From NCBI RefSeq assembly GCF_009696685.2, contig NZ_CP102355.1:1785501-1849500 (forward strand): 64,000 bases of DNA. Reading direction: 5' to 3'. This DNA is from Paracoccus sp. SMMA_5_TC. GTDB lineage: Bacteria; Pseudomonadota; Alphaproteobacteria; Rhodobacterales; Rhodobacteraceae. The notes under the pieces were generated by a model. It made no database searches and had not been told where the DNA came from. It was given only the letters and a program-made list of their open reading frames with translations. Positions 1-64,000 of the stretch are shown here, in pieces (position 1 is the stretch's first letter; the number at the start of each line of letters is the position of its first letter). A program made the translations under genes and the position numbers.

Positions 1-1
1 T

Positions 2-610
2 TCATGGCGCGCACTCCCCTATTCCGATGGCCGCCAAAAGCGTCGATACTTCGGCGAGCGGCAAGCCGACCACGGCGCTGTAAGAACCCTGTATCCACAA
101 AACAAACGCGCCGGCGCGGCCCTGGATCGCATAAGCCCCCGCCTTGTCCTGCCATTCGCCGCTGTCCAGATACGCCTGGATCTGGGCCTTGTCCAAAGGA
201 CGGAAGCGGATCGTGGTCTGAACCAGTCTTTCGCGTAACCGGCCATCGTGCATCAAGGCAATCCCTGTCATCACCCGATGACGTCGCCCCGACAGCAGAT
301 GCAGGTATTCACGCGCCTGATCCCTGTCGGCGGGCTTGCCCAGGATCCGGCGTCCGACCACAACCGCCGTATCGGCGCAAAGGATGGCGCCCGCCACCTG
401 CTTCGACAGTGCCTGGGACTTTTCTCGCGCCATGCGCCGCACGTAATCTCGCGGACCTTCGCCCGCGGCGGGCAGTTCGTCGATATCCGCGGGCATGACG
501 CGATCAGGACGCACCCCGATCTGGGCCAGCAATTCCAACCGGCGTGGGCTGGCAGAGCCCAGAATCAGCTGTGGGCGCCGGGGCGCGCAATCATCGCGGG
601 TGCCGCTCAC
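2..610 (-). CDS. maf: Maf-like nucleotide pyrophosphatase
   Basis: A 202-residue Maf/HAM1-superfamily protein. Family members hydrolyse non-canonical or selected nucleoside triphosphates in the cytoplasm and have been linked to septum formation. The family signature [10 protein letters not shown] lies at residues 15-24 and the CADTAVVV segment carries the expected catalytic-site Asp (about residue 80). The start is GTG and overlaps the infA stop in a GTGA arrangement, so the two are translationally coupled. The reading frame is complete; the stop falls at the very edge of the window. Which Maf subclass (dTTP/UTP or m7GTP type) cannot be told from this reading. Identity is very secure. Confidence 0.95.
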
Positions 611-825
611 TTGAAGCGATAGTTGATCCGGCCCTTGGTCAGATCGTAGGTGTTCATTTCCACCTGAACGCGGTCGCCGGCCAGAACGCGGATGCGGTTC
701 TTGCGCATCTTGCCTGCCATATGTGCGATGATCTCATGGCCGTTTTCTAGCTCGACCCGGAATGTCGCATTGGGCAGGAGTTCCTTCACGACGCCGGGAA
801 ATTCGAGCATTTCTTCCTTGGCCAT
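607..825 (-). CDS. infA: Translation initiation factor IF-1
   Basis: A 72-residue single OB-fold (S1-like) protein that binds the ribosomal A site during initiation. It begins [11 protein letters not shown] and keeps the family core [18 protein letters not shown]. The frame is open further upstream, but the ATG at 825 is chosen because it gives the canonical length and has an AGGAGA ribosome-binding site 6-7 bases before it. The stop overlaps the GTG start of maf. In alphaproteobacteria infA and maf often sit together. Confidence 0.97.
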
Positions 826-984
826 GTCTTCTCCTGAAAGGGTGGTCCCGCATCTGGGCGGGCGCAAGCTACATGCGTCCGCTCGTGCAGATTTTCAAGC
901 ATAATTTCGCCACCAGGGCACTGTCAGGGCGATCAAGGGCGCTTTCTGCGGCGATTCCGGCACGATTCCTGGCCAGTTTTGAAT

Positions 985-2094
985 TCAGGTGCCGTGTGCG
1001 TGCAGGGTGTTATCGGATGTCTCTGCCTGTCGGCGGAACGGGTCGGCCTGCGCCAGGTCGTCGAGAGGTGGCTCGGTCAGCGGGGCAGGCGGCTTTTGGT
1101 CCTGCGTCTGGCGATCACGAACGCCCTGGGGGTGACGCAGGCGGAGGGCGTGATAGCCCTCGGCCTCTCCCAGCCGGCCCACGGCCAGCAATTGTCCATG
1201 CATTGTTTCGACGCGCGCATTTTCCAGGGTATTTAGCGGCAGGGGCAGCAGCGAACCCGGACCCAGGCCGCGCAGCGCACCCAGGCTGATGCGCCGTCGG
1301 CACAGGATGCCGCGCAGTCTGACCGGTGCGCCTTGGACCGCCTCGACCATGGCGCGGCTGCTGTCGCCAGTGTCCGGCGAAAGGGGCGCGGGCGCCGCAA
1401 TGGCGGTGGTCTCGGTCCTGGCGGGAATCGTTCCGGCGCCCGAACTGGGCAGGGCGACCACTACATGACCTGCGCGCTGCGCCCCATGGCCCATTCGGAA
1501 ATGCAATGACAGGTGCAACATCTGAGCGTCCTCCAGCATCAACATCAGCGGGCGCGGATCGTCCAGATAGGTTGCATAGCGATATGTTTCGGGGGCGTCT
1601 GTCAGCTCAAGTCCCAATACCTGCTCACGCGCAAGTTCCGACAGCAGCAGATCGACGAATTCAGAGCAGATGACCGCATCCGTGCGGGTGGGGCGCCGAG
1701 GAGAGGCCGGCTTGGCGGCGATCCTGCCCAATGCCTGCATTTCGATCAGTGATGCCAGGGTTTGTGAACACAGGGCCACCACACCCAGACTGTCGCTTGC
1801 GCCGCTGACCACGCAAAACAGCGCACGTTCGGGCAAAAGTTCGGACAGTTCGGACGTGGTTATGACCGATCGGTCCACCCGTTCCAGCGTCAGCGGCAGC
1901 CGCGAATGGCGCTCTGCTGCGCGCCCCAGGGCTATCCCGGCCGCGCGCTGTGGGTCAGGGATTGCGCGCCCGATCTTTCCGCAGATTGAAGGAGCGCTGG
2001 AAGCCGCGATCATGCGCAGCAGCACTGATGCACCTTGCGCGCGGCTGCCGCCACCGCCGTCATTCTGCAGCCCGTTGCCGTTTGCAGTTGTCAT
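985..2094 (-). CDS. FliM/FliN C-terminal (SpoA) domain protein
   Basis: A 369-residue protein. The region around residues 240-310 (MVEAVQGAPVRLRGILCRRR onward, ending in EGYHALRL) resembles the SpoA/FliMN surface-presentation fold of flagellar switch and type III secretion C-ring proteins. The N-terminal two thirds has the weakly conserved look of a FliM-type middle domain, and the C-terminus is polar and low-complexity. In Rhodobacterales such orphan FliM/FliN-like proteins are found outside the main flagellar cluster. No other motility gene is in this window, so its partner is unknown. Assignment rests on the C-terminal domain only. Confidence 0.6.
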   Translation of the reverse strand: MTTANGNGLQNDGGGGSRAQGASVLLRMIAASSAPSICGKIGRAIPDPQRAAGIALGRAAERHSRLPLTLERVDRSVITTSELSELLPERALFCVVSGASDSLGVVALCSQTLASLIEMQALGRIAAKPASPRRPTRTDAVICSEFVDLLLSELAREQVLGLELTDAPETYRYATYLDDPRPLMLMLEDAQMLHLSLHFRMGHGAQRAGHVVVALPSSGAGTIPARTETTAIAAPAPLSPDTGDSSRAMVEAVQGAPVRLRGILCRRRISLGALRGLGPGSLLPLPLNTLENARVETMHGQLLAVGRLGEAEGYHALRLRHPQGVRDRQTQDQKPPAPLTEPPLDDLAQADPFRRQAETSDNTLHAHGT

Positions 2095-2152
2095 CGCCCA
2101 ACCGAATCACCCAATTCCTGGCCCATGATTGCATCGCGTCATTGCCAAAGAC

Positions 2153-4828
2153 TTAATCGCCGGCGGCCTTGTCCGAGGCCAAGCTCTCGGCCACTGGCCT
2201 TGGAGGGCGTGGTGGCAACATGATGCGAAAGCATGCGCCGCCCTGACCCGGCAGATAGGTGATATCGCCGCCAAGGAAAGCCATGATTTCCTTGCAGATG
2301 GCCAGCCCCAGACCGGCACCCCCCGCGTGCGACGGGTCGTTCAGCCGTGCGAATTTCTCGAAGATCAGGGCGCGGTTTTCCGGTGCGATGCCGCTGCCGT
2401 TGTCGGCGATGTCGATTTCCGTCTGTCCCATGGCATTGCGCCGTGTTTCGATCCGCAGCACGGGCTGGGCGGCATCGCAGTATTTCCGTGCATTGGCGAT
2501 GACGTTGATAAGAACCTGCAGCAATCGATCTGTATCGGTGATCACCATCAGATGTTCGGAAACCGGATTGCGTTCGATCACGAAATCGCGGGCAGGGGCA
2601 GTGGCACCGGCAGCAGTCAGCGCCCGTTCGATCAGATCGTGCAGGTTGCAAAGCTGGGGGTTCAGGCGCGCGCGCCCCGCCTCAAGCACCGAGATATCCA
2701 GCAGATCGTCCAACAAGCGCGTCATGCGACCCGCCTCGTCCTGGATGATGCTGGCGAAACGGGCGCGTTCGTCCTCTGGCAGGTCCGGCTCCATCAGGAT
2801 TTCGGAAAATGCCCGGATCGAGGTCATGGGCGTGCGCAGTTCGTGGCTTATCTGACCCAGAAAGGCGTCCTTCTGCGCCGAAAGCGCGGTCAGCTTTTCG
2901 TTGCTTTCGCGCAGCATGGCGGCAGTGCGGGCCAGTTCCGCCGAGGTTGCCTCGAGCCGGCGATTATCCTCGCGCGCACGGCTGGCTTCGCGCGCCACCT
3001 CCATCAGGTCGGCGACGGTAACGCCGCCACGACCGCCCACCCGTGTCAGCAAGGCCGCTGCGGTGGCGGCGCCGACCGTCCCGGCAAGGCGACGCTCGAA
3101 ATCGGCCAGGAAACGTGGGGTCAGATCGGGCAGATAGCCGCTTTTGCCCTGTTTGCTCGCTTCGTGTCGAAAGAGCTCCAGCGCCGGTTCATTGCCCCAG
3201 ATGCGCCCGGCCAGTGTCAGCAACGCCTCGGCCCGGGGGGCGGGGGCGGGCTCGCCCCCGGCCGCACCGGGCGCGATCGCGTGCACGAACGAAAGACCTT
3301 GCAAACGCTCGATCGGATCGGGGAAGTCCAGAAGCGACACCCCGATCAGCAACAGTGTATTGACTGTCAGGGCCAACAGCACCGATCCGGCGAATGCATC
3401 GATCTGTGCCGGCCAAGCAGGCGCGGCGATCAGACCCAATGATGGCAGGAATACCGTCCCAAGCCAGATCAGGGCGCCCCCCAGGATGCCCGTCATGGCA
3501 CCCCGCCGCGTGGCGCCGCGCCAGATCATGCCCGCGATCATTGCCGGCAGCACCTGAGCCATGCCGGAAAAGGCAACCGTGCCCATTGCTGCCAGGGCCG
3601 TGGTGCCGCCCGAAAGCCGGTGGTAAGACCATCCTGCCACCAGGACCACCGCGATGGCCACCCGGCGTGCATTCAGCATGACCGCGCCCAGATCGTCACG
3701 CGCGCGCGGCGGTCCCGACAGGGCGGCATCGCGCAGCCGCAGCCAAAGGGGCATGAGCCAGTGGTTGGCCATCATGGTGGACAGTGCGATGGCGCTGACC
3801 ACCACCATCGACATGGCCGAAGAGAACCCGCCGATGAACACCAGCGCCGCCAGTCCGACGCGGCCTTGCGACAGCGGCAGGTCAAGGACGAACAGGTCGG
3901 GATTCGAGCCCTTGGGCAGAACCTCCATCCCCACAACGGCGATCGGCAGCACCAGGAACGACATGGCCGCCAGATAGGCTGGAAAGGCCCAGCCCGCCTA
4001 GCGCAGGCGATCCTCGTCGCTGGCCTCGACCACCAGGACATGGAACATGCGCGGCAGCACCACCACGGCGGCCCCCGACAACAGCACCAGCGTGACCCAG
4101 CGCTCGGGCTGGATCAGCCAGCCCTCGCCAGCGGGTAACAGCGCCATGCGGTCGATGCGCGCCAGCACATCCGCGGGCCCTTCGGCGATGCCCCAAAGAA
4201 CGAACACCCCCACGGCGACAAAAGCCGCCAGCTTCACCACGGCCTCGACGGCGATGGCCATGACGACCCCGTGGTGACGTTCATCGGCGGCCAGATTACG
4301 GGTGCCGAACAGGATCGCAAAGGCGGCAAGCACGCCCGCGACCCAGGCCGAGACGTCATGCGGCAATTCATGGCCGTCGCTGGCAAATGCCGACAAAGCC
4401 ATCGAGACGGACTGAAGCTGCAGGGCGATATAGGGCGTCGCCGCCATGAAACCGATCAGCGTGACCAGCCCTGCAAGGCCCGGCGACTTTCCAAACCGGC
4501 TCGAGATCAGGTCGGCGATGGAGGTGATGCGGTGCATCCGCGCCACCCGGACCAGCCGTCGCAACCCCCACCAGGCGCCGGCAAAGACAATTCCCGGCCC
4601 CAGGTATATCGTCAGAAACTCGAGCCCAGAGCGTGTTGCATAGCCAACGGCGCCATAAAAGGTCCAGGCCGAGCAATAGACCGAAAGGGACAAGGTATAG
4701 ACAAGCGGGCTGTCCATCCATTGCCAGCGCCCGCGCGCGGCGGCCCGGTCTGCCGCATGGGCCAGCAGGAACATCAGCCCAACATACAGAATTGCCGCGC
4801 CGCCAAGGGCCTCAGGCGTCATCCTCAT
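2153..4828 (-). pseudogene. SSS-type sensor histidine kinase interrupted by an in-frame TAG
   Basis: Together the two open pieces (4828-3998 and 3964-2153) form one kinase of about 890 residues in a single frame. The N-terminal part is a sodium/solute-symporter (PutP-like) membrane domain of many helices. It is followed by a coiled linker, HisKA with the phospho-His box ISHELRTP (His codon at 2843-2845) and an HATPase domain with DNGSGI. The codon at 4000-3998 is TAG, and the sequence right after it (AGWAFPAYLAAM) continues the symporter domain in frame, so this is a point nonsense change rather than a frameshift. This architecture matches CrbS/CbrA-type sensors that link carbon-source transport to gene control. 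It follows the response regulator and a small membrane gene with overlapping ends. A TGG-to-TAG or CAG-to-TAG change, a sequencing error, or two-piece expression from the ATG at 3964 are all possible. Confidence 0.8.
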
Positions 4829-5069
4829 CCTCCGTGGGCGAGGTTCCTGCCAAGGCGCGATGCAGCAGGGCCGTCGCCACTATGGTGATGGTCCATGCGA
4901 TTGCCAGCCAGATGGCGCCGCGGGCATAGCTGAAATGCTGCGGAAACCAGATCGGAGGCACCAGTGCCGACATGGCGAACAGAATCGGCACGATGCGCGT
5001 CGCATCTGCCACGCGCCGACGGCGGTAGGCGCTGCGTCCCAGAAACAGGCGACGCACCCTCTCTTTCAT
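4812..5069 (-). CDS. Small two-helix membrane protein
   Basis: An 85-residue protein with a basic start (MKERVRRLFLGRSAYRRRR), two hydrophobic stretches of about 20 residues (VPILFAMSALVPPIWF and AIWLAIAWTITIVATALL) and an acidic tail. It overlaps the response-regulator stop by an ATGA and its own 3' end overlaps the kinase start by 17 bases, so all three should be translated together. I do not recognise a named family. Its place between regulator and symporter-kinase suggests an accessory subunit of the sensor, which is inference. Confidence 0.7.
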   Translation of the reverse strand: MKERVRRLFLGRSAYRRRRVADATRIVPILFAMSALVPPIWFPQHFSYARGAIWLAIAWTITIVATALLHRALAGTSPTEDEDDA

Positions 5070-5455
5070 GTCGGAGCCAACAGTTCGCGCACCGCCTGGC
5101 GCAGTTCGTCATTGGCAAAGGGTTTGGTCAGCGTTCGATCCGCACCCGTTGGCAGGTTGGCCAGGCCGCGTGCGCTCAGCAGCAGCACGGGCAGGCTTGC
5201 CAGATGCTTGTCCGCGCGCAGATCCGCCAGGATTTCCCCGCCGCTGCGGCCCGGCAGCATCACATCCAGAATGACCAGGCGGGGCTGCAACAGGCGGATC
5301 CGTTCCATGGCGCCGCGACCCTCGGGCCATTCCGAGCAGCGCCACCCCTCGCGCGACAGAATGAAGCCCACCGCCTGGGCGATGCTGGGTTCATCCTCGA
5401 TCAGCAGCACGTCAACGGCAGTGGTCACGGCTTCCCCATTGGTTTTCGAGATCAT
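5066..5455 (-). CDS. Single-domain response regulator
   Basis: A receiver-only protein of about 129 residues with no output domain. Acidic pocket LLIEDEP, phospho-acceptor Asp64 in VILDVMLPG, switch Ser94 in LLLSA and Lys111 in LTKPF are all present. The ATG at 5455 is used; the frame stays open to a TTG at 5479, and a GTG at 5428 with a GGGGAAG leader is another candidate. It is the first gene of the regulator / small membrane protein / symporter-kinase operon, so it is the likely phosphate acceptor of that kinase, acting on an unknown downstream target. Confidence 0.85.
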   Translation of the reverse strand: MISKTNGEAVTTAVDVLLIEDEPSIAQAVGFILSREGWRCSEWPEGRGAMERIRLLQPRLVILDVMLPGRSGGEILADLRADKHLASLPVLLLSARGLANLPTGADRTLTKPFANDELRQAVRELLAPT

Positions 5456-5482
5456 GCGCGGCGAAGGGCGAGCTGTCAAAGC

Positions 5483-6781
5483 TCAGTCCGGGGCAAGGAT
5501 CGATGGTTCGTGCCGTGCGGGGCAACCTCGGCGTGGGCAGATGCGGCAGGACGGCCCGACCGGCCATGCCGCGCGCGGATCGTTTTCGGGTGCCGGCAAG
5601 AGCAGCATCTGCGCCCGCACCAGCGTCGGTCCATCGATGCCCAGAGGCAACTGCCGCTCAGCCACTGCCCAGGATTGAAACCGCAGACCGCCCACCGTTT
5701 CGATCAGACGTGCCACGGGCAGATGCGGTTGCGCCAATGCCTCGAACAAGGGCCAGAGAGCGCAGCCCTCGCCGGGTCGCGGCAGTTCGAAGCCAGGGGG
5801 CGGATGGCGATAGATTGAAGCGCCGGTTCCGTTGCAGACGATCAACCCCGCCCGCGCCCATGGCTGCGGTCGCAGCATCCCCAAGCGACGCAGCACGACC
5901 GGCAGGGGTCTGTCCAGGCGCAAGGCCAGGCTGGCGGGGTCGGTATCCTCTACCCCCTCGGCCAGAACCGCCTCCAATACGCTATCGGGCAGGATGCTGC
6001 GGTCGGATTCCTGAATGCGCAAAACCTCATCTGCAAGGGTGCGCGCCGCATCCGAAACCAGTTCGCCCGCCTGCTGGATCGCGGGCTGGCCAGCAGCAAC
6101 CCAGGCCTCGAGTTCATCCTGGGGGGTCATAGGGGCAGCTTCATTCTCGAAACTGTCCAGATAGGCGACCAGGGATTGCGCGGTGCGAGACAGGCGCTGG
6201 CTGTCGCTGTCGATATTGGCGTGAAATCGCGCCCGCCATTCGGGTTCGATTTCGGGCGTCTCGGCCAATATCGAGGCCGTCGAGCGCAGCGCGGTCACGG
6301 CCGATTGCACCTCGTGCAGGGTCGTCAACAGATAGGGGTCGCGGGTCATGCGATCCGACAGCACGATCAGTCGCTGTTCCAGCGCCTCGGCCCGCTGGGC
6401 TGTGGCGGCCAGGGTGGCGGCCCAGCCAGGATAGCGCGCGGCAAACTCGCTGATCTGGTCCAGTTCGGCGCCGGGGGGCGCGACAGTGCCCGGATCGGCA
6501 TTCGGGTGAGCGGCCGCGCGGCGCAGGGCTGCGATCAACGCCTCTTCCCGGTCCGAGACCAGGTCGTCGGCCTGGATTTCCAGCGCCGCGGCCAGTCGGT
6601 GCAGCAGCGCCGGACCGACCGGGCGGCGGTTGTGTTCGATCAGGTTCAGATAGGCGGCCGAGATTTCGGCGCGCTGTGCGATCTCGGCCTGGCGGCGGCC
6701 CAGGGACAGCCGCCGTTCACGGATGCGGCTGCCGATCAGCGGACGCGGTGAGGCTGCACGCGGCGCGGCGGCGCGGGTCAT
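5483..6781 (-). CDS. XRE-family short-chain-acyl type transcriptional regulator
   Basis: A roughly 430-residue regulator. An N-terminal helix-turn-helix of the XRE type (IGSRIRERRLSLGRRQAEIA and the following AEISAAYLNLIEHNRRPVG) is followed by a long alpha-helical region and a C-terminal DUF2083-like ligand domain with conserved cysteines near the end (CRICPRRGCPAR). The family (RamB/ScfR/MccR-like) controls acetate, propionate or methylcitrate metabolism in response to short acyl-CoAs. The frame is open to 6907; the ATG at 6781 is chosen because the domain begins soon after it, but 6847 is possible. It lies just before the symporter-kinase operon, consistent with a shared role in short-chain carbon use. 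Confidence 0.8.
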   Translation of the reverse strand: MTRAAAPRAASPRPLIGSRIRERRLSLGRRQAEIAQRAEISAAYLNLIEHNRRPVGPALLHRLAAALEIQADDLVSDREEALIAALRRAAAHPNADPGTVAPPGAELDQISEFAARYPGWAATLAATAQRAEALEQRLIVLSDRMTRDPYLLTTLHEVQSAVTALRSTASILAETPEIEPEWRARFHANIDSDSQRLSRTAQSLVAYLDSFENEAAPMTPQDELEAWVAAGQPAIQQAGELVSDAARTLADEVLRIQESDRSILPDSVLEAVLAEGVEDTDPASLALRLDRPLPVVLRRLGMLRPQPWARAGLIVCNGTGASIYRHPPPGFELPRPGEGCALWPLFEALAQPHLPVARLIETVGGLRFQSWAVAERQLPLGIDGPTLVRAQMLLLPAPENDPRAAWPVGPSCRICPRRGCPARHEPSILAPD

Positions 6782-6919
6782 CGCAAGCCGTTCTGTCAGG
6801 CTGTCCGCGGGGACTCTGTCCGGCAGCTGCGCATGTTCTCCCTCCATCTTCCGCGCATCTTCGCGGCCTCCCCCCGCAAGATTAGGCCGGGCCTCGAGGC
6901 GCGGCAAGCATCCGTCGCG

Positions 6920-9900
6920 TCAACCGCGAGCCGGGCTTGCCTGCGCCTTGTCCGTCCTGCCCAGCGCACGGCGCACCAATACGAAGAACAGTGGCACGAA
7001 CAGCACGCCCAGGACAGTGGCAGAGATCGTTCCGCCCAGCACCGTGGCCCCGATGGTGTTGCGGCCGTTTGCGCCTGCACCGGTGGAAAGCACCAGCGGC
7101 AGCACGCCCAGCGAGAATGCGACCGAAGTCATGACGATGGGACGGAAGCGCTGGCGCGCGGCCTCGACCACGGCCTGGAACAGGGGCTTGCCATGCTGTT
7201 CGACCTGTTCGCGGGCAAATTCGACGATCAGGATGGCGTTCTTGCCGGTCAGGCCGATCACCGTCAGCAGCCCGACCTGGAAGAACACCCCGTTGTCGTA
7301 GCCGCCCAGCCAGGCGCCGACCAATGCGCCAAGCACCCCGATCGGCATGGCCAGCATCACCGCGAATGGAATCGACCAGCTTTCATAAAGCGCCGCCAGG
7401 CACAGGAAGATCACCGCCAGTGACAATCCGTAAAGCAGCAGCGTCTGGTTGCCGGCCTGCTGTTCCTCCAGCGACAGACCGGTCCATGCCACGGCAAATC
7501 CGGGCGGCAGCTGCGCGGCCAGCTCCTCGATCGCGGCCATGCCCTGGCCCGAGGACACACCCGGCGCCGGGCTGCCCTGGATCTGCATGGCGGGAACGCC
7601 GTTATAGCGGTCGAGACCCTGCGGGCCATAGGTCCAGTAGCCTTCGGCAAAGTTGGAAAACGGCACCAGCCCGCCCATGCTGTTGCGCACGCGCCACTTG
7701 TCGATGTCGGTGGGCACCGCGCGGCTGTCCGATTCGCCCTGGACATAGACGCGCTTGATCCGGCCGCGGTCGATGAAGTCGTTCACATAGCGTCCGGCCC
7801 AGGCTACCGACAGCAGACTGCCGACATCGGTGGCAGAAACTCCCATCGCGCCGGCCTTGCGCCAGTCGATGTTCAGCCGGAACTGCGCGGCGTCCTCCAA
7901 CCCGTTCGGACGGGCCGAGGCGATGCGGCCATCCTGTCCCGTCATGCCCAGCAACTGGTTGCGCGCATCCAGCAACTGTTCATGCGTCTGTCCGCCGCGC
8001 GCCTGCAGGTAGAAATCGAAGCCCGAGACATTGCCCAGTTCGATCACCGAAGGCGGCACGATGGGAAAGGCCATGGCATCGCGTATCCCCATCAGCGCGG
8101 GAAACGCCCGTCCGGCGATGGCCTGAACGGACTGCGCGGGCGATGGGCGCTGGTCCCAGTCCTTCAGGCGCAGAAACGCCAACCCCATGTTCTGCCCGGC
8201 ACCGGCGAAGCTGAAGCCCGAGACGCCGAAGAAGCTTTCGACATTGTCGGATTCGTTCTGCGCGAAATAGGTCTGGATCTGGTCGATCACGGCGTCGGTG
8301 CGTTCGATGGTCGCGCCAGTCGGACCCTGGACCAGCACGAACATGATGCCCTGATCCTCGTCGGGCAGGAACCCGGTCGGCGTGCGCAGGAACAGCATCA
8401 CCATGGCCGCGCCGATGCACAGATAGATCAGCATCATGCGCAGCGGCCGCCGGATCAGCCAGTTCACCGCCTTGCCATAACCGCCCATGGTGCGGTCGAA
8501 GCCGCGGTTGAACAGCCCGAACAGGCCGCGGGTCTTGTGGCCGTGTTCATTGCGCAGCAGCGTGGCGCACAGCGCCGGCGTCAGCGTCAGCGCCACCAGC
8601 ACCGACAAACCCATGGCAGAGGCGATGGTGATGGCGAACTGCTTGTAGATCACCCCGGTCGAGCCGCCAAAGAAGGCCATCGGCACGAACACCGCCGACA
8701 GCACCAGCGCGATGCCGATCAGCGCGCCGGTGATCTGGTCCATGCTCTTGCGCGTCGCCTCGCGCGGCTCAAGGTTCTCCTCTTCCATGATACGCTCGAC
8801 ATTCTCGACGACGACGATGGCGTCGTCGACCAGCAGGCCGATGGCCAGCACCATGGCCAGCATGGTCAGGGTGTTGATGGTAAACCCCAGCGCCGCCAGC
8901 ACCCCGAACGTCCCCAGCAGCACCACCGGAACCGCCAGCGTCGGGATCAGCGTCGCCCGCCAGTTCTGCAGGAACAGCAGCATGACGAAGAACACCAGCA
9001 CGATGGCTTCGATCAGCGTCTTGACCACCTCTTCGATCGAGATCAGCACGAAGGGCGTGGTGTCAAAGGGGATGACGTATTCCATGCCCTCGGGGAAGAA
9101 GCGGGCGAATTCCTCCATCCGCGCCTTGACCCGTTCGGCCGTGTCCAGTGCGTTCGCGCCTGATGCCAGGCTGATCGCCAGCCCCGATGCCGGTTGCCCG
9201 TTGTAGCGGGCATTGGTCATGTAATCCTCGGCGCCGATCTCGACCCGCGCCACGTCCTTGAGCAGGATCAGCCCGCCGTCCTGTTCGGCGCGCAGCACGA
9301 TCTGCTCGAAATCCTCGGGCGTGGACAGCAGCGATTGCGCGGTGATGGTGGCGTTCAGCATCTGCCCCTTGGGCGCGGGCTGGCTGCCGAAGGAACCCGC
9401 CGAAATCTGCGCGTTCTCGGCCGAGACGGCGGCGACCACGTCGCCGGGCGTCAGCTCGTAGGCGGCCAGTTTCGACGGGTCCAGCCAGATGCGCATCGCA
9501 TATTGCGCGCCGAACACCTGCACCGAACCCACGCCCTCGACCCGGCTGAGGTCGTTGACGATGTTCGAGATCAGGTAATCCGACAGGTCAACCTGTTCAT
9601 ATTGCCCGTTGCTGGACGTCAGGCCGATCACCATCAGAAAGCCCGAGGCCGATTTCTCGACCGTCAGCCCCTGGCGCTGGACGGGTTCGGGCAGCAGGGC
9701 GGTGGCCTGCGACAGCTTGTTCTGCACCTGCACCTGGGCGATGTCGGGATCGGTGCCGGTCTCGAAGGTCAGGGTGGTCGTCGACATCCCCGCCGAAGTC
9801 GAGCTGGAGGAGAAATAGCGCAGGCCGTCCAGCCCGGTCATCTGCTGTTCGATGACCTGCGTCACCGTATTGGCGACAGTTTCGGCCGAGGCGCCCGGAT

Positions 9901-10045
9901 AGATCGCCCGCACCGTGACCGAAGGCGGCGCAATCTGCGGATATTGCGCAACCGGCAGCGTCAGGATCGACAGTAGCCCCAATCCCATGATGAGGATCGA
10001 GATCACCCAGGCAAAGACCGGACGGTCGATGAAAAAGCGCGCCAT
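6920..10045 (-). CDS. RND multidrug efflux permease (HAE1 family)
   Basis: A 1041-residue inner-membrane proton-driven pump of the AcrB/MexB type. It opens with the diagnostic MARFFIDRPVFAWVISI, has the N-terminal periplasmic porter domain, the central DDAIVVVENVER signature of transmembrane helix 4, a second porter half, and the GLTGKNAILIVEFA motif in the C-terminal membrane half. Length is typical. It follows the membrane-fusion gene by 32 bases on the same strand, so they form one operon. No TolC-like outer-membrane gene and no TetR-type repressor lie beside it, so the pump must borrow an unlinked outer-membrane channel. Confidence 0.95.
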   Translation of the reverse strand: MARFFIDRPVFAWVISILIMGLGLLSILTLPVAQYPQIAPPSVTVRAIYPGASAETVANTVTQVIEQQMTGLDGLRYFSSSSTSAGMSTTTLTFETGTDPDIAQVQVQNKLSQATALLPEPVQRQGLTVEKSASGFLMVIGLTSSNGQYEQVDLSDYLISNIVNDLSRVEGVGSVQVFGAQYAMRIWLDPSKLAAYELTPGDVVAAVSAENAQISAGSFGSQPAPKGQMLNATITAQSLLSTPEDFEQIVLRAEQDGGLILLKDVARVEIGAEDYMTNARYNGQPASGLAISLASGANALDTAERVKARMEEFARFFPEGMEYVIPFDTTPFVLISIEEVVKTLIEAIVLVFFVMLLFLQNWRATLIPTLAVPVVLLGTFGVLAALGFTINTLTMLAMVLAIGLLVDDAIVVVENVERIMEEENLEPREATRKSMDQITGALIGIALVLSAVFVPMAFFGGSTGVIYKQFAITIASAMGLSVLVALTLTPALCATLLRNEHGHKTRGLFGLFNRGFDRTMGGYGKAVNWLIRRPLRMMLIYLCIGAAMVMLFLRTPTGFLPDEDQGIMFVLVQGPTGATIERTDAVIDQIQTYFAQNESDNVESFFGVSGFSFAGAGQNMGLAFLRLKDWDQRPSPAQSVQAIAGRAFPALMGIRDAMAFPIVPPSVIELGNVSGFDFYLQARGGQTHEQLLDARNQLLGMTGQDGRIASARPNGLEDAAQFRLNIDWRKAGAMGVSATDVGSLLSVAWAGRYVNDFIDRGRIKRVYVQGESDSRAVPTDIDKWRVRNSMGGLVPFSNFAEGYWTYGPQGLDRYNGVPAMQIQGSPAPGVSSGQGMAAIEELAAQLPPGFAVAWTGLSLEEQQAGNQTLLLYGLSLAVIFLCLAALYESWSIPFAVMLAMPIGVLGALVGAWLGGYDNGVFFQVGLLTVIGLTGKNAILIVEFAREQVEQHGKPLFQAVVEAARQRFRPIVMTSVAFSLGVLPLVLSTGAGANGRNTIGATVLGGTISATVLGVLFVPLFFVLVRRALGRTDKAQASPARG

Positions 10046-10077
10046 GTTGCGTTCCTGTCCTGTGACTTGACGGCAGG

Positions 10078-11334
10078 TTAGTTGGCTGCCGGTTCGGCCG
10101 GCGCTGCGGCCTTGTCCTTCGTGTCGCTTTCGCCATCAGGCTGATCGGGCGCGGCCCGGCCAGCGGCCTGATCGTCGGGCTGCTGGCGGTCCCCTGCTGC
10201 GGCGGGCTGGCGTTCCTCGGGCGCGACGGTCATGCCGGGGCCGATCTTTTGCAGCCCTTCGACCACCAGGCGGTCGCCGTCCTTCAGCCCGGCGCTGACG
10301 ATCCAGTCGTTGCCCAAATCCTGCAGGATGGTCAGCTGCCGCGCCTCGACCTGATTCTGTTCATTGACGACCAGCGCGGTCGGCTGGCCGCGGCGGTCGC
10401 GCGTCACGCCCTCTTGCGGGGCCAAGACGACATCGCGCGCGGTTGCCTGCTGCACCACTGCCTGCACATACATTCCCGGCAGCAGCACGCGGTCCGGGTT
10501 GGGGATCGAGAGGCGCAGCGTGACCACGCCGGTGGTTTCGTTCACAAAGGGCTCGGCCGCGGTCAACAGGCCGGTCTGGTCGAACTCGCTGCCATCGGCC
10601 AGACGCAGCGTCACCCGGCGGCTGGGCAGCGCGTCCCCCGATTCTTCGGCCATCTCGCGCCGCAGGCGGATGATTTCGGCCGCCGACTGCGTGACATCCA
10701 CATAGACCGGATCCAGCTTGCGGATCACCGCCAGCGGGGCGGGCTGGCTTGCGGTCACCAATGCCCCCTGGCTGGTCTGCGCCAGGCCGATTTCGCCGTC
10801 CAGTTCCGCGCGGATGGTGGTGCGTTCCAGTTCGATGCGCGCGGTCTGCAATTGCGCCTCGGCCACCTTCAGCGCGGCCTCGGCGGCGTCGCGCGCGGCA
10901 ATGGCGTTGTCGGTGCTGCTTTCGCTGGCCACGCGGCGGTCGCGCAACGCGCCCACGCGCTCGGCCTCGCGGCGGGCATTCTCGGCCTGGGCGCGGGCCT
11001 GGGCCACGCCGGCCTCGGCCTGCGCAACGGCAGCCTCATAGGTGGTGGCGTCGATGCGGAACAGCGGATCGCCGACCTTGACGCGGCTGCCTTCGCGGAA
11101 CAGGCGTTCGGTGACGATGCCGTTGACCTGCGGGCGCACCTCGGCCTCGGCCGAGGCGGCGACGCGGCCGGGCAGGGTGGTGGTCAGCACCACGTCCTGA
11201 CTATGCAACGTTACCACCGTCACCGCAGGCGGCGGCATCTGCGCGGGATCCTGCGCCAGGGCCGACCGAACACCCGGGCCCAGGGCAAGCGGCAGCATCA
11301 GGAAAATCGCCATCTGGCGCGAAAGCGCGGACAT
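10078..11334 (-). CDS. RND efflux periplasmic adaptor (membrane fusion protein)
   Basis: A 418-residue AcrA/MexA-type adaptor. It has an N-terminal signal-like hydrophobic segment (MSALSRQMAIFLMLPLALG), a lipoyl half motif (PQVNGIVTERLFREGSRVKV), a long alpha-helical hairpin (residues about 95-170) and a beta-barrel region. The C-terminal 45 residues are Ala/Asp/Gln-rich and low-complexity, longer than in most family members. It is the first gene of the two-gene efflux operon. No lipobox Cys is evident, so it is probably a soluble rather than lipid-anchored adaptor. Confidence 0.92.
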   Translation of the reverse strand: MSALSRQMAIFLMLPLALGPGVRSALAQDPAQMPPPAVTVVTLHSQDVVLTTTLPGRVAASAEAEVRPQVNGIVTERLFREGSRVKVGDPLFRIDATTYEAAVAQAEAGVAQARAQAENARREAERVGALRDRRVASESSTDNAIAARDAAEAALKVAEAQLQTARIELERTTIRAELDGEIGLAQTSQGALVTASQPAPLAVIRKLDPVYVDVTQSAAEIIRLRREMAEESGDALPSRRVTLRLADGSEFDQTGLLTAAEPFVNETTGVVTLRLSIPNPDRVLLPGMYVQAVVQQATARDVVLAPQEGVTRDRRGQPTALVVNEQNQVEARQLTILQDLGNDWIVSAGLKDGDRLVVEGLQKIGPGMTVAPEERQPAAAGDRQQPDDQAAGRAAPDQPDGESDTKDKAAAPAEPAAN

Positions 11335-11500
11335 CGTCTTGCTCCGGGCAGTTTGCTGACTTGCTGCATAACGAACAGGTTACTGCGGCGGATTCAATCC
11401 CCAATTGCCCGCGGCATGGCGCAAGGTCGCGCCGCGCGGCCCACCGGGCGCAAAATGCCCTTGCAGCAAACGGCGCCAGCCGCTAATCAAACGCCAGCGC

Positions 11501-11574
11501 GCGGGTGTAGCTCAATGGTAGAGCCGCAGCTTCCCAAGCTGAAGACGAGGGTTCGATTCCCTTCACCCGCTCCA
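11501..11574 (+). tRNA. tRNA-Gly (anticodon CCC)
   Basis: A cloverleaf folds cleanly: acceptor GCGGGTG pairs with the 3' CACCCGC, the D arm is GCTC/GAGC, the anticodon loop TTCCCAA gives CCC, the T arm is AGGGTTCGATTCCCT, and the genome encodes the TCCA end. The anticodon stem has G27 opposite A43, a terminal mismatch; the other four pairs are canonical. It reads glycine GGG codons. Confidence 0.95.
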
Positions 11575-11617
11575 TTCCCTTGGCAGTTGCAGAAACACCG
11601 GAACGGTTACTGCGAGC

Positions 11618-12040
11618 TCAGCGCAGGCCCATTTCCGCCAGGGCGCGCGCGATTTCGGGCGGCAAAGGCGTTTCCTCCTCGCGTCCGGCGGGCAGGTCGG
11701 GCGGCGCATCGGTCGTGGTCAGATAGCGCCAGCCCTGGAACGGCCGGCGCGGCACCGCGGCCACGCGCACCATTTCCGGCGCCAGGATCAGTGCGCAGCG
11801 GCGGATGCCGTCGGCGCCCTCGACCTCTTCAAGGCCGATCAGGCGCTGACGCGCCTGCATCATGCCCTTGAACACCCAGTAGATCGACCCACCCGCCAGC
11901 AGTTCGGCCTCGCGCTTGGGCCACATTCTTGTGATGTGTCGTGCGGGACCGCCGCGAAAATGCTGCGCCTGCCAGCGCTGCAATTCCGCCGGATCATCGC
12001 AGCCGACGCAGAGTTTCATCAGGTTGAGGGTCGCGGTCAT
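11618..12040 (-). CDS. DUF1489 family protein
   Basis: A 140-residue protein of an alphaproteobacterial family of unknown function, recognisable from LMKLCVGCDD near the start, the central SIYWVFKGMMQARQRLIGLE and the GWRYL segment. The function is not known. It stands alone between tRNA-Gly and the divergent MFS gene. Confidence 0.85.
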   Translation of the reverse strand: MTATLNLMKLCVGCDDPAELQRWQAQHFRGGPARHITRMWPKREAELLAGGSIYWVFKGMMQARQRLIGLEEVEGADGIRRCALILAPEMVRVAAVPRRPFQGWRYLTTTDAPPDLPAGREEETPLPPEIARALAEMGLR

Positions 12041-12164
12041 GGGCCAGATATAGCCAGCGCGCAGGCAGGTTCAACGCCCCCGGTGGTGGCAACCGATCGC
12101 GCCGCCCGGTCTTGCGATACCCGACCCGCGGGGGTAGTCCGGGGCATCACTGTGGAAAATCGTC

Positions 12165-13379
12165 ATGTTCAATCCAGCCATGCGGCAGTCGGGCGGTCAG
12201 CCCCTGCCCGAATTCATCGCGATGCAGGCGCTGATTTTTGCCGTCATCGCCTTTTCCATCGACTCGATGTTGCCCGCGCTGCCCGAGATCGCTGCGGCCT
12301 TGACCCCGGACAACGTCAACCGCGCGCAACTGGTGCTGACAGCCTTTGTGGCCGGGTTGGGGGCGGGGTTGCTGTTTTCCGGCCCGCTGTCGGACGCCTT
12401 GGGCCGCAAGCCCGTGATCACGGCCGGCTTCGTCTTGTATGCTGCTGCTGCGGTGGCGGCCATGTTCGCCGAAAGCCTGGAAAGCCTGCTGCTGGCGCGC
12501 TTTGTGCAGGGGTTGGGTGCCGCCGCGCCGCGCATCGTCGCCCTGGCCATGGTGCGCGATCTTTATCAGGGCCGCGAAATGGCGCGGATCACCAGTTTCG
12601 TGATGATGATCTTTATCCTGGTGCCGGCGGTCGCGCCGTCGCTGGGCGCGGTCATCATCCATCTGGTCGGCTGGCGTGGCGTGTTCGGCAGCTTTGTGCT
12701 GATGGCGCTGATCGGGAGCCTGTGGTTGAACCTGCGCCGTCCCGAAACCCTGCCGCCGCCGGCGCGCCGACCGCTGAAGCTGAAGACGCTGCTGGGATCG
12801 GCCCGCGAGGTGCTGGGGGATCGCCAGGTGCAGCTGGTCACGCTGGTCATCACTTTGGGCTTTGGTCAGATGTTTGCGTTGCTGAGTTCTGCCCAGCAGC
12901 TGTTCGTGGATACCTATGACAAGGGGGATCAGTTCCCGCTGTGGTTCGCGGGGATGGCGCTGCTGTCCGGCACGGGGACGGTGCTGAACGCGCGTTACGT
13001 GGTGCGGCTGGGGATGCGGCGGATCGTCACCTGGGCCTATCTGATGCAGGTGGTGGTGTCGGGCGTCATGAGCGTGCTGGTCTTTGCCGATCTGCTGCCT
13101 GCGGCGCTGCGCTTTCCGCTGTTCTTCGCCTGGGCGGTAAGCGTGTTCTTCATGGCGGGTGTCACCTTCGGCAACCTGAATGCCATGGCGCTGCAACGCA
13201 TGGGCCATATTGCCGGCATGGCGGCATCGGTGGTCGGGGCAGTTTCCACCCTCGGCGCAGTGGTCATTGCGGCGCCGGTCGGCCAGCTTTACGACGGCAC
13301 CGCGCGACCGATCATCCTGGCAACCCTGGTCTGCTCGGCGCTGGCCTTGTGGATCATGCGCAGCGTGAATGAGGCATGA
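12165..13379 (+). CDS. MFS multidrug exporter (Bcr/CflA type)
   Basis: A 404-residue, 12-helix major facilitator of the drug:H+ antiporter-1 (14-TMS-independent, Bcr/CflA) group. The motif-A loop between helices 2 and 3 reads SGPLSDALGRKPVI and the motif-C-like helix 5 reads FILVPAVAPSLGAVI. The start at 12165 gives a short cytoplasmic leader before helix 1 (FIAMQALIFAVIAFSIDSML). A strong hairpin between it and the convergent glutamate dehydrogenase gene probably ends both transcripts. The substrate cannot be predicted. Confidence 0.9.
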   Translation: MFNPAMRQSGGQPLPEFIAMQALIFAVIAFSIDSMLPALPEIAAALTPDNVNRAQLVLTAFVAGLGAGLLFSGPLSDALGRKPVITAGFVLYAAAAVAAMFAESLESLLLARFVQGLGAAAPRIVALAMVRDLYQGREMARITSFVMMIFILVPAVAPSLGAVIIHLVGWRGVFGSFVLMALIGSLWLNLRRPETLPPPARRPLKLKTLLGSAREVLGDRQVQLVTLVITLGFGQMFALLSSAQQLFVDTYDKGDQFPLWFAGMALLSGTGTVLNARYVVRLGMRRIVTWAYLMQVVVSGVMSVLVFADLLPAALRFPLFFAWAVSVFFMAGVTFGNLNAMALQRMGHIAGMAASVVGAVSTLGAVVIAAPVGQLYDGTARPIILATLVCSALALWIMRSVNEA

Positions 13380-13386
13380 GGATGGC

Positions 13387-13409
13387 GGGCCCGGTACCTT
13401 GCCGGGCCC
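13387..13409. terminator. Bidirectional hairpin between convergent genes
   Basis: GGGCCCGG and CCGGGCCC form a perfect 8-bp stem around a 7-base loop in the 39-base gap between the MFS stop and the glutamate dehydrogenase stop. There is no T-run on either side, so termination efficiency is uncertain. Confidence 0.55.
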
Positions 13410-13418
13410 CGACCATTC

Positions 13419-14849
13419 CTAGAGCCCCTTCGAGCGATAGGTGCTGGCCACCCTTTCGATGGCGACGATATAGGCCGCCACGCGCAGATCGGTTACGTCG
13501 TTTCGGCTGTGCCACAACTCGCGCATCGATTGATAGGCGATGCGCATGGTGTCATCGAGCCCCGAACGCACCAGCGCCAGTTCGTCCGAGCCGGTCAGGA
13601 ACTTTTCCTTGAAGTTCGGCTTCAACTCCCAGCCCAGGCCGCGGTCGGCCGACAGACGTTCCAGTTCGGCCACCAGCAGCCGCGACCGCGCTTCTTCTGC
13701 GCGACGCTGCATCCGGCCGAAACGAATGTGCGACAGGTTCTTGACCCATTCGAAATAACTTACCGTGACGCCGCCGGCGTTGGCATACATGTCGGGAATG
13801 ATCAGCACCCCCTTGTTGCGCAGGATTTCATCTGCGCCGAAGGTGACCGGGCCGTTTGCGGCCTCGATAATCAGTTTTGTCTTGATCCTGGGGGCGTTTT
13901 CGCGATGGATCACCCCCTCCATTGCGGCCGGTATCAGGATATCGCAAGGATGTTCCAGGACACTGGCGCCGTTCTCGACAAACTTGGCGTTGGGAAAACC
14001 CTTTACGCCGCCATGCTGGCCGATCCAGGACCGCAGCGCCTCGATGTCCAGGCCCTTGTCGTCGATGACGGCGCCGTCGCGCTCGATCACCGCGATGATG
14101 CGCACGCCATCCTCTTCCGACAGGAACTTGGCGGCGTGATAGCCCACATTGCCCAGACCCTGCACCACGGCGGTCTTGCCCTCTAGCGTGCCATCCAGCC
14201 CGGCCAGGGTCACGTCCTCCTTGTGGCGGAAGAATTCGTGCAGCGCGTATTGCACGCCGCGCCCGGTGGCCTCGACCCGGCCGCGGATCCCGCCCGAGTT
14301 CAGCGGCTTGCCGGTGACGCAGGCCTTCGCGTTGATGTCGGTGGTGTTCATCCGCGCATATTGATCGACGATCCAGGCCATCTCGCGCTCGCCCGTGCCC
14401 ATGTCGGGGGCGGGCACGTTCTGCGCGGGGTTGATCAGGTCGCGCTTGATCAGCTCATAGGCAAATCGGCGGGTGATCTGTTCCAGCTCGTGTTCTTCCC
14501 ACTGCCGGGGATCGATGCACAGACCGCCCTTCGAGCCGCCAAACGGGGTTTCGACCAGTGCGCATTTATAGGTCATCAGCGCCGCCAGCGCCTCGACCTC
14601 GTCCTGGTTGACCGACAGCGCATAGCGGATGCCGCCCTTGACTGGCTCCATATGTTCGGAGTGGACCGAGCGATAGCCGGTAAAGGTCTCGATCTTGCCG
14701 CGCAGCCGCACACCGAAGCGGACGGTATAGGTCGAGTTGCAGACGCGGATCTTTTCGGCCAGACCCGGCGACAGATCCATCAACGCTGCCGCGCGCTGAA
14801 ACATCAGATCGACGGATTCACGAAAGCTGGGCTCATTGGGGGCAGACAA
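13419..14849 (-). CDS. Glutamate dehydrogenase (Glu/Leu/Phe/Val dehydrogenase family)
   Basis: A 476-residue oxidoreductase interconverting glutamate and 2-oxoglutarate plus ammonia. Substrate-site lysines lie in VKGGIRY and ALMTYKCALVETPFGGSKGG; the Rossmann fold is marked by GLGNVGYHAA. The length and the long N-terminal helical start fit the hexameric NAD-linked type. The start is TTG at 14849, selected because an AAGGAGAG ribosome-binding site lies about 7 bases upstream and no in-frame ATG precedes the conserved region. Monocistronic. Confidence 0.92.
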   Translation of the reverse strand: MSAPNEPSFRESVDLMFQRAAALMDLSPGLAEKIRVCNSTYTVRFGVRLRGKIETFTGYRSVHSEHMEPVKGGIRYALSVNQDEVEALAALMTYKCALVETPFGGSKGGLCIDPRQWEEHELEQITRRFAYELIKRDLINPAQNVPAPDMGTGEREMAWIVDQYARMNTTDINAKACVTGKPLNSGGIRGRVEATGRGVQYALHEFFRHKEDVTLAGLDGTLEGKTAVVQGLGNVGYHAAKFLSEEDGVRIIAVIERDGAVIDDKGLDIEALRSWIGQHGGVKGFPNAKFVENGASVLEHPCDILIPAAMEGVIHRENAPRIKTKLIIEAANGPVTFGADEILRNKGVLIIPDMYANAGGVTVSYFEWVKNLSHIRFGRMQRRAEEARSRLLVAELERLSADRGLGWELKPNFKEKFLTGSDELALVRSGLDDTMRIAYQSMRELWHSRNDVTDLRVAAYIVAIERVASTYRSKGL

Positions 14850-14991
14850 GGCTTCTCTCCTTCGTGCAGGAACGTGAGGGCCGCAGCATGTGCCGATGGC
14901 ATCGCCGTGACCTTGGGCCAGCTTCGTCCAGACAGAGGCGTTTGTCGAGTTTTCCGCATCGCCGGCAGTTGCCGCGACCTGGCGGGCAGGA

Positions 14992-15066
14992 TGGCAGCCC
15001 GTAGGGGAGTCGAACCCCTCTTTTCAGGTTGAAAACCTGACGTCCTAACCGATAGACGAACGGGCC
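14992..15066 (-). tRNA. tRNA-Glu (anticodon TTC)
   Basis: On the minus strand the acceptor GGCCCGT pairs with ACGGGCT (first pair G-U), the D arm is GTCT/AGGAC, the anticodon stem TCAGG/CCTGA encloses TTTTCAA with anticodon TTC, and the T arm is AGGGGTTCGACTCCCCT. A GCCA 3' end is encoded. Confidence 0.95.
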
Positions 15067-15190
15067 AGCCTTGTTGTCGCTTTGCTGCGACAGGCAGGCG
15101 TTTACTTCAGGCACCGGCACGCCGCAAGAGGTGAAGTCGGAATTTTTTGCAGCCGACAGCGGATGATCGCATCTGACAATGGCGACGCCG

Positions 15191-15210
15191 ATGTTCAATA
15201 TATTGAGCAT
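15191..15210. promoter_or_regulatory. Palindromic operator upstream of the aldehyde dehydrogenase
   Basis: ATGTTCAATATATTGAGCAT is a 20-bp palindrome with one mismatch. A near copy, TTGCTCAAAATATTGAGCAT, sits at 17371-17390 upstream of the aminotransferase and the divergent cupin regulator. The shared right half TATTGAGCAT and shared placement mark it as the binding site of the XRE-cupin regulator encoded between the two genes. This is inferred, not shown by experiment. Confidence 0.7.
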
Positions 15211-15277
15211 CAATGATTGATAATCTGTGCAATACCGACTAAGCAACCTGCGCGTTCATGCGAATTCAGGGGGGATC

Positions 15278-16711
15278 ATGGCCTATCGCGACACGCAGCT
15301 TCTGATCGATGGCCGGTGGCAGGCAGCCGGTGATGGGCGCAGGATCGAGGTCATCGATCCTGCGACTGGCCAGGTGATCGGCCATGTGGCCCATGCTGGC
15401 CGATCCGACATGGACGCCGCCCTGATGGCCGCCGATCGGGCCTTTGCGGCCTGGCGCCACACGTCTCCGCTGCATAGATCCGACCTGTTGCGCAAGGCGG
15501 CTGCGCTGCTGCGCGAAAGGGCTGAGACCATTGCGGCGCTGATGGTTGCCGAACAGGGCAAGCCCCTGGCACAGGCCAGGCTCGAAACCCTGGCAGGGGC
15601 CGAAATCCTCGAATGGTTCGCAGAAGAGGCTCGCCGCACCTACGGCCAGGTCATCCCGCCTCGCCAGCCCGGCGTCACACAGTTGACCTTGCGCGAGCCG
15701 CTGGGGCCGGTCGCGGCGTTTACGCCCTGGAACTTTCCGATCAATCAGGCAGTGCGCAAGCTGTCGGCGGCCCTGGCGGCGGGATGCACGATCATCGTCA
15801 AGGCCCCAGAGGAAACGCCTGCCTCGCCTGCCGAGTTGATCCGCTGTCTGGTCGATGCAGGGATTCCGGCGGGGGTGGTGAATCTGCTGTATGGCGATCC
15901 GGCCGAAATCTCGTCCTATCTGATCCCGCATCCGGTGATCCGCAAGGTTTCCTTTACCGGCTCGACTGCCGTGGGAAAGGAACTGGCAGCGTTGGCTGGC
16001 CGACACATGAAGCCCGCCACAATGGAACTGGGTGGCCATGCGCCGGTCCTGATCTTTGATGATGCCGATGTCGATGCCGCGGTTGCGGCCATGGTTCCGG
16101 CCAAGCTGCGCAACGCGGGTCAGGTCTGCATATCACCGACCAGATTTCTGGTGCAGGATGGCGTGGCCGATCGCTTCACCATGAAATTCACCCAAGCCAT
16201 GGCTGCGGCGCGTGTGGGGCCCGGCATGTCGCCTGACAGCGACATGGGGCCACTGGCGAACGTGCGCCGCATCCCTGCCATCGAGCGGCTCATCCGCGAT
16301 GCGCTGGATCGCGGGGCGCGACTTGCAACCGGTGGTGCGCGCATCGGCAACGAAGGCTGGTTCTTTGCGCCCACCGTGCTGACGGATGTCCCTGGCGATG
16401 CCGCAGTGATGAACGAAGAGCCGTTCGGGCCGATTGCCGTGGTCAATCGCTTCGGTCACGATGATGAGGCGTTTGCCGAGGCCAACAGATTGCCCTATGG
16501 GCTTGCGGCCTATGCCTGGACGCGCAGTTCGGCAAGGGTGCAGCGGTTGCAGGACGAAATCCAGGCCGGAATGCTGACGATCAACCACATTGGCCTGTCC
16601 TTGCCGGAACTGCCCTTTGGCGGCCTTCGCGATTCGGGAATGGGCACGGAAGGCGGTTCCGAAGCGATCGGCGCCTATCTTCAGACCCGTTTCGTGACCC
16701 GCAAGGGCTAA
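15278..16711 (+). CDS. NAD(P)-dependent succinate-semialdehyde dehydrogenase-like aldehyde dehydrogenase
   Basis: A 477-residue aldehyde dehydrogenase. The catalytic Cys284 is in NAGQVCISP and the general-base Glu250 in [19 protein letters not shown] and [12 protein letters not shown] mark the cofactor site. The ATG at 15278 follows a G-rich leader; the frame stays open upstream but lacks a start signal. Best match by motif is the GabD/SSADH group, which oxidises succinate semialdehyde to succinate. The aminotransferase downstream and the shared operator argue for a 4-aminobutyrate or polyamine-type amine breakdown set. Its stop overlaps that of the convergent regulator by 4 bases. Confidence 0.88.
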
Positions 16712-17292
16712 AGATAGGGCGGGGTGCAGGCCGAGACGACGATGGCCTCGCGGTCGGAAAGATTGCGAAAACGATGCGGCTGGTTCGAGGCGAACAGATA
16801 GCTGTCGCCTGCCTTGAGCAGGCGGCAGTGTTCGCCCACGGTCAGCTCGATCTCTCCGGCAATCACGATCCCGCCCTCGCTTCCGTGATGGGCCAGCATG
16901 GTTTCGCCGGTATCTGCGCCGGGTTCATAACGCTCGTGCAGGATCTGAAGATTGTGCAACCGCGCGTCACCCACCTGCCGCAGGGTGATGCGGCCCATCG
17001 TGTCCTGCGCCGTCGAATACAGGCGGGATGTCAGATCGCGCAGTTCGGTCGGGGTGAAAAAGGGCTGCGGGCTTTGCGATGCGTCGGGCTCGAAGAACTC
17101 GGCCATGGTTATCCCCATGCCGCCAAGGATCTTGCGCAGCGATGCTACCGATGGGCTGGATCGCCCGGTTTCGATCATTGAAATCTGCCCATGCGGCACG
17201 CCCGAGGCTTCGGCAAGCTGCCGTTGCGACATGCCGGCCGCAGTGCGCAGCTCCTTCAATCTGGCCCCGACGTCGAAATCGCTCATCTGCAA
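16708..17292 (-). CDS. XRE-cupin repressor (PuuR-like)
   Basis: A 194-residue regulator with an N-terminal helix-turn-helix ([20 protein letters not shown]) and a C-terminal cupin sensor (residues about 115-190, with [19 protein letters not shown]). This domain order is that of PuuR and related repressors of putrescine/GABA catabolism. It lies between the dehydrogenase and aminotransferase genes, transcribed toward the dehydrogenase, and its own promoter region carries one of the two 20-bp palindromes, so autoregulation is expected. Confidence 0.85.
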
Positions 17293-17370
17293 TTCTTCCT
17301 TTCCGGGGCAGCTTATCAGGGCAGGGTCTTGCGCACCAGCTTGGACCGCCTGCGGAAATCCGAAAATCTG

Positions 17371-17390
17371 TTGCTCAAAATATTGAGCAT
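17371..17390. promoter_or_regulatory. Second copy of the palindromic operator
   Basis: TTGCTCAAAATATTGAGCAT lies in the divergent region between the cupin regulator (start 17292) and the aminotransferase (start 17427). It shares the TATTGAGCAT half and overall spacing with the site at 15191-15210, so one protein could control the regulator and both enzymes. Confidence 0.7.
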
Positions 17391-17426
17391 GATATACCCG
17401 CTCTGCGCAAGCGTGGAGGAGAGTGC

Positions 17427-18707
17427 ATGGAATCGGAACATTTGATCGCCCGTCGTCAGGCAGCTGTCGCGCGCGGGGTAGCCACCCGCGACATCTATGC
17501 CGTTCGGGCCGAGAACGCGCAGCTATGGACTGCGGACGGTCGTCGGATGCTTGATTTTGCCGCGGGCATAGCCGTCAACAATACCGGCCATCGCCACCCT
17601 CGCGTCATGGATGCGGTGCATCAGCAGATGCAGGCATTCAGCCATACCTGCTTTCACGTGGCGCCGTATGAATCCTACATCGCCCTGGCAGAGGCGCTGA
17701 ACGAGCTGACCCCGGGCGATTTCCCCAAAAAGACCATGTTTGCCACCACTGGCGCGGAAGCAGTGGAAAATGCGGTCAAGATGGCGCGGGCGTATACGGG
17801 ACGTTCGGGCGTGATCGCCTTCAGCGGGGCCTTTCACGGACGCACGCTCATGGGCATGGCTCTGACCGGCAAGACTGCACCCTACAAGGCCGGTTTCGGA
17901 GCCATGCCGGCCGAGGTTCACCACGGGCTGTTCCCAAATCCGATGACCGGGATCACCACAGATCAGGCCATCGCGCATCTGCAGACGATGCTGGCTTCGT
18001 CCATCGATCCGCAGCGTGTCGCCGCGATCATCGTCGAGCCGGTGCAGGGTGAGGGAGGGTTCAACATCGCGCCGCCCGAGTTCCTGTCTGCCTTGCGCGA
18101 TATCTGCGACAGTCATGGTATCGTGCTGATCGGCGACGAAATCCAGGCCGGCATGGCCCGCACCGGGCGGATGTTCGGCTTCGATCACGCCGGCGTGGCG
18201 CCCGATCTGGTCACCATGGCCAAGGGCCTTGCCGGTGGTTTTCCGCTGTCTGCGGTGACCGGTCGCGCCGAGATCGTCGATGCGCCTGCGCCGGGTGGGC
18301 TGGGCGGCACCTACGCCGGAAATCCGCTGGCCATTGCCGCCGCACGCGCGGTCCTGGAGATCATCGTCGACGAGGATCTTTGCGCCCGTGCCGAGGAAAT
18401 CGGCCTGGCTATCCGGTCGCGGTTGCAAAAGCTGGCCGAACGCTTTCCCGCTATTGGCGACGTGCGCGGGTTGGGGGCGATGAATGCCTTTGAACTTGTC
18501 AGGATCGCAGATCGCAGCCAGCCTGATCCCCAGCTGACCGCTGCCATCGTTGCCCAGGCGCAGGCACGGGGGCTGATCCTGCTGTCCTGTGGCACGCGCT
18601 ACAACGTCATCCGGCTTCTGCCGCCGCTGACCATACCCGACGATCATCTGGCCGAGGCGTTGGACATTCTTGAATCCGCCGTTTCGGCAGCGATGATCCC
18701 GGCATGA
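17427..18707 (+). CDS. gabT: 4-aminobutyrate-type class III aminotransferase
   Basis: A 426-residue PLP enzyme. The PLP lysine is Lys266 in TMAKGLAGGFPLSAV; IGDEIQAGMARTG supplies the PLP-ring Asp, and FHGRTLMGMALTGK is the conserved substrate-binding stretch of class III transaminases. The ATG at 17427 has a GGAGGAG ribosome-binding site 6 bases upstream; the open frame upstream overlaps the divergent regulator and is not used. With the dehydrogenase it would convert 4-aminobutyrate (or a related omega-amino acid) to succinate. The exact amine is not certain. Confidence 0.88.
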   Translation: MESEHLIARRQAAVARGVATRDIYAVRAENAQLWTADGRRMLDFAAGIAVNNTGHRHPRVMDAVHQQMQAFSHTCFHVAPYESYIALAEALNELTPGDFPKKTMFATTGAEAVENAVKMARAYTGRSGVIAFSGAFHGRTLMGMALTGKTAPYKAGFGAMPAEVHHGLFPNPMTGITTDQAIAHLQTMLASSIDPQRVAAIIVEPVQGEGGFNIAPPEFLSALRDICDSHGIVLIGDEIQAGMARTGRMFGFDHAGVAPDLVTMAKGLAGGFPLSAVTGRAEIVDAPAPGGLGGTYAGNPLAIAAARAVLEIIVDEDLCARAEEIGLAIRSRLQKLAERFPAIGDVRGLGAMNAFELVRIADRSQPDPQLTAAIVAQAQARGLILLSCGTRYNVIRLLPPLTIPDDHLAEALDILESAVSAAMIPA

Positions 18708-18709
18708 GA

Positions 18710-18729
18710 GGGGCGGCTATAGCCGCCCC
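18710..18729. terminator. Bidirectional hairpin between gabT and araC
   Basis: GGGGCGGC-TATA-GCCGCCCC is a perfect 20-bp palindrome immediately after the gabT stop and across the stop of the convergent AraC gene. There is no T-run, so it may act in either direction weakly. Confidence 0.5.
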
Positions 18730-19685
18730 CCACCTTGCCTTTCGGTGCGACAGGCGGCGCGAAAGCTGCTGGGCGTCTGGCCGAACAGGGCGCGGAAAAG
18801 CCGCGAGAATTGTGCCTGGTCGCTGAAGCCGAAGCGATAGGCGATATCTGCAAGCGACAGGTCGTGGCGCATTGCCAAGAGGTCACGGGCAGCCTGCAAG
18901 CGCGCATGACGAATGAACTGCGCGGCGGTCATGTCGCTGTCCTCGAACAGGTTGTGCAGATACCGCCTTGATATGCCGCAGCGGGCGGCAACCGTTGCCG
19001 GGGACAGTGCGGGATCTGCCAGGTCGCGCAAGATAACGGCCTGCGCGCGACGCAGGTGAGCGGCGCGGATGACGCTGGCAGCGCCCTTGTCGGTCTCGGC
19101 CTGACGATCCAGTGCCAGCGCCAGCAGTTCCACCAGATGGCGCCCCAGAACCTCGCCGGCGCCAAAATCCTCGTCCATGCCATGGGCCCGTCGCACGGTT
19201 TCTACAAACAGCCCACCCAGCCCCTCGCATCCGTCAAATACCGTGGCGCACAGCCGGTCAGGCTGCCGGACCCGCGCGGCCAGATCCTTGTGCGCGATCT
19301 TCATGACCAGCAGGTCGTTGGACGAATGATAGGCGAAGCGGTAGGGCTCATCCCCCCGCTCGACGATGAAACCGCCCGGCGCGCAGGTCACGTCGCGACC
19401 CAGCTGGCGAAACAGCACCGGGGCAAGGCTGGGAATGGTGATCAGGTAAGCCTCGGCCTCGCCTTGTCGGATCAGGCCGGGCACACGTTCATAGCGCGCG
19501 GGCTCGGTCCGCAGCCGTGACAGGGACACGGCACCGGCTGTGCGGCGCTGTAACCAGCCCTGAAACCGGTCCGGATCGCGATAGCTCAGGTGCAGCGGAA
19601 AATATGTATCGGCGATGATCGTGGACCATTGCGCAGCCCGTTCGGGCGGCGCAGTCGCGGCCGTGCTGTAGGTTTCGATGGTCAT
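18717..19685 (-). CDS. AraC-family transcriptional activator
   Basis: A 322-residue regulator with an N-terminal AraC-binding-like (FeaR-type) sensor domain and a C-terminal double helix-turn-helix (LSPATVAARCGISRRYLHNL and LSLADIAYRFGFSDQAQFSR, the second being the diagnostic AraC motif). The ATG at 19685 is chosen for its GGGAGGA ribosome-binding site; the frame is open to 19796. It is divergent from the hydantoinase operon across a 272-base gap, which makes it the likely activator of that operon. Confidence 0.88.
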   Translation of the reverse strand: MTIETYSTAATAPPERAAQWSTIIADTYFPLHLSYRDPDRFQGWLQRRTAGAVSLSRLRTEPARYERVPGLIRQGEAEAYLITIPSLAPVLFRQLGRDVTCAPGGFIVERGDEPYRFAYHSSNDLLVMKIAHKDLAARVRQPDRLCATVFDGCEGLGGLFVETVRRAHGMDEDFGAGEVLGRHLVELLALALDRQAETDKGAASVIRAAHLRRAQAVILRDLADPALSPATVAARCGISRRYLHNLFEDSDMTAAQFIRHARLQAARDLLAMRHDLSLADIAYRFGFSDQAQFSRLFRALFGQTPSSFRAACRTERQGGGRL

Positions 19686-19957
19686 GATGCGTCCTCCCTC
19701 GCATCGACCCTGCAAGAGGTAGCGCGGCGGGGGCAGGTGGGCAAAAGAAAATTTCCACCTGCCGGCACCTGTCTGCCGCGATGCGCGCAATGACAAATTT
19801 ATGTGCGCGCGGCGCCAAGACCGCGGCGCATCCGCGGCGCAACATGACCCATCGGAAATTGCCGCGACAGACGGCGCGCCGCAGGGAGCAAGCTAGCGAA
19901 CCGCCGCAGTCGGCGGCCCTGCCGTGTGCGGCATCGCGGCCCTGACAGGACATAGCC

Positions 19958-21706
19958 ATGATGCGACCAAAGCCCGACCCGATCACCTTGTCCGTGGTAA
20001 GGGGTGTTCTGGAAACCACCCAGCGCGAAATGACGCTGACGCTGGAACAGACCGCGCGCAGTTCGGTGTTCAATCTCGCGCATGATTATTCGACTGCGCT
20101 GTTCAACCACACGCCCGAGATGATCCTGCAAGGCCAGGACATCCCGATCCACCTCGGCAGCCTGATCCCGGCCATGAAATCGGTGGCGCGGTTCTTTGAC
20201 GGGGACATTCATGAAGGCGATCTGATTCTGCACAACGACCCCGCCTATGGCGGCAGCCACATCATCGACACCTGCATGTATTACCCTGTGTTCTATCAGG
20301 GCGAGCTGGTGTTCTGGACGGTCTGCAAGGGCCATCTGACCGATATCGGCGGCCCCGTGCCGGCCGGCTACAACCCCAATGCGACCGAAATCTTTGCCGA
20401 AGGGCTGCGCATCCCGCCGGTCAAGCTATGGGATCGCGGCAGGCCGCGCCAGGATGTGATGAACCTCATCCTGACGAACATGCGCGCAAGGCGGGATCAA
20501 GAGGGTGATTTCAATGCATTGATCGGGGCTTGCCAGGTGGGGGCGCGCAATCTGGTCCGCTTGATGGACCGATATGGCAAGCAGGTGGTTCAGGATTGCA
20601 TCTCCGAATTGCTGGACATGGCTGAAATGCACATGCGCAAGCTGATCTCGCAGGTGCCTGATGGCACCTACAGCGGCACGGCAGTGCTGGAGGATGCCGG
20701 CCATGGTTTTGGCGACATGAACATCACCGCTACGGTCACGATTACCGGCGACAGCTGCCATATCGCGGTCAGCTCTCCGCCGCAGGTGCCCTATTTCATC
20801 AACAGCTACGAAGGCAACAGTCACTCTGGGGTATATCTGGGGTTGATGATGTTCGCGCAGTTGCCGCCCCCCTATAACGAAGGGCTTTACCGCTGCGTGA
20901 CCACCGACATGGGCCCCAAGGGCAGCCTGTGCAACGCGGTCTCTCCGGCGCCCCACATGAACTGCACCACCACGCCCATGGAAACGCTGACCGATGCGGT
21001 GCGGCTGGCTTTCGAGCAGGCGGCACCTGACAAGGTTTCGGCAAGCTGGGGCCACGCCAACGGCTGCAATATCGCCGGCTGGGACAATCGCCATGACGAG
21101 GAATATGTGACAATGGTGCTGGCCTCGATCATTTCGGGGGCTGGGGCAACCGCCAGTCAGGACGGCTGGCACGCGTGCGGACCCGAATGCTGTTTCGGCG
21201 CGCTGACATCGGGCGATATCGAAATGCTGGAACACAGCTATCCGATCATCATTCACCGCTATTCGTTGATGCAGGACTCGGGTGGTGCCGGGAAATTCCG
21301 GGGCGGTTCCGGAACCTGCTGGGAGGTCGAACCGCTGGACAGCCCGATGACGCTGATCACCTTTGGCGAGGGACGGCGCATCCCCGCCATGGGGGCGGCA
21401 GGTGCGCAGTCCCGTCTGATCCCTCCCAAGGTCGGCAGGCTCGAGATCACGCGAAACGGCCAGACCCGCGTCATCACCGAAAATGTCATCGAAACCATCC
21501 ACCCAGGGGAACGCGCCGCCAATCGCAACCCCGGAGGCGGCGGTTACGGCAATCCGTTCGAGCGTCCGGTCGAGAAAGTCGTCGAGGATGTGCGCAACGG
21601 TCTTGTCAGCCTGGAAGGCGCAAGGCTCGACTATGGTGTCGTCATCGTCGACGCCGAAACGCTGACCATCGATCGCGCGGCGACCTCGGCCTTGCGGGCG
21701 ATCTGA
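19958..21706 (+). CDS. Hydantoinase B / oxoprolinase family subunit
   Basis: A 582-residue HyuB-family protein, recognised from the N-terminal DPITLSVVRGVLETTQREM, the HNDPAYGGSHIIDTC metal-site-like stretch and the C-terminal GGGGYGNPFERP. HyuB works with HyuA in ATP-dependent ring opening of hydantoins, 5-oxoproline, caprolactam and similar cyclic amides, or in acetone carboxylation. The ATG at 19958 has AGGA upstream. It is first in an operon with HyuA and an NCS1 permease. The B-before-A order is unusual for hydantoinases but does occur. Confidence 0.9.
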   Translation: MMRPKPDPITLSVVRGVLETTQREMTLTLEQTARSSVFNLAHDYSTALFNHTPEMILQGQDIPIHLGSLIPAMKSVARFFDGDIHEGDLILHNDPAYGGSHIIDTCMYYPVFYQGELVFWTVCKGHLTDIGGPVPAGYNPNATEIFAEGLRIPPVKLWDRGRPRQDVMNLILTNMRARRDQEGDFNALIGACQVGARNLVRLMDRYGKQVVQDCISELLDMAEMHMRKLISQVPDGTYSGTAVLEDAGHGFGDMNITATVTITGDSCHIAVSSPPQVPYFINSYEGNSHSGVYLGLMMFAQLPPPYNEGLYRCVTTDMGPKGSLCNAVSPAPHMNCTTTPMETLTDAVRLAFEQAAPDKVSASWGHANGCNIAGWDNRHDEEYVTMVLASIISGAGATASQDGWHACGPECCFGALTSGDIEMLEHSYPIIIHRYSLMQDSGGAGKFRGGSGTCWEVEPLDSPMTLITFGEGRRIPAMGAAGAQSRLIPPKVGRLEITRNGQTRVITENVIETIHPGERAANRNPGGGGYGNPFERPVEKVVEDVRNGLVSLEGARLDYGVVIVDAETLTIDRAATSALRAI

Positions 21707-21795
21707 CCTCACCTTTCCCAAACGCGCTGGCAAGGCCGGGTTCGCGTGTGCGCGCAACGGCATCTGCAGGCCCGAAAGCAAGGATATGATCCACC

Positions 21796-23919
21796 ATGAA
21801 ACAGAAATATCGACTTGGCATCGACGCGGGCGGCACCTTCACCGATTTCATCCTGGCCGACCGTGACGGTGGGCTGCGTATCTTCAAGGCGCTATCCACC
21901 CCGCAGGATCCGACGCTGGCCATTGGCAACGGCCTTGCGCTGATTCACGAAGATACCGGCGTCAGCCCGCAGGAACTGGTTTCCAATGCCGACCTGTGCA
22001 TCAACGGAACAACCGTCGGGCTGAATGCGCTGATTACCCACAGCGGCGCCAGGACCGGCCTGATCGCCACCCGCGGGCACGAGGACAGTATCGAAATCCG
22101 CCTTGGCCACAAGGAGGACGGCTATCGCTACGATCCCGAATATCCGCCGGCCAGGATGCTGGTGCCGCGCCATCTGCGCTGCGGCGTTCGCGAACGCATC
22201 CTGTCCACCGGCGCGGTGCATACAGCCCTGCATGAGGAAGATGTTCGCGAAGCCTGTCGCCATTTCCTGAAAAACGACGTCCAGTCGGTAGCGATCAGCC
22301 TTGTCTGGTCCGTGCTCAATCCCGAACACGAATTGCGCGCGGCAGAGATCGTGCGCGAGATGATGCCAGAAGCGTTCCTGACGGTCGGCAGCCAGCTTTA
22401 TCCGCAGGTGCGTGAATACACCCGCACCTCGACCGCGGTTGTCAACGCCTATCTGTCGCCGATCCTTTCGCGATACGTGCAGGCTGTGGACGAGTATTTT
22501 CAATCGCTGGGCGCTCGCCAGCCGGTGCGGTATTTCCAGTCGAACGGTGGCCTGGCGCCGGGTGCGGTGGTCGCGGATCGGGCGGTTTACGCGATCAATT
22601 CGGGGCCGGCCTCGGCGCCGCGCGCGGCGCTTTATCTGGGTGAACCCTATGGTTTGCGCGACATCATCACCGTCGACATGGGCGGCACAAGCTTCGATAT
22701 CACGCTGACCCGCGACGGGCAGGCCAACGTCTCGAAGAACATCGACTTCCTGCGCTATCGGATCGGAGTTCCGATGATCCAGGTCGAGACGCTGGGCGCA
22801 GGCGGCGGGTCGATCGGCTGGATCGATTCCATGGGGCTGATGCAGATGGGACCGCAATCGGCAGGCTCGCAGCCCGGTCCGGCCTGTTATGGCAAGGGTG
22901 GCGAGCGGCCGACGACAACCGATGCCAATCTGGTGCTGGGCTATCTGGACCCGAAAGGGCTGGTTGGCGGCCGGCTGCCGCTGGATATCGGCAAGGCGCG
23001 CGAGGCCATAAGGCGGCATCTGGCGGAGCCGCTGGGGATCAGTGTCGAGAAAGCCGCATATGGCATGTTCACCATCGTGAACAACAACATGGTAAACGCC
23101 ATTCGTCGCGTGTCCGTGGAACGCGGCTATGACCCGCGTGATTTCGTGCTGAATTGTGCCGGTGGCGCGACGGGGGCACATATAACGGCCTTGGCCCGGG
23201 AAATGGGCATCACCAGGATCCTGGTTTCCAAACTGGCATCGGGTCTTTGTGCTTTTGGCCAGATCATTTCCGATGTCAAATACAACTATATGGCCCCTAT
23301 CGCTGCACGTCTTGACGGAGCCGATGCCGCCCGGCGCCTGGACAAGACATTCGCGGAAATAGAGGCTCGGGGCCGCGCTGATCTGACCGCCGACGGTTTT
23401 GCGCCGGAACGCATAGGTGTCCGCCGCAGTCTGGACATGCGATATGTCGGACAGGTGCATGAATGCACGGTGAATGTCGATGCCTTCGATATCGACGAGG
23501 CCGCGCTGGAACACCTTAAGGTCGCATTTCATGCCCGGCATCACGAACTTTACACCTATGCCGAACCGAACAGCCCGGTCGAGGTGGTGAATGTCGAAAG
23601 CGCCCTCTGGGGGGTTCTGGATCAGCCGACGCGCATGCGTATCCCGGCAGGGGCGGGGGCCTCGGCGGCGCAGATCGGCACAAGGGCGATGATTTTTGAC
23701 GCGTCTGCGATGGCGCGTGAAACGCCGGTTTATGACGGCGCGCGGTTGGGTGCAGGCGATGTGATCGTCGGCCCGGCAGTCATCCAGGAAGTCACGACGA
23801 CCATCGTCATCGAGCCCGGATGGACCGCAGCGCTGGATGTGAATGGCGTCTATGTCATGACGCAAACCACTGCCGCCGAGCAGCACGCCGCGCCGGCTCG
23901 GGATCTGGCGGCCGTCTGA
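21796..23919 (+). CDS. Hydantoinase A / oxoprolinase family subunit
   Basis: A 707-residue HyuA-family ATPase with the N-terminal phosphate loop GIDAGGTFTDFILA, the actin-like second motif TVDMGGTSFDITL and the C-terminal YVGQVHECTVNV. It couples ATP hydrolysis to ring opening by HyuB. It is separated by 89 bases from HyuB and 75 bases from the permease, all on one strand. The substrate cannot be read from the sequence; N-methylhydantoin and 5-oxoproline are both possible. Confidence 0.9.
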   Translation: MKQKYRLGIDAGGTFTDFILADRDGGLRIFKALSTPQDPTLAIGNGLALIHEDTGVSPQELVSNADLCINGTTVGLNALITHSGARTGLIATRGHEDSIEIRLGHKEDGYRYDPEYPPARMLVPRHLRCGVRERILSTGAVHTALHEEDVREACRHFLKNDVQSVAISLVWSVLNPEHELRAAEIVREMMPEAFLTVGSQLYPQVREYTRTSTAVVNAYLSPILSRYVQAVDEYFQSLGARQPVRYFQSNGGLAPGAVVADRAVYAINSGPASAPRAALYLGEPYGLRDIITVDMGGTSFDITLTRDGQANVSKNIDFLRYRIGVPMIQVETLGAGGGSIGWIDSMGLMQMGPQSAGSQPGPACYGKGGERPTTTDANLVLGYLDPKGLVGGRLPLDIGKAREAIRRHLAEPLGISVEKAAYGMFTIVNNNMVNAIRRVSVERGYDPRDFVLNCAGGATGAHITALAREMGITRILVSKLASGLCAFGQIISDVKYNYMAPIAARLDGADAARRLDKTFAEIEARGRADLTADGFAPERIGVRRSLDMRYVGQVHECTVNVDAFDIDEAALEHLKVAFHARHHELYTYAEPNSPVEVVNVESALWGVLDQPTRMRIPAGAGASAAQIGTRAMIFDASAMARETPVYDGARLGAGDVIVGPAVIQEVTTTIVIEPGWTAALDVNGVYVMTQTTAAEQHAAPARDLAAV

Positions 23920-23994
23920 TCCCCGGGTGGGCGGCCGCTCGAACCCGCCGCCCGCCCCATTTGTCTCGACAAAACATGACAGGGAGTTTCAGCC

Positions 23995-25317
23995 ATGGCT
24001 GGAGTATTGGAAAACAGGCAGGAACTGGAATTTTCGGACAGGCCCGTGCCGCCCGATCAGCGCATGGGCAAGCTGTCGCTGAGCATGGCCTGGTGGTCGG
24101 TCTGTTCGGCGATGTTCTATCTGGTCATCGCCGCCTCGCTGGCACTGGCTTACGGGGCGCGCAATGCAATCATCGGATTGGTGCTGTCGGTCGTCACCTA
24201 TGCCGCGGTCAATGCGGTGCTGGTGCGCCATGCGATCCGCACCGGGCTGAGCGTGGCGCTGTTTTCGCGGGTGTTGCTGGGTCGTAGCGGTGCTTCCGTG
24301 GCGACACTGATCTTTTTCGCCACCGCGATATATTACGCCGTGTTCGAGGGCTCGGTGATTGCCGTGGCGCTGCGCGAATATGCAGGTCTGTCCTATCCGG
24401 TGGCGGCCCTGGTGGTGGTCGTCTATTCGGTCGCGCTGATCTTCGGATCGATCCAGAACTGGCTGGACAGGTTCAATGGCGTGCTCTTGCCGTTCTATCT
24501 GCTTGGGCTGGGGGCCGCTGTGGTGCTGGCGGTGGCCGAATACGGATATTCGGATGCCTGGCTGGATCTCGGCCCGTCCCAGGGGGCCAGCTCGGGCGGC
24601 TGGTGGGACTGCTTTGTTGCCTATATGGGTGTCTGGATCCTGATGATGTTCACCTTTGACTATGCCCGCTTCGGTCGCCCCGAAGATGCACGCTTTCATG
24701 CGCTGATCAGCTTTGGTGCGCCCTTTTATGCAGTGGCCTTCCTGCTCAATGGGCTTGTCGGGATATTCCTGGCGGCAAGCCTGCCGACCGAGGGCGCAGT
24801 ATCCGAGGTTTCGGTTGTCTTTGCGCTGGTGCAGCTGATGGGTCTGGCCGGTCTGGCGTTTGTCTGGATTTCGCAGACCCGTATCAACACCGCCAATTAC
24901 TACCTGGCCGCAGTCAACATGGAAAGCTTTGCTCGAACCGTGTTCCGGCTGCGGTTTCCCAAATGGGTCTGGGCCTGTGTCGTGGGCGCGATCACATATG
25001 TGCTTATGCTGGCCGACGTATTTTCCTATATCCTGCAGGCATTGGCGTATCAGGGCATCTTCGTCGTGGCCTGGGTGGGCATTGCATTGGTCCATATCGC
25101 CATGGAGCGCCCGAGCCGACAGGCAGAACCCGATCCCGACCGCGCGGTCAATCCTGCCGGACTGGTAGCCTGGTTGCTGGCTGCGGGAGCAGGGCTGGCG
25201 TTGCATCTGGCGGGCGGGGCGGTGGCGTCCTTTTCTGCTCCGGTCACCTTTCTGGTCGCTGCCAGCGCTTATGCGGCGCTGTCGACCAGGGCATCGACCC
25301 AGCGCGCGCTGCCCTGA
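23995..25317 (+). CDS. NCS1-family nucleobase/hydantoin permease
   Basis: A 440-residue transporter with about 12 membrane helices. Helix 1 region MAWWSVCSAMFYLVIAASLALAY-type sequence, a GSIQNWLDRFNG loop and the SQTRINTANYYLAAVNMESF signature in helix 8/9 fit the purine-cytosine permease group. A GGGAG leader precedes the ATG. Being third after HyuB and HyuA, it most likely imports the cyclic substrate of those enzymes (a hydantoin or a nucleobase breakdown product). Confidence 0.85.
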   Translation: MAGVLENRQELEFSDRPVPPDQRMGKLSLSMAWWSVCSAMFYLVIAASLALAYGARNAIIGLVLSVVTYAAVNAVLVRHAIRTGLSVALFSRVLLGRSGASVATLIFFATAIYYAVFEGSVIAVALREYAGLSYPVAALVVVVYSVALIFGSIQNWLDRFNGVLLPFYLLGLGAAVVLAVAEYGYSDAWLDLGPSQGASSGGWWDCFVAYMGVWILMMFTFDYARFGRPEDARFHALISFGAPFYAVAFLLNGLVGIFLAASLPTEGAVSEVSVVFALVQLMGLAGLAFVWISQTRINTANYYLAAVNMESFARTVFRLRFPKWVWACVVGAITYVLMLADVFSYILQALAYQGIFVVAWVGIALVHIAMERPSRQAEPDPDRAVNPAGLVAWLLAAGAGLALHLAGGAVASFSAPVTFLVAASAYAALSTRASTQRALP

Positions 25318-25515
25318 CCTGCGACAAGTGAACTGGCCCCCGTTTCGATCGGACAACAAGGCATGACCATGCAGGCTTCGGCATGACGGCAAAAGCGCGC
25401 CCTGGATCGTGATCGGGCAAGGATTTCTGCGATGGCGGCTTGTCGGTTCAGTGGTGGCCAGACCTGTCCGGCACTGGTCAGGAACTGAGCGTCGCCAAGC
25501 CCTGCGGGCGCACAG

Positions 25516-27777
25516 CTAACCGCATCTGGAAAAACCGCAATGCGGGCAGGTCATGCAGCCTTCGATCATCTGCATGCCATATTGACCGCAGGACGGGCAG
25601 GCGGGGCCGCGCGGGGCCTCGCCAGTCACCATTGCGGCCTTGGGGTCGGATTTCAGGGCCTTGCCCTCGGCTTCCAGAAACCCGATGGCGATCATGTGAC
25701 GTTCGATGACGCCGCCGATCGCCGCCAGGATCGAGGGGACATAGCGCCCGTCCAGCCAGGCGCCCCCGCGCGGATCGAATACCGCCTTGAGTTCCTCGAC
25801 GACAAAGGACACGTCGCCGCCGCGACGAAAAACGGCTGAAATCATCCGGGTCAGCGCCACGGTCCAGGCGAAATGTTCCATGTTCTTCGAGTTGATGAAT
25901 ACCTCGAACGGGCGGCGGTGGCCGCCCTGCACGATGTCGTTGATGGTGATATAGATGGCATGTTCGCTGCCGGGGAATTTCAGCTTGTAGGTCGCCCCCT
26001 CCAAAGCCGCGGGGCGTTCTAGCGGCTCGGTCAGATAGACCACATCAGCGCCCTGGTCGGTCTGGGGCGCGACATCGCCGGCCTCGGCCACCGACAGCAC
26101 GCTGCCGGTCACGTCATTGGGGCGATATGTCGTGCATCCCTTGCACCCCGCCTGCCATGCGGCCAGATAGACGTCCTTGAAATCCTGAAAGGATATGTCC
26201 CTGGGGCAATTGATGGTCTTGGAAATGGAACTGTCCACCCATTCCTGCGCGGCGGCCTGCATCGCCACATGATCCGCCGGGGCCAGGGTTTGCGCATCGA
26301 CGAAATGCGCCGGCAGGGGGGCATCGCCGTTAAGCTGGCGCCAGACCTGCACGGCATGATCGACGACCTCTTCCTCGGTCCGCGAGCCGTCCTTTTGCAG
26401 CACCTTGCGGGTGTAGGCGTGGGCAAAGATCGGCTCGATCCCGGAACTGACATTGCCGGCATATAGGCTGATGGTGCCGGTGGGCGCCACACTGGTCAGC
26501 AGCGCGTTGCGGATGCCGTGCCGGGCAATCGCATCGCGCACCTCGGGGTCCATGCGCTGCATGAAGCCCGAACTCAGGAAGGCGTCGGCCTGAAACAGCG
26601 GAAACGCGCCCTTTTCACGCGCCAGGTCGGCGCTGGCCAGATAGGCGGTGCGGGCGATTTCATGCATCCAGGCGCGGGTCTGATCGACGGCCGCCGGCGC
26701 CCCATAGCGCAGGCCCAGCATCACCAGCGCATCGGCCAGCCCGGTCACGCCCAGGCCGATGCGGCGTTTCGCCCGGGCCTCGGCCGCTTGCTGGGGCAGG
26801 GGAAAGCGCGAGACGTCCACGACATTGTCCATCATGCGCACCGCGACCCGCACCAGATCGGCCAGCGCCGCCCCGTCCAGGCGGGCCCGCGGCGAGAACG
26901 GGTCCTGCACCAGCCGCGCCAGGTTGATCGACCCCAGCAGGCAGGCGCCATAGGGCGGCAAAGGCTGTTCGCCGCAGGGGTTCGTTGCGGCGATGGTTTC
27001 GGCATAGGCTAGGTTGTTCATGCGGTTGATGCGGTCGATGAAGATCACACCGGGCTCGGCATAATCATAGGTTGCGCGCATGATCCGGTTCCACAGATCG
27101 CGCGCCGGCAGGGTGTGATAGACCCGGTCCTGGAACTGCAGATTCCAGGGGGCATCGTCCTGAACCGCCTGCATGAAGGCATCGCTGACCAGCACCGACA
27201 GGTTGAACATGCGCAGCCGCGCGCTGTCCTGCTTGGCCTGGATGAAGGCTTCGATGTCGGGGTGATCACAGCGCATGGTCGCCATCATCGCGCCGCGACG
27301 CGAACCTGCCGACATGATCGTGCGGCACATCGCATCCCACACATCCATGAAGCTGAGCGGCCCCGAGGCGTCGGCGGCCACGCCCTGCACCTTGGCGCCC
27401 TTGGGCCGGATGGTGCTGAAATCATAGCCGATGCCGCCGCCCTGCTGCATGGTCAGCGCCGCCTCTTTCAGCGCCTGAAAGATGCCCTCCATGCTGTCGG
27501 GAATCGTGCCCATGACAAAGCAGTTGAACAGCGTGACCTCGCGCCCGGTGCCGGCGCCGGCCAGGATGCGGCCGGCGGGCAGAAAGCGGAAATCCTCGAG
27601 CGCGTGGTAGAACGCCTGTTCCCAGCGCGCGGGATCTGCCTCGACGCGCGCCAGATCGCGCGCGACGCGGCGCCAGCTGTCCTCGACCGACAGGTCGATG
27701 GGTTGGCCGTCGGCGTCCTTCAGCCGGTATTTCATGTCCCAGATCTGTTCGGCGATCGGGGCGGCAAAGCGGGTCAT
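25516..27777 (-). CDS. nrdJ: Adenosylcobalamin-dependent (class II) ribonucleotide reductase
   Basis: A 753-residue enzyme reducing ribonucleotides to deoxyribonucleotides with a B12 radical, independent of oxygen. The active-site segment NPCGEQPLPPYGACLLGSIN carries the catalytic Cys and Glu. The C-terminus has two CxxC pairs (CPSCGQYGMQMIEGCMTCPHC) that serve as the reducing shuttle or zinc site. The ATG at 27777 is chosen because GGAGG lies 6-10 bases upstream; the frame is open to 27834. Monocistronic. Class II enzymes are usual in Paracoccus, giving DNA precursors at low oxygen. Confidence 0.95.
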   Translation of the reverse strand: MTRFAAPIAEQIWDMKYRLKDADGQPIDLSVEDSWRRVARDLARVEADPARWEQAFYHALEDFRFLPAGRILAGAGTGREVTLFNCFVMGTIPDSMEGIFQALKEAALTMQQGGGIGYDFSTIRPKGAKVQGVAADASGPLSFMDVWDAMCRTIMSAGSRRGAMMATMRCDHPDIEAFIQAKQDSARLRMFNLSVLVSDAFMQAVQDDAPWNLQFQDRVYHTLPARDLWNRIMRATYDYAEPGVIFIDRINRMNNLAYAETIAATNPCGEQPLPPYGACLLGSINLARLVQDPFSPRARLDGAALADLVRVAVRMMDNVVDVSRFPLPQQAAEARAKRRIGLGVTGLADALVMLGLRYGAPAAVDQTRAWMHEIARTAYLASADLAREKGAFPLFQADAFLSSGFMQRMDPEVRDAIARHGIRNALLTSVAPTGTISLYAGNVSSGIEPIFAHAYTRKVLQKDGSRTEEEVVDHAVQVWRQLNGDAPLPAHFVDAQTLAPADHVAMQAAAQEWVDSSISKTINCPRDISFQDFKDVYLAAWQAGCKGCTTYRPNDVTGSVLSVAEAGDVAPQTDQGADVVYLTEPLERPAALEGATYKLKFPGSEHAIYITINDIVQGGHRRPFEVFINSKNMEHFAWTVALTRMISAVFRRGGDVSFVVEELKAVFDPRGGAWLDGRYVPSILAAIGGVIERHMIAIGFLEAEGKALKSDPKAAMVTGEAPRGPACPSCGQYGMQMIEGCMTCPHCGFSRCG

Positions 27778-27840
27778 GCGAATCCTCCGGTCCGGTGAAC
27801 CGAGGATAGCAGAAATCCGCCCGTCGGGGCGCATCGCGCC

Positions 27841-28491
27841 TTAGCGCGCGGTCAGTTCGTCGATGACGTTCTGCCACAGCGCGGCGGGCTGGGCGCCAGT
27901 GACGACATGGGTATCGGCGACGATGAAGGTCGGCACCGACTGGATGCCGCGTTCGCGGGCGTGCATTTCCTGGGCGCGCACCACATCGGCGTCGGCATCT
28001 GTGGCCAGCAGCCGCCGGACCATCGCGCCGTCCATCCCGGCCGCTTCGGCGATGCGCACCAGCACATCGGGGTTCGAGATGTTCTGGCCTTCGCGCCAAT
28101 GCGCCCGCATCAGCCCGGCCATGACCGGGGTCTGCGCGCCTTCGAGCCCGGCCCAATGCAGCAGGCGATGCGCGTTCAGCGTGTTCGGCACCCGTTCGAT
28201 CAGCGAAGGGTTCAGCCACAGGCCCAGCCTTTCGCTGGCCTCGATCACCGGGCGCATTGCCGCCAGAATGCCGGCCTCGTCGCGGAACTTCATCTTCATG
28301 TAGGCAACATGATCCATACCCGCTGCCGGCATCTGCGGATCAAGCCGGAACGGCCGCCAGGTGATGACGAAGGGGTGGCCTGGACGGCTTTCCAGCGCGC
28401 GATCGAGCTCCGCCTTGCCGATCACGCACCAGGGGCAGACCGGATCGGCAAAGATGTCCAGTCGCACCTGACCGGGAAGCGGGTCGTTCAT
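27841..28491 (-). CDS. DsbA-family (FrnE-like) thiol oxidoreductase
   Basis: A 216-residue cytoplasmic thioredoxin-fold protein with the active site CPWC at residues 19-22 and the FrnE-group ending GIQSVPTFIVADTHVVTGAQ (cis-Pro loop). No signal peptide is present. It starts 4 bases before the upstream acyl-CoA synthetase stop, so the two are translationally coupled. The partner protein is unknown. Confidence 0.88.
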   Translation of the reverse strand: MNDPLPGQVRLDIFADPVCPWCVIGKAELDRALESRPGHPFVITWRPFRLDPQMPAAGMDHVAYMKMKFRDEAGILAAMRPVIEASERLGLWLNPSLIERVPNTLNAHRLLHWAGLEGAQTPVMAGLMRAHWREGQNISNPDVLVRIAEAAGMDGAMVRRLLATDADADVVRAQEMHARERGIQSVPTFIVADTHVVTGAQPAALWQNVIDELTAR

Positions 28492-29951
28492 GGGATATCC
28501 TTGCGGTAAAGCGCGCGCAGGGCGCGACGGTTGATCTTGCCCGTGGCCGTGCGCGGCAGGGCGTCCAGATGGATATATGCCCGGGGCTGCTTGTAGCGCG
28601 CAAGCCGCTGCGCGGCCTGGCTGCGCAGGGCATCCTCGCTCGCGGCGCCGGTCCAGAACAGGGCGATGATGCTGGTGCCGGCGGCGACGGGCAGTTCGGT
28701 TGCGGCCAGATCGCCCGCCTGCGGCACATCGGCCAGAGCCTCTTCGACCTCGGGCGGGGCGACGCGAAAGCCGCCGGCATTCATCATGTCGTCGCGGCGT
28801 CCCAGGATGCGGATGGCGCCCGAGCCATCGTCTTGCGCAAGATCGCCGGTCAGGAACCAGTCGCCCGCGAAACGGGCCGCGGTTTCATCCGGCTGGTCGA
28901 GATAGCCCAGAAACAGCCCCGGATCGCTGCGATGCACCGCCAAGGTGCCGATGCCGTCGGTGGGCTTTCCAGACGGGTCGAGGATTTGCACCTTGCGACC
29001 GGGCTGGGCAAAACCCGCCGTGCCGGGCGGTGCCGGGCGCTCCGGGCTGCCCGAGACAAAGGTCGAACATTCGGTCATGCCCATGGCCTCGTGCAGATCT
29101 GTGCCGGTGCGGTCCTGCCAGGCGGTGCGCAAGCCCGGGTCCAGCCGTTCGCCGGCGGTCAGCCCGTGGCGAAGCTCGGGCCAGGGCCGCCACTGGGCGC
29201 GCAGCATCCGCCGGAACACCCCGGGGGCCGCGGCGAGGATCGAGGCGCCGTGCCGGGCCGCCAGCAGCGGCAACTGCTCGGGCCCGACCGAGGGTTCAGG
29301 GATCAGCGCGCTGGCGCCCATGGTCCAGGGATCCAGAAGGCCGGTGCCAAGCGTGAAGGTCCAGTTGAAGGCGCCCGCATGCATCACCCGGTCCTGCGCG
29401 GTCAGACCATACCAGCCTTGAAACATCATCTGCCGGGCCAGAATGGCGCGATGGGCGTGACAGACCGGCCGCGGCGTTCCGCCGCTGCCCGAGGTGAACA
29501 CGATATAGGCCATGCGCTCGGGATCGCCCTGGACGAACTCGGCCGGCGGCAGGTCGCGCCAGGCGGTCAGTTCCTGCAGGCTTAGCACCTGGGCCGGGCT
29601 GTCGGTCGGCAGCGGCGCGGTTCCATCGGCCGCGATCGCGGCCGGCCCGATCAGCCTGGACAGGGCGGTGATTTCGGCCGCGGTCAGCATCGCCGAACTG
29701 GGCACGGGCACGACGCCTGCCGCGATGGCGGCCAGATACACGACCGGAAAGGCGGGCGTGTTGCCCATGCGAATCAGCAGGCGATCCCCTTGCACCAGAC
29801 CGTGGCGTCGCAGGCCTGTTGCGGTGCCCAGCACTGCCTGCCGCAGACGACCATGAGACCAGCGGTCGGCGCGCGACAGGCCCACGACCGACAAGGCCAG
29901 CTTGTCGGGATGGCTCAGACCAGCCCGCAGCACGTGTTCCGCCAGATTCAT
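28488..29951 (-). CDS. AMP-forming acyl-CoA synthetase
   Basis: A 487-residue AMP-binding enzyme. The adenylate loop YIVFTSGSGGTPRPVCHAHR, the GMTECS core and the C-terminal GKINRRALR lysine loop are all visible, so it should activate a carboxylic acid to its CoA ester. Motif layout suggests the benzoate/4-coumarate or short-chain group; the substrate is not determined. The ATG at 29951 is preferred to more upstream in-frame starts because it begins the conserved MNLAEHVLRAG. Confidence 0.82.
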   Translation of the reverse strand: MNLAEHVLRAGLSHPDKLALSVVGLSRADRWSHGRLRQAVLGTATGLRRHGLVQGDRLLIRMGNTPAFPVVYLAAIAAGVVPVPSSAMLTAAEITALSRLIGPAAIAADGTAPLPTDSPAQVLSLQELTAWRDLPPAEFVQGDPERMAYIVFTSGSGGTPRPVCHAHRAILARQMMFQGWYGLTAQDRVMHAGAFNWTFTLGTGLLDPWTMGASALIPEPSVGPEQLPLLAARHGASILAAAPGVFRRMLRAQWRPWPELRHGLTAGERLDPGLRTAWQDRTGTDLHEAMGMTECSTFVSGSPERPAPPGTAGFAQPGRKVQILDPSGKPTDGIGTLAVHRSDPGLFLGYLDQPDETAARFAGDWFLTGDLAQDDGSGAIRILGRRDDMMNAGGFRVAPPEVEEALADVPQAGDLAATELPVAAGTSIIALFWTGAASEDALRSQAAQRLARYKQPRAYIHLDALPRTATGKINRRALRALYRKDIP

Positions 29952-30083
29952 CGCATTCGCCCCGAAATCAGTGCTAGCGCATGACATAACCGGCCGGCGA
30001 CGCCGTGCAAGTGGCTGCCTGCCGAAACGCGAAACGGCCCGCATCATGCGAGCCGTCCGGAATCTGCTGATATCTGACAGCGA

Positions 30084-30290
30084 TCAGAGCAGTTTCAGAT
30101 CCGCAGCCGAACTGCGGCCATCGCGGCCCGATTGCAGTTCGTAGCTGATCTTCTGATTGTCGTTCAGCCCAGTCAGGCCCGCACGTTCCACGGCCGAGAT
30201 GTGCACGAACACGTCCTTGCCGCCATCATCGGGCGCGATGAAGCCATAGCCTTTGGTGGCATTGAACCATTTCACGGTGCCGGTAGCCAT
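30084..30290 (-). CDS. cspA: Cold-shock protein (CspA family)
   Basis: A 68-residue cold-shock domain RNA chaperone. RNP1 (KGYGFIAP) and RNP2 (VFVHISAV) are intact, beginning [10 protein letters not shown]. It has a clear GGAGAG ribosome-binding site and a 227-base region up to thrS, long enough for a structured cold-shock leader. A nested palindrome lies in that leader. Confidence 0.93.
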
Positions 30291-30450
30291 TATACCGTCT
30301 CTCCTTCAAGTCATCCCGGCGCGAGATTGCCCCGGGCCGTGCAGCCATCTTTCCCGTCCAGTCCGGCTGCCCCGTGAAGGGAGGCGGTAGAAAGTCATGC
30401 TCACGCGCAAGAGAGGATGAATGATTTCCACAAAAACGCAAGCAGGAAAG

Positions 30451-30486
30451 TCTCACGCAAGTTACGTAACGTCAACTCGCGTGAGA
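30451..30486. repeat. Nested inverted repeat upstream of cspA
   Basis: Arms TCTCACGC (30451-30458) and GCGTGAGA (30479-30486) form a perfect 8-bp stem, and TTACGTAA (30462-30469), itself palindromic, lies in the loop. It sits in the thrS-cspA gap. It could be the thrS terminator region, a cspA operator or a leader structure; the T-run expected of a terminator is missing. Confidence 0.5.
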
Positions 30487-30517
30487 GTTTTGATATTGTT
30501 GCTTAAAATCCGCGCAA

Positions 30518-32464
30518 TCAAAGCAGGTCGGGGGGCGTCGCCTCGCTCGCCAGGGCCTGAATCGCCGACTCGAGCGGCTGGCTTTCGCTGCCCTGCCGAT
30601 CCAGCCTGCGGATCGAAACGCTGCGGTCCTCGACCTCTTTCATGCCGATGGCCATGATGACCGGCACCTTGCCGACCGAATGCTCGCGCACCTTGTAGTT
30701 GATCTTTTCGTTGCGGGTATCGGCCTCGGCGCGCAGGCCGGCGGCGCGCAGGGCCGCCACGACCTCGTGAACGTAATCGTCCGCCCCCGACACGATCGAG
30801 GCCACCACCACCTGCCGTGGCGCCAGCCACAGCGGCATCTTGCCCGAATAGTTTTCGATCAGGATGCCGATGAAGCGTTCAAAGCTGCCCAGCACGGCAC
30901 GGTGCAGCATGACCGGCATGTGCTTGCCCCCATCCTCGCCGACATATTCGGCGCCAAGGCGCTGGGGCAGGTTGAAATCGCATTGGAAGGTGCCGCATTG
31001 CCATTCGCGGCCGATGGCGTCGGTCAGCTTGAAATCCAGCTTGGGGCCATAGAAAGCGCCGTCGCCGGGGTTGATTTCGTAGGGCAGGCCCAAATGCTCG
31101 ATCGCGCCTTTCAGCGCCGATTCGGCCTTGTCCCAGATTTCGTCGCTGCCCACGCGCACGTCCGGCCGCGTCGACAGCTTGATGTCGAATTTCTGGAAGC
31201 CGAGATCGTGATAGACCGACGATAGCAGTTCGATGAAGCCCGCGCATTCCTGCTGGATCTGATCCTCGGTGCAGAAAATATGCGCGTCGTCCTGGACAAA
31301 GCCGCGCACCCGCATCAGCCCGTGCATCGAGCCCGAGGATTCATAACGGTGACACGAGCCGAATTCGGCCAGGCGCAGCGGCAGGTCGCGATAGGATTTC
31401 AGGCCCTGGTTATAGACCTGGACATGGCAGGGGCAGTTCATCGGCTTGAGCGCATTGATGCGCTTTTCCTTGGCGCCTTCCTCGTCCACCTCGACCAGGA
31501 ACATGTTCTCGCGATAGGCTTCCCAATGGCCGGATTTTTCCCACAGGATGCGGTCAACGACCTGGGGCGTGCGGATTTCCTTGTAACCGGCCCGGATCAG
31601 GCGACGGCGCATGTATGCTTCCAGCTCGCGATAGATCGTCCAGCCGTTCGGGTGCCAGAACACCATGCCCGGTGCTTCTTCCTGAAAGTGGAACAGCTCC
31701 ATCTCGCGGCCAAGCTTGCGGTGGTCGCGCCTGGCGGCCTCTTCCAGCATGGTCAGATGCGCCTTCAGATCGTCACGATTGCGGAAGGCGACGCCGTAGA
31801 TGCGTTGCAGCATCGGGCGCGAGGCATCGCCCAGCCAATAAGCGCCGGCGACATGCGTCAGCTTGAAGGCATCGGCCGGCACCTGTCCGGTGTTTTGCAG
31901 GTGCGGGCCGCGGCACAGATCCTGCCAGTCGCCGTGCCAATACATGCGAATCGGCTCGTCGCCCGGGATGCGATCGATCAGTTCGACCTTGAAGGGCTCG
32001 TTCGCGGCCTCGTAATGGGCGCGGGCCCGGGCGCGGTCCCAGACCTCGGTCCGGACCGGGTCGCGCGCGGCGATGATCTGTTTCATCCGTGCCTCGATGG
32101 CGCCCAGATCCTCGGGGGTGAACGGCTCGGCACGGTCGAAGTCGTAGAACCAGCCCTGATCGCGAACCGGGCCGATGGTCACCTTGACGTCCGGCCAGAT
32201 CTCTTGCACGGCGCGGGCCATGATATGGGCCAGATCGTGACGGATCAGTTCCAGCGCCGGCTCGCTGTCCTTCATCGTGTTGATGGCGATGCGACCAGAA
32301 TTCAGGATCGGCCATTGCAGGTCGATGTGTTTGCCGTCCAGCATGGCCGAAATGGCGTTTCTGGCAAGGCTGGGCGCGATCGAGGCCGCGACCTCGGCCG
32401 CAGTCACGCCGACGGGATAATCGCGCGAATTGCCATCGGGAAAGGTCAGCGAAATCTGGGACAC
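30518..32464 (-). CDS. thrS: Threonyl-tRNA synthetase
   Basis: A 648-residue class II synthetase with TGS and SAD editing domains (residues 1-225), the zinc site in the catalytic core ([16 protein letters not shown] supplies Cys), class II motif 2 with [11 protein letters not shown], and motif 3 near [13 protein letters not shown], followed by the anticodon-binding domain. The GTG at 32464 is the selected start: it has a GAGGAGG ribosome-binding site at the right distance and begins [10 protein letters not shown] as in relatives. The longer open frame to 32494 lacks such a signal. No tRNA-like operator was seen. Confidence 0.95.
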
Positions 32465-32621
32465 GGCGGTCCTCCTCGTCGGTTTGGCGCCCACGGAACG
32501 CCCGGTTGCGGGTATAGGGGCTGCGTGTCGCGCGATTGCCGGGCCTTGTCAATGCGTCTAGGAACGAAAGGCGGGCGCCGCGCGCGTCCCGTGATCGCGC
32601 CATCCCGAACGGAGCCACACC

Positions 32622-33368
32622 ATGCCCAAGTTTGTCGATACCCCGCAGGGTCGCCGCATTGCCTGTGAACCGCAGCCGGGGCAGGGGCCGGGGGTGGTGT
32701 TCCTGGGTGGGTTCAAATCCGACATGCAGGGCACCAAGGCGCTATGGCTGGCCGAACGGGCGCGCATGCAGGGCCGGGCCTTTCTGCGCCTTGATTACTC
32801 GGGTCATGGCCAGTCCTCGGGCCGGTTCGAGGATGGCTGCATCGGTGACTGGCTGGCCGATGCCCGCGCCGCGATCGAGGCGCTGACCCAGGGGCCGCAG
32901 GTGCTGGTGGGTTCCAGCATGGGGGGATGGATCAGCCTGCTGCTGGCACGGGCAATGCCCGAAAGGGTGGCCGGCCTGGTCACCATTGCCGCTGCCCCTG
33001 ATTTCACCGAACGCGGCTTCTGGGCCGGTTTTTCGGACGAGCAACGTCAGGCGCTGATGCAACAAGGACGGATCGAACTGCCCAGCGAATATGACGATGC
33101 CCCCTATGTCATCACCCGCCGCCTGATCGAGGACGGCCGCGATCATCTGGTTTTGGACAGCCCCCTGCGCCTGCCGATGCCTGTGCGATTCCTGCAGGGC
33201 ACGGCGGATGCGGATGTGCCGGTGGACTGGGCGCTGCGCCTGATCGATCACGCCGAAGGGCCCGATCTGCACCTGACCCTGGTCAAGGATGCAGACCACC
33301 GATTTTCCAGCCCCGACTGTCTGGAACTTATCGGCGCCGCCGTAGATCAGGTTCTGGCCCGGATGTGA
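32622..33368 (+). CDS. Alpha/beta hydrolase
   Basis: A 248-residue alpha/beta-fold hydrolase with the nucleophile elbow GSSMGG (VLVGSSMGGWISLLLA), an oxyanion stretch near FLGGFKSDMQGTKALWL, an acid loop near GTADADVPV and catalytic-His candidate KDADHRFS. The substrate is unknown. Similar genes near thrS or phaZ in relatives are annotated as carboxylesterases. A hairpin lies across its stop codon and serves the convergent phaZ too. Confidence 0.85.
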   Translation: MPKFVDTPQGRRIACEPQPGQGPGVVFLGGFKSDMQGTKALWLAERARMQGRAFLRLDYSGHGQSSGRFEDGCIGDWLADARAAIEALTQGPQVLVGSSMGGWISLLLARAMPERVAGLVTIAAAPDFTERGFWAGFSDEQRQALMQQGRIELPSEYDDAPYVITRRLIEDGRDHLVLDSPLRLPMPVRFLQGTADADVPVDWALRLIDHAEGPDLHLTLVKDADHRFSSPDCLELIGAAVDQVLARM

Positions 33369-33377
33369 CCGGGCCAG
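33354..33377. terminator. Bidirectional terminator between hydrolase and phaZ
   Basis: CTGGCCCGG-ATGTGA-CCGGGCCAG is a perfect 9-bp stem with a 6-base loop that covers the hydrolase stop codon and the end of convergent phaZ. Both transcripts could end here. No long T-tract follows. Confidence 0.6.
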
Positions 33378-33389
33378 AGGGGTTTCAGC

Positions 33390-34733
33390 CTAGATCGCGA
33401 TCTTGCCGTCGTCCTCGGCCGGGTTGATGCGGCCCTGATCCACGGGTTTGGGATAGGTGCGGCGGCGACGACCAGTGGTGCCGGGGCGCAGTTGTTCGTC
33501 GATGAAGTCCAGCACCAGCGGCCGGATGTTCAGCCGCCAGCTGCGACCGGCAAAGATGCCGTAATGGCCCGCACCCGGTTCCAGATGCTGGGTCTTGCGA
33601 TGTGCCGGCACGCCGGTGCACAGCCGCAGCGCCGCTACGCATTGGCCGGGCGCGGAAATATCGTCGTTCGCGCCCTCGACGGTCATGATGGCAACATCGG
33701 ATATCTTGCCCAGATCTACCGGCTTGCCATTCACGCTGAAGCGGTTCTGGGCGATTTCCAGCCCCTTGAAGATGCGTTCGACGGTCGAAAGGTAGAATTC
33801 GGCCGTCATGTCCATGACCGCCAGGTATTCGTCGTAGAACACGTTGTGCTTGTCCCCCTCGGAGCCCTCGCCGCGCGCCTCGGCAAAGATCTTGTCGAGG
33901 AATGCCTTGGCATGGGTTTCGGCGTTCATGGCGATGAAGGAGGTCAGCTGCGCCAGCCCGGGGTAAACCATGCGGCCGGCGCCGCGATACTTGAAGCCGA
34001 CCTGCTGGATCATCAGGTAATCCAGCTCGCCCATGGTGATGCGGTTGCCGAAATCGGTGACTTCGGTGGGCGCCGCATCGGGGTCGATCGGGCCGCCGAT
34101 CAGGATCAGCGACTTGGGCTGCGACTTTGGATCCTCTTCGGCCAGGATGGCGGTCGCGGCCAGTGAAAGCGGTGCGGGCTGGCAGACGGCGATCACGTTC
34201 ACATCCGGACCCAGGTGGCGGATGAAATCGACCAGATACTGGGTGTAATCCTCGATGTCGAACTTGCCGCAGCTGACGGGGATGTCGCGGGCGTTGTGCC
34301 AGTCGGTGACATAAACCTCGCAATCGGGCAAAAGCGAGGTGACGGTGGTGCGCAGCAGCGTGGCGTAATGGCCCGACATCGGCGCGACCAGCAACACCTT
34401 GCGTTCCATGGGTGCGCGTCGCGCCACGCGGAAATGCACCAGATCGCCGAAGGGGCGTTCGATCACCGGCTCGATATAGACAACATGATCCTGGCCATCC
34501 TCGGACACGATCGGGGGGATTTCCCAGTCGGGCTTGATGACCATGCGGGCAAAGCTGCGTTCGGTGACGCGGCCCCAGGCCGACATCAGCTTGAACATCG
34601 GATTGGGAATCAGCGCGAAGGCCGGATACGAGGCCAGCGCCCGCGCACTGGCGCCCATCCATTCATTGGTATTCCGGATCGTCTCCATCGCGTCGTAGGA
34701 GATGATGCCCTTCAAGCCCTTGTAAGTCGCCAT
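33390..34733 (-). CDS. phaZ: Intracellular polyhydroxyalkanoate depolymerase
   Basis: A 447-residue intracellular PHA depolymerase that releases hydroxyacid monomers from storage granules. The family nucleophile is Cys184 in VCQPAPLSLAA, equivalent to the catalytic Cys of the Ralstonia PhaZ1 group, and the C-terminal catalytic-His signature is GAGHYGIFAGR. It begins MATYKGLKGIISYDAMETIR. It is divergent from phaC across a 100-base shared promoter region, so storage and mobilisation genes are set back to back. Confidence 0.93.
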   Translation of the reverse strand: MATYKGLKGIISYDAMETIRNTNEWMGASARALASYPAFALIPNPMFKLMSAWGRVTERSFARMVIKPDWEIPPIVSEDGQDHVVYIEPVIERPFGDLVHFRVARRAPMERKVLLVAPMSGHYATLLRTTVTSLLPDCEVYVTDWHNARDIPVSCGKFDIEDYTQYLVDFIRHLGPDVNVIAVCQPAPLSLAATAILAEEDPKSQPKSLILIGGPIDPDAAPTEVTDFGNRITMGELDYLMIQQVGFKYRGAGRMVYPGLAQLTSFIAMNAETHAKAFLDKIFAEARGEGSEGDKHNVFYDEYLAVMDMTAEFYLSTVERIFKGLEIAQNRFSVNGKPVDLGKISDVAIMTVEGANDDISAPGQCVAALRLCTGVPAHRKTQHLEPGAGHYGIFAGRSWRLNIRPLVLDFIDEQLRPGTTGRRRRTYPKPVDQGRINPAEDDGKIAI

Positions 34734-34833
34734 GGTAACCTGTCTTGCTTTTCGGCTGGCCGGGGAAGGACACGGCTTTACCTGCGGTGGATACTGGACA
34801 TAATGATTTTACGGTTAGGGAGGATTGTCAATT

Positions 34834-37095
34834 ATGGCGGCCAAGGACGACAAACCGGAATCGGCGGGGGATGGGGAAGTATCGGCCGACAAGGCCGCCA
34901 CGCCGCCCAAGACCAGACAAGGGACTGCCCGAAAGCGTGCATCTGAGCCAGAGACGGCGGCAACCGGCGCTGCTGACGCAGCCGAAGCAGGAAGCGGCAG
35001 GGAATCGGGCAAGACCGCAAGGGCTGCATCTTCGGCGGCGATTCCGGCGGGGGCCAAGAAAGCCTCGGGTAGGGCCGGGGCTACCCGCGCACGTGCTGCC
35101 GCGCGCAGCGATACCCGCACCACGACCCGGCGCAAGCCGGCCAAACCCAAGCCGGCGACGCGAATAGAAGATGTGGATGACGTCCTGCGTCCGGCCGGGG
35201 CGGTGGGGCCAGCGGAATCGGGTCATGCTGGCGCAGCCTCTGGCGCCGAGGCGGCGCAGCAGCCTGCCCCGGCCTTGCAAGCGGAAGCGGCGAGCGCGCT
35301 GGGCGGAACCGCCGCCTTTGTCGAGGCGGCCTTTGGCACCAACAGCCGTCTGCCCGAGCAGCTTGCCCAGAACATCGAGCGGATCGAATCGCTGACCCAG
35401 CGCCTGATCGCCGCCCTTGCGCAGCGCAAGTTGCACGCTCCGGGCGTGGAAATGCCGGGCCCCGACCTGTTCGCGACCGCCACCACCGCGTGGATGCGCA
35501 CCTTGGCGGCGCAACCCGAACGCATCCTGGGACAGCAGGTCAGCTATTGGGGCGAGACGCTGCGCCATTTCGCCGAGGCGCAGGCTGCGCTTGCCCGCGG
35601 CAGCCTTACGGCACCCGCCGCCGAGGAGGGGCGCGACCGGCGCTTTTCAAACCCGTTGTGGGACAGCCATCCGTTCTTCAGCTTCATCAAGCGGCAGTAT
35701 CAGATCAACGCCCGCGCCATTTCCGAGGCTGCAAGCGCGCTTGACCTGCCCGATATGACCGACAGACGCCGAATCGAATGGTTCACGCGCCAGATGATCG
35801 ACATGATGGCGCCCACCAATTTCCTGGCCACGAACCCCGATGCGCTGGAAAAGGCCCTGGCGACCGAAGGTGAAAGCCTGGTGAAGGGGCTGGAAAACCT
35901 GGTGCGCGATGTCGAACAGCACGGGGGCGAGCTGATCGTGTCGCTGGCGGATCGCGATGCCTTCCGTGTGGGCGAGAACATCGGCACCACCGAAGGCACG
36001 GTGGTCGCACGCACCCGTCTTTACGAACTGATCCAGTACAAGCCGACGACGCCTTCGGTCCATGAAATTCCACTGGTGATCTTTCCGCCGTGGATCAACA
36101 AGTTCTACATTCTGGACCTGAAGCCGCAGAACAGCCTGATCAAGTGGATCGTGGATCAGGGGCATACCCTGTTCGTGGTCGCCTGGAAAAACCCTGATGC
36201 CAGCTATGCCGATACCGGCATGGAGGATTACGTCGGCGCCTATCTCGAGGTGATGGACCGTGTTCTTGACCTGACAGAGCAGGAAAAGCTGAATGTCGTG
36301 GGCTATTGCATCGCCGGCACGACGCTGGCGCTGACCTTGTCGCTGCTGAAGCAGCGTGGGGACAGGCGCGTGAATTCAGCCACCTTCTTCACAACCCTGA
36401 CCGATTTTTCGGATCAGGGCGAATTCACGGCCTATCTTCAGGATGATTTCGTCGGCGGTATCGAGGACGAGATTGCCCGCAGCGGCGTGTTGAGTTCCCA
36501 GCTGATGACGCGCACCTTCAGCTTCCTGCGCGCCAATGACCTTGTCTGGGGGCCGGCGATTCGCAGCTATATGCTGGGTGAGACCCCGCCCGCCTTCGAT
36601 CTGCTGTTCTGGAATGGCGACGGCACCAATCTGCCCGGGCGCATGGCCAGCGAATATCTGCGCGGCCTTTGCCAGCAGAACCGTTTCGTCGGCGATGGGT
36701 ATCCGCTGATGGGGCACCGGCTGCATGTCAGCGAAGTGGACGTGCCGCTGTGCGCAGTGGCCTGCGAAACCGATCACATCGCGCCCTGGAAGGACAGCTG
36801 GAAAGGGGTTGCGCAGATGGGAGCGCGCGACAAGACCTTCATCCTTTCGGAATCGGGCCATATCGCAGGCATCGTGAATCCCCCCAGCAAGAAGAAATAC
36901 GGCCACTACGTATCGGATGCCGGCTTCGGCGACGGCCACCAGACCTGGCGTGACAAGGCAAGCTATCATCCCGGCAGCTGGTGGCCGCGCTGGGGGGAAT
37001 GGCTGGCGCGCTTTTCCGGGCGTCAGACAGAAGCCCGCGATCCCGGCGAGGGCTTCGGTCCGGCGCCGGGGCAGTATGTGCACGAACGCTCCTAA
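34834..37095 (+). CDS. phaC: Class I PHA synthase with long basic N-terminal extension
   Basis: A 753-residue poly(3-hydroxyalkanoate) synthase. The lipase-box-like GYCIAG has the nucleophile Cys492; Asp647 (CETDHIAPW) and His676 (ESGHIAG) complete the triad. The usual synthase is about 590-620 residues. Here the first roughly 160 residues are an Ala/Lys/Arg/Thr-rich disordered tail with patches such as TRRKPAKPKPATR, resembling histone-like or PhaM-type DNA-binding tails. The ATG at 34834 is preferred (AGGGAGGA 9 bases before); a TTG at 34825 would add three residues. PhaC polymerises (R)-3-hydroxyacyl-CoA at the granule surface. Confidence 0.93.
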   Translation: MAAKDDKPESAGDGEVSADKAATPPKTRQGTARKRASEPETAATGAADAAEAGSGRESGKTARAASSAAIPAGAKKASGRAGATRARAAARSDTRTTTRRKPAKPKPATRIEDVDDVLRPAGAVGPAESGHAGAASGAEAAQQPAPALQAEAASALGGTAAFVEAAFGTNSRLPEQLAQNIERIESLTQRLIAALAQRKLHAPGVEMPGPDLFATATTAWMRTLAAQPERILGQQVSYWGETLRHFAEAQAALARGSLTAPAAEEGRDRRFSNPLWDSHPFFSFIKRQYQINARAISEAASALDLPDMTDRRRIEWFTRQMIDMMAPTNFLATNPDALEKALATEGESLVKGLENLVRDVEQHGGELIVSLADRDAFRVGENIGTTEGTVVARTRLYELIQYKPTTPSVHEIPLVIFPPWINKFYILDLKPQNSLIKWIVDQGHTLFVVAWKNPDASYADTGMEDYVGAYLEVMDRVLDLTEQEKLNVVGYCIAGTTLALTLSLLKQRGDRRVNSATFFTTLTDFSDQGEFTAYLQDDFVGGIEDEIARSGVLSSQLMTRTFSFLRANDLVWGPAIRSYMLGETPPAFDLLFWNGDGTNLPGRMASEYLRGLCQQNRFVGDGYPLMGHRLHVSEVDVPLCAVACETDHIAPWKDSWKGVAQMGARDKTFILSESGHIAGIVNPPSKKKYGHYVSDAGFGDGHQTWRDKASYHPGSWWPRWGEWLARFSGRQTEARDPGEGFGPAPGQYVHERS

Positions 37096-37098
37096 AAA

Positions 37099-37151
37099 TT
37101 TCTGCGCCGCAGCAGAAAAGGGTTGAAATGCTGCGGCGCAGAAAGTATATG
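37099..37151 (+). promoter_or_regulatory. phaP promoter with two PhaR operators
   Basis: A 16-bp perfect inverted repeat (37099-37114 and 37129-37144) contains two copies of CTGC-N3-GCAG (CTGCGCCGCAG at 37102-37112, CTGCGGCGCAG at 37131-37141). This is the PhaR recognition format reported for Paracoccus denitrificans. A -35 TTGAAA (37123-37128) and a -10 TATATG (37146-37151) are 17 bases apart, and the second operator lies exactly in that spacer, so PhaR binding would block RNA polymerase. Confidence 0.8.
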
Positions 37152-37205
37152 GGGGTCATACGGATCACACGGCGCTGCGCCTTGCGCCGACCAAGGAGAA
37201 AGCAC

Positions 37206-37682
37206 ATGGCCAAGACCCCCGACTTCACCAAGACCATGCAGGAAATCATGGCGAAATTCCCGGTCGACACCTCGTCGTTCCAGGACGCCTTCAAATCGCA
37301 GACCGCCCTGGGCGAAAAGCTGGCCAAGATCACCCTGGCCGCTGCCGAACGTTCGACCGAAATTTCCTCGCAGTGGGCGAAAGACACCATCGCTCGCCTG
37401 GGCGAACTGACCGCCTCGAAGGAAGAGCCGGCCGAATACGCCAAGGCGATGAGCGACTTCGCTTCGGCTGCTGCCGAAATGGCCGCCGAGCACATGGCTG
37501 CCTTTGCCGAAGTGGCCAAGAAAGTGCAGATGGACACCGTCGATCTGATGCTGACCGCTGGCAAGGATCTGGCTGCCGACGCGCAGAAAGCGGCGGAAAA
37601 AGCCACCCGCGACACCCAAGCCGCGGTGAAGAAAGCTGCTGCCGCCGCCACCACGGCTACCAGCACCGTGACCAAGGCCTGA
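37206..37682 (+). CDS. phaP: Phasin (PHA granule-associated protein)
   Basis: A 158-residue amphipathic helical protein, beginning MAKTPDFTKTMQEIMAKFPV, that coats PHA granules and controls their size and number. Ala/Lys-rich heptad-like repeats fill the second half. The ATG at 37206 is selected from an AAGGAGAA ribosome-binding site. It is 111 bases after phaC with its own PhaR-regulated promoter, so its expression follows granule content. A terminator follows at 37720. Confidence 0.93.
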   Translation: MAKTPDFTKTMQEIMAKFPVDTSSFQDAFKSQTALGEKLAKITLAAAERSTEISSQWAKDTIARLGELTASKEEPAEYAKAMSDFASAAAEMAAEHMAAFAEVAKKVQMDTVDLMLTAGKDLAADAQKAAEKATRDTQAAVKKAAAAATTATSTVTKA

Positions 37683-37719
37683 TTTCGGCCTCTGTCGGAA
37701 CGCACCGGTTCTTGACACA

Positions 37720-37748
37720 GGGCGCGTCGCATCTGCGGCGCGCCCTTT
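37720..37748 (+). terminator. phaP terminator
   Basis: GGGCGCG (37720-37726) pairs with CGCGCCC (37739-37745); the stem extends by CGC/GCG past a T-G mismatch, with loop ATCT and a short TTT tail. It follows phaP and precedes the phaR leader. Confidence 0.6.
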
Positions 37749-37804
37749 CGCTGTTGCCTCGAGGCGGTTTTCCTTTGCAATTTCGCAGGCCATTTCCCAT
37801 CATG

Positions 37805-37816
37805 CTGCAAATGCAT
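37805..37816. promoter_or_regulatory. Possible PhaR operator before phaR
   Basis: CTGC-AAAT-GCAT matches the CTGC-N4-GCAG form of the PhaR site with one mismatch, 14 bases before the phaR start. It suggests autoregulation but is weaker evidence than the phaP sites. Confidence 0.4.
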
Positions 37817-37829
37817 CGCCGGAGGAGCC

Positions 37830-38414
37830 ATGGCCGAGGCCCAGAATACGACCCCGCTTCTGATCAAGCGCTATGCCAGCCGACGCCTTTATAATACCGA
37901 GACCAGCGATTACGTGACGCTGGAAGACATCGCCGGCTTCATTCGGGCAGGCAGACAGGTCCGGATCGTCGATCTCAAGACCGGCGATGATCTGACGCGA
38001 CAATATCTGTTGCAGATCATTGCCGAGCATGAGGGCAGGGGGGAAAACGTCCTGCCCATCGATGTGCTGATCGATCTGGTGCGCAGCTATACCACGCAGG
38101 CGCAATCGGTCGTTCCGGATTTTCTTGCCGCCAGCTTTGAGCTGCTGCGCGAGGGGCAGTCCAAGATGATGGAAAACCTGGCGACCTTTCCCAACCCGAT
38201 GTCGTCGATGCCGGGGTTCGAGGCGCTGCAACGTCAGCAGCGGCTGTTTCTCAAGGCCATGGGCTGGGGCCACTCGGGCAGCAGCGGCCCGGCCCCGGAA
38301 GAGGGCGAGCCAGCGCCCAAGCATGCCTCGAAGAAAGCCGAGCCCGAATCCGAAGACATGGCCGAGATCCGCCGTCAGCTGGCCGAATTGCAAAAGCGCA
38401 TCTCGAAACTCTGA
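37830..38414 (+). CDS. phaR: PHA synthesis repressor
   Basis: A 194-residue PhaR/PhbF regulator. The DNA- and polymer-binding N-terminal domain reads [25 protein letters not shown], and the second domain (residues about 65-140) binds PHB. The C-terminal 25 residues form a coiled coil ([15 protein letters not shown]). PhaR sits on CTGC-N3/4-GCAG sites and is titrated off by nascent polymer, releasing phaP and phaR. GGAGGAG precedes the ATG. Confidence 0.93.
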
Positions 38415-38462
38415 GCCGCAGCGCCTTGCGCTGTCCGTCCGCTTTCGCTAGATGAACCGGAC

Positions 38463-38552
38463 GGACAGTTGGCCGAGTGGTCGAAGGCGCACGCCTGGAA
38501 AGTGTGTAGGCGGGGAACCGTCTCGAGGGTTCGAATCCCTCACTGTCCGCCA
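38463..38552 (+). tRNA. tRNA-Ser (anticodon GGA)
   Basis: A 90-base class II tRNA. The acceptor GGACAGT pairs with ACTGTCC; the D arm is followed by an anticodon stem CACGC/GTGTG with loop CTGGAAA (GGA), a long variable arm, T arm GAGGGTTCGAATCCCTC and an encoded GCCA. Everything to the right in this window is accessory, so its 3' end is the natural candidate for the left edge of the integrated element. Confidence 0.95.
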
Positions 38553-38577
38553 CTTGCACATTGCAAACCCGAAAACA

Positions 38578-38598
38578 GGTCCCTCGCGGGGCCTTTTT
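38578..38598 (+). terminator. Rho-independent terminator after tRNA-Ser
   Basis: GGTCCC-TCGC-GGGGCC forms a 6-bp stem (one G-U) followed by TTTTT at 38594-38598, 26 bases after the tRNA. A classical intrinsic terminator. Confidence 0.8.
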
Positions 38599-38901
38599 CT
38601 TTATGTGCCAAAGGGGTTTGCAAGGGCCATCCGCCCTTCGGAGACGGTCCAATCGCGCGAGATCGGTCTCCGAACGCCCGGCGTCTCTTTCCACCCGCCC
38701 CTCGCTCCCGGCGAGACGGACTCAAAATCCCCATATAATTCAGTGAGCTGACGGGATCGCACTGCGCCCGTGTTTCGCTGGTTCCGGCTTGTCTCAAAGC
38801 AGATGGCGACGCGACACGGGCGGCGTGGTGGATGGTATGTCTTGGGAGTCTTGCGCGAAGTCTCTGATGACAAACGCAGTTTCCGCCCTTAGCCTGGCGC
38901 G
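38599..38901. other. Gap between tRNA-Ser and the accessory region
   Basis: About 300 bases with no supported gene. Short open frames occur on both strands but none has a ribosome-binding site plus protein-like sequence. This is where the chromosome/element junction would be expected; I could not identify a direct repeat because the other end is outside the window. Confidence 0.5.
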
Positions 38902-39738
38902 ATGTCAAACGGGGCCTGGACAGATGAAGAGAACGACCTGATCGTCGCGGATTACTTCGCGATGCTGGCCGACGACGTCTCTGGTCGCCCCTACAACAAG
39001 GCCGAGCATCGGCGCGGGCTTCTGCCGCTGTTGAATAATCGGTCCGAGGGATCGGTCGAGTTCAAGCACCAGAACATCAGCGCCGTGCTGAAGGGGCTAG
39101 GTGAGGATTGGATCCCGGGATACAAGCCCGCCTTCAATTTCCAGATGACGCTGGTGGATGCCGTGGCGCGCTGGCTGGCGCTAAACCCGGCATGGCTCGG
39201 CCGCCATTCAGATACCAGAGTGACGACCGGCCTCGCGGAGGCGCGGCCGATCTGGATCGGGCCGCCGCCCACGTTGTCGAACCAGCCGCCGCCGCAGGAG
39301 CTGGAGCAGATGCTGCACATCGCCCGCAAATTCGATGTCGCGGCGAGAGACGAGCGAAACCGCGCCCTCGGCCGCGCCGGTGAGGAGCGCGTCTTGGCGC
39401 ATGAGCGTGCAGCCCTGAAATCAGCGGGCCGCGACGATCTTGCGCGCAAGGTCCGGTGGGTTTCGGAGGAGGACGGCGATGGCGCCGGCTACGATATCGC
39501 CAGCTTTGCACCCGACGGCCGTCCGCGCCTGATCGAAGTGAAGACGACGAATGGCTGGGAACGCACCCCTTTCCACATCAGCCGCAACGAACTAGCCGTG
39601 GCCGAGGAACGGCGTTCGGAATGGTCCCTGTTCCGGCTCTGGAACTTCGCGCGCGAACCTAAGGCGTTCGAGCTGCACCCGCCGCTGGACGCGCATGTCT
39701 CGCTGACCGCGACGTCCTTTCAGGCGAGTTTTCATTGA
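38902..39738 (+). CDS. DUF3883 restriction-endonuclease-like protein
   Basis: A 278-residue protein with a C-terminal DUF3883 PD-(D/E)xK nuclease fold: GYDIASF, then RLIEVKTT about 15 residues later, gives the D...ExK catalytic set, followed by WERTPFHISRNELAVAEE. The N-terminal 100 residues (EENDLIVADYFAMLADDV, then YNKAEHRRGLLPLLNNRSEG) look like the module common to DUF3883 and HNH-type defence genes. The likely role is DNA cleavage or sensing in phage defence, but no partner gene identifies a named system. Solitary. Confidence 0.75.
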   Translation: MSNGAWTDEENDLIVADYFAMLADDVSGRPYNKAEHRRGLLPLLNNRSEGSVEFKHQNISAVLKGLGEDWIPGYKPAFNFQMTLVDAVARWLALNPAWLGRHSDTRVTTGLAEARPIWIGPPPTLSNQPPPQELEQMLHIARKFDVAARDERNRALGRAGEERVLAHERAALKSAGRDDLARKVRWVSEEDGDGAGYDIASFAPDGRPRLIEVKTTNGWERTPFHISRNELAVAEERRSEWSLFRLWNFAREPKAFELHPPLDAHVSLTATSFQASFH

Positions 39739-39810
39739 CGGCCGAAGCAGCTCCTTTGCGCCGCTTGATCGCCTTCACAAGATTACAACGCCTTACGGCT
39801 CTATAGATGC

Positions 39811-40815
39811 CTATTCTTGCCGGAAATCTCGGGTAAGCATCTGAGATGCAGTAGAAGCAACGTTGACGTTGGCGCCGGCGATCTGAGCGGCTGCAACTCG
39901 TCCTTGCGCCGCAAACTGTTGGAGACGTTCCCGCAATGCACTTAAATTGGCTGTGTCGATTACTAGCCTGATTGCAGTCCCTCGGAAATCCGAATCGAAT
40001 GTATGCTTCCCTTCGTTGCTTAGCTCAATTCCGGTTCCGCCCGAACATAACAGGAAACTTCCACCGTTCCGGCAGATGCGGCTGGTCATATAGAGGCCGT
40101 AGCCAGAATTGTTCCATTGGTCGTTACCCCGCCCGGCGTGAGGATTCCCGGAGATTCCGGGCATCAAGGCCATCTGAAGGGCTTCCGGTTCCGTCAAGCC
40201 ATCGAAGGCTGGGTTCCCGGTGAGAGCCCTATGGATGCCGATGCCGTCATCGACAATTCCAACTTCCACTTCATGGCGTTGGGGCCAATATTGAGCGCAA
40301 ATGTAAATCTTTTCAGAGCCGCTATGCTCGACGACATTTCGCATGATCTCGCGGATGGAATATGTAAGGGTATCCTGCAATTCTCCCTGCTGATGGCGCG
40401 TAAGTAGCCCAGCAAGCTCGGCGGCTTTCCCCTCAATTACGTCTCCTACTTCCTGAAAGGCGTCGAATGCCTCTTGGCGAATCTCTGCAACATCAAGCTC
40501 GCTGATCGGAACGTACCTAGAACTTCCAGGTGCCTCACCGGGAGCATTCCCATGTTGGAGACCAAAAGATCGGAAGAAGCCGAAATGCGCTGCGTATGAG
40601 TGATTTTCACGATCCCGTGCTCGTCGACGAGCTTCTGGTCGATTGCCTCGGAACTGGCGAAGCAGAGCAGAAAGGAGCAGCATCGAAAACGGAGGGAACC
40701 AACGCTCGCAGCCAAAGTGGAACTCGTATTCGGCTGCGTCTGGAAGATCTCGGAGCATGCAGGCGAACCCCGCGAGGCTAACCGGCGACAAATCGTAGGG
40801 GACGTCCACGCGCAT
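39811..40815 (-). CDS. GHKL (HATPase) ATP-binding protein
   Basis: A 334-residue protein. Its middle has the N-box-like SIREIMRNVVEHSG, a G1 box VDDGIGI and a G2 region GRGNDQWNNSGYGLYMT, the Bergerat ATP fold also found in histidine kinases and anti-sigma factors. There is no HisKA dimerisation domain and no membrane segment, so it is not a standard kinase. The N-terminal 130 residues (beginning MRVDVPYDLSPVSLAGFACM) are of unknown fold. Base composition is visibly lower in GC than the neighbours, a sign of separate arrival. The role is unknown; similar stand-alone ATPases occur in defence islands. Confidence 0.7.
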   Translation of the reverse strand: MRVDVPYDLSPVSLAGFACMLRDLPDAAEYEFHFGCERWFPPFSMLLLSALLRQFRGNRPEARRRARDRENHSYAAHFGFFRSFGLQHGNAPGEAPGSSRYVPISELDVAEIRQEAFDAFQEVGDVIEGKAAELAGLLTRHQQGELQDTLTYSIREIMRNVVEHSGSEKIYICAQYWPQRHEVEVGIVDDGIGIHRALTGNPAFDGLTEPEALQMALMPGISGNPHAGRGNDQWNNSGYGLYMTSRICRNGGSFLLCSGGTGIELSNEGKHTFDSDFRGTAIRLVIDTANLSALRERLQQFAAQGRVAAAQIAGANVNVASTASQMLTRDFRQE

Positions 40816-40962
40816 TCGAAATCAGCTTTCCAATAGCCTAGAAAATATCAGAATTTGGGCATGCCCACGGTCAGGCGCTACCTTTCTCATGAAATACATG
40901 CTTGGACAGCCATGTTCCAGCGCCACTGAGTGCGGGACGGCGTCAAATTCCAGGTCACGTTT

Positions 40963-41352
40963 CTAAGCGCGCCCGAACACCCGACCGGCCTGCTCCTGCC
41001 ATGTCTCCCCCGCCAGAAAGCACAGGTCGTAGAGGCTGACCGCCGACGCCTCGCGGCTGCAGGTCAGGCGCTTCAGCACCTCCGGCGCCAGATAGGCGAG
41101 GCGTAGCTGGCGGCTGACATGGCGTTCGGCCAGACCGACGGCCTCGGCCAGTTCCTGGATCGTGGCGAACTCGCCTGCCTCCATGCGCCGCCGCCAGCCC
41201 CATGCCCGGCCGATGGCGCGCAGGATGTGCGGGTCCTGCGTCTGATCCTCGCTCGGGCTGTAGTCAGCGGGCGGCATGATCTTGGGTCGCCCGTTCTTCT
41301 TGCGCAGCTTTAGGGGGATCAGCACGCGGATCGTGTCATTGCCTCGGGTCAT
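40963..41352 (-). CDS. ParB/KorB-like HTH protein of the recombinase operon
   Basis: A 129-residue protein whose central part, IQELAEAVGLAERHVSRQLR, is a ParB-type helix-turn-helix, followed by LAPEVLKRL typical of that group. It is last in the small protein / DUF2924 / recombinase series and overlaps the recombinase stop by an ATGA. A DNA-binding accessory role in integration or excision is inferred. Confidence 0.75.
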   Translation of the reverse strand: MTRGNDTIRVLIPLKLRKKNGRPKIMPPADYSPSEDQTQDPHILRAIGRAWGWRRRMEAGEFATIQELAEAVGLAERHVSRQLRLAYLAPEVLKRLTCSREASAVSLYDLCFLAGETWQEQAGRVFGRA

Positions 41353-42680
41353 TCGGCGGCCTCCATATCGCGTGGGGCGATCATCTCGCGGATGACGCCC
41401 GCGACGCCTTCGCGCCGGATGTCGACCTCGAGCCCGGCGGCGGTGACGGTGACGCGCCGGACCAGAAGCTGGATGATCCGCGCCTGCTCGAGCGGGAACA
41501 GCTGCGCCCAGAGCGTGTCGAAATCATGCAGCGCCGCGATTGCCTCGGCCTCGGACACCTGATCGCGCTTCAGCGCCGCCAGCACCTGCGTGACCACCTC
41601 GGGCGTCTGCAGAATGCGCCGGACTTCGGTGACGATGGCGTCCTCGACCATGCCCGCAGGCAGGCGGACCGGTGCTTGATCGCCGCCGCTGTCGTCCTCC
41701 GTGGTGCGGTTCTTGATCACGTCCATCGAGACGTAATAGCGGTAGAGCTTGCCGCGCTTCTTTGTCGCGGTCGGGGTCATGGCCGCGCCGGTATCGGTGA
41801 AGATCAGCCCCTTCAGCGGCGCGGGCGTCTGCATGCGGCTGTTGCTGGACCGGGCGTGGCGGTTGCCCTGCAGGATGGCGTCGACCTGATCCCAGACCTT
41901 GTCGGTGACGACGGCCTCGTGCTCGCCCGGATAGGCCTTGCCCTTGTGGACGGCCTCGCCGCGATAGACGCGATTGCGGAGCACCCGATAAAGGTAGCCC
42001 TTGTCGATCAGCGTGCCCTGCTTGCTGCGAAACCCTTCGCGCCGCAGTTCCTTCGCCAGCATCGTGGCCGAGCCGAGTTCGACGAACCGCTCGAAGATCC
42101 GGCGCACCGAGGCGGCCTCGTCCTCGTTGATCACCAGCTTGCGGTCCTGCACATCGTAGCCGAGCGGCACATAGCCCCCCATCCAGATCCCTCGCTTGCG
42201 CGAGGCGGCAACCTTGTCACGGATGCGTTCGCCGATGACCTCGCGTTCGAACTGGGCGAAGCTGAGAAGGATGTTCAACGTCAGCCGCCCCATCGACGTG
42301 GTCGTGTTGAAGGACTGCGTGACCGAAACGAAGGTGACCCCGTTGCGGTCGAAGACCTCGACCAGCTTCGAGAAATCCATCAGGGCGCGGCTGAGCCGGT
42401 CGATCTTGTAGACCACGACCACGTCGATCAGCCCGTCGTCGATGTCGGCCAGCAGCTGCTTCAGCCCCGGCCGGTCCAGATTGCCGCCCGAGAAGCCGCC
42501 GTCGTCGTAGCGGTCGCGAGTGGCGACCCATCCTTCGGATTTCTGGCTGGCGATATAGGCCTCGCAGGCTTCCCGCTGGGCGTCGAGGCTGTTGAATTCC
42601 ATGTCGAGCCCTTCCTCGCTCGACTTGCGGGTGTAGATGGCGCAGCGCAGGCGGCGGCCGGGGCGTGTGTTCATGTCCAT
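41349..42680 (-). CDS. Large serine recombinase (prophage integrase)
   Basis: A 443-residue serine recombinase. The catalytic domain has the nucleophile Ser in AIYTRKSSEEG and the conserved SLDAQREACEAYI and YKIDRLSRALMDF; a recombinase domain (EDEAASVRRIFERFVELG) and a coiled-coil-like C-terminus follow. The usual zinc-ribbon cysteines are absent: the site reads LIFTDTGAAMTPTATKKRGK. The ATG at 42680 is used because the longer frame runs into DUF2924. It is the only integrase-like gene in the accessory region, so it probably moves the prophage. Confidence 0.9.
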   Translation of the reverse strand: MDMNTRPGRRLRCAIYTRKSSEEGLDMEFNSLDAQREACEAYIASQKSEGWVATRDRYDDGGFSGGNLDRPGLKQLLADIDDGLIDVVVVYKIDRLSRALMDFSKLVEVFDRNGVTFVSVTQSFNTTTSMGRLTLNILLSFAQFEREVIGERIRDKVAASRKRGIWMGGYVPLGYDVQDRKLVINEDEAASVRRIFERFVELGSATMLAKELRREGFRSKQGTLIDKGYLYRVLRNRVYRGEAVHKGKAYPGEHEAVVTDKVWDQVDAILQGNRHARSSNSRMQTPAPLKGLIFTDTGAAMTPTATKKRGKLYRYYVSMDVIKNRTTEDDSGGDQAPVRLPAGMVEDAIVTEVRRILQTPEVVTQVLAALKRDQVSEAEAIAALHDFDTLWAQLFPLEQARIIQLLVRRVTVTAAGLEVDIRREGVAGVIREMIAPRDMEAAE

Positions 42681-42682
42681 GG

Positions 42683-43180
42683 TCAAACCTCCCGCGGTCG
42701 GACCTGCAGCCCGAAGAAGCGATAGCCGTTCCAGCGCACGCCGGTGATTTCCCGCGCGATGCCGGAGAGCGATTTGTATTTGCGGCCCTGCCACTCAAAA
42801 CCGTCCTTCAGCACGGTGATGGTGTGCTCGACCCCGTTCCATTCCCGGATCAGCCGCGTGCCAGCCACCGGATTGCGGGGATCCGCGATCTGGTTCTTGC
42901 GGCGGGAGACGCCCTCGACCTCGTCGGCAAGCAGGTCCAGCATGCGGCGGGTCTCGTGGTCGGGCCCGCCATAGGTCAGTTCCTGCAGGCGATAGGCGAT
43001 GCGGGCCTCAAGAAAGGCGCGGCTGTTGTTCGGTGCGGCGCTGCCGAGGAGCCGTTCCCATTCAGCCTTCAGCCCTTTCACCGACATGGCCTTGAGCGCG
43101 GCGATGCGCGACAGGACGCTTTGGTCCAGGCGCGCGTCCTGCCCGGGCTTGGGCGGCGATATCTTACTGTGATGCTTCAT
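42683..43180 (-). CDS. DUF2924 protein
   Basis: A 165-residue DUF2924 member: the helical AALKAMSVKGLKAEWERLLG, the GTRLIREWNGVEHTITVLKD beta segment and the C-terminal SLSGIAREITGVRWNGYRFFG are the family features. The ATG at 43180 has a very good GGAGGAATT leader. DUF2924 genes almost always precede this kind of recombinase in alphaproteobacteria, and a recombination accessory role is suspected but not shown. Confidence 0.88.
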   Translation of the reverse strand: MKHHSKISPPKPGQDARLDQSVLSRIAALKAMSVKGLKAEWERLLGSAAPNNSRAFLEARIAYRLQELTYGGPDHETRRMLDLLADEVEGVSRRKNQIADPRNPVAGTRLIREWNGVEHTITVLKDGFEWQGRKYKSLSGIAREITGVRWNGYRFFGLQVRPREV

Positions 43181-43412
43181 CAATTCCTCCGATGCGGATG
43201 CGTTTCCTGCGACGACCACCGCTCTTTCGGGGCGGGTAGTCCACGGAACTGTCTCCGTCGGCGGGCGATAAAGAACTGGACTTCCCGGCAGTCAGGCGAA
43301 CGACGCCTGCGGCGAGGATGCGACCCAACTCGGCAAGCCGGGCATCAGGGGACATCCGTTCAGGGCATAGAGGATTGGGCCCGGAAACCGGGTCTTCGGA
43401 GGGAATGGACAT
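43164..43412 (-). CDS. Small basic protein leading the recombinase operon
   Basis: An 82-residue protein with a short helical segment (MSPDARLAELGRILAAGVVRL) and a basic C-terminus (GGRRRKRIRIG). It overlaps the DUF2924 start by 17 bases, and an inverted repeat lies immediately upstream of its start. I do not recognise a named family; it is a usual member of this recombinase module. Confidence 0.7.
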   Translation of the reverse strand: MSIPSEDPVSGPNPLCPERMSPDARLAELGRILAAGVVRLTAGKSSSLSPADGDSSVDYPPRKSGGRRRKRIRIGGIDEASQ

Positions 43413-43419
43413 GGCGGGT

Positions 43420-43457
43420 TTTCGCGACTGTTGTGATAGGCGAAATGTGTCGCGAAA
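43420..43457. promoter_or_regulatory. Inverted repeat before the recombinase operon
   Basis: TTTCGCGAC (43420-43428) and GTCGCGAAA (43449-43457) are perfect 9-bp inverted arms 20 bases apart, directly upstream of the small-protein start at 43412. It could be an operator for the operon or part of the phage attachment site, which in serine-recombinase elements usually lies next to the recombinase operon. Confidence 0.5.
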
Positions 43458-43578
43458 TCAGGAAAATATCAAGTAAATCAGCTTATTACGGACTTATGCG
43501 GTCGCTGCGCGCCGTGGCGAAAATCTGCGTAGCTGATATGTCCCTGCGCTCTCCTCTCGGTCGGACGGCCGTGGCGAA

Positions 43579-44511
43579 TCAACTCGTCCACCCGTCCATG
43601 AACTTGTCGTAGCTGTCGAGGATCGGCTCCTCCTCGAAGTCCCGACCATAGACGGCGTCGTCGAACTGCAAGATGGTCAGGGACAAGTCCAGAAACTCGG
43701 ACACCAATGCCAGTTCCCGCACTGGCTCGGACCCGCGACTGAAGTTCCAGACGCCAGCCGGTCGCTGGACCGGCCGGTCCGAGACAAATCCCCTCTCGTC
43801 GGCGCCGAGGGCAGCCAGCGCATCGTCAGGGATCTGCATGCCCGATCGCACGAAGATCCCGCTCTTGAGAGCAGACTTGCTGGCACGCCCCCACCTTGCG
43901 AAACCGTCACGCGCGACGATCATGACGGCCCGCCGGTCCGTGAAATCGATCCACTTCCGGCAGGCGGCCACCAGCGAAACGCCATAGCGATCAGTGATGT
44001 GGTTCAGAAGGTCGACGGTCATTTCTTCGCCGTTCACCTGCTCACGGTAGTCATCGAGCGGCATCAGCAGGTAGGAGGCGAAAGTGTCCGCCTCTTCCTC
44101 GCGTTGTCGTTCTGCCTCCTGCCAGGCATTCGGCAGCAGCGGTTTGCATTGAAAATCGCAATCGCGCTGGAGGGTTCCGCTCTTGTAATCCCGATCGGAC
44201 AGGATGGGGCGATGAAGTTGGTAGTGACCGAACTCATGCGCGATGGTGAAGCGAACGCGGCCGCGATACCGGGGGTCGTCGTTATAGACGATGTGCCATT
44301 CCGGGCGCTTTCGGTGCGGCCGGAGCATTCCCTCGAAACCCGGGAGCTCGCCACCCACGATTTTCCCGATCGGGTCCGCGTTGTTGCGGGAGACTTCTCG
44401 CGCCAGGGCTTCGACGTCGACCGGAAAGCGGTCTTCGCCCAGAACATGCCGGAGCATGATCGAGAGCCGGTTTGCCTCTTGCTGGGGAGATTTCTGCTTT
44501 CCGCTCGTCAT
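43579..44511 (-). CDS. ImmA/IrrE-family zinc metallopeptidase
   Basis: A 310-residue protein. The zinc motif HEFGH (about residues 92-96, in FTIAHEFGHYQLH) and the downstream glutamate helix EEEADTFASYLLMP are the family site. ImmA-type proteases cleave their cognate repressor when activated. The ATG at 44511 overlaps the repressor stop (TGATG). The C-terminal 130 residues are outside the known domain and may be the sensor. It pairs with the XRE gene upstream and sits in a phage-like control locus. Confidence 0.88.
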   Translation of the reverse strand: MTSGKQKSPQQEANRLSIMLRHVLGEDRFPVDVEALAREVSRNNADPIGKIVGGELPGFEGMLRPHRKRPEWHIVYNDDPRYRGRVRFTIAHEFGHYQLHRPILSDRDYKSGTLQRDCDFQCKPLLPNAWQEAERQREEEADTFASYLLMPLDDYREQVNGEEMTVDLLNHITDRYGVSLVAACRKWIDFTDRRAVMIVARDGFARWGRASKSALKSGIFVRSGMQIPDDALAALGADERGFVSDRPVQRPAGVWNFSRGSEPVRELALVSEFLDLSLTILQFDDAVYGRDFEEEPILDSYDKFMDGWTS

Positions 44512-44831
44512 CAATCGTCGTCCAAAGCATCCAGGATGCGTCGCAGGCGTTCTTTCTCCGGCGCCGCCATCTTCTTGTATTTTCTGAAGAAAGCTATGTC
44601 CTCGGCGTTTTCCTCTTCTTTTTCACCGTCACCGGCCAATAAGTACTCGACTGTGGTGTCGAGCGCGGTGGCGATCATGGCCAGCTTCTCGGCCGAGGGA
44701 CGAACGACTTCCTTGTTCTCTATTTCCCACATGTAGCTCTTGCTGGAGCCGACCCGCTCGGCGAGTCCCTCCAGGGTCAATCCGCGCTTTCGCCTCTGCT
44801 CGCGAACGCGCTCCCCTAGTGGTGTTGGCAC
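44511..44831 (-). CDS. XRE-family repressor
   Basis: A 106-residue repressor with an N-terminal helix-turn-helix (GLTLEGLAERVGSSKSYMWE) and a C-terminal helical dimerisation part rich in charged residues. The GTG start has an AAGGG leader. It is divergent from the DUF2188 gene, and the gap holds two GTTCG-N6-CGAAC palindromes. With the metallopeptidase it forms a repressor/protease switch like ImmR/ImmA of ICEBs1 and many lysogenic phages. Confidence 0.88.
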   Translation of the reverse strand: MPTPLGERVREQRRKRGLTLEGLAERVGSSKSYMWEIENKEVVRPSAEKLAMIATALDTTVEYLLAGDGEKEEENAEDIAFFRKYKKMAAPEKERLRRILDALDDD

Positions 44832-44853
44832 GGCAATACCCTTTTCGTTGGTG

Positions 44854-44869
44854 GTTCGTTTTTACGAAC
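44854..44869. promoter_or_regulatory. Operator 1 of the XRE repressor
   Basis: GTTCGTTTTTACGAAC is a perfect 6-bp inverted repeat in the GTTCG-N6-CGAAC format, 23 bases before the repressor start and just upstream of the rightward -35 box. Binding here would mainly affect the repressor's own transcription. Confidence 0.7.
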
Positions 44870-44878
44870 TTCTAGTCC

Positions 44879-44908
44879 TTGACACGCCATACGCGCAATC
44901 CCTATCTT
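44879..44908 (+). promoter_or_regulatory. Rightward sigma70 promoter
   Basis: A consensus -35 TTGACA (44879-44884) and -10 TATCTT (44903-44908) are separated by 18 bases. It lies between the two repressor operators and points to DUF2188 and the following unknown genes. Confidence 0.65.
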
Positions 44909-44916
44909 CTGCGCAG

Positions 44917-44932
44917 GTTCGCTACAACGAAC
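44917..44932. promoter_or_regulatory. Operator 2 of the XRE repressor
   Basis: GTTCGCTACAACGAAC repeats the GTTCG-N6-CGAAC format of operator 1, 63 bases away. It lies at the expected transcription start of the rightward promoter, so repressor binding would block it. Same length and same half sites as operator 1. Confidence 0.7.
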
Positions 44933-44967
44933 TTTGATTCCCGTTGAAACAAGACCTGGAGGCCAGA

Positions 44968-45207
44968 ATGGCTGTTGGAAAGAACCCGGGCACGCATCAC
45001 GTCGTGCCGAATGCAGAAGGCGGCTGGGATGTCCGCCGCGGTGGTGCGGCGCGCTCGAGCGGGCACTTTGATACCAAGCAGGACGCCGTCCAGCGTGCGC
45101 GCGAAATCAGCCGCAATGCGGATACCGAACTGAAGATCCACAATCGTGACGGACGGATTGCGCAGTCGGATTCGCACGGCAACGACCCCCGCAACATCAA
45201 GGGCTGA
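44968..45207 (+). CDS. DUF2188 protein
   Basis: A 79-residue protein of the DUF2188 family, recognised from HHVVPNAEGGWDVRRGGAAR and the C-terminal DGRIAQSDSHGNDP. Family function is unknown; the fold is a small beta-rich one. The ATG at 44968 has a GGAGG-like leader. It is the first gene under the rightward promoter; the next gene begins 14 bases on with its ribosome-binding site over this stop. Confidence 0.85.
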   Translation: MAVGKNPGTHHVVPNAEGGWDVRRGGAARSSGHFDTKQDAVQRAREISRNADTELKIHNRDGRIAQSDSHGNDPRNIKG

Positions 45208-45220
45208 GGAGATGTAAGAC

Positions 45221-46405
45221 ATGGCGTCGGTGACCAACTTCATCCGCAATACCCCGCTCGCGTCGCTGCGCGACTATTTCACTGCGACCGGGATCGAGTT
45301 TCCGACGCCCGTCAACTGGGATGCGCCTGAGCCGGAGGTCGTTCGGCCGCTGCTTCAGGCGGTCGATCAGATGGACGACGAAGCGCGCGGCCGCGTCATC
45401 AACGATGGTGAGCGCGTAGGCGCCATGGCAGATGTCGCGGGTCAGACGGCGCTCTACAGTGTTGTCGATGACCGGGAGGTCCTCGACGAGCTCGAAAATG
45501 GCCATGCCCGCGCCATGTGGCTGTTCATCAACGATCTGAACCGGTTTCGCCATGCGGAAGAGGTCCGTTTCACCGATGAGCGCCGCCGCGGGCGGAGCTG
45601 GGACGGCTTCATCTGCGAAGCGAACCTGAACCTCCGCCGCGACGAGCTCGCGCTCAACGCGTTCAAGGCGGCCCTGTGCCAGAGGTTTGCATCGCGGAAT
45701 GTTCATGTCGACATTTTCGAGCGCGTCCGTCCGACCTTCGAAGGTGAGGACTGCGATCTGATCCAGATCACGGTTTACCGCGAGGGCCTGCCAGACGATC
45801 AGTTCGCTTTCGACGAGGGCGAATTGGTGCGCCGCGCTTATCGGCCCGTCTTCGAGGCCGCGATGACCTATGAGCCCGCCTCCGGGGTCATCGAAGTCGT
45901 TGCCAATGATCGGGAGAGCCGCGCGGAGATGGCGCAGTATCTGGCCCGCGACCTGCTCGGCGTGGAATTCCGGGACGAGAAGGTGCCCATGCGGCGCTAT
46001 GATCTCGCGGTGCTGCTTGCGCCCCATGTGTTCCCGACTGACATCGAGGACGGGATCGAGCGGGTGGAAGTCCGGCAGCTCAGGCTCATGCCGATCGATG
46101 CCGTGGGTGAGCGCGTGACCTTGGAGGCGATGAGCAAGGCGGAACGCGACATCTGGGCAATGGCGGAGGCTCGTCTTGGCCCCGACAACCCCCTCACCGG
46201 CGGCTGGGTGGCGACGCAGGCGAAGCTCGTGATCAAGTTCCAGCCCAAGCCCGGGGCTCGGCGTGGTCGCACGCTGCCACTCACCATCACCATGCCGCAT
46301 GGCTGCAATCTCAAGGATCAGACGGAAGAGGAGCAGCTGATCGGCGAGAAGTATCTGCGCCGGTGGGGAGTTGTGGTCGATGACCCGATCCTCATCGACG
46401 ATTGA
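45221..46405 (+). CDS. Unrecognised 394-residue protein of the repressor-controlled cassette
   Basis: I do not recognise this family. The protein is acidic, mixed alpha/beta and soluble, with no signal peptide or membrane segment. Residues about 60-130 have a regular helical look (DDREVLDELENGHARAMWLF); the middle has FAFDEGELVRRAYRPVFEAA; the C-terminal third is beta-rich with KLVIKFQPKPGARRGRTLPL. No catalytic motif stands out. GAGGAGATG precedes the ATG. It overlaps the next gene by 26 bases, so the two are translationally coupled and probably act together. Confidence 0.75.
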   Translation: MASVTNFIRNTPLASLRDYFTATGIEFPTPVNWDAPEPEVVRPLLQAVDQMDDEARGRVINDGERVGAMADVAGQTALYSVVDDREVLDELENGHARAMWLFINDLNRFRHAEEVRFTDERRRGRSWDGFICEANLNLRRDELALNAFKAALCQRFASRNVHVDIFERVRPTFEGEDCDLIQITVYREGLPDDQFAFDEGELVRRAYRPVFEAAMTYEPASGVIEVVANDRESRAEMAQYLARDLLGVEFRDEKVPMRRYDLAVLLAPHVFPTDIEDGIERVEVRQLRLMPIDAVGERVTLEAMSKAERDIWAMAEARLGPDNPLTGGWVATQAKLVIKFQPKPGARRGRTLPLTITMPHGCNLKDQTEEEQLIGEKYLRRWGVVVDDPILIDD

Positions 46406-47366
46406 CGAACGGTCTGCCCGGCTTTTCGTCAGCATCGTAGAGACGAAAAGCGCGCGCATCGCCGGGGCTGTCCTTCACGACTATCACGCGGCCAGCGCCA
46501 CTCCTTTGATCGGCGCTGGTCTCTTGGTGCCGGACGCTCCGGTTCCAGTTGCCACCTCTTTGGTTGACCATGAGGACGAGCCAGTAAATCTGGAATGGTC
46601 GCCAGAGCAGCGCGCCTACGGGTATTTCAGCCCGGCAGCGGGATGGGTAACCGTCGACAGCGAACGCCTTCAGGTATTCCGCTTCGATGCCAACGCGTTC
46701 ATTGGTCGGCTGACATCTCGCCTTGACTTGCCGCGCTCCGCCCGTCCGGCAGAACGCATTCCGGGCCATCTATGGGAGTTGGGCGACGTCAGACTGCCCG
46801 GGCGCGGTGCCCGTGTCCCAATCTGGTATGCGAGACGGCTGACGGATCGCGAGACCTGGCAGCAGGTCGTCAACTACCTCGGGGGGCGTCCGCCCGCAGA
46901 TTTCAGGGTGGTGGTGACCAGCTCGGCGACCCGTGATCTCGCAGAGGCGGACTTGTCCCGGCATCAGTTCATTGCATTGGGGGATCTGGAATCTGGCAGT
47001 GCGGCGCTGGTCATCGAGCCAACATATCTGGCCGCCCAGCTGAAGGCCGGCGCGGCGACCCATGCAGGCGATCCCGTGCGCCACGCCGCTGGGTTCCGTC
47101 ATCTGTGGGTGGGCGAACGGGAGTTCAAGTTTGGCGGCGACAAGAGGCGGCAAATTGTCGAGTACCTCTTCAACGCATGGGACGGTGGCGAGGAGAGCGT
47201 CAGCACAGAAGTCATGTTTGCCGATCTCGAATACGATGTCTCAAGCCGCATGCGGGATATCTTCAAGGGCCACCCCGATTGGCGCGATCTGATCGAGACG
47301 ACGGGGGGATCCTGTCGGCTGCGCATCAGGGAGCTTCTGGAGGCCGATAGTCCTAACGCCGATTGA
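46380..47366 (+). CDS. Unrecognised 328-residue protein with a C-terminal winged-helix-like part
   Basis: I do not recognise this family. The N-terminal 190 residues are mixed alpha/beta (RSARLFVSIVETKSARIAGA at the start, ERIPGHLWELGDVRLPGRGA in the middle). The last 90 residues (FKFGGDKRRQIVEYLFNAWD to WRDLIETTGGSCRLRIRE) have the helix-turn-helix plus wing pattern of a DNA-binding domain. The ATG at 46380 lies inside the preceding gene; a TTG at 46371 is also possible. The 3' end overlaps the convergent toxin gene by 14 bases. Confidence 0.72.
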   Translation: MTRSSSTIDERSARLFVSIVETKSARIAGAVLHDYHAASATPLIGAGLLVPDAPVPVATSLVDHEDEPVNLEWSPEQRAYGYFSPAAGWVTVDSERLQVFRFDANAFIGRLTSRLDLPRSARPAERIPGHLWELGDVRLPGRGARVPIWYARRLTDRETWQQVVNYLGGRPPADFRVVVTSSATRDLAEADLSRHQFIALGDLESGSAALVIEPTYLAAQLKAGAATHAGDPVRHAAGFRHLWVGEREFKFGGDKRRQIVEYLFNAWDGGEESVSTEVMFADLEYDVSSRMRDIFKGHPDWRDLIETTGGSCRLRIRELLEADSPNAD

Positions 47367-48390
47367 TTGCGTCCTCGGCGACCCGAAGTTGTTCCATGAT
47401 CCAGTCGAAAGGCGGCACCTCGCCGAGCATCATGCCCTGCATCGCGGCATAGTCCTCCTCGATCGCCGCGCGCAACTCGGCGGTCGGTACGACGCAGATC
47501 GAGCCTGGCGTGGCGTCTTCGAATTTCTTCCATGCCTGCCTGAAAGCGATGAGGTTGTGTTCGCGCACGGCCGCAAGCAGCCCGTCGTCGGCCAGGGCAG
47601 CGCGCCCAATCTGCGTGCCGGTGATCATGGCGACGTCATAGTAGTGGCGGGAAATCCTGTCGCTGTCGGCAGGCACACGTCCTTCGTCACGATGACCGCA
47701 GAACGCGCCGTGCAAAATCAGAAGTTTCTCCAGGTAGGTGCGCTGCGGAGCAATAACATGGACGTTGTCGACTGCGAATGACCATCCGTCGGTCAGTTCC
47801 TCTGCGATATAGGGGGTCACGCTGGCGGTCTCGTTGGGATCGAGCGCCGAGCGTGCGCCTGCTTCGAGCTTCACGCGTGGCAGGACGTAGGAGATCTCGG
47901 TGCTTGGATAGAGCGTCGGGTACTCGATCAGCAGAGTTTGCTGATCGCTGTCCTCATCGTCGGGCGCGATGCTGCAACGCGCATCGAGCAGCGGCTTCAG
48001 CGCTTCTGCCAGATCACCGCGAATATAGGAGCTGCAGGCGTCCTTCAGGTCATCGAACAGCGCCTTGCGCTTCTTGTTCGAAATACCCTCGGGGTTCGTC
48101 GGGTCGCGTTCGGCCGCGAAGCCGAGACCATCCCGGTAAACGACAAGATCGATGTCCTCCGAGAAGCGGCGGATGAGCCCATAGGCCTTGGATAACGCCG
48201 TCCCGCCCTTGAACAGGAGTTGCGGGTGGCCGTCAGGCAAGCGTTTGTAGAGCGCGTCCAGCACGAAGCAGACCCAGAAATCCTTCTCGACATAGCTCGG
48301 AAGCGTGTCGAGGCGGTCAGCAGCCGCCTCGAATACGTCCTTCTGGTCGCGAGCTGAAAGCGCGAGAAACCGCGTATAGCTCTCGCTCAT
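47353..48390 (-). CDS. AbiEii-type nucleotidyltransferase toxin
   Basis: A 345-residue DNA-polymerase-beta-like nucleotidyltransferase of the AbiEii/AbiGii family. The motif FKGGTALSKAYGLIRRFSED with GGTALSK at residues 62-68 and SEDIDL at 77-82 is the diagnostic active site. AbiEii toxins modify nucleic acids or tRNA and stop growth on phage infection. Its ATG overlaps the antitoxin stop in ATGA, the usual coupling of a type IV toxin-antitoxin pair. Confidence 0.9.
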   Translation of the reverse strand: MSESYTRFLALSARDQKDVFEAAADRLDTLPSYVEKDFWVCFVLDALYKRLPDGHPQLLFKGGTALSKAYGLIRRFSEDIDLVVYRDGLGFAAERDPTNPEGISNKKRKALFDDLKDACSSYIRGDLAEALKPLLDARCSIAPDDEDSDQQTLLIEYPTLYPSTEISYVLPRVKLEAGARSALDPNETASVTPYIAEELTDGWSFAVDNVHVIAPQRTYLEKLLILHGAFCGHRDEGRVPADSDRISRHYYDVAMITGTQIGRAALADDGLLAAVREHNLIAFRQAWKKFEDATPGSICVVPTAELRAAIEEDYAAMQGMMLGEVPPFDWIMEQLRVAEDAINRR

Positions 48391-49010
48391 GGTGTGGCGA
48401 TCTGCGGGTCGACAAGGCTATGCGCGATGGGCGCTGCCCAGCTCGGCAGGCTACCGCTGTTACGAACGAGATCCTTTTTCACGGCATCTGGCAGCTTGCG
48501 CTTGAGCGTGGTCGCAACCCGTGTGTCCAACGCGGCTTGCGGTCCGAGCCAGCGTAGCGCCTGCGCGACTGGCGCGGAGGTTTTTCCCGCCCATGCCATC
48601 ACACTCGGACCTGCATGCCGCAGCCGCACGGTCCGATTGCCGATTTTCACGTCTCGTGTCGCCCCATCCGTCACATAGCTCGTCTTCGCGGGGACAGCAT
48701 TGGTCAGGCCCAGCTGGTTTGCTGCGGCGATGCCATCGGGCATGATTCGAACACTGTCGCGCCGCGCGAGGGCTGCAACCGCCTTGTCCATATCGACCGG
48801 TGCGGGCCGTTTCAGGACGCCGCTGGTGCGGGGAAGATCGTAAAGCCCACGGCCGACACGACGCAGATCACCACTCTTTGCCAGGCGCGACAACGCCTGA
48901 TCGATAGCCGCACGGCTACCGAGGTCGAGGAAGTCCCTGGGGGTGCAAACCCACTTCCCGCGCCCCTTCGAACGAAGGCGCTTCATGATTCTATCTGAAA
49001 TACCAGTCAT
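48387..49010 (-). CDS. AbiEi-type antitoxin (DUF6088 family)
   Basis: A 207-residue antitoxin/repressor with an N-terminal winged helix (FLDLGSRAAIDQALSRLAKS then GDLRRVGRGLYDLP) and a larger C-terminal domain. AbiEi both neutralises AbiEii and represses the operon by binding inverted repeats in its promoter. The ATG at 49010 is chosen over the open frame to 49160 because it begins the conserved region; a 27-base inverted repeat lies just upstream. It can also be described as a DUF6088 protein. Confidence 0.85.
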   Translation of the reverse strand: MTGISDRIMKRLRSKGRGKWVCTPRDFLDLGSRAAIDQALSRLAKSGDLRRVGRGLYDLPRTSGVLKRPAPVDMDKAVAALARRDSVRIMPDGIAAANQLGLTNAVPAKTSYVTDGATRDVKIGNRTVRLRHAGPSVMAWAGKTSAPVAQALRWLGPQAALDTRVATTLKRKLPDAVKKDLVRNSGSLPSWAAPIAHSLVDPQIATP

Positions 49011-49037
49011 CTGAGCGGTCCTCGTAGGCCTTTTCTT

Positions 49038-49064
49038 GTCAGAAACATAGAGGATTTTTCTGAC
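49038..49064. promoter_or_regulatory. AbiEi operator (inverted repeat)
   Basis: GTCAGAAA (49038-49045) and TTTCTGAC (49057-49064) are perfect 8-bp inverted arms separated by 11 bases, 28 bases upstream of the antitoxin start. On the minus strand a TATGTT-like -10 lies inside the repeat. Inverted-repeat binding by AbiEi is established for the Streptococcus system, so this is the expected autoregulatory site. Confidence 0.65.
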
Positions 49065-49170
49065 GAATTCAATTCCTCCCCGAACGTACCCCTTTCGCCT
49101 CCCCGGCGCCTCCCACCCCCTCCGCCATGTTGAACCCGCAAGTGTTCGCAGAAATCCCAAGGAGGTTCAC

Positions 49171-49380
49171 ATGGCGACCAGGCACCTTTCCCAGATCGAG
49201 CTGGCGGCTCGCTGGAACATTTCGCACCGCACGCTGGAGCGCTGGCGGTGGACGGGCGAAGGCCCGAAATTCATCAAGCTCGGCGGCCGGGTGATCTACC
49301 GGCTCGAGGATGTCGAGGCCTTCGAGGCCGAACAGATCCGCGGCGTGGATCACGAACCCCATCGTCCGATGTCGGCGTGA
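49171..49380 (+). CDS. Small HTH (excisionase/AlpA-like) protein
   Basis: A 69-residue MerR-type helix-turn-helix protein: LSQIELAARWNISHRTLERW, then KLGGRVIYRLEDVEAFE, the AlpA/excisionase pattern. A strong AAGGAGG leader precedes the ATG. As first gene of the rightward prophage early region it may be an excisionase partner of the serine recombinase or an early regulator. Confidence 0.85.
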   Translation: MATRHLSQIELAARWNISHRTLERWRWTGEGPKFIKLGGRVIYRLEDVEAFEAEQIRGVDHEPHRPMSA

Positions 49381-49391
49381 GGGGGCGGAAC

Positions 49392-49877
49392 ATGACGATC
49401 TCCAACCACATCACCCTAGCCGATATCCACCGCATGCCGGTGGGCCAGATCGCGGCGCTGCCCGCCGATCATCTCGCGCTGCTGAAAGGCGCGGCGGACG
49501 AGCAGCTGACGCAGGCGAAGTCGGTCGCGGACTGGCTCGACGGCGCCATCTCTCTCAAATACGCCGACCGCGCCCAGGACACCCGCCAGGAGGCGGGCAA
49601 GGACACCGGCACGATCCGGTTCGAGGATGACGGCGTCACCGTGATCGCCGAACTGCCCAAGCGCATCGACTGGGATCAGGCGTTGCTGGCGCAGATCGCC
49701 GAGAACATCGCCTCGGCGGGCGAGGACCCCGCGGAATTCATCGAAACCAAGCTGTCGGTCTCCGAGCGCAAATACGGCGCATTGCCGGAAAGCTGGCGCA
49801 AGGGCTTCGAGCCCGCGCGCACGGTCCGCGCCGGCAAGCCGAAGTTCCGCCTCGTGCTGAACGAGGAGGTGCGCTGA
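49392..49877 (+). CDS. Phage hypothetical protein
   Basis: A 161-residue soluble protein with a helical N-terminal half and a C-terminal beta-rich half (TIRFEDDGVTVIAELPKRID). The ATG at 49392 begins 11 bases after the previous stop, and its own stop overlaps the next start in ATGA-like fashion. No family recognised; it is conserved in position before the Sak4-like ATPase in related prophages. Confidence 0.7.
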   Translation: MTISNHITLADIHRMPVGQIAALPADHLALLKGAADEQLTQAKSVADWLDGAISLKYADRAQDTRQEAGKDTGTIRFEDDGVTVIAELPKRIDWDQALLAQIAENIASAGEDPAEFIETKLSVSERKYGALPESWRKGFEPARTVRAGKPKFRLVLNEEVR

Positions 49878-50623
49878 TGGCCATTTCGCTCGCGTCCCTG
49901 CGCACGACCTCGGTGCTGACCCCGCCGCGCATCCTGATCCACGGCGTGGCCGGGGTGGGCAAATCCACCTTCGCGGCCGATGCCGACCGGCCCGTCTTCC
50001 TCATGACCGAGGATGGCCTGGGCAAGCTGCAGGTGCCGCATTTCCCGCTCGCGACCAGTTATGCGGAGGTGGCCGAGGCGCTTGATGCGCTCTCGAACGA
50101 GGACCACGATTTCGGCACGGTCGTCGTCGACAGCGTCGACTGGCTGGAGCCGCTGATCTGGGCCGAGGCCTGCAAGCGCAACGGCTGGGCCTCGATCGAG
50201 GCGCCGGGGTTTGGCAAGGGCTATGCCGAGGCGCTGACCATCTGGCGCGAATATCTCGACCGGCTCAACGCGCTTCGCGACCGCAAAGGCATGGTGGTCA
50301 TCCAGATCGCCCATACCGACATCAAGCGTTTCGACAGCCCCGAACACGAGCCCTACGACCGCTATGTGATCAAGCTGCAGACCCGCGCCTCGGCGCTGCT
50401 GCAGGAGCATTCGGACGTGGTGCTCTTCGCCAACTATCAAATCTCGGTCGCGAAATCCGATGTCGGCTTCAACAAGAAGGTGACCCGGGCGCTCGGGTCC
50501 GGTGCGCGCGTCATGCACACCGAAGAGCGTCCCGCCTTCCTCGCCAAGAACCGTTACGGCCTGCCGGACACCCTGCCGCTGATGTGGTCGGAGTTCCTCG
50601 CGGCCATGCCCCAATCCCAATGA
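49877..50623 (+). CDS. Sak4-like RecA-fold ATPase (single-strand annealing)
   Basis: A 248-residue AAA_24/RecA-like ATPase. Walker A is GVAGVGKSTFA, Walker B FGTVVVDSVDWLE, and a sensor-like QIAHTDIKRF follows. Phage Sak4 proteins are RecA-core single-strand annealing proteins that need a cognate SSB; the next gene is exactly such a DUF669 protein. It likely drives recombination-dependent replication of the prophage. Confidence 0.85.
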   Translation: MAISLASLRTTSVLTPPRILIHGVAGVGKSTFAADADRPVFLMTEDGLGKLQVPHFPLATSYAEVAEALDALSNEDHDFGTVVVDSVDWLEPLIWAEACKRNGWASIEAPGFGKGYAEALTIWREYLDRLNALRDRKGMVVIQIAHTDIKRFDSPEHEPYDRYVIKLQTRASALLQEHSDVVLFANYQISVAKSDVGFNKKVTRALGSGARVMHTEERPAFLAKNRYGLPDTLPLMWSEFLAAMPQSQ

Positions 50624-50642
50624 ACTGAACAAGGACAAGACC

Positions 50643-51143
50643 ATGGCACGTTTCGACACGTCCTTCGACGCCACCAGCGTCGAGCCCACCACCGCCTACG
50701 AGCTGCTGCCCGCAGGCAAATACCGCGCCCAGATCGTAGAGAGCGAGATGCGCGTCACGAAGAACGGCATGGGTCAGTTCCTCTGGCTGATGCTCGACAT
50801 CCTCGAGGGCGAGCACAAGGGCCGGAAGATCTTCGACCAGCTGAACCTGGTGAACCCGAACCCGACGACGGTGGAGATCGCGCAGCGCACGCTCTCGGCG
50901 ATCTGCCATGCCACGGGCCGGATGCATGTCAGCGACAGCGAGGAGCTGCACCTGATCCCGATGACGATCCAGGTGAAGATCCGGCCGCCGAAGAACGGCT
51001 ACGGCGAGAGCAACGCGATTGCCTATCTGCCGCCCGAGCGGGGTTCGGCCCCGGCCGCCCGTCCGGCGAAGCCCGAGCCCGATCCGGCCAGCTCTTCGGT
51101 GCCGCCGAAAATGGCCTCCGCGCCCTGGAACAAGAAGGGCTGA
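50643..51143 (+). CDS. DUF669 phage single-stranded DNA-binding-like protein
   Basis: A 166-residue DUF669 protein with the family core ELLPAGKYRAQIVESEMRVT and WLMLDILEGEHKGRKIFDQL. DUF669 proteins act as SSB-like partners of Sak4 or UvsX-like ATPases. The C-terminal 45 residues are Pro/Ala-rich and end KMASAPWNKKG, a flexible tail like the one SSB proteins use for protein contacts. Confidence 0.85.
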   Translation: MARFDTSFDATSVEPTTAYELLPAGKYRAQIVESEMRVTKNGMGQFLWLMLDILEGEHKGRKIFDQLNLVNPNPTTVEIAQRTLSAICHATGRMHVSDSEELHLIPMTIQVKIRPPKNGYGESNAIAYLPPERGSAPAARPAKPEPDPASSSVPPKMASAPWNKKG

Positions 51144-51207
51144 GTACCCGCGCTGGCCTGCGCCCTGACTGACGGGGCAGCGCGAAACCCCATCTGAGGA
51201 TACTCCC

Positions 51208-51570
51208 ATGACTGACATGACCAACGCGGCCCCTGCGGCTGCGACCAGCCCCGGCTTGCCTGATGATCAGCGCCGATTGATCGAGCTCGACGATGCCATC
51301 GCCAAGATCCGCACGCAGATCGCGACGGCAGATCTGGCCCGCCAGCGCGGCCAGAAGCCGATCGATCCGGACTGGTTCCACCGGGCCCGCACGGCGCTCC
51401 GCCACCTGTGCCGCGAACGCGCGGAACTGCTCGCCCAAGGCACCGGCCGCCGTCGCCGCGAAAAGCTCAAGGACGCTCTGATCGGCATCCTGCGCGAACG
51501 CCATGACCCCGAGACCTGGGATGGCATTTTGGCAGAGGCGCAGGCCCGCAGTGAACGGGAGGGCCTGTGA
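51208..51570 (+). CDS. Small helical phage protein
   Basis: A 120-residue protein that is mostly alpha-helical and coiled-coil-prone (RRLIELDDAIAKIRTQIATA). No family recognised. It overlaps the start of the exonuclease gene by 4 bases, so it may be co-translated with it. Confidence 0.65.
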   Translation: MTDMTNAAPAAATSPGLPDDQRRLIELDDAIAKIRTQIATADLARQRGQKPIDPDWFHRARTALRHLCRERAELLAQGTGRRRREKLKDALIGILRERHDPETWDGILAEAQARSEREGL

Positions 51571-52574
51571 TGGCAGAACTTCCCGAAGCCCCCACGCCGA
51601 CGCTGACGGCGATCTATGCCGATTATGAATCCCGCCAGGGCGATGGTTTCCGCGATCACCTCGGCGCATCGATCATCGGCAAATCCTGCGCACGGGCGCT
51701 CTGGTATGATTTCCGCTGGGTGACGCCCGCGCGCCATTCCGGCCGCCTGCTGCGCCTTTTCGAGACGGGCCAGCTGGAGGAGGACCGGCTCGTGCGCAAC
51801 CTGCGTGCCACCGGGGCGACCGTGCTTGAGGTCGATCCCGAGACCGGCCGCCAGTTCCGGGTCGAGGCCCATGGCGGGCATTTCGGTGGATCGCTCGATG
51901 GCGTGGCCCTCGGGCTCCTGGAGGCGCCCAAAACCTGGCATGTGCTGGAGTTCAAGACCCATGGGGTCAAGAGCTTCACCGAACTGACCTCCAAGGGCGT
52001 CGTTCTGGCCAAGCCCCAGCATGCCGCGCAGATGCAGATCTACATGCACCTGACAGGCATCACGCGCGCCCTCTACGTCGCGGTCTGCAAGGACACCGAC
52101 GCGCTGCATGTCGAGCGCATCGAGGCGGACCGCGCCATGGCCGAGCGCCTCTTGGAAAAGGCCGGGCGCATCATCTTCGCCCAGCATCCGCCCCCGCGGA
52201 TCAGCGAGGATCCGGCCTGGTTCGAATGCCGGTTCTGCGATCACCATGCGGCCTGCCATGACGGCGGTGGCGCTGCGGTGACCTGCCGGTCCTGCCTGCA
52301 TGCGACGCCCGTCGGAGCGCTTCCAGAAGAAGTGGATACCGGTTCTTCGTCCGGAAGCGCGACCAGCAAGAACTTCGGTGGTTGGCATTGCGCCCGCCAC
52401 GACCGGATGCTGGCGCCTTCCGAGCAACGCGCCGCCTGCGGCCGCCATCTCTTCATCCCCGATCTCATCCCGGGCGAGGTCATCGATGCGGGCGACGATG
52501 TCGTCACCTACCGCATGGCCGATGGCACGACCTGGACCAACGACGCCCGTTCCCCGGAGGTCGCGCCATGCTGA
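51567..52574 (+). CDS. PD-(D/E)XK exonuclease (RecB-like)
   Basis: A 335-residue Cas4/RecB-type nuclease. The catalytic set is in GGHFGGSLDGVALG and the lysine in VLEFKTHGVKSF; QMQIYMHLTGI is the downstream QxxxY motif. The C-terminal cysteines (CRFCDHHAACHDGGGAAVTC with CRSC) probably hold a zinc or Fe-S site. It supplies 5'-end resection for the Sak4/DUF669 annealing pair. Its last 7 bases overlap the helicase start. Confidence 0.85.
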   Translation: MMAELPEAPTPTLTAIYADYESRQGDGFRDHLGASIIGKSCARALWYDFRWVTPARHSGRLLRLFETGQLEEDRLVRNLRATGATVLEVDPETGRQFRVEAHGGHFGGSLDGVALGLLEAPKTWHVLEFKTHGVKSFTELTSKGVVLAKPQHAAQMQIYMHLTGITRALYVAVCKDTDALHVERIEADRAMAERLLEKAGRIIFAQHPPPRISEDPAWFECRFCDHHAACHDGGGAAVTCRSCLHATPVGALPEEVDTGSSSGSATSKNFGGWHCARHDRMLAPSEQRAACGRHLFIPDLIPGEVIDAGDDVVTYRMADGTTWTNDARSPEVAPC

Positions 52575-54304
52575 CCCTGCGCCCCTATCAACAGGCCGCG
52601 ATCACCGCGATCTACGGCTATTTCCAGACCCACACCGGCAATCCGCTGGTGGTCATTCCGACCGCGGGCGGCAAGTCGCTGGTCATGGCGTCCTTCATCG
52701 AGGGTGTGCTGAAGGCCTGGCCCGATCAGCGCATCCTGATCGTGACCCATGTCCGCGAGCTGATCGCGCAGAACCACGCCGAGATGATCGGCCTCTGGCC
52801 CGAAGCGCCCTCGGGCATCTATTCGGCGGGCCTCGGCAAGCGCGAGGCGCAGGCGCGGATCCTCTTCGCCGGTATCCAGTCGATCCACCGCCGCGCGGGT
52901 GAGATCGGCCACACCGATCTGGTGCTGATCGACGAGGCGCATCTGATCCCCGGCAAGTCGAGCACGATGTATCGGCGCTTCCTCGACGCGCTGAAGGCGA
53001 TCAACCCGGCGCTCAAGGTGATCGGGCTGACCGCCACGCCGTTCCGGCTCGATTGCGGGATGCTGCACGAGGGGCAGAACGCGCTCTTCACGAACATCGC
53101 CTACGAGGCCCCGGTCCGCGAGCTGATCGACGCGGGGTATCTGAGCCCTCTGGTCTCGAAACAGCCTGCAACCCGGCTCGACGTCTCGAAGGTGGGCACC
53201 CGCGCAGGCGATTTCATTGCCCGCGATCTGGCGGCGGCGGTCGATCAGAACGCCATCACCCGCGCGGCCGTCGCCGAAATCATCGCGCATGGCCGTGACC
53301 GGAAATCCTGGCTGGCCTTCTGCTCGGGCGTCGAGCATGCGCGCCATGTGGCCGAGGAGTTCGACCGCCAGGGCATCAGTTGCCGCACGATCTTTGGCGA
53401 CACGCCGAAGGACGAGCGCGATGCGATCCTTGCCGCCTTCAAGCGCGGAGAAATCCGGGCGCTCGCCTCGATGGGCGTGCTGACCACCGGCTTCAACGCG
53501 CCCGGTGTCGACCTGATCGCGCTCCTGCGTCCCACCCAATCGGCCGGGCTCTATGTGCAGATGGTCGGGCGCGGCACCCGTCTCGCGCCGGGCAAGGAGA
53601 ACTGCCTGGTGCTGGACTTCGCCGGCAATGTCCGTCGCCATGGGCCGATCGATCTGGTGCGGCCCAAGCGCCCCGGTGACGGCGGCGGGGGTGAGGCGCC
53701 GACCAAGGTCTGCCCGGAGTGCGACAGCATCATCGCGCTCTCGGCGACGGAATGCCCCGATTGCGGCTATGTCTTCCCGGCGCGCGAGGTGAAGATCGCC
53801 CCCACGGCCGCCACGCTGCCGGTGCTTTCGCCAAAGCAGCAATGGCTCCCGGTCACGGGCGTTTTCTACAGCCGCCACGACAAGGCTGGCGGCCGTCCGT
53901 CGCTCAAGGTGACCTATAGCTGCGGCCTTGCCACCTACAGCGAATGGGTCTGCCTCGAGCATCAGGGCTATGCCCGCCAAAAGGCGGCCGAGTGGTGGCG
54001 CAAGCGCGCGCCCGGCTGCCCCGTGCCGCTGAGCGTGGCCGAGGCCCTCGCGCAGACGAGCCGCCTTGCGTGTCCCACCGACATCTCGGTCCGCCCCTCG
54101 GGCCGCTATCTTGAGATCTCCGGTTACAGGTTCGCCCCATGCGCCTATCCGACCCCGGCCTCTGCGCCGTCTGCCACCGGGAACCTCGCGGCTTTGGCTG
54201 GTTCGAGCCGGGGTTCCGCCGCACCGACCCGCGGCGCGACGCCAGCCGCAAGCGGCTCTGCAGCCGCGCCTGTCAGGACCTCTGCCATGGGAGGAAGGGC
54301 ATGA
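52568..54304 (+). CDS. DEAD/DEAH superfamily 2 helicase
   Basis: A 578-residue SF2 helicase. Walker A is PTAGGKSLVMASF, the DEAH box is LVLIDEAHLIPG, motif III lies in IGLTATPFRLD and motif VI in QMVGRGTRLAPGKENCLV. A C4-type zinc ribbon (CPECDSIIALSATECPDCGY) follows. The last 55 residues are Ser/Ala/Pro-rich, run into the next gene for 166 bases and look unlike the rest, as if an earlier stop (near 54139) had been lost. It works in phage replication. Confidence 0.85.
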   Translation: MLTLRPYQQAAITAIYGYFQTHTGNPLVVIPTAGGKSLVMASFIEGVLKAWPDQRILIVTHVRELIAQNHAEMIGLWPEAPSGIYSAGLGKREAQARILFAGIQSIHRRAGEIGHTDLVLIDEAHLIPGKSSTMYRRFLDALKAINPALKVIGLTATPFRLDCGMLHEGQNALFTNIAYEAPVRELIDAGYLSPLVSKQPATRLDVSKVGTRAGDFIARDLAAAVDQNAITRAAVAEIIAHGRDRKSWLAFCSGVEHARHVAEEFDRQGISCRTIFGDTPKDERDAILAAFKRGEIRALASMGVLTTGFNAPGVDLIALLRPTQSAGLYVQMVGRGTRLAPGKENCLVLDFAGNVRRHGPIDLVRPKRPGDGGGGEAPTKVCPECDSIIALSATECPDCGYVFPAREVKIAPTAATLPVLSPKQQWLPVTGVFYSRHDKAGGRPSLKVTYSCGLATYSEWVCLEHQGYARQKAAEWWRKRAPGCPVPLSVAEALAQTSRLACPTDISVRPSGRYLEISGYRFAPCAYPTPASAPSATGNLAALAGSSRGSAAPTRGATPAASGSAAAPVRTSAMGGRA

Positions 54305-54525
54305 TCGATCCGACCCCGAATGAGACCGAGGCCATGGCCAAAGGCGGCCAGATGGGCGGCGAATATCTTGAGAGCATCGGCAAGTCCGACCTCGCGACCC
54401 TGTCCGAGGAGGAATGGGCCCGGTTTCTCGATGCCGTCGTCACCGGCTATTGCGACCACCTGCGTGCGCTGGCGGCGAAGGATCGCAGCCGGCTCGACGC
54501 GATGGCGCCGGAGGTGCCGTTCTGA
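54139..54525 (+). CDS. DUF6511 domain phage protein
   Basis: A 128-residue protein with an N-terminal CAVCHREPRGFGWFEP and CSRACQDLC zinc-finger-like pairing, typical of DUF6511, and a C-terminal helical part (EEEWARFLDAVVTGYCDHLR). It starts inside the helicase frame and ends where the primase begins (the TGATGG junction), so it is part of the tightly packed early operon. Confidence 0.75.
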   Translation: MRLSDPGLCAVCHREPRGFGWFEPGFRRTDPRRDASRKRLCSRACQDLCHGRKGMIDPTPNETEAMAKGGQMGGEYLESIGKSDLATLSEEEWARFLDAVVTGYCDHLRALAAKDRSRLDAMAPEVPF

Positions 54526-56798
54526 TGGCCGACACGTCCTGGATGGCGCGCTTCGGCGCGCGGCTCGTCACCAATGGCTATGCCATCCTGCCGATCGGCC
54601 CGGGCACCAAGAAGCCCGGCCGGTTCCAGCGCGGCGGCTGGGCCGATTACCCGGAATGGAACCGCCATGCCGAACGCCCGACCACGGAGGTCGAGGTCGC
54701 GACCTGGGCTGCGTGGCCCGATTGCGGCATCGGCATCGTCGGTGGAGCGGTAGCGGCGGTCGATATCGACATCGCGGCGGACGCCGAACTGGCGTTGCAG
54801 ATCGAGGCGCTGGCCCGGGCGCGCCTCGGCGACACGCCGGCACTGCGCATCGGCCGCGCTCCGAAGCGCATGCTGGTCTATCGCACGGCAGCGCCGTTTC
54901 GGGGCATCAAGCGCCATCCGCTCGAGGTGCTCTGCCTCGGGCAGCAGTTTCTGGCCTATGCCGACCACCCCGATACCGGCGCGCCCTATGTCTGGCCCGA
55001 CGAGGGTCTGGCCGATCTCGATATCAGCGACCTTCCGGAAATCACGGCGGAAGCAGCGGAGGCCTTTCTCGACCAGGCCTATGCGACCCTGCCCGAGGCC
55101 CTGCGCCAGCGCGGGCTGCGATCGGCAACACCGGCCACACTGCTGCGCAACCACGGGCAGATCGGCACCTTGCCCGCCATCCGGTCGGCGCTCGACTGGC
55201 TGCCGAATGACGAGCTCGATTACGACAGCTGGATGCGCATCGGCATGGCGCTGAAGGGCGCGCTTGGCGATGAGGGCGGCGAGGTCTTTGCCACCTGGTC
55301 GGCACAGGCGGCCAAGGATGTGCCCGCGACCACGGCCCGCGCCTGGGCGAGCTTCAAGCCCGACCGGATCGGCGCGGGCACGATCTACCACCTCGCCATG
55401 GAGCGTGGCTGGCAGCCCGACGCCGCCTTGCGCCTCGATGGCAGCCTCGATCCGGACGGCCCGCATCCGGCCGCCGATCTGCTGGCCCGGCTGGAGGGGA
55501 GCGCGCCGACCGTCGCCGATCCGGAAAAGCCCGCCTTCAGCCTGACCATCCCCGATGGTCTCGTCGGGGATCTGACCGGCTACATGCTGGCCACAGCGCG
55601 CCGCCCACAGCCGCTTCTGTCGCTCGGGGCCAGCCTCTGCGCCATCGGCGCGCTGATGGGGCGGCGGTATCGCACCACCAGCAATCTTCGCTCGAACCTC
55701 TATGTCGTGGGGATTGCTGACAGCGGCTCGGGCAAGAACCACGCCCGCGAGATCATCAACGAGGTCTTCTTCGAGGCGGGTCTCGCCCACCATCTCGGCG
55801 GCAACAAGATCGCCTCCGGCGCCGGGCTCCTGACCGCGCTCCACCGCCAGCCGGCGATCCTGTTCCAGATCGACGAATTCGGGATGTTCCTGTCGGCCGC
55901 CGCTGACCGCAAGCGCAGCCCGCGCCACATCACCGAGATCCTCGACAACATGACCGAACTCTTCACGGCCGCGGGCGGGATCTTCCTCGGGGCGGAATAT
56001 GCGAACCGAGACGGCACCAATGAGCGGCGCGACATCAACCAGCCCTGCCTTTGCGTCTATGGCACCACGACGCCGCTGCATTTCTGGGGCGCGCTGCAGG
56101 GGGCAAACGTGGTCGATGGCTCGCTCGCGCGCTTTCTGATCCTGCCGAGTGATGAGGACTATCCGGACGAGAACCTCGCCGTCGGCATCCGGCGAGCCCC
56201 GCCCGCGCTGATCCAGGCGCTCCAGCTGGTCGCCAAAGGCGGCGGGGCCGTGAAGGGCAACCTGACCGGCAAGACCGCCGATCAGAACACCGCCGTGAAC
56301 CCGATGACCGTGCCGATGTCGGACGCAGCAAGGGCCCGGTTTGCCGAACTCAGCGACGCCCTGACCGAGGAGCTGCGGGCAGCGGCCGGCACCGCCTTCA
56401 CTGCCATTCTCGCCCGCATCGGAGAGAACGCGCTGAAGCTGGCGCTGATCGTCGCTGTCGGGCGCGATCCCGTGCGCCCCGAGATCGACATTACCGCGGC
56501 GGATTGGGCCATCGGCTTCGTGCGCCATTACGCGCGGCGCACCATGGAGGCGGTCGAGCGCCATGTGGCGGATACCGAAACCGAGGCGCATCTGAAGCGG
56601 CTGAAGGAGATCGTCCGCGCGGCCGGGCCCAAGGGGATCACCAAATCCGACATCACCCGCGCCTCCCAATGGTTGAAATCGCGCGACCGCGACGAAATCC
56701 TGCTGACGCTGATCGAGAGCGGCGACATTACCACCGGCATGCGCGGCTCCTCGACCAAGCAGGCCATGGTCTACCGGATGGCGCGGTGGGGCGGGTGA
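54525..56798 (+). CDS. Primase-polymerase/helicase
   Basis: A 757-residue replication protein. N-terminal Prim-Pol domain (residues about 10-190) with the metal-site AVDIDIAADAEL; a PriCT-type helical domain (LDWLPNDELDYDSWMRIGMA); then an ATPase/helicase part with Walker A GIADSGSGKNHA and Walker B AILFQIDEFGM, resembling DUF3987. The ATG at 54525 abuts the DUF6511 stop. It can prime and probably unwind DNA at the nearby repeat cluster, so it is the likely initiator of phage replication. Confidence 0.85.
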   Translation: MADTSWMARFGARLVTNGYAILPIGPGTKKPGRFQRGGWADYPEWNRHAERPTTEVEVATWAAWPDCGIGIVGGAVAAVDIDIAADAELALQIEALARARLGDTPALRIGRAPKRMLVYRTAAPFRGIKRHPLEVLCLGQQFLAYADHPDTGAPYVWPDEGLADLDISDLPEITAEAAEAFLDQAYATLPEALRQRGLRSATPATLLRNHGQIGTLPAIRSALDWLPNDELDYDSWMRIGMALKGALGDEGGEVFATWSAQAAKDVPATTARAWASFKPDRIGAGTIYHLAMERGWQPDAALRLDGSLDPDGPHPAADLLARLEGSAPTVADPEKPAFSLTIPDGLVGDLTGYMLATARRPQPLLSLGASLCAIGALMGRRYRTTSNLRSNLYVVGIADSGSGKNHAREIINEVFFEAGLAHHLGGNKIASGAGLLTALHRQPAILFQIDEFGMFLSAAADRKRSPRHITEILDNMTELFTAAGGIFLGAEYANRDGTNERRDINQPCLCVYGTTTPLHFWGALQGANVVDGSLARFLILPSDEDYPDENLAVGIRRAPPALIQALQLVAKGGGAVKGNLTGKTADQNTAVNPMTVPMSDAARARFAELSDALTEELRAAAGTAFTAILARIGENALKLALIVAVGRDPVRPEIDITAADWAIGFVRHYARRTMEAVERHVADTETEAHLKRLKEIVRAAGPKGITKSDITRASQWLKSRDRDEILLTLIESGDITTGMRGSSTKQAMVYRMARWGG

Positions 56799-56804
56799 CC
56801 GGAG

Positions 56805-57062
56805 ATCCTTCAATCCGCCTGAAGCGGCCCTTGAAGCCGAAATTCCGCCAAGCAGCAGAAACGAAAGGGAAAAACCGAATCCTTCAAATCCTTCAATCTT
56901 TCAAGAGGACCCCTTATCCCTATACGTGTACGCGCGTTCTAACAGAGAGAGACAGGTACCTATTGAAATATTGAATAATTGAAAGATTATATATTACACA
57001 TATAGGACAACCACTTAGGGGCGGAAATCCTTCAAGACGCCCCTCTGAAGGTTCTGAAGGAT
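56805..57062. other. Iteron-like repeats with AT-rich core (putative phage origin)
   Basis: The 388-base gap after the primase holds at least six copies of ATCCTTCAA or a one-base variant: 56805-56813, 56879-56887, 56888-56896 (tandem), 56979-56987 (reverse, TTGAAAGAT), 57027-57035 and 57054-57062 (reverse, CTGAAGGAT). Between them is an AT-rich run (56961-57005) with TATTGAAATATTGAATAATT-type sequence. One copy sits in the loop of a perfect 7-bp stem, AGGGGCG (57017-57023) with CGCCCCT (57038-57044). Repeats plus an AT-rich unwinding zone next to the initiator is the layout of a replication origin. No gene is seen in this stretch. Confidence 0.6.
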
Positions 57063-57186
57063 TTGACGGGCGGTCCAGCTGCCCAGCCCATGAACTGACC
57101 AGACCACCCTTCGGGGCCTGGCGAGACCGCAGCCTTCACCGGCCAGCCCGCTCGCCTCGCTCGCAAACGCGAAGAGGAGGTCTCTC

Positions 57187-57717
57187 ATGACCCAATCCAA
57201 CGAATACCCGCGCGTGACGCAGACTTACGCGGCCCCACAGGGGCCACGGTTCTGCGCCACCCTCGCGCTCGATCTCGGCACCACCACCGGCTGGGCGCTG
57301 CGCAGCCACGAAGGGCTCATCACCAGCGGCACCGCCAGCTTCCGGCCCGGGCGCTATGACGGTGGCGGCATGCGCTATCTGCGCTTCACCAACTGGCTGA
57401 CCGAGCTAGACCGGCTGTCCGGTCCGATCGCCGCGATCTGGTTCGAGGAGGTCCGCCGCCACGCTGGAACCGACGCGGCCCATGTCTATGGCGGGCTGAT
57501 GGCCTCGCTCACTAGCTGGGGCGAGCTGCGGGGGGTGCCCTACGAGGGCGTGCCGGTGGGCACGATCAAGCGCCATGCCACCGGCAAAGGCAACGCGCCC
57601 AAGCAGGCCATGATCGATGCGGCCCGCGCGAAGGGCTTCAGCCCCGAAGACGACAACGAGGCCGATGCCATCGCCATCCTGCTCTGGGCCCTCGACGCCC
57701 GGGGAGGTGCGGCATGA
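57187..57717 (+). CDS. RuvC-like Holliday junction resolvase
   Basis: A 176-residue RNase H-fold resolvase. The first catalytic Asp29 is in LALDLGTTTG, the second acidic residues in IWFEEVRRH and the last pair in DDNEADAIAIL. A basic VGTIKRHATGKGNAPKQ loop precedes the last motif, as in phage RuvC-like enzymes. It resolves branched DNA before packaging. The stop overlaps the next small gene in ATGA. Confidence 0.82.
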   Translation: MTQSNEYPRVTQTYAAPQGPRFCATLALDLGTTTGWALRSHEGLITSGTASFRPGRYDGGGMRYLRFTNWLTELDRLSGPIAAIWFEEVRRHAGTDAAHVYGGLMASLTSWGELRGVPYEGVPVGTIKRHATGKGNAPKQAMIDAARAKGFSPEDDNEADAIAILLWALDARGGAA

Positions 57718-57911
57718 GGTTCCATCCCAAGGGCTATGGCGGCCAGCGCCGGTCGCCTGATGAGGTGAAGCGCGACGGCTGGCGCGAACAGGGCCTGCTG
57801 GCCGTCAGCGTGGATGACCAGCGCCTGACCTGGCCCGAGCGTGAACTCGTCGAGCAGCTGGGCACGCGGCTCTATGGTCCGCGACCGGTCGAGGATCTGC
57901 GCCATGGCTGA
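57714..57911 (+). CDS. Small phage hypothetical protein
   Basis: A 65-residue protein, mixed charge, no family recognised (MRFHPKGYGGQRRSPDEVKR start). It overlaps both neighbours (ATGA with the resolvase, 8 bases with the next gene), which supports it as a real gene in the operon. Confidence 0.6.
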   Translation: MRFHPKGYGGQRRSPDEVKRDGWREQGLLAVSVDDQRLTWPERELVEQLGTRLYGPRPVEDLRHG

Positions 57912-58290
57912 GCACATCTGGACCGCCGAGGACGTCGCCGATCATTTAGAAGAGGCGTTCCGCACCCTGCGCAAGCTACCGCCCGTGAAGGTGCAGGGCT
58001 ATTTCAACGCCTGGCCGCAGGTCATCCGCACCGAGCGCGAGATCCTCGCCATGGAGCCTGAACCGATGCGGGTCTGGCCCTCGGCCGCCGCGATCTCGCG
58101 GCTCGAGCAGACCTTCGACTGGGTGCTCTGGCTCGGCGAGAGTGAACGCCGCCTGATCTGGTGGCGCGCTGCCCGGCGGCCGTGGAAGCAGATCACCCAT
58201 GAGCTGGGCGTCGACCGCAGCACCGCATGGCGCCAGCACAAGCTCGCGCTCACCAAGATCTCCGCGCGGCTGAATGCTGCGGCTGCATGA
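57904..58290 (+). CDS. DUF6362 HTH protein
   Basis: A 128-residue protein of the DUF6362 type: TAEDVADHLEEAFRTLRKLP start, a central WPSAAAISRLEQTFDWVLWL and a C-terminal RRPWKQITHELGVDRSTAWR helix-turn-helix. DNA-binding in the phage late/early transition is likely; no direct evidence. The ATG at 57904 lies within the previous gene. Confidence 0.8.
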   Translation: MAEHIWTAEDVADHLEEAFRTLRKLPPVKVQGYFNAWPQVIRTEREILAMEPEPMRVWPSAAAISRLEQTFDWVLWLGESERRLIWWRAARRPWKQITHELGVDRSTAWRQHKLALTKISARLNAAAA

Positions 58291-58580
58291 AATGTTGCAA
58301 CACTTTGATCTTCGACAGCTGCAACAGATCCGTGCTATCTGAAGGATATGATGGGGAGAGTGCGTCGGAAGACGGCTCTCCCCGTTTCCGTTCGCGCGGA
58401 CCCGCGACAGCAGGGCCGCAGCGGAGCGCATTTCCCTGAAATCGGCGGGTCCTTCCCGGCGTCCATCCTATGCGGGCGGGCGAAGCGCGAGGGTTTCCCA
58501 GTGACGCCCCTGAAAATAGCCGTTTCGTTTCGCTTGGGGCCTCGCGGCAACGAGCGAAGGGCCTGACAGCCCGACACCCC
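58291..58580. other. Intergenic region with TGTTGCAACA palindrome
   Basis: A perfect 10-bp palindrome TGTTGCAACA (58293-58302) is followed by a CTGCAACAG half site around 58319-58327. A 72-residue open frame (58348-58566) with an AAGGAT leader is present, but the protein looks unstructured and I do not call it. The palindrome may control the methyltransferase genes. Confidence 0.4.
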
Positions 58581-59888
58581 ATGCCTGAACCGAAACGGTC
58601 CCGCGGGGGCATTTCGGTTCACGCTCCCCATTTCGCCGCCCGGCACCCCAAGGACATTCCCATGGACGTCGTCGACCTGCCGCTCGAGCAGATCATTCCC
58701 TATGCGCGCAATCCCCGGCGCAACGAGCAGGCCATCGCCACGGTCGCGGCCTCGATCCAGGAGTTCGGCTGGCGTCAGCCCATCGTCGTGGACGAGGCAA
58801 TGGTCGTGCTGGCCGGGCACACCCGGCTGGAGGCCGCACGCAAGCTCGGCTTCAAGACCGCGCCGGTGCATGTCGCCAAGGGCCTGACCGCGTCCCAGGC
58901 CCGCGCTTTCCGGATCATGGACAACCGTTCCGGCGAGAATGCCGAATGGGATAAGGACCTCTTGAACCTCGAACTGGCGGACCTGCTGGAGGCGGATTAC
59001 GACCTCGATCTGACCGGCTTCACCGAGGACGAGGTGAAAGCGCTGATGTCGAGCCTCGATGCGGGCACCGGTCCGCAGGAGGGCGAAGACGAGATCCCGG
59101 AAACCCCGGAGGATCCGATCAGCCGTCCCGGCGATCTCTGGCTGCTCGGGCACCACCGGCTTCTCTGTGGTGACAGCACGGTTGCCACCGATGTCGAGCG
59201 GCTGCTCGGTCCGGTGAAGCCGCTGCTGATGGTCACCGATCCGCCCTACGGCGTGGAATACGACCCGGGCTGGCGCAACCAGGCGGGGGCGGCCAAGACC
59301 AAGCGCACTGGCAAGGTGTTGAACGATGATCGGGCCGACTGGCGCGAGGCCTGGGCGCTGTTCCCCGGCGATGTCGCCTATGTCTGGCACGGTGCGCTGC
59401 ACGCGGCGACCGTGGCGGAAAGCCTCGAGGTCGCGGGCTTCACCATCCGATCCCAGATCATCTGGGCCAAGGAGCGGCTGGTCCTGAGCCGCGGCGATTA
59501 TCACTGGCAGCACGAGCCCGCCTGGTACGCCGTGCGCAAGTCCGGCAAGGGCCATTGGGCGGGCGACCGCAAGCAGACGACGCTCTGGCACATCTCGGGC
59601 AAGGATCAGGACGAAAAGACCGTCCACGGCACCCAGAAGCCTGTGGAATGCATGCGCCGGCCGATCCTCAACAATTCGAGCCCGGGTCAGGCAATCTACG
59701 AGCCCTTCATGGGATCGGGCACCACGCTGATCGCGGCCGAGACCACGGGTCGCGTCTGCCACGGTATCGAGCTGAACCCGGCCTATGTCGATGTGGCCAT
59801 CCAGCGCTGGCAGAAATTCACCGGGAAGCAGGCCGTCCTCGACGGGGATGGAACGCCCTACGACGACCTCAAGACCAAAGACCGCTGA
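58581..59888 (+). CDS. ParB-domain DNA methyltransferase (beta class)
   Basis: A 435-residue fusion. The N-terminal ParB/Srx-like domain (PLEQIIPYARNPRRNEQA, then AGHTRLEAARKLG) is followed by a DNA N6-adenine or N4-cytosine methyltransferase with DPPYG in VTDPPYGVEYDPGW before FMGSGTT, the beta-class order. Starts at 58581 (MPEPKRSRG) or at the internal ATG at 58662 (MDVVDLPLEQ); the first is reported. Such fusions in prophages modify phage DNA, probably against host restriction. No cognate nuclease is beside it. Confidence 0.9.
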   Translation: MPEPKRSRGGISVHAPHFAARHPKDIPMDVVDLPLEQIIPYARNPRRNEQAIATVAASIQEFGWRQPIVVDEAMVVLAGHTRLEAARKLGFKTAPVHVAKGLTASQARAFRIMDNRSGENAEWDKDLLNLELADLLEADYDLDLTGFTEDEVKALMSSLDAGTGPQEGEDEIPETPEDPISRPGDLWLLGHHRLLCGDSTVATDVERLLGPVKPLLMVTDPPYGVEYDPGWRNQAGAAKTKRTGKVLNDDRADWREAWALFPGDVAYVWHGALHAATVAESLEVAGFTIRSQIIWAKERLVLSRGDYHWQHEPAWYAVRKSGKGHWAGDRKQTTLWHISGKDQDEKTVHGTQKPVECMRRPILNNSSPGQAIYEPFMGSGTTLIAAETTGRVCHGIELNPAYVDVAIQRWQKFTGKQAVLDGDGTPYDDLKTKDR

Positions 59889-59891
59889 GGG

Positions 59892-61073
59892 ATGGATGAC
59901 CTGGCTTTACCTTCCGCAGGCCTGCCTGACGGAACAGGCGGCGCATGCCTCTTCGGCCTGTCGCTCTGCTCCGGCGCCGGTGGCATCGACCTCGGGCTCA
60001 CCATCGCCTTGCCCGGATATCGAACTGTGGGCCATGTCGAACGGGAAACCTACGCTGCAGCCACTCTCGTGGCGCGGATGGAAGACGCGTCCCTGGATCA
60101 GGCTGTTGTCTGGGACGATGTTGCCAGTTTCGACGGCCGCCCATGGCGCGGCGCGGTGGACATCGTCACTGCGGGCTATCCGTGCCAGCCGTTCTCTGTC
60201 GCTGGCAAGCGTCGGGGCGCGGACGACCCGCGCCACCTCTGGCCGCATGTCGCGCGGATTATTGGAGAGGTCGAGCCACCCTTCGTCTTCCTCGAGAATG
60301 TCGCCCATCATCTCCGCCTCGGCTTCCCCGAAGTCGCCGCAGGACTGGTCGGCATGGGCTACCGCCTTGCGGCAGACCTCTTCACGGCGGCGGAAGTCGG
60401 CGCGCCCCACAAGCGCGAGCGCCTCTTCATCCTCGCCATCCGCGCGGGCGACGAGCTGGCCGACCCCACGCGCCTGCTCTGGAACCCGGTCGAGTGGCGG
60501 GAACCGGACGGAACTGCTGCGGCTCTGGCCAACACCCCGCGCCAGCGCCAACGAGAACCGGCAGACGAAACCGACGCCCTCGCAGGCAGCGGGTCAGCAC
60601 GGGATGAATCTGGCGACGACGGCTGCAATGTGGCCGACACCGCAGACCGACAGCTTTCGAAGCCGGGGCGGCGAGCGGAAGGACGAAAAGGGTCTGGACC
60701 GAATGGCGCGGGATTGGCCGACCCCGATGGCAACCGACGGAAACAAGCCGAGCGCGGGCAATCGCCGGACGGCAAATCTTACCCATGCCAGTCAGATGTG
60801 GATGACGCCAACGGCACGGGATCACAAGGATGGCGCAACGACGCTGGCAAACACGCCGGTGAACGGCCTGCTTGGCCGCCAGGTCCTGGTGACGCCGACG
60901 GCTGGGCCGAATTCCTCCGATGTGCGCCGGACCTTGAACCCGCTGTTCGTCGAGGCGCTGATGGGCTGGCCCACCGGGTGGACCGGCTTCGCCTCTGTGG
61001 CAACGGCGTGGTCCCCCTGGTTGCGGCGCATGCGCTGCGAACTCTGGCGGCTGAATTGCTGGCCGATAGATGA
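59892..61073 (+). CDS. DNA (cytosine-5) methyltransferase
   Basis: A 393-residue C5 methyltransferase. Motif I is LSLCSGAGGIDLG, motif IV has the catalytic Cys in TAGYPCQPFSVAG, motif VI is FVFLENVAHH and motif VIII region GAPHKRERLFI; motif X, LCGNGVVPLVAAHALRTL, ends the protein. Between VIII and X lies a low-complexity stretch of repeated L/V-A-D-P/T units (ADPTRL, ANTPRQ, ADTADR, ADPDGN). The +1 frame over the same DNA is also open to the end and reads WPTP units at the same places. It lies 3 bases after the ParB-fused methyltransferase. Confidence 0.85.
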   Translation: MDDLALPSAGLPDGTGGACLFGLSLCSGAGGIDLGLTIALPGYRTVGHVERETYAAATLVARMEDASLDQAVVWDDVASFDGRPWRGAVDIVTAGYPCQPFSVAGKRRGADDPRHLWPHVARIIGEVEPPFVFLENVAHHLRLGFPEVAAGLVGMGYRLAADLFTAAEVGAPHKRERLFILAIRAGDELADPTRLLWNPVEWREPDGTAAALANTPRQRQREPADETDALAGSGSARDESGDDGCNVADTADRQLSKPGRRAEGRKGSGPNGAGLADPDGNRRKQAERGQSPDGKSYPCQSDVDDANGTGSQGWRNDAGKHAGERPAWPPGPGDADGWAEFLRCAPDLEPAVRRGADGLAHRVDRLRLCGNGVVPLVAAHALRTLAAELLADR

Positions 61074-61086
61074 GGTGGAGGCATGA
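60034..61086 (+). other. Second open frame over the C5 methyltransferase gene
   Basis: The frame shifted +1 from the methyltransferase is open for more than 430 codons (59785-61086). From the ATG at 60034 it begins MSNGKPTLQPLSWRGWKTR and its second half carries six W-P/M/V-T-P units and ends with LNPLFVEALMGWPTGWTGF, a stretch that looks like the target-recognition end of other phage cytosine methyltransferases. The first half is Ser/Arg-rich and looks like a shadow. It may be a real overlapping product, a frame swapped in by indels, or only a shadow kept open by the codon bias; see findings. Confidence 0.35.
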
Positions 61087-61292
61087 GCCAGACCCGCCTC
61101 ATGTCGCTGGTCGAGTCCGTTGCCAACGTGATGATCGGCTACGGCGTTGCCGTGGTCACGCAGATCCTGATCTTCCCGGTCTTCGGGCTGCATACGACGC
61201 TGGCGCAGAACCTGAAGATGGGTGCGGTATTCACCGTGGTGAGCATCGCGCGGTCCTATGTCCTGCGGCGCCTCTTCGAAAGGTTCCGTTGA
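61083..61292 (+). CDS. DUF7220 small membrane protein
   Basis: A 69-residue protein with two membrane helices (IGYGVAVVTQILIFPVFGL and a second around VFTVVSIARSYVLRRLF), of the DUF7220 type found in phages. It overlaps the end of the second frame over the methyltransferase gene by 4 bases (ATGAG). Function unknown. Confidence 0.8.
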   Translation: MSQTRLMSLVESVANVMIGYGVAVVTQILIFPVFGLHTTLAQNLKMGAVFTVVSIARSYVLRRLFERFR

Positions 61293-61523
61293 CGCGATGC
61301 GGGACGATCCTTTATTGTCGCGCTGCTGCGAATTCGGCTTCGGCCGACTTGAGTAAGCCAGCGGCTACTCTGACCTTGGGGCATTATCCTGCAGGTTTCG
61401 CGGTCCGGCATGCGGAGCCACGGATCACCGGGCCTCGCGCGAGCAGGAGCTTCCAGCCGGGGAGCGTCCGTTACGGACGTCGCGCATTCGCTTCTCACGA
61501 AGTCGAATGAAAGGACCCTTGCA
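61293..61523. other. Intergenic with small hairpin
   Basis: About 230 bases with no supported gene. CGTCCG-TTA-CGGACG (61465-61479) is a perfect 6-bp hairpin 45 bases before the HNH gene. Nothing else noteworthy was seen. Confidence 0.4.
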
Positions 61524-61898
61524 ATGGGATCACTGAAACGTATCCGCCGACGGAAGATGATGGCCCAAGGTGGCCGCTGCTACTACTGCGGCCTGCAGAT
61601 GTGGGACGATGCCGCTGAAACCGCGTCTTTCCAACGAAACAACCACACGAAGCGGACGCCAAGGGCGCTTCGCTGCACCGCCGAGCATCTGCACGCCCGT
61701 TCCGACGGTGGTCGCGACACGGATGAGAACATCGTTGCGGCCTGCTGGTACTGCAATAACCAGCGCCATAGGCGGAAGTGCCCGCACTCGCCTGAAGAGC
61801 ATCGCGTTTACGTCCAGAAGCGCATGGCAGCCGGAAGGTGGCTGCTGGCGCAGGTGTCATCGGTCGGTCTCACGGCGATACTGTCGAGGCCATCATAG
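61524..61898 (+). CDS. HNH endonuclease
   Basis: A 124-residue HNH nuclease. Two CxxC pairs (CYYCGLQ and CWYCNNQRH) form the zinc site, and AEHLHARSDGG with ENIVAACWYC gives the H-N-H core. The ATG at 61524 has an AAGGA leader. Phage HNH nucleases often assist terminase or act as homing nucleases; it sits three small genes before the terminase. Confidence 0.82.
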   Translation: MGSLKRIRRRKMMAQGGRCYYCGLQMWDDAAETASFQRNNHTKRTPRALRCTAEHLHARSDGGRDTDENIVAACWYCNNQRHRRKCPHSPEEHRVYVQKRMAAGRWLLAQVSSVGLTAILSRPS

Positions 61899-61948
61899 CT
61901 AGAGGCCGCCGCCCGTTTTGGGCGGCGGCGTAACGCTTCTGGCGTGGG

Positions 61949-62461
61949 TCAGGCGGCGGGAAGCCGGTAGACCCGCCCCCGATCCTCGACCTTCTCGGAA
62001 GTCACCTCGAGACCGAGTTTCTTCTTCAGCGCCCCGGCCATCGCGCCGCGCACCGTGTGCGACTGCCAGCCCGTCGCGGCCATGATCTCCTCGATGGTCG
62101 CGCCGTTCGGCGCGCGCAGCATGGCGATCAGAGTGGCCTGCTTGGTGCCCTCGCGCGGCGTGCGCGTCTTGGGCGCGGGTTCGGGGGCGGCGGAGGTGTT
62201 CGGCTCGATGCCGATGGCGGCAAGGCCTGCGTCGGTGGCAACCAGCGTGACGCCGTGCCCGTCGCCGGTCTCGCGCCAGACGGGTTCGCCCTTGCGCATG
62301 TCCGCCTCGGCCTCTTCGAGCAAGCCCTTCGCGAGCATCGTGCCAACCACCTTGGCGGCGGCGCCACCCCGCAGGCTCTCGGGCAGCGGCAGGGCGATGT
62401 GCTCGGGCCGCTGGGCGGCGGCGCTGAGGATGATGGCTTGGGTGTCGGAAAGCTGGGTCAT
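61949..62461 (-). CDS. DUF3489 protein
   Basis: A 170-residue protein with the DUF3489 winged-helix pattern TKQATLIAMLRAPNGATIEE and GWQSHTVRGAMAGALKKKLG. The N-terminal region reads SAAAQRPEHIALPLPESLRG. It is on the strand opposite to the early genes, with two small genes upstream on the same strand. A DNA-binding regulatory role is likely from the fold. Confidence 0.85.
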   Translation of the reverse strand: MTQLSDTQAIILSAAAQRPEHIALPLPESLRGGAAAKVVGTMLAKGLLEEAEADMRKGEPVWRETGDGHGVTLVATDAGLAAIGIEPNTSAAPEPAPKTRTPREGTKQATLIAMLRAPNGATIEEIMAATGWQSHTVRGAMAGALKKKLGLEVTSEKVEDRGRVYRLPAA

Positions 62462-62555
62462 GGGGGCGTCTCCGTATTCGGGTCGCGTCCGTCGCGATCC
62501 CTTCTACGACCCCGAGCCGCGCCCGCGCGCGGCAGAGGTCCGGAGATTCCGGAGG

Positions 62556-62807
62556 TCAGTCTGCAAATTCGCCTTCGCCGAACGCGCTGTCGGTGATGCG
62601 CTTCAACAGGCTCGCGTAGTGTTCGAGGGTACCGACGTGGCCCCAGTTGATCTCGTCGGGATGGGCGTCGAAGTGGTCATCACTCAGCCTCTGCAGGCGG
62701 ACGAGCATCGTGTCGATCTCGGCCTTCTTTTCAATGAAAGCCGCCAGCGCGGCTTCTTGGTTCCTGCGGGCCTTTTCGGCGCGGAGTTGGTGGCGGTCGG
62801 TCATCAT
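62556..62807 (-). CDS. Small phage hypothetical protein
   Basis: An 83-residue, charged helical protein (MMTDRHQLRAEKARRNQEAA start). It follows the next minus-strand gene by 9 bases and precedes DUF3489 by about 95. No family recognised; operon position supports it. Confidence 0.6.
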   Translation of the reverse strand: MMTDRHQLRAEKARRNQEAALAAFIEKKAEIDTMLVRLQRLSDDHFDAHPDEINWGHVGTLEHYASLLKRITDSAFGEGEFAD

Positions 62808-62816
62808 CCTGCCCCC

Positions 62817-62999
62817 TCAGTTCTTCTGCTCGATCATCGCGAGGATCGCGCAGGCCATGCCGCCCAGAAACTCGCCGCGCCGGAAGACGATCTCGTCGAT
62901 CTCGGTCGCGCGGGTGATGGCGGGATCGACCTGAAGGTCGGCGGCCATGTGCGGAAGCAGGCGGGCGGCTTCAAGGTTGTAGCGTTCGGCGAGGGTCAT
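62817..62999 (-). CDS. Small phage hypothetical protein
   Basis: A 60-residue protein (MTLAERYNLEAARLLPHMAA, with a C-terminal FLGGMACAILAMIEQ). The ATG at 62999 has a GGAG leader; an upstream ATG at 63020 would add seven residues. No family recognised. It leads the minus-strand trio and is divergent from terS. Confidence 0.6.
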   Translation of the reverse strand: MTLAERYNLEAARLLPHMAADLQVDPAITRATEIDEIVFRRGEFLGGMACAILAMIEQKN

Positions 63000-63114
63000 G
63001 GCAGGCTCCGTGGGGTGCATCGTTTTCGCAGGATCAGCTTCGCTCTGCCGGGGCTCACCATCCAGTATAATCGCAGCAATTACATGGCTTTAATCGGAGC
63101 GCGCGGATCATCTC

Positions 63115-63678
63115 ATGTCGTCAGCCACGCAACCCATCGGCGTGATCGCGCGGCTCCTCGATCTATCCGAGCGCCGGGTCCAGCAGCTGAGCCGCGAGGG
63201 TGTGATTCCGAAGGCCGAGCGCGGCCAGTACGATCTGATCGGCTCGGTGCGCGGCTATGTCCGCTACCTGCGCGATCAGGCCACGAAGGCGCAGGCCGGT
63301 GCGCCGGATTATGCGGCCGAGCGGGCGCGCTTCATTCGGGCGCGGGCTGATCTCGCCGAGATGGAGGCCGAAGAAAAGCGCGGCGCGCTGATCGCGGCCG
63401 AGCAGATCGAGGCCGCCTGGATCGCCGTTCTGGCGCTTTTGCGGACCCGTCTGCTCGCGCTGCCGGACCGGCTGGCGCCGCAGGTTTTTGAACAATCAAC
63501 CGTCGGAGACACCCGGAACCTGATCCGAATGACCATCCGCGAGGTGCTCGATGATCTCGCGCAGCCAGATGTCCAACTCGAAGCCAGCGCTGACATTGAC
63601 GGGCTCCCCGATCCTGAAGCGGACGGTGGAGACGGCGCTGAAGGTGCTGCGCCCGCCGCCGGAACTGACGATCAGTGA
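63115..63678 (+). CDS. Terminase small subunit (Nu1-like)
   Basis: A 187-residue terminase small subunit. N-terminal helix-turn-helix (IGVIARLLDLSERRVQQLSR) recognises the packaging site; the middle is a helical coiled-coil domain (ARADLAEMEAEEKRGALIAA). The acidic Gly/Ala-rich tail overlaps the large subunit start by about 128 bases, a long overlap that is nevertheless common for this gene pair. Confidence 0.85.
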   Translation: MSSATQPIGVIARLLDLSERRVQQLSREGVIPKAERGQYDLIGSVRGYVRYLRDQATKAQAGAPDYAAERARFIRARADLAEMEAEEKRGALIAAEQIEAAWIAVLALLRTRLLALPDRLAPQVFEQSTVGDTRNLIRMTIREVLDDLAQPDVQLEASADIDGLPDPEADGGDGAEGAAPAAGTDDQ

Positions 63679-64000
63679 TTGGGCGGACGAGAACCGACGG
63701 CTGAGCTCTGAGGCCAGCGCCGAACCCGGGCAATGGCGCACGAGCCGGGCCGAATATCAGCGCGGGATCATGGAGGCGATCTCGGACGCCTCGACCGAGA
63801 CGGTGGTCATCATGTCCTCCGCCCAGGTCGGCAAGACCGAGGTGCTGAACAACGCCTGCGGCTATCACATCGATCAGGATCCCGCGCCGATCATGGTGGT
63901 GATGCCGACCGAGCGCGACGCGGAAACCTGGTCGAAGGACCGCTTCTCGCCGATGGCCCGCGACACGCCGTGTCTGTTGGGCAAGATTGCCGATCCGCGC
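63551..64000 (+). CDS. Terminase large subunit (GpA type), partial
   Basis: The frame from the ATG at 63551 (alternative 63569) stays open to the window edge, giving the first 150 residues of a phage terminase large subunit. PPELTISDWADENRRLSSEA and WRTSRAEYQRGIMEAISD are the N-terminal GpA features, and MSSAQVGKTEVLNNACGYHI is the ATPase Walker A-like motif. GAGGTG precedes the 63551 ATG. The C-terminal nuclease domain lies beyond the window. Confidence 0.85.
   Translation, partial: MISRSQMSNSKPALTLTGSPILKRTVETALKVLRPPPELTISDWADENRRLSSEASAEPGQWRTSRAEYQRGIMEAISDASTETVVIMSSAQVGKTEVLNNACGYHIDQDPAPIMVVMPTERDAETWSKDRFSPMARDTPCLLGKIADPR

Follow-up and report, generated by a model that had tools for sequence, protein, structure and literature searches.

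What do a repressor and its companion protease hold in check when the genes that face them encode two proteins of no recognised family? The question is raised by a locus of Paracoccus sp. SMMA_5_TC, analysed here within a 64 kb stretch of DNA (the window), in which a divergent XRE repressor and M78 metallopeptidase face DUF2188 and a coupled pair of genes for proteins of 394 and 328 amino acids (Table 1). The first-pass annotation had given this gene layout correctly and had read it as a lysogeny switch re-used to hold off a payload. That reading has to be revised: the locus is the immunity region of a tailed prophage, equipped with its own lysogeny and induction switch, and does not have the status of a stand-alone defence system.

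Table 1. Features of the switch region and its surroundings, in window coordinates
Feature	Position	Strand	Evidence and remarks
Large serine recombinase (prophage integrase)	41349..42794	-	Pfam Resolvase 7.7e-39, Recombinase 6.8e-15
DUF2924 protein	42683..43219	-	Pfam 2e-50; adjoins recombinase in related loci too
CapP-type M78 (ImmA/IrrE) metallopeptidase	43579..44514	-	PADLOC capP 3.3e-60; Pfam M78 2.2e-13
CapH-type XRE repressor	44511..44831	-	PADLOC capH 1.5e-27; HTH_31 2.8e-12
Palindrome 1, GTTCG-N6-CGAAC, 5' of -35; candidate CapH operator	44854..44869		Exact
Sigma70-like promoter TTGACA-N18-TATCTT	44879..44908	+	Exact; sole exact match of the pattern in the window
Palindrome 2, GTTCG-N6-CGAAC, just 3' of -10; main candidate CapH operator	44917..44932		Exact
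DUF2188 protein	44968..45207	+	Pfam 3.3e-22; PADLOC candidate PDC-S16; ORF opens at 44944, probable ATG at 44968 picked by eye
394-aa protein (A1)	45221..46405	+	phrog_37634 (function not annotated), 1.3e-83
328-aa protein (A2)	46380..47366	+	AF2 pLDDT 83.4; own N-terminal domain and C-terminal winged helix
Four-unit direct-repeat array, predicted site of the 328-aa protein	49073..49114	+	Steps 12, 11, 11; one unit degenerate
Small excisionase-like HTH gene, first after array	49171..49380	+	phrog_66 'excisionase and transcriptional regulator', 3.2e-8
c14, conserved early phage gene	49392..49877	+	phrog_2480 (function not annotated), 2.7e-33
Early operon overall	49877..56798	+	PHROG and Pfam matches of proteins from the window itself
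Sak4-like AAA_24 protein, early operon	49877..50623	+	PHROG/Pfam
DUF669, early operon	50643..51143	+	PHROG/Pfam
Cas4-domain exonuclease, early operon	51567..52574	+	PHROG/Pfam
Helicase, early operon	52571..54304	+	PHROG/Pfam
Primase, early operon	54522..56798	+	PHROG/Pfam

The recombinase, the early genes, small and large terminase subunits, a tape measure protein and a peptidase identify a temperate tailed phage, and the switch region lies between the serine recombinase and the recombination and replication operon. Because of this prophage context, a stand-alone defence cassette was rejected as the best reading. The setting recurs among relatives: phage early genes stand downstream in 86 of the 98 distinct loci that have at least 7 kb downstream, and same-strand early genes were not recognised in the other 12. 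A search for attachment sites gave only two 14-base matches, which were not accepted as att. AbiE adjoins the locus (PADLOC).

The two genes, which overlap by 26 bp, form a conserved unit, standing side by side in 190 of 195 distinct loci. A 328-type partner is present in 78 of 80 genome loci; one exception (L048) is cut by a contig end and the other (L058) has no match. These counts describe the best relatives, with at most the best 80 loci taken per survey, the overlapping genome and viral collections de-duplicated only where 394-type proteins shared 100 identical consecutive residues, and the profiles built from the very loci on which they were run. Relatives of the 394-aa protein number 148 in genome contigs and 171 in viral contigs, two sets that overlap; a tblastn search of INPHARED phages gave no match at 1e-5, and PLSDB one plasmid match (39%). 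Neither protein has a significant match in Pfam, NCBIfam or PADLOC, in agreement with the earlier view that the pair could not be assigned, and among open-licence papers no title or abstract opening was found that describes it. A possible remote quartet at L330 (HTH, M78, 409 aa, 388 aa) is suggestive only, with hhalign probabilities of 27 and 17, and has no clear repeat array.

The controllers belong to the capH and capP profile families of PADLOC, and the zinc-protease motif of CapP is intact, HExGH (H92, E93, H96) being invariant in 17 aligned sequences. Among the 10 proteins scanned between 39.8 and 49.0 kb, PADLOC found no CD-NTase or Cap effector of the CBASS core. That the pair travels with repressor and protease, a point on which the first-pass annotation had staked its reading in advance, holds in the neighbourhood survey, where 142 of 154 loci have both an M78 protease and an accompanying HTH protein. 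The arrangement is CapH-type in 109 of the 154, and in 33 HTH and M78 genes lie upstream on the pair's own strand. In a few loci a LexA-like S24 or WYL repressor takes their place; controllers of the damage type are swappable. DUF2188 was recognised in 47 of the 154. Conversely, a 394-type gene occurs in 75 of 79 CapP-profile loci among the matches listed in viral contigs (79 of the 80 listed, L166 being left out). CapH/CapP and CapW controllers regulate immune operons too and, as here, the HTH repressor and M78 protease of CBASS and Bub adjoin the operon that they control (PMC13373217, in excerpt). Unlike those immune controllers, the present ones are part of a prophage's immunity region, and what they face is a regulatory pair together with phage early genes.

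Between repressor and pair, the promoter and its two bracketing palindromes were confirmed as first described. A consensus promoter in the region is not above chance (1 found versus 1.4 expected). The only two exact copies of the palindrome in the 64 kb are at this promoter, and with at most one mismatch the window holds 7 versus 2.9 expected, a number reached by 3 of 100 shuffles. What exceeds chance is the conservation of the palindrome: among loci with a gene start and at least 400 bp upstream, the CapH type has an exact copy within 520 bp 5' of the 394-type gene in 94 of 131 distinct cases, against 0 of 46 loci of the other HTH and M78 arrangement, 0 of 15 others (0/61 together) and 9 of 13,100 shuffled controls. 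It is absent from 37 of the 131, and few have a second copy as the window does (6/131). Of the 94 loci, 32 have it at a distance of 300-319 bp from the gene and 51 at 100-139 bp; palindrome 2 is 304 bp away. The palindromes are likely CapH operators, as had been proposed.

The winged-helix C-terminus suspected in the 328-aa protein is backed by both structure and sequence and is of the PhoB/OmpR type (about residues 225-320). At L319 the same winged helix is part of a REC response regulator (4e-17) whose gene lies behind that of a histidine kinase; at L309 (4e-11) and L314 (4e-5) it is joined to a different N-terminus, and the L314 protein faces an S24 repressor. In each of the three loci, c14 and the same early operon follow. 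The receiver domain is present in the L319 protein and gave no Response_reg match in the 328-aa protein. PhoB/OmpR boxes are direct repeats with a spacing of about 11 bp. The 328-aa protein resembles such response regulators in its C-terminal winged helix and its predicted boxes of that spacing, and differs in having its own N-terminal domain instead of a receiver and the 394-aa gene in the place of the kinase.

A direct-repeat array of this kind lies upstream of the early operon, its four units spaced 11-12 bp apart (TTCCTCCC, CGTACCCC, CGCCTCCC, CGCCTCCC). Over 60 upstream regions, de-duplicated by their similarity, an array with 11-12-bp steps was significant at p<=0.05 in 53 and not in 7; six control step pairs reached significance in 2-11 of the 60. 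When whole loci were scanned with their own repeat core, 10 of 12 had exactly one array of at least three units, and 50 shuffles of five of these gave none; the strict scan returned no array in the window or in L003. The window array is imperfect, scoring 0.69 with an 8-base and 0.71 with a 7-base core. Among 13 loci lacking the winged helix the best score was 0.71, which 16 of the 60 regions do not exceed, and 2 of 65 stretches from these loci beat all 15 shuffles. Autocorrelation in five regions where no winged helix had been recognised, three of which (L074, L160, L395) do carry a 328-type gene, gave no lag-11 peak and z 3 at lag 12. At L314 the best array differs in core and place; at L441, where the cassette is inverted, all eight repeat copies are still 5' of the early operon and four of them form a perfect array. 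The arrays of L049 and L196 are perfect as well. Words enriched in the stretch from the 328-type gene to c14 were set aside, most of them falling in the coding region of the small HTH gene.

The array also co-varies with its presumed reader. In loci with an array score of at least 0.65, array sequence tracks the winged helix when the 394-aa protein, the 328-aa N-terminus, c14 or the excisionase-like protein is allowed for (partial r 0.26-0.60, p 0.001-0.004); partial Mantel tests tend to be optimistic, and the loci have ancestry in common. The converse test, on neighbouring proteins allowing for the winged helix, was weak (-0.11 to 0.26, smallest p 0.035). Co-variation disfavours the excisionase-like protein as array binder, and the array is taken as the site that the 328-aa protein is predicted to bind. 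Given the repeat-array evidence, that protein is likely a transcription factor rather than a toxin.

We consider it probable that these parts make up a two-step switch, in which CapP and CapH would release the pair and the 328-aa protein would then activate the early genes through the array. In the lysogen, CapH on the palindromes of the divergent promoter would keep the DUF2188-394-328 genes silent. On induction CapP would, we infer, cleave CapH and so release both proteins, and the PhoB-like winged helix would bind the array 5' of the excisionase-like gene, turning on the operon for excision, recombination and replication. The 394-aa protein, as the near-constant partner, may gate the 328-aa protein through its N-terminal domain in the fashion of a sensor and response regulator; alternatively, it may itself act on DNA.

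The sign of the second step deserves scrutiny, as the position of the array suits both activation and repression. The 328-aa protein could bind there to repress the early operon, as a second lock or as a shut-off after induction. In the 33 loci with HTH and M78 genes upstream on the same strand, the pair is possibly co-transcribed with the repressor and may be expressed in the lysogen. In the CapH type, however, the pair lies behind the candidate operator and should therefore be absent from the lysogen and appear on induction; the receiver-domain version at L319 is also in keeping with activation triggered by a signal, though some response regulators act as repressors. We regard repression as unlikely.

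Hints at what the 394-aa protein might contribute come from its predicted structure. Its AF2 model (pLDDT 81.5, Neff 1.9, the alignments behind both models being shallow) has CENP-N, CENP-L and RdgC as top fold matches (Foldseek, VIA), so that the predicted fold, though not the sequence, resembles CENP-N/CENP-L (Chl4/Iml3) and RdgC. Membership of the RdgC family was rejected for want of a profile signal: the RdgC profile gave an hhalign probability of 0.2, inside the span of 13 control profiles (0.1-13.3), and no Pfam match was obtained, PF04381 (RdgC) included. A search for RdgC itself found none in this genome or 60 relatives, E. coli being positive among 14 controls. A PDB sequence search gave nothing convincing for the 394-aa or 328-aa protein (best E 0.22 and 2.9), and a viral structure library, at E<=0.001, two siphovirus proteins whose function is not annotated. 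One extension of the proposed switch, conceivable but doubtful, is that the pair is a non-phosphorelay 'two-component' system of prophages: a prokaryotic CENP-N/CENP-L relative would occupy the sensor-kinase position, the receiver of the 328-aa protein would have been swapped for a domain gated by its partner, and the two would jointly read the state of the DNA and fire the early promoter.

The same fold matches would suit a role in DNA transactions, with the 394-aa protein as an RdgC/CENP-N-like clamp that limits RecA or steers phage recombination after induction and the winged helix helping to load it. The next operon is indeed a Sak4/exonuclease recombination module. ICEBs1 is also under a repressor/M78-protease switch. 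That element makes the RecA modulators RamT and RamA (PMC11841131, in excerpt). Yet profile similarity to RdgC is lacking, the early module often occurs without the pair (a 394-type gene was recognised in 3 of the 80 best helicase loci, many of them short), and the co-variation with the array speaks for a regulatory target; we regard this role as more unlikely still than repression. Very improbable is a prophage-borne defence or abortive-infection effector silenced by CapH/CapP in the manner of CBASS and Bub operons: such controllers and CapW do govern immune operons (PMC13373217, in excerpt), DUF2188 is a PADLOC candidate and AbiE is adjacent, but Pfam, NCBIfam, PADLOC and PHROG gave no toxin or enzyme family for the pair, and both the winged helix and the array point to a regulator. 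Of the two guesses first made about the pair, element induction is supported and the phage-defence effector is not, in view of the array and of the early genes downstream in most loci.

The proposed two-step switch has relatives in logic. In ImmR/ImmA of ICEBs1 and related elements, a repressor and an M78 protease control a mobile element; the present locus differs in its conserved two-protein relay and in a predicted binding array of its own between switch and element genes. In SetR-SetCD of SXT/R391, a damage-inactivated repressor frees a two-gene activator, which, acting at sites that overlap the -35 region, induces excision and further genes of the element (PMC4542580, in excerpt). The switch proposed here may be regarded as SetR-SetCD-like logic in a new form, a likeness of logic only. 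There the repressor, SetR, is of the self-cleaving S24 kind and the activator, SetCD, is related to FlhCD (PMC4542580, in excerpt), unlike the protease-paired CapH, the PhoB-like winged helix and the CENP-N/RdgC-like partner found here.

Two unassigned protein families are thereby offered a testable job, and one of them a predicted DNA site. CapH and CapP, known as controllers of immune operons, are placed at the centre of a prophage switch, which bears on the question whether bacterial immune controllers came from phages. Should the likeness of the 394-aa model to an inner-kinetochore fold prove real, it would contribute a prokaryotic case.

The locus that holds the 394-aa and 328-aa genes is, with fair probability, a two-step prophage induction switch. 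The layout proposed in the first-pass annotation, with minus-strand XRE and M78 genes opposite DUF2188 and the coupled 394-aa and 328-aa genes, was borne out by the window sequence, as were the exact promoter between the divergent genes and the two GTTCG-N6-CGAAC palindromes there, the sole exact copies in the window. Neither protein of the pair, which the first-pass annotation could not assign to a known defence or toxin system, has a significant match in Pfam, NCBIfam or PADLOC; for the 394-aa protein there is a single PHROG match, to a family without known function.

Features of the cassette, its surroundings and related loci (window positions unless a locus is named)
Feature	Position	Strand	Remarks
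Protein matching PDC-S36 (PADLOC candidate)	38902-39738		442 bits; adjoins tRNA-Ser
GHKL-ATPase protein	39811-40815		HATPase_c, phrog_3364, weak DrmA match
M78 peptidase	43579-44514	-	PADLOC CapP 3.3e-60
XRE repressor	44511-44831	-	PADLOC CapH 1.5e-27
394-aa gene	45221-46405	+	faces repressor/peptidase genes, as DUF2188 does
328-aa gene	46380-47366	+	26-bp overlap with 394-aa gene
AbiEii/AbiEi pair	47353-49010		type IV toxin-antitoxin; between 328-aa gene and array
Array units, degenerate	49073, 49085, 49096, 49107		
ParB/N6-N4 and C5-cytosine methyltransferases	58470-61073		prophage genes
HTH-WYL-WCX protein	L450:6786-7859		
768-aa open frame	L396:1177-3483		partial 394-type match
SMC-like ATPase, HEAT/GHKL histidine kinase, receiver-winged-helix regulator	L319:1806-5653		at CapHP cassette site

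In this 3.1-Mb genome, whose nearest relatives point to the Rhodobacteraceae, serine recombinase and DUF2924 genes form the left side of the cassette, and to its right follow the AbiE pair, an excisionase-like gene, an early operon of Sak4-like, DUF669, Cas4-domain exonuclease, helicase and primase genes and, partly outside the window, genes for both terminase subunits (small and large), a tape-measure protein and a peptidase. These genes mark a tailed prophage, with the cassette as its immunity region; phage defence, one of two roles suggested for the pair in the first-pass annotation, is not supported. Close to the left end of the prophage lies the GHKL-ATPase protein; CapK of CapK+CapS is likewise a GHKL kinase (PMC13373217).

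A profile search turned up relatives of the 394-aa protein, 148 among genome contigs and 171 among viral contigs, and the best 80 of each were analysed. Among the best relatives, a 328-type gene comes next in 190 of the 195 distinct loci with enough sequence. Where the upstream sequence reaches 2 kb (154 loci), the controllers are divergent CapH+M78 genes in 109, same-strand HTH and M78 protease genes in 33 and an S24 protein in four; no controller was recognised in the other eight. The S24 proteins of L451, L452, L453 and L455 are Pfam-confirmed and LexA-like; in L450, one of the eight, the gene before the 394-type gene encodes an HTH-WYL-WCX protein instead of CapH/CapP, and no 328-type gene was recognised. 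Early genes lie downstream in 86/98 loci with 7 kb downstream, and recombinase or DUF2924 genes lie upstream in 56/92 with 5.5 kb on that side. Among the matches listed, starting from CapP led to a 394-type gene in 75 of 79 viral loci, whereas starting from the helicase led to a recognised pair in 3 of 80, many short; the pair is thus tied more closely to the switch than to the replication genes, and the early module is common without it. The family occurs in 24 of 299 genomes of a phylum-level sample, with other classes included, and in 8 of 385 of a class-level sample, where two of the matches are weak and partial; this genome is counted in both.

L255, L256 and L257 have CapH+CapP, with neither a 394-type gene nor phage early genes recognised; the L396 frame, beside serine recombinase and DUF2924 genes, is possibly a fusion or remote relative; and the 394-type genes of L455 and L458 adjoin UmuC-like polymerase and S24 (UmuD-like) frames, with the UmuC/UmuD names assigned by eye.

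The palindrome, a candidate operator, stands in exact form upstream of the 394-type gene in 94/131 CapH-type loci against 0/46 same-strand HTH+M78 loci and 0/15 others (shuffled regions, 9/13,100), and therefore goes with CapH. Its distance to the gene is 300-319 bp in 32 loci, as for the window's palindrome 2, and 100-139 bp in 51; six of the 131 have two copies.

Between the 328-type and excisionase-like genes lies a four-unit direct repeat, with autocorrelation maxima at lags 11-12, 23 and 34. Such an 11-12-bp array reached p<=0.05 in 53 of 60 mutually dissimilar upstream regions (median score 0.83), and six control step pairs did so in 11, 4, 5, 2, 3 and 3. A strict full-length scan with each locus's own repeat core found one sole array of at least three units in 10/12 loci, none in the window or in the related locus L003, and none in 50 shuffles. 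Among 13 loci that carry the early operon but lack the winged helix, no score was above 0.71, a value not exceeded by 16/60 positive regions, and 2/65 stretches of these 13 loci outscored all 15 shuffles. The cassette of L441 is inverted, yet the interval from capP to the excisionase-like gene holds eight repeat copies, a perfect four-unit array among them. In the window AbiE comes between the array and the 328 gene, and the array remains beside the operon; AbiE has the same position in some related loci and is absent from most.

Array sequence tracks winged-helix sequence across loci (Mantel r 0.42, n=102), also when controlled for the 394-type protein, the 328 N-terminus or the early gene c14 (partial r 0.26-0.53, p 0.001-0.004) or for the excisionase-like protein (0.40-0.60, p 0.001). 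Given the winged helix, the first three gave partial r -0.11 to 0.26; the top value (p 0.049) belongs to the 394-type protein and comes from the smallest set (n=20), and the lowest p, 0.035, belongs to c14. The excisionase-like protein gave 0.02-0.07 (p >=0.08). This is the behaviour expected of a winged-helix binding site. Because the loci share ancestry, only those with a clear array entered and such tests are optimistic, binding is put forward as a prediction. One main rival has the 328-aa protein acting through this same array as a repressor rather than an activator.

On the induction reading, cleavage of CapH by CapP would free the promoter, as suggested by other CapH+CapP pairs, in which ssDNA activates CapP, which then cuts CapH (described in PMC13373217). 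The pair would then be made, and the 328-aa protein would bind the array and start the excision and replication operon. The 394-aa gene occupies the position of the histidine kinase in L319, so its product may gate the 328-aa protein; the other main rival is that it acts directly on DNA. A viral scan with the L319 regulator returned three loci, one being the same contig. In SXT/R391 elements, as outlined in PMC4542580, loss of the repressor SetR releases the two-gene activator SetCD; the logic is common to the proposed prophage switch, but the proteins differ. The 394/328 locus is real and conserved, and the explanation is good enough for testing.
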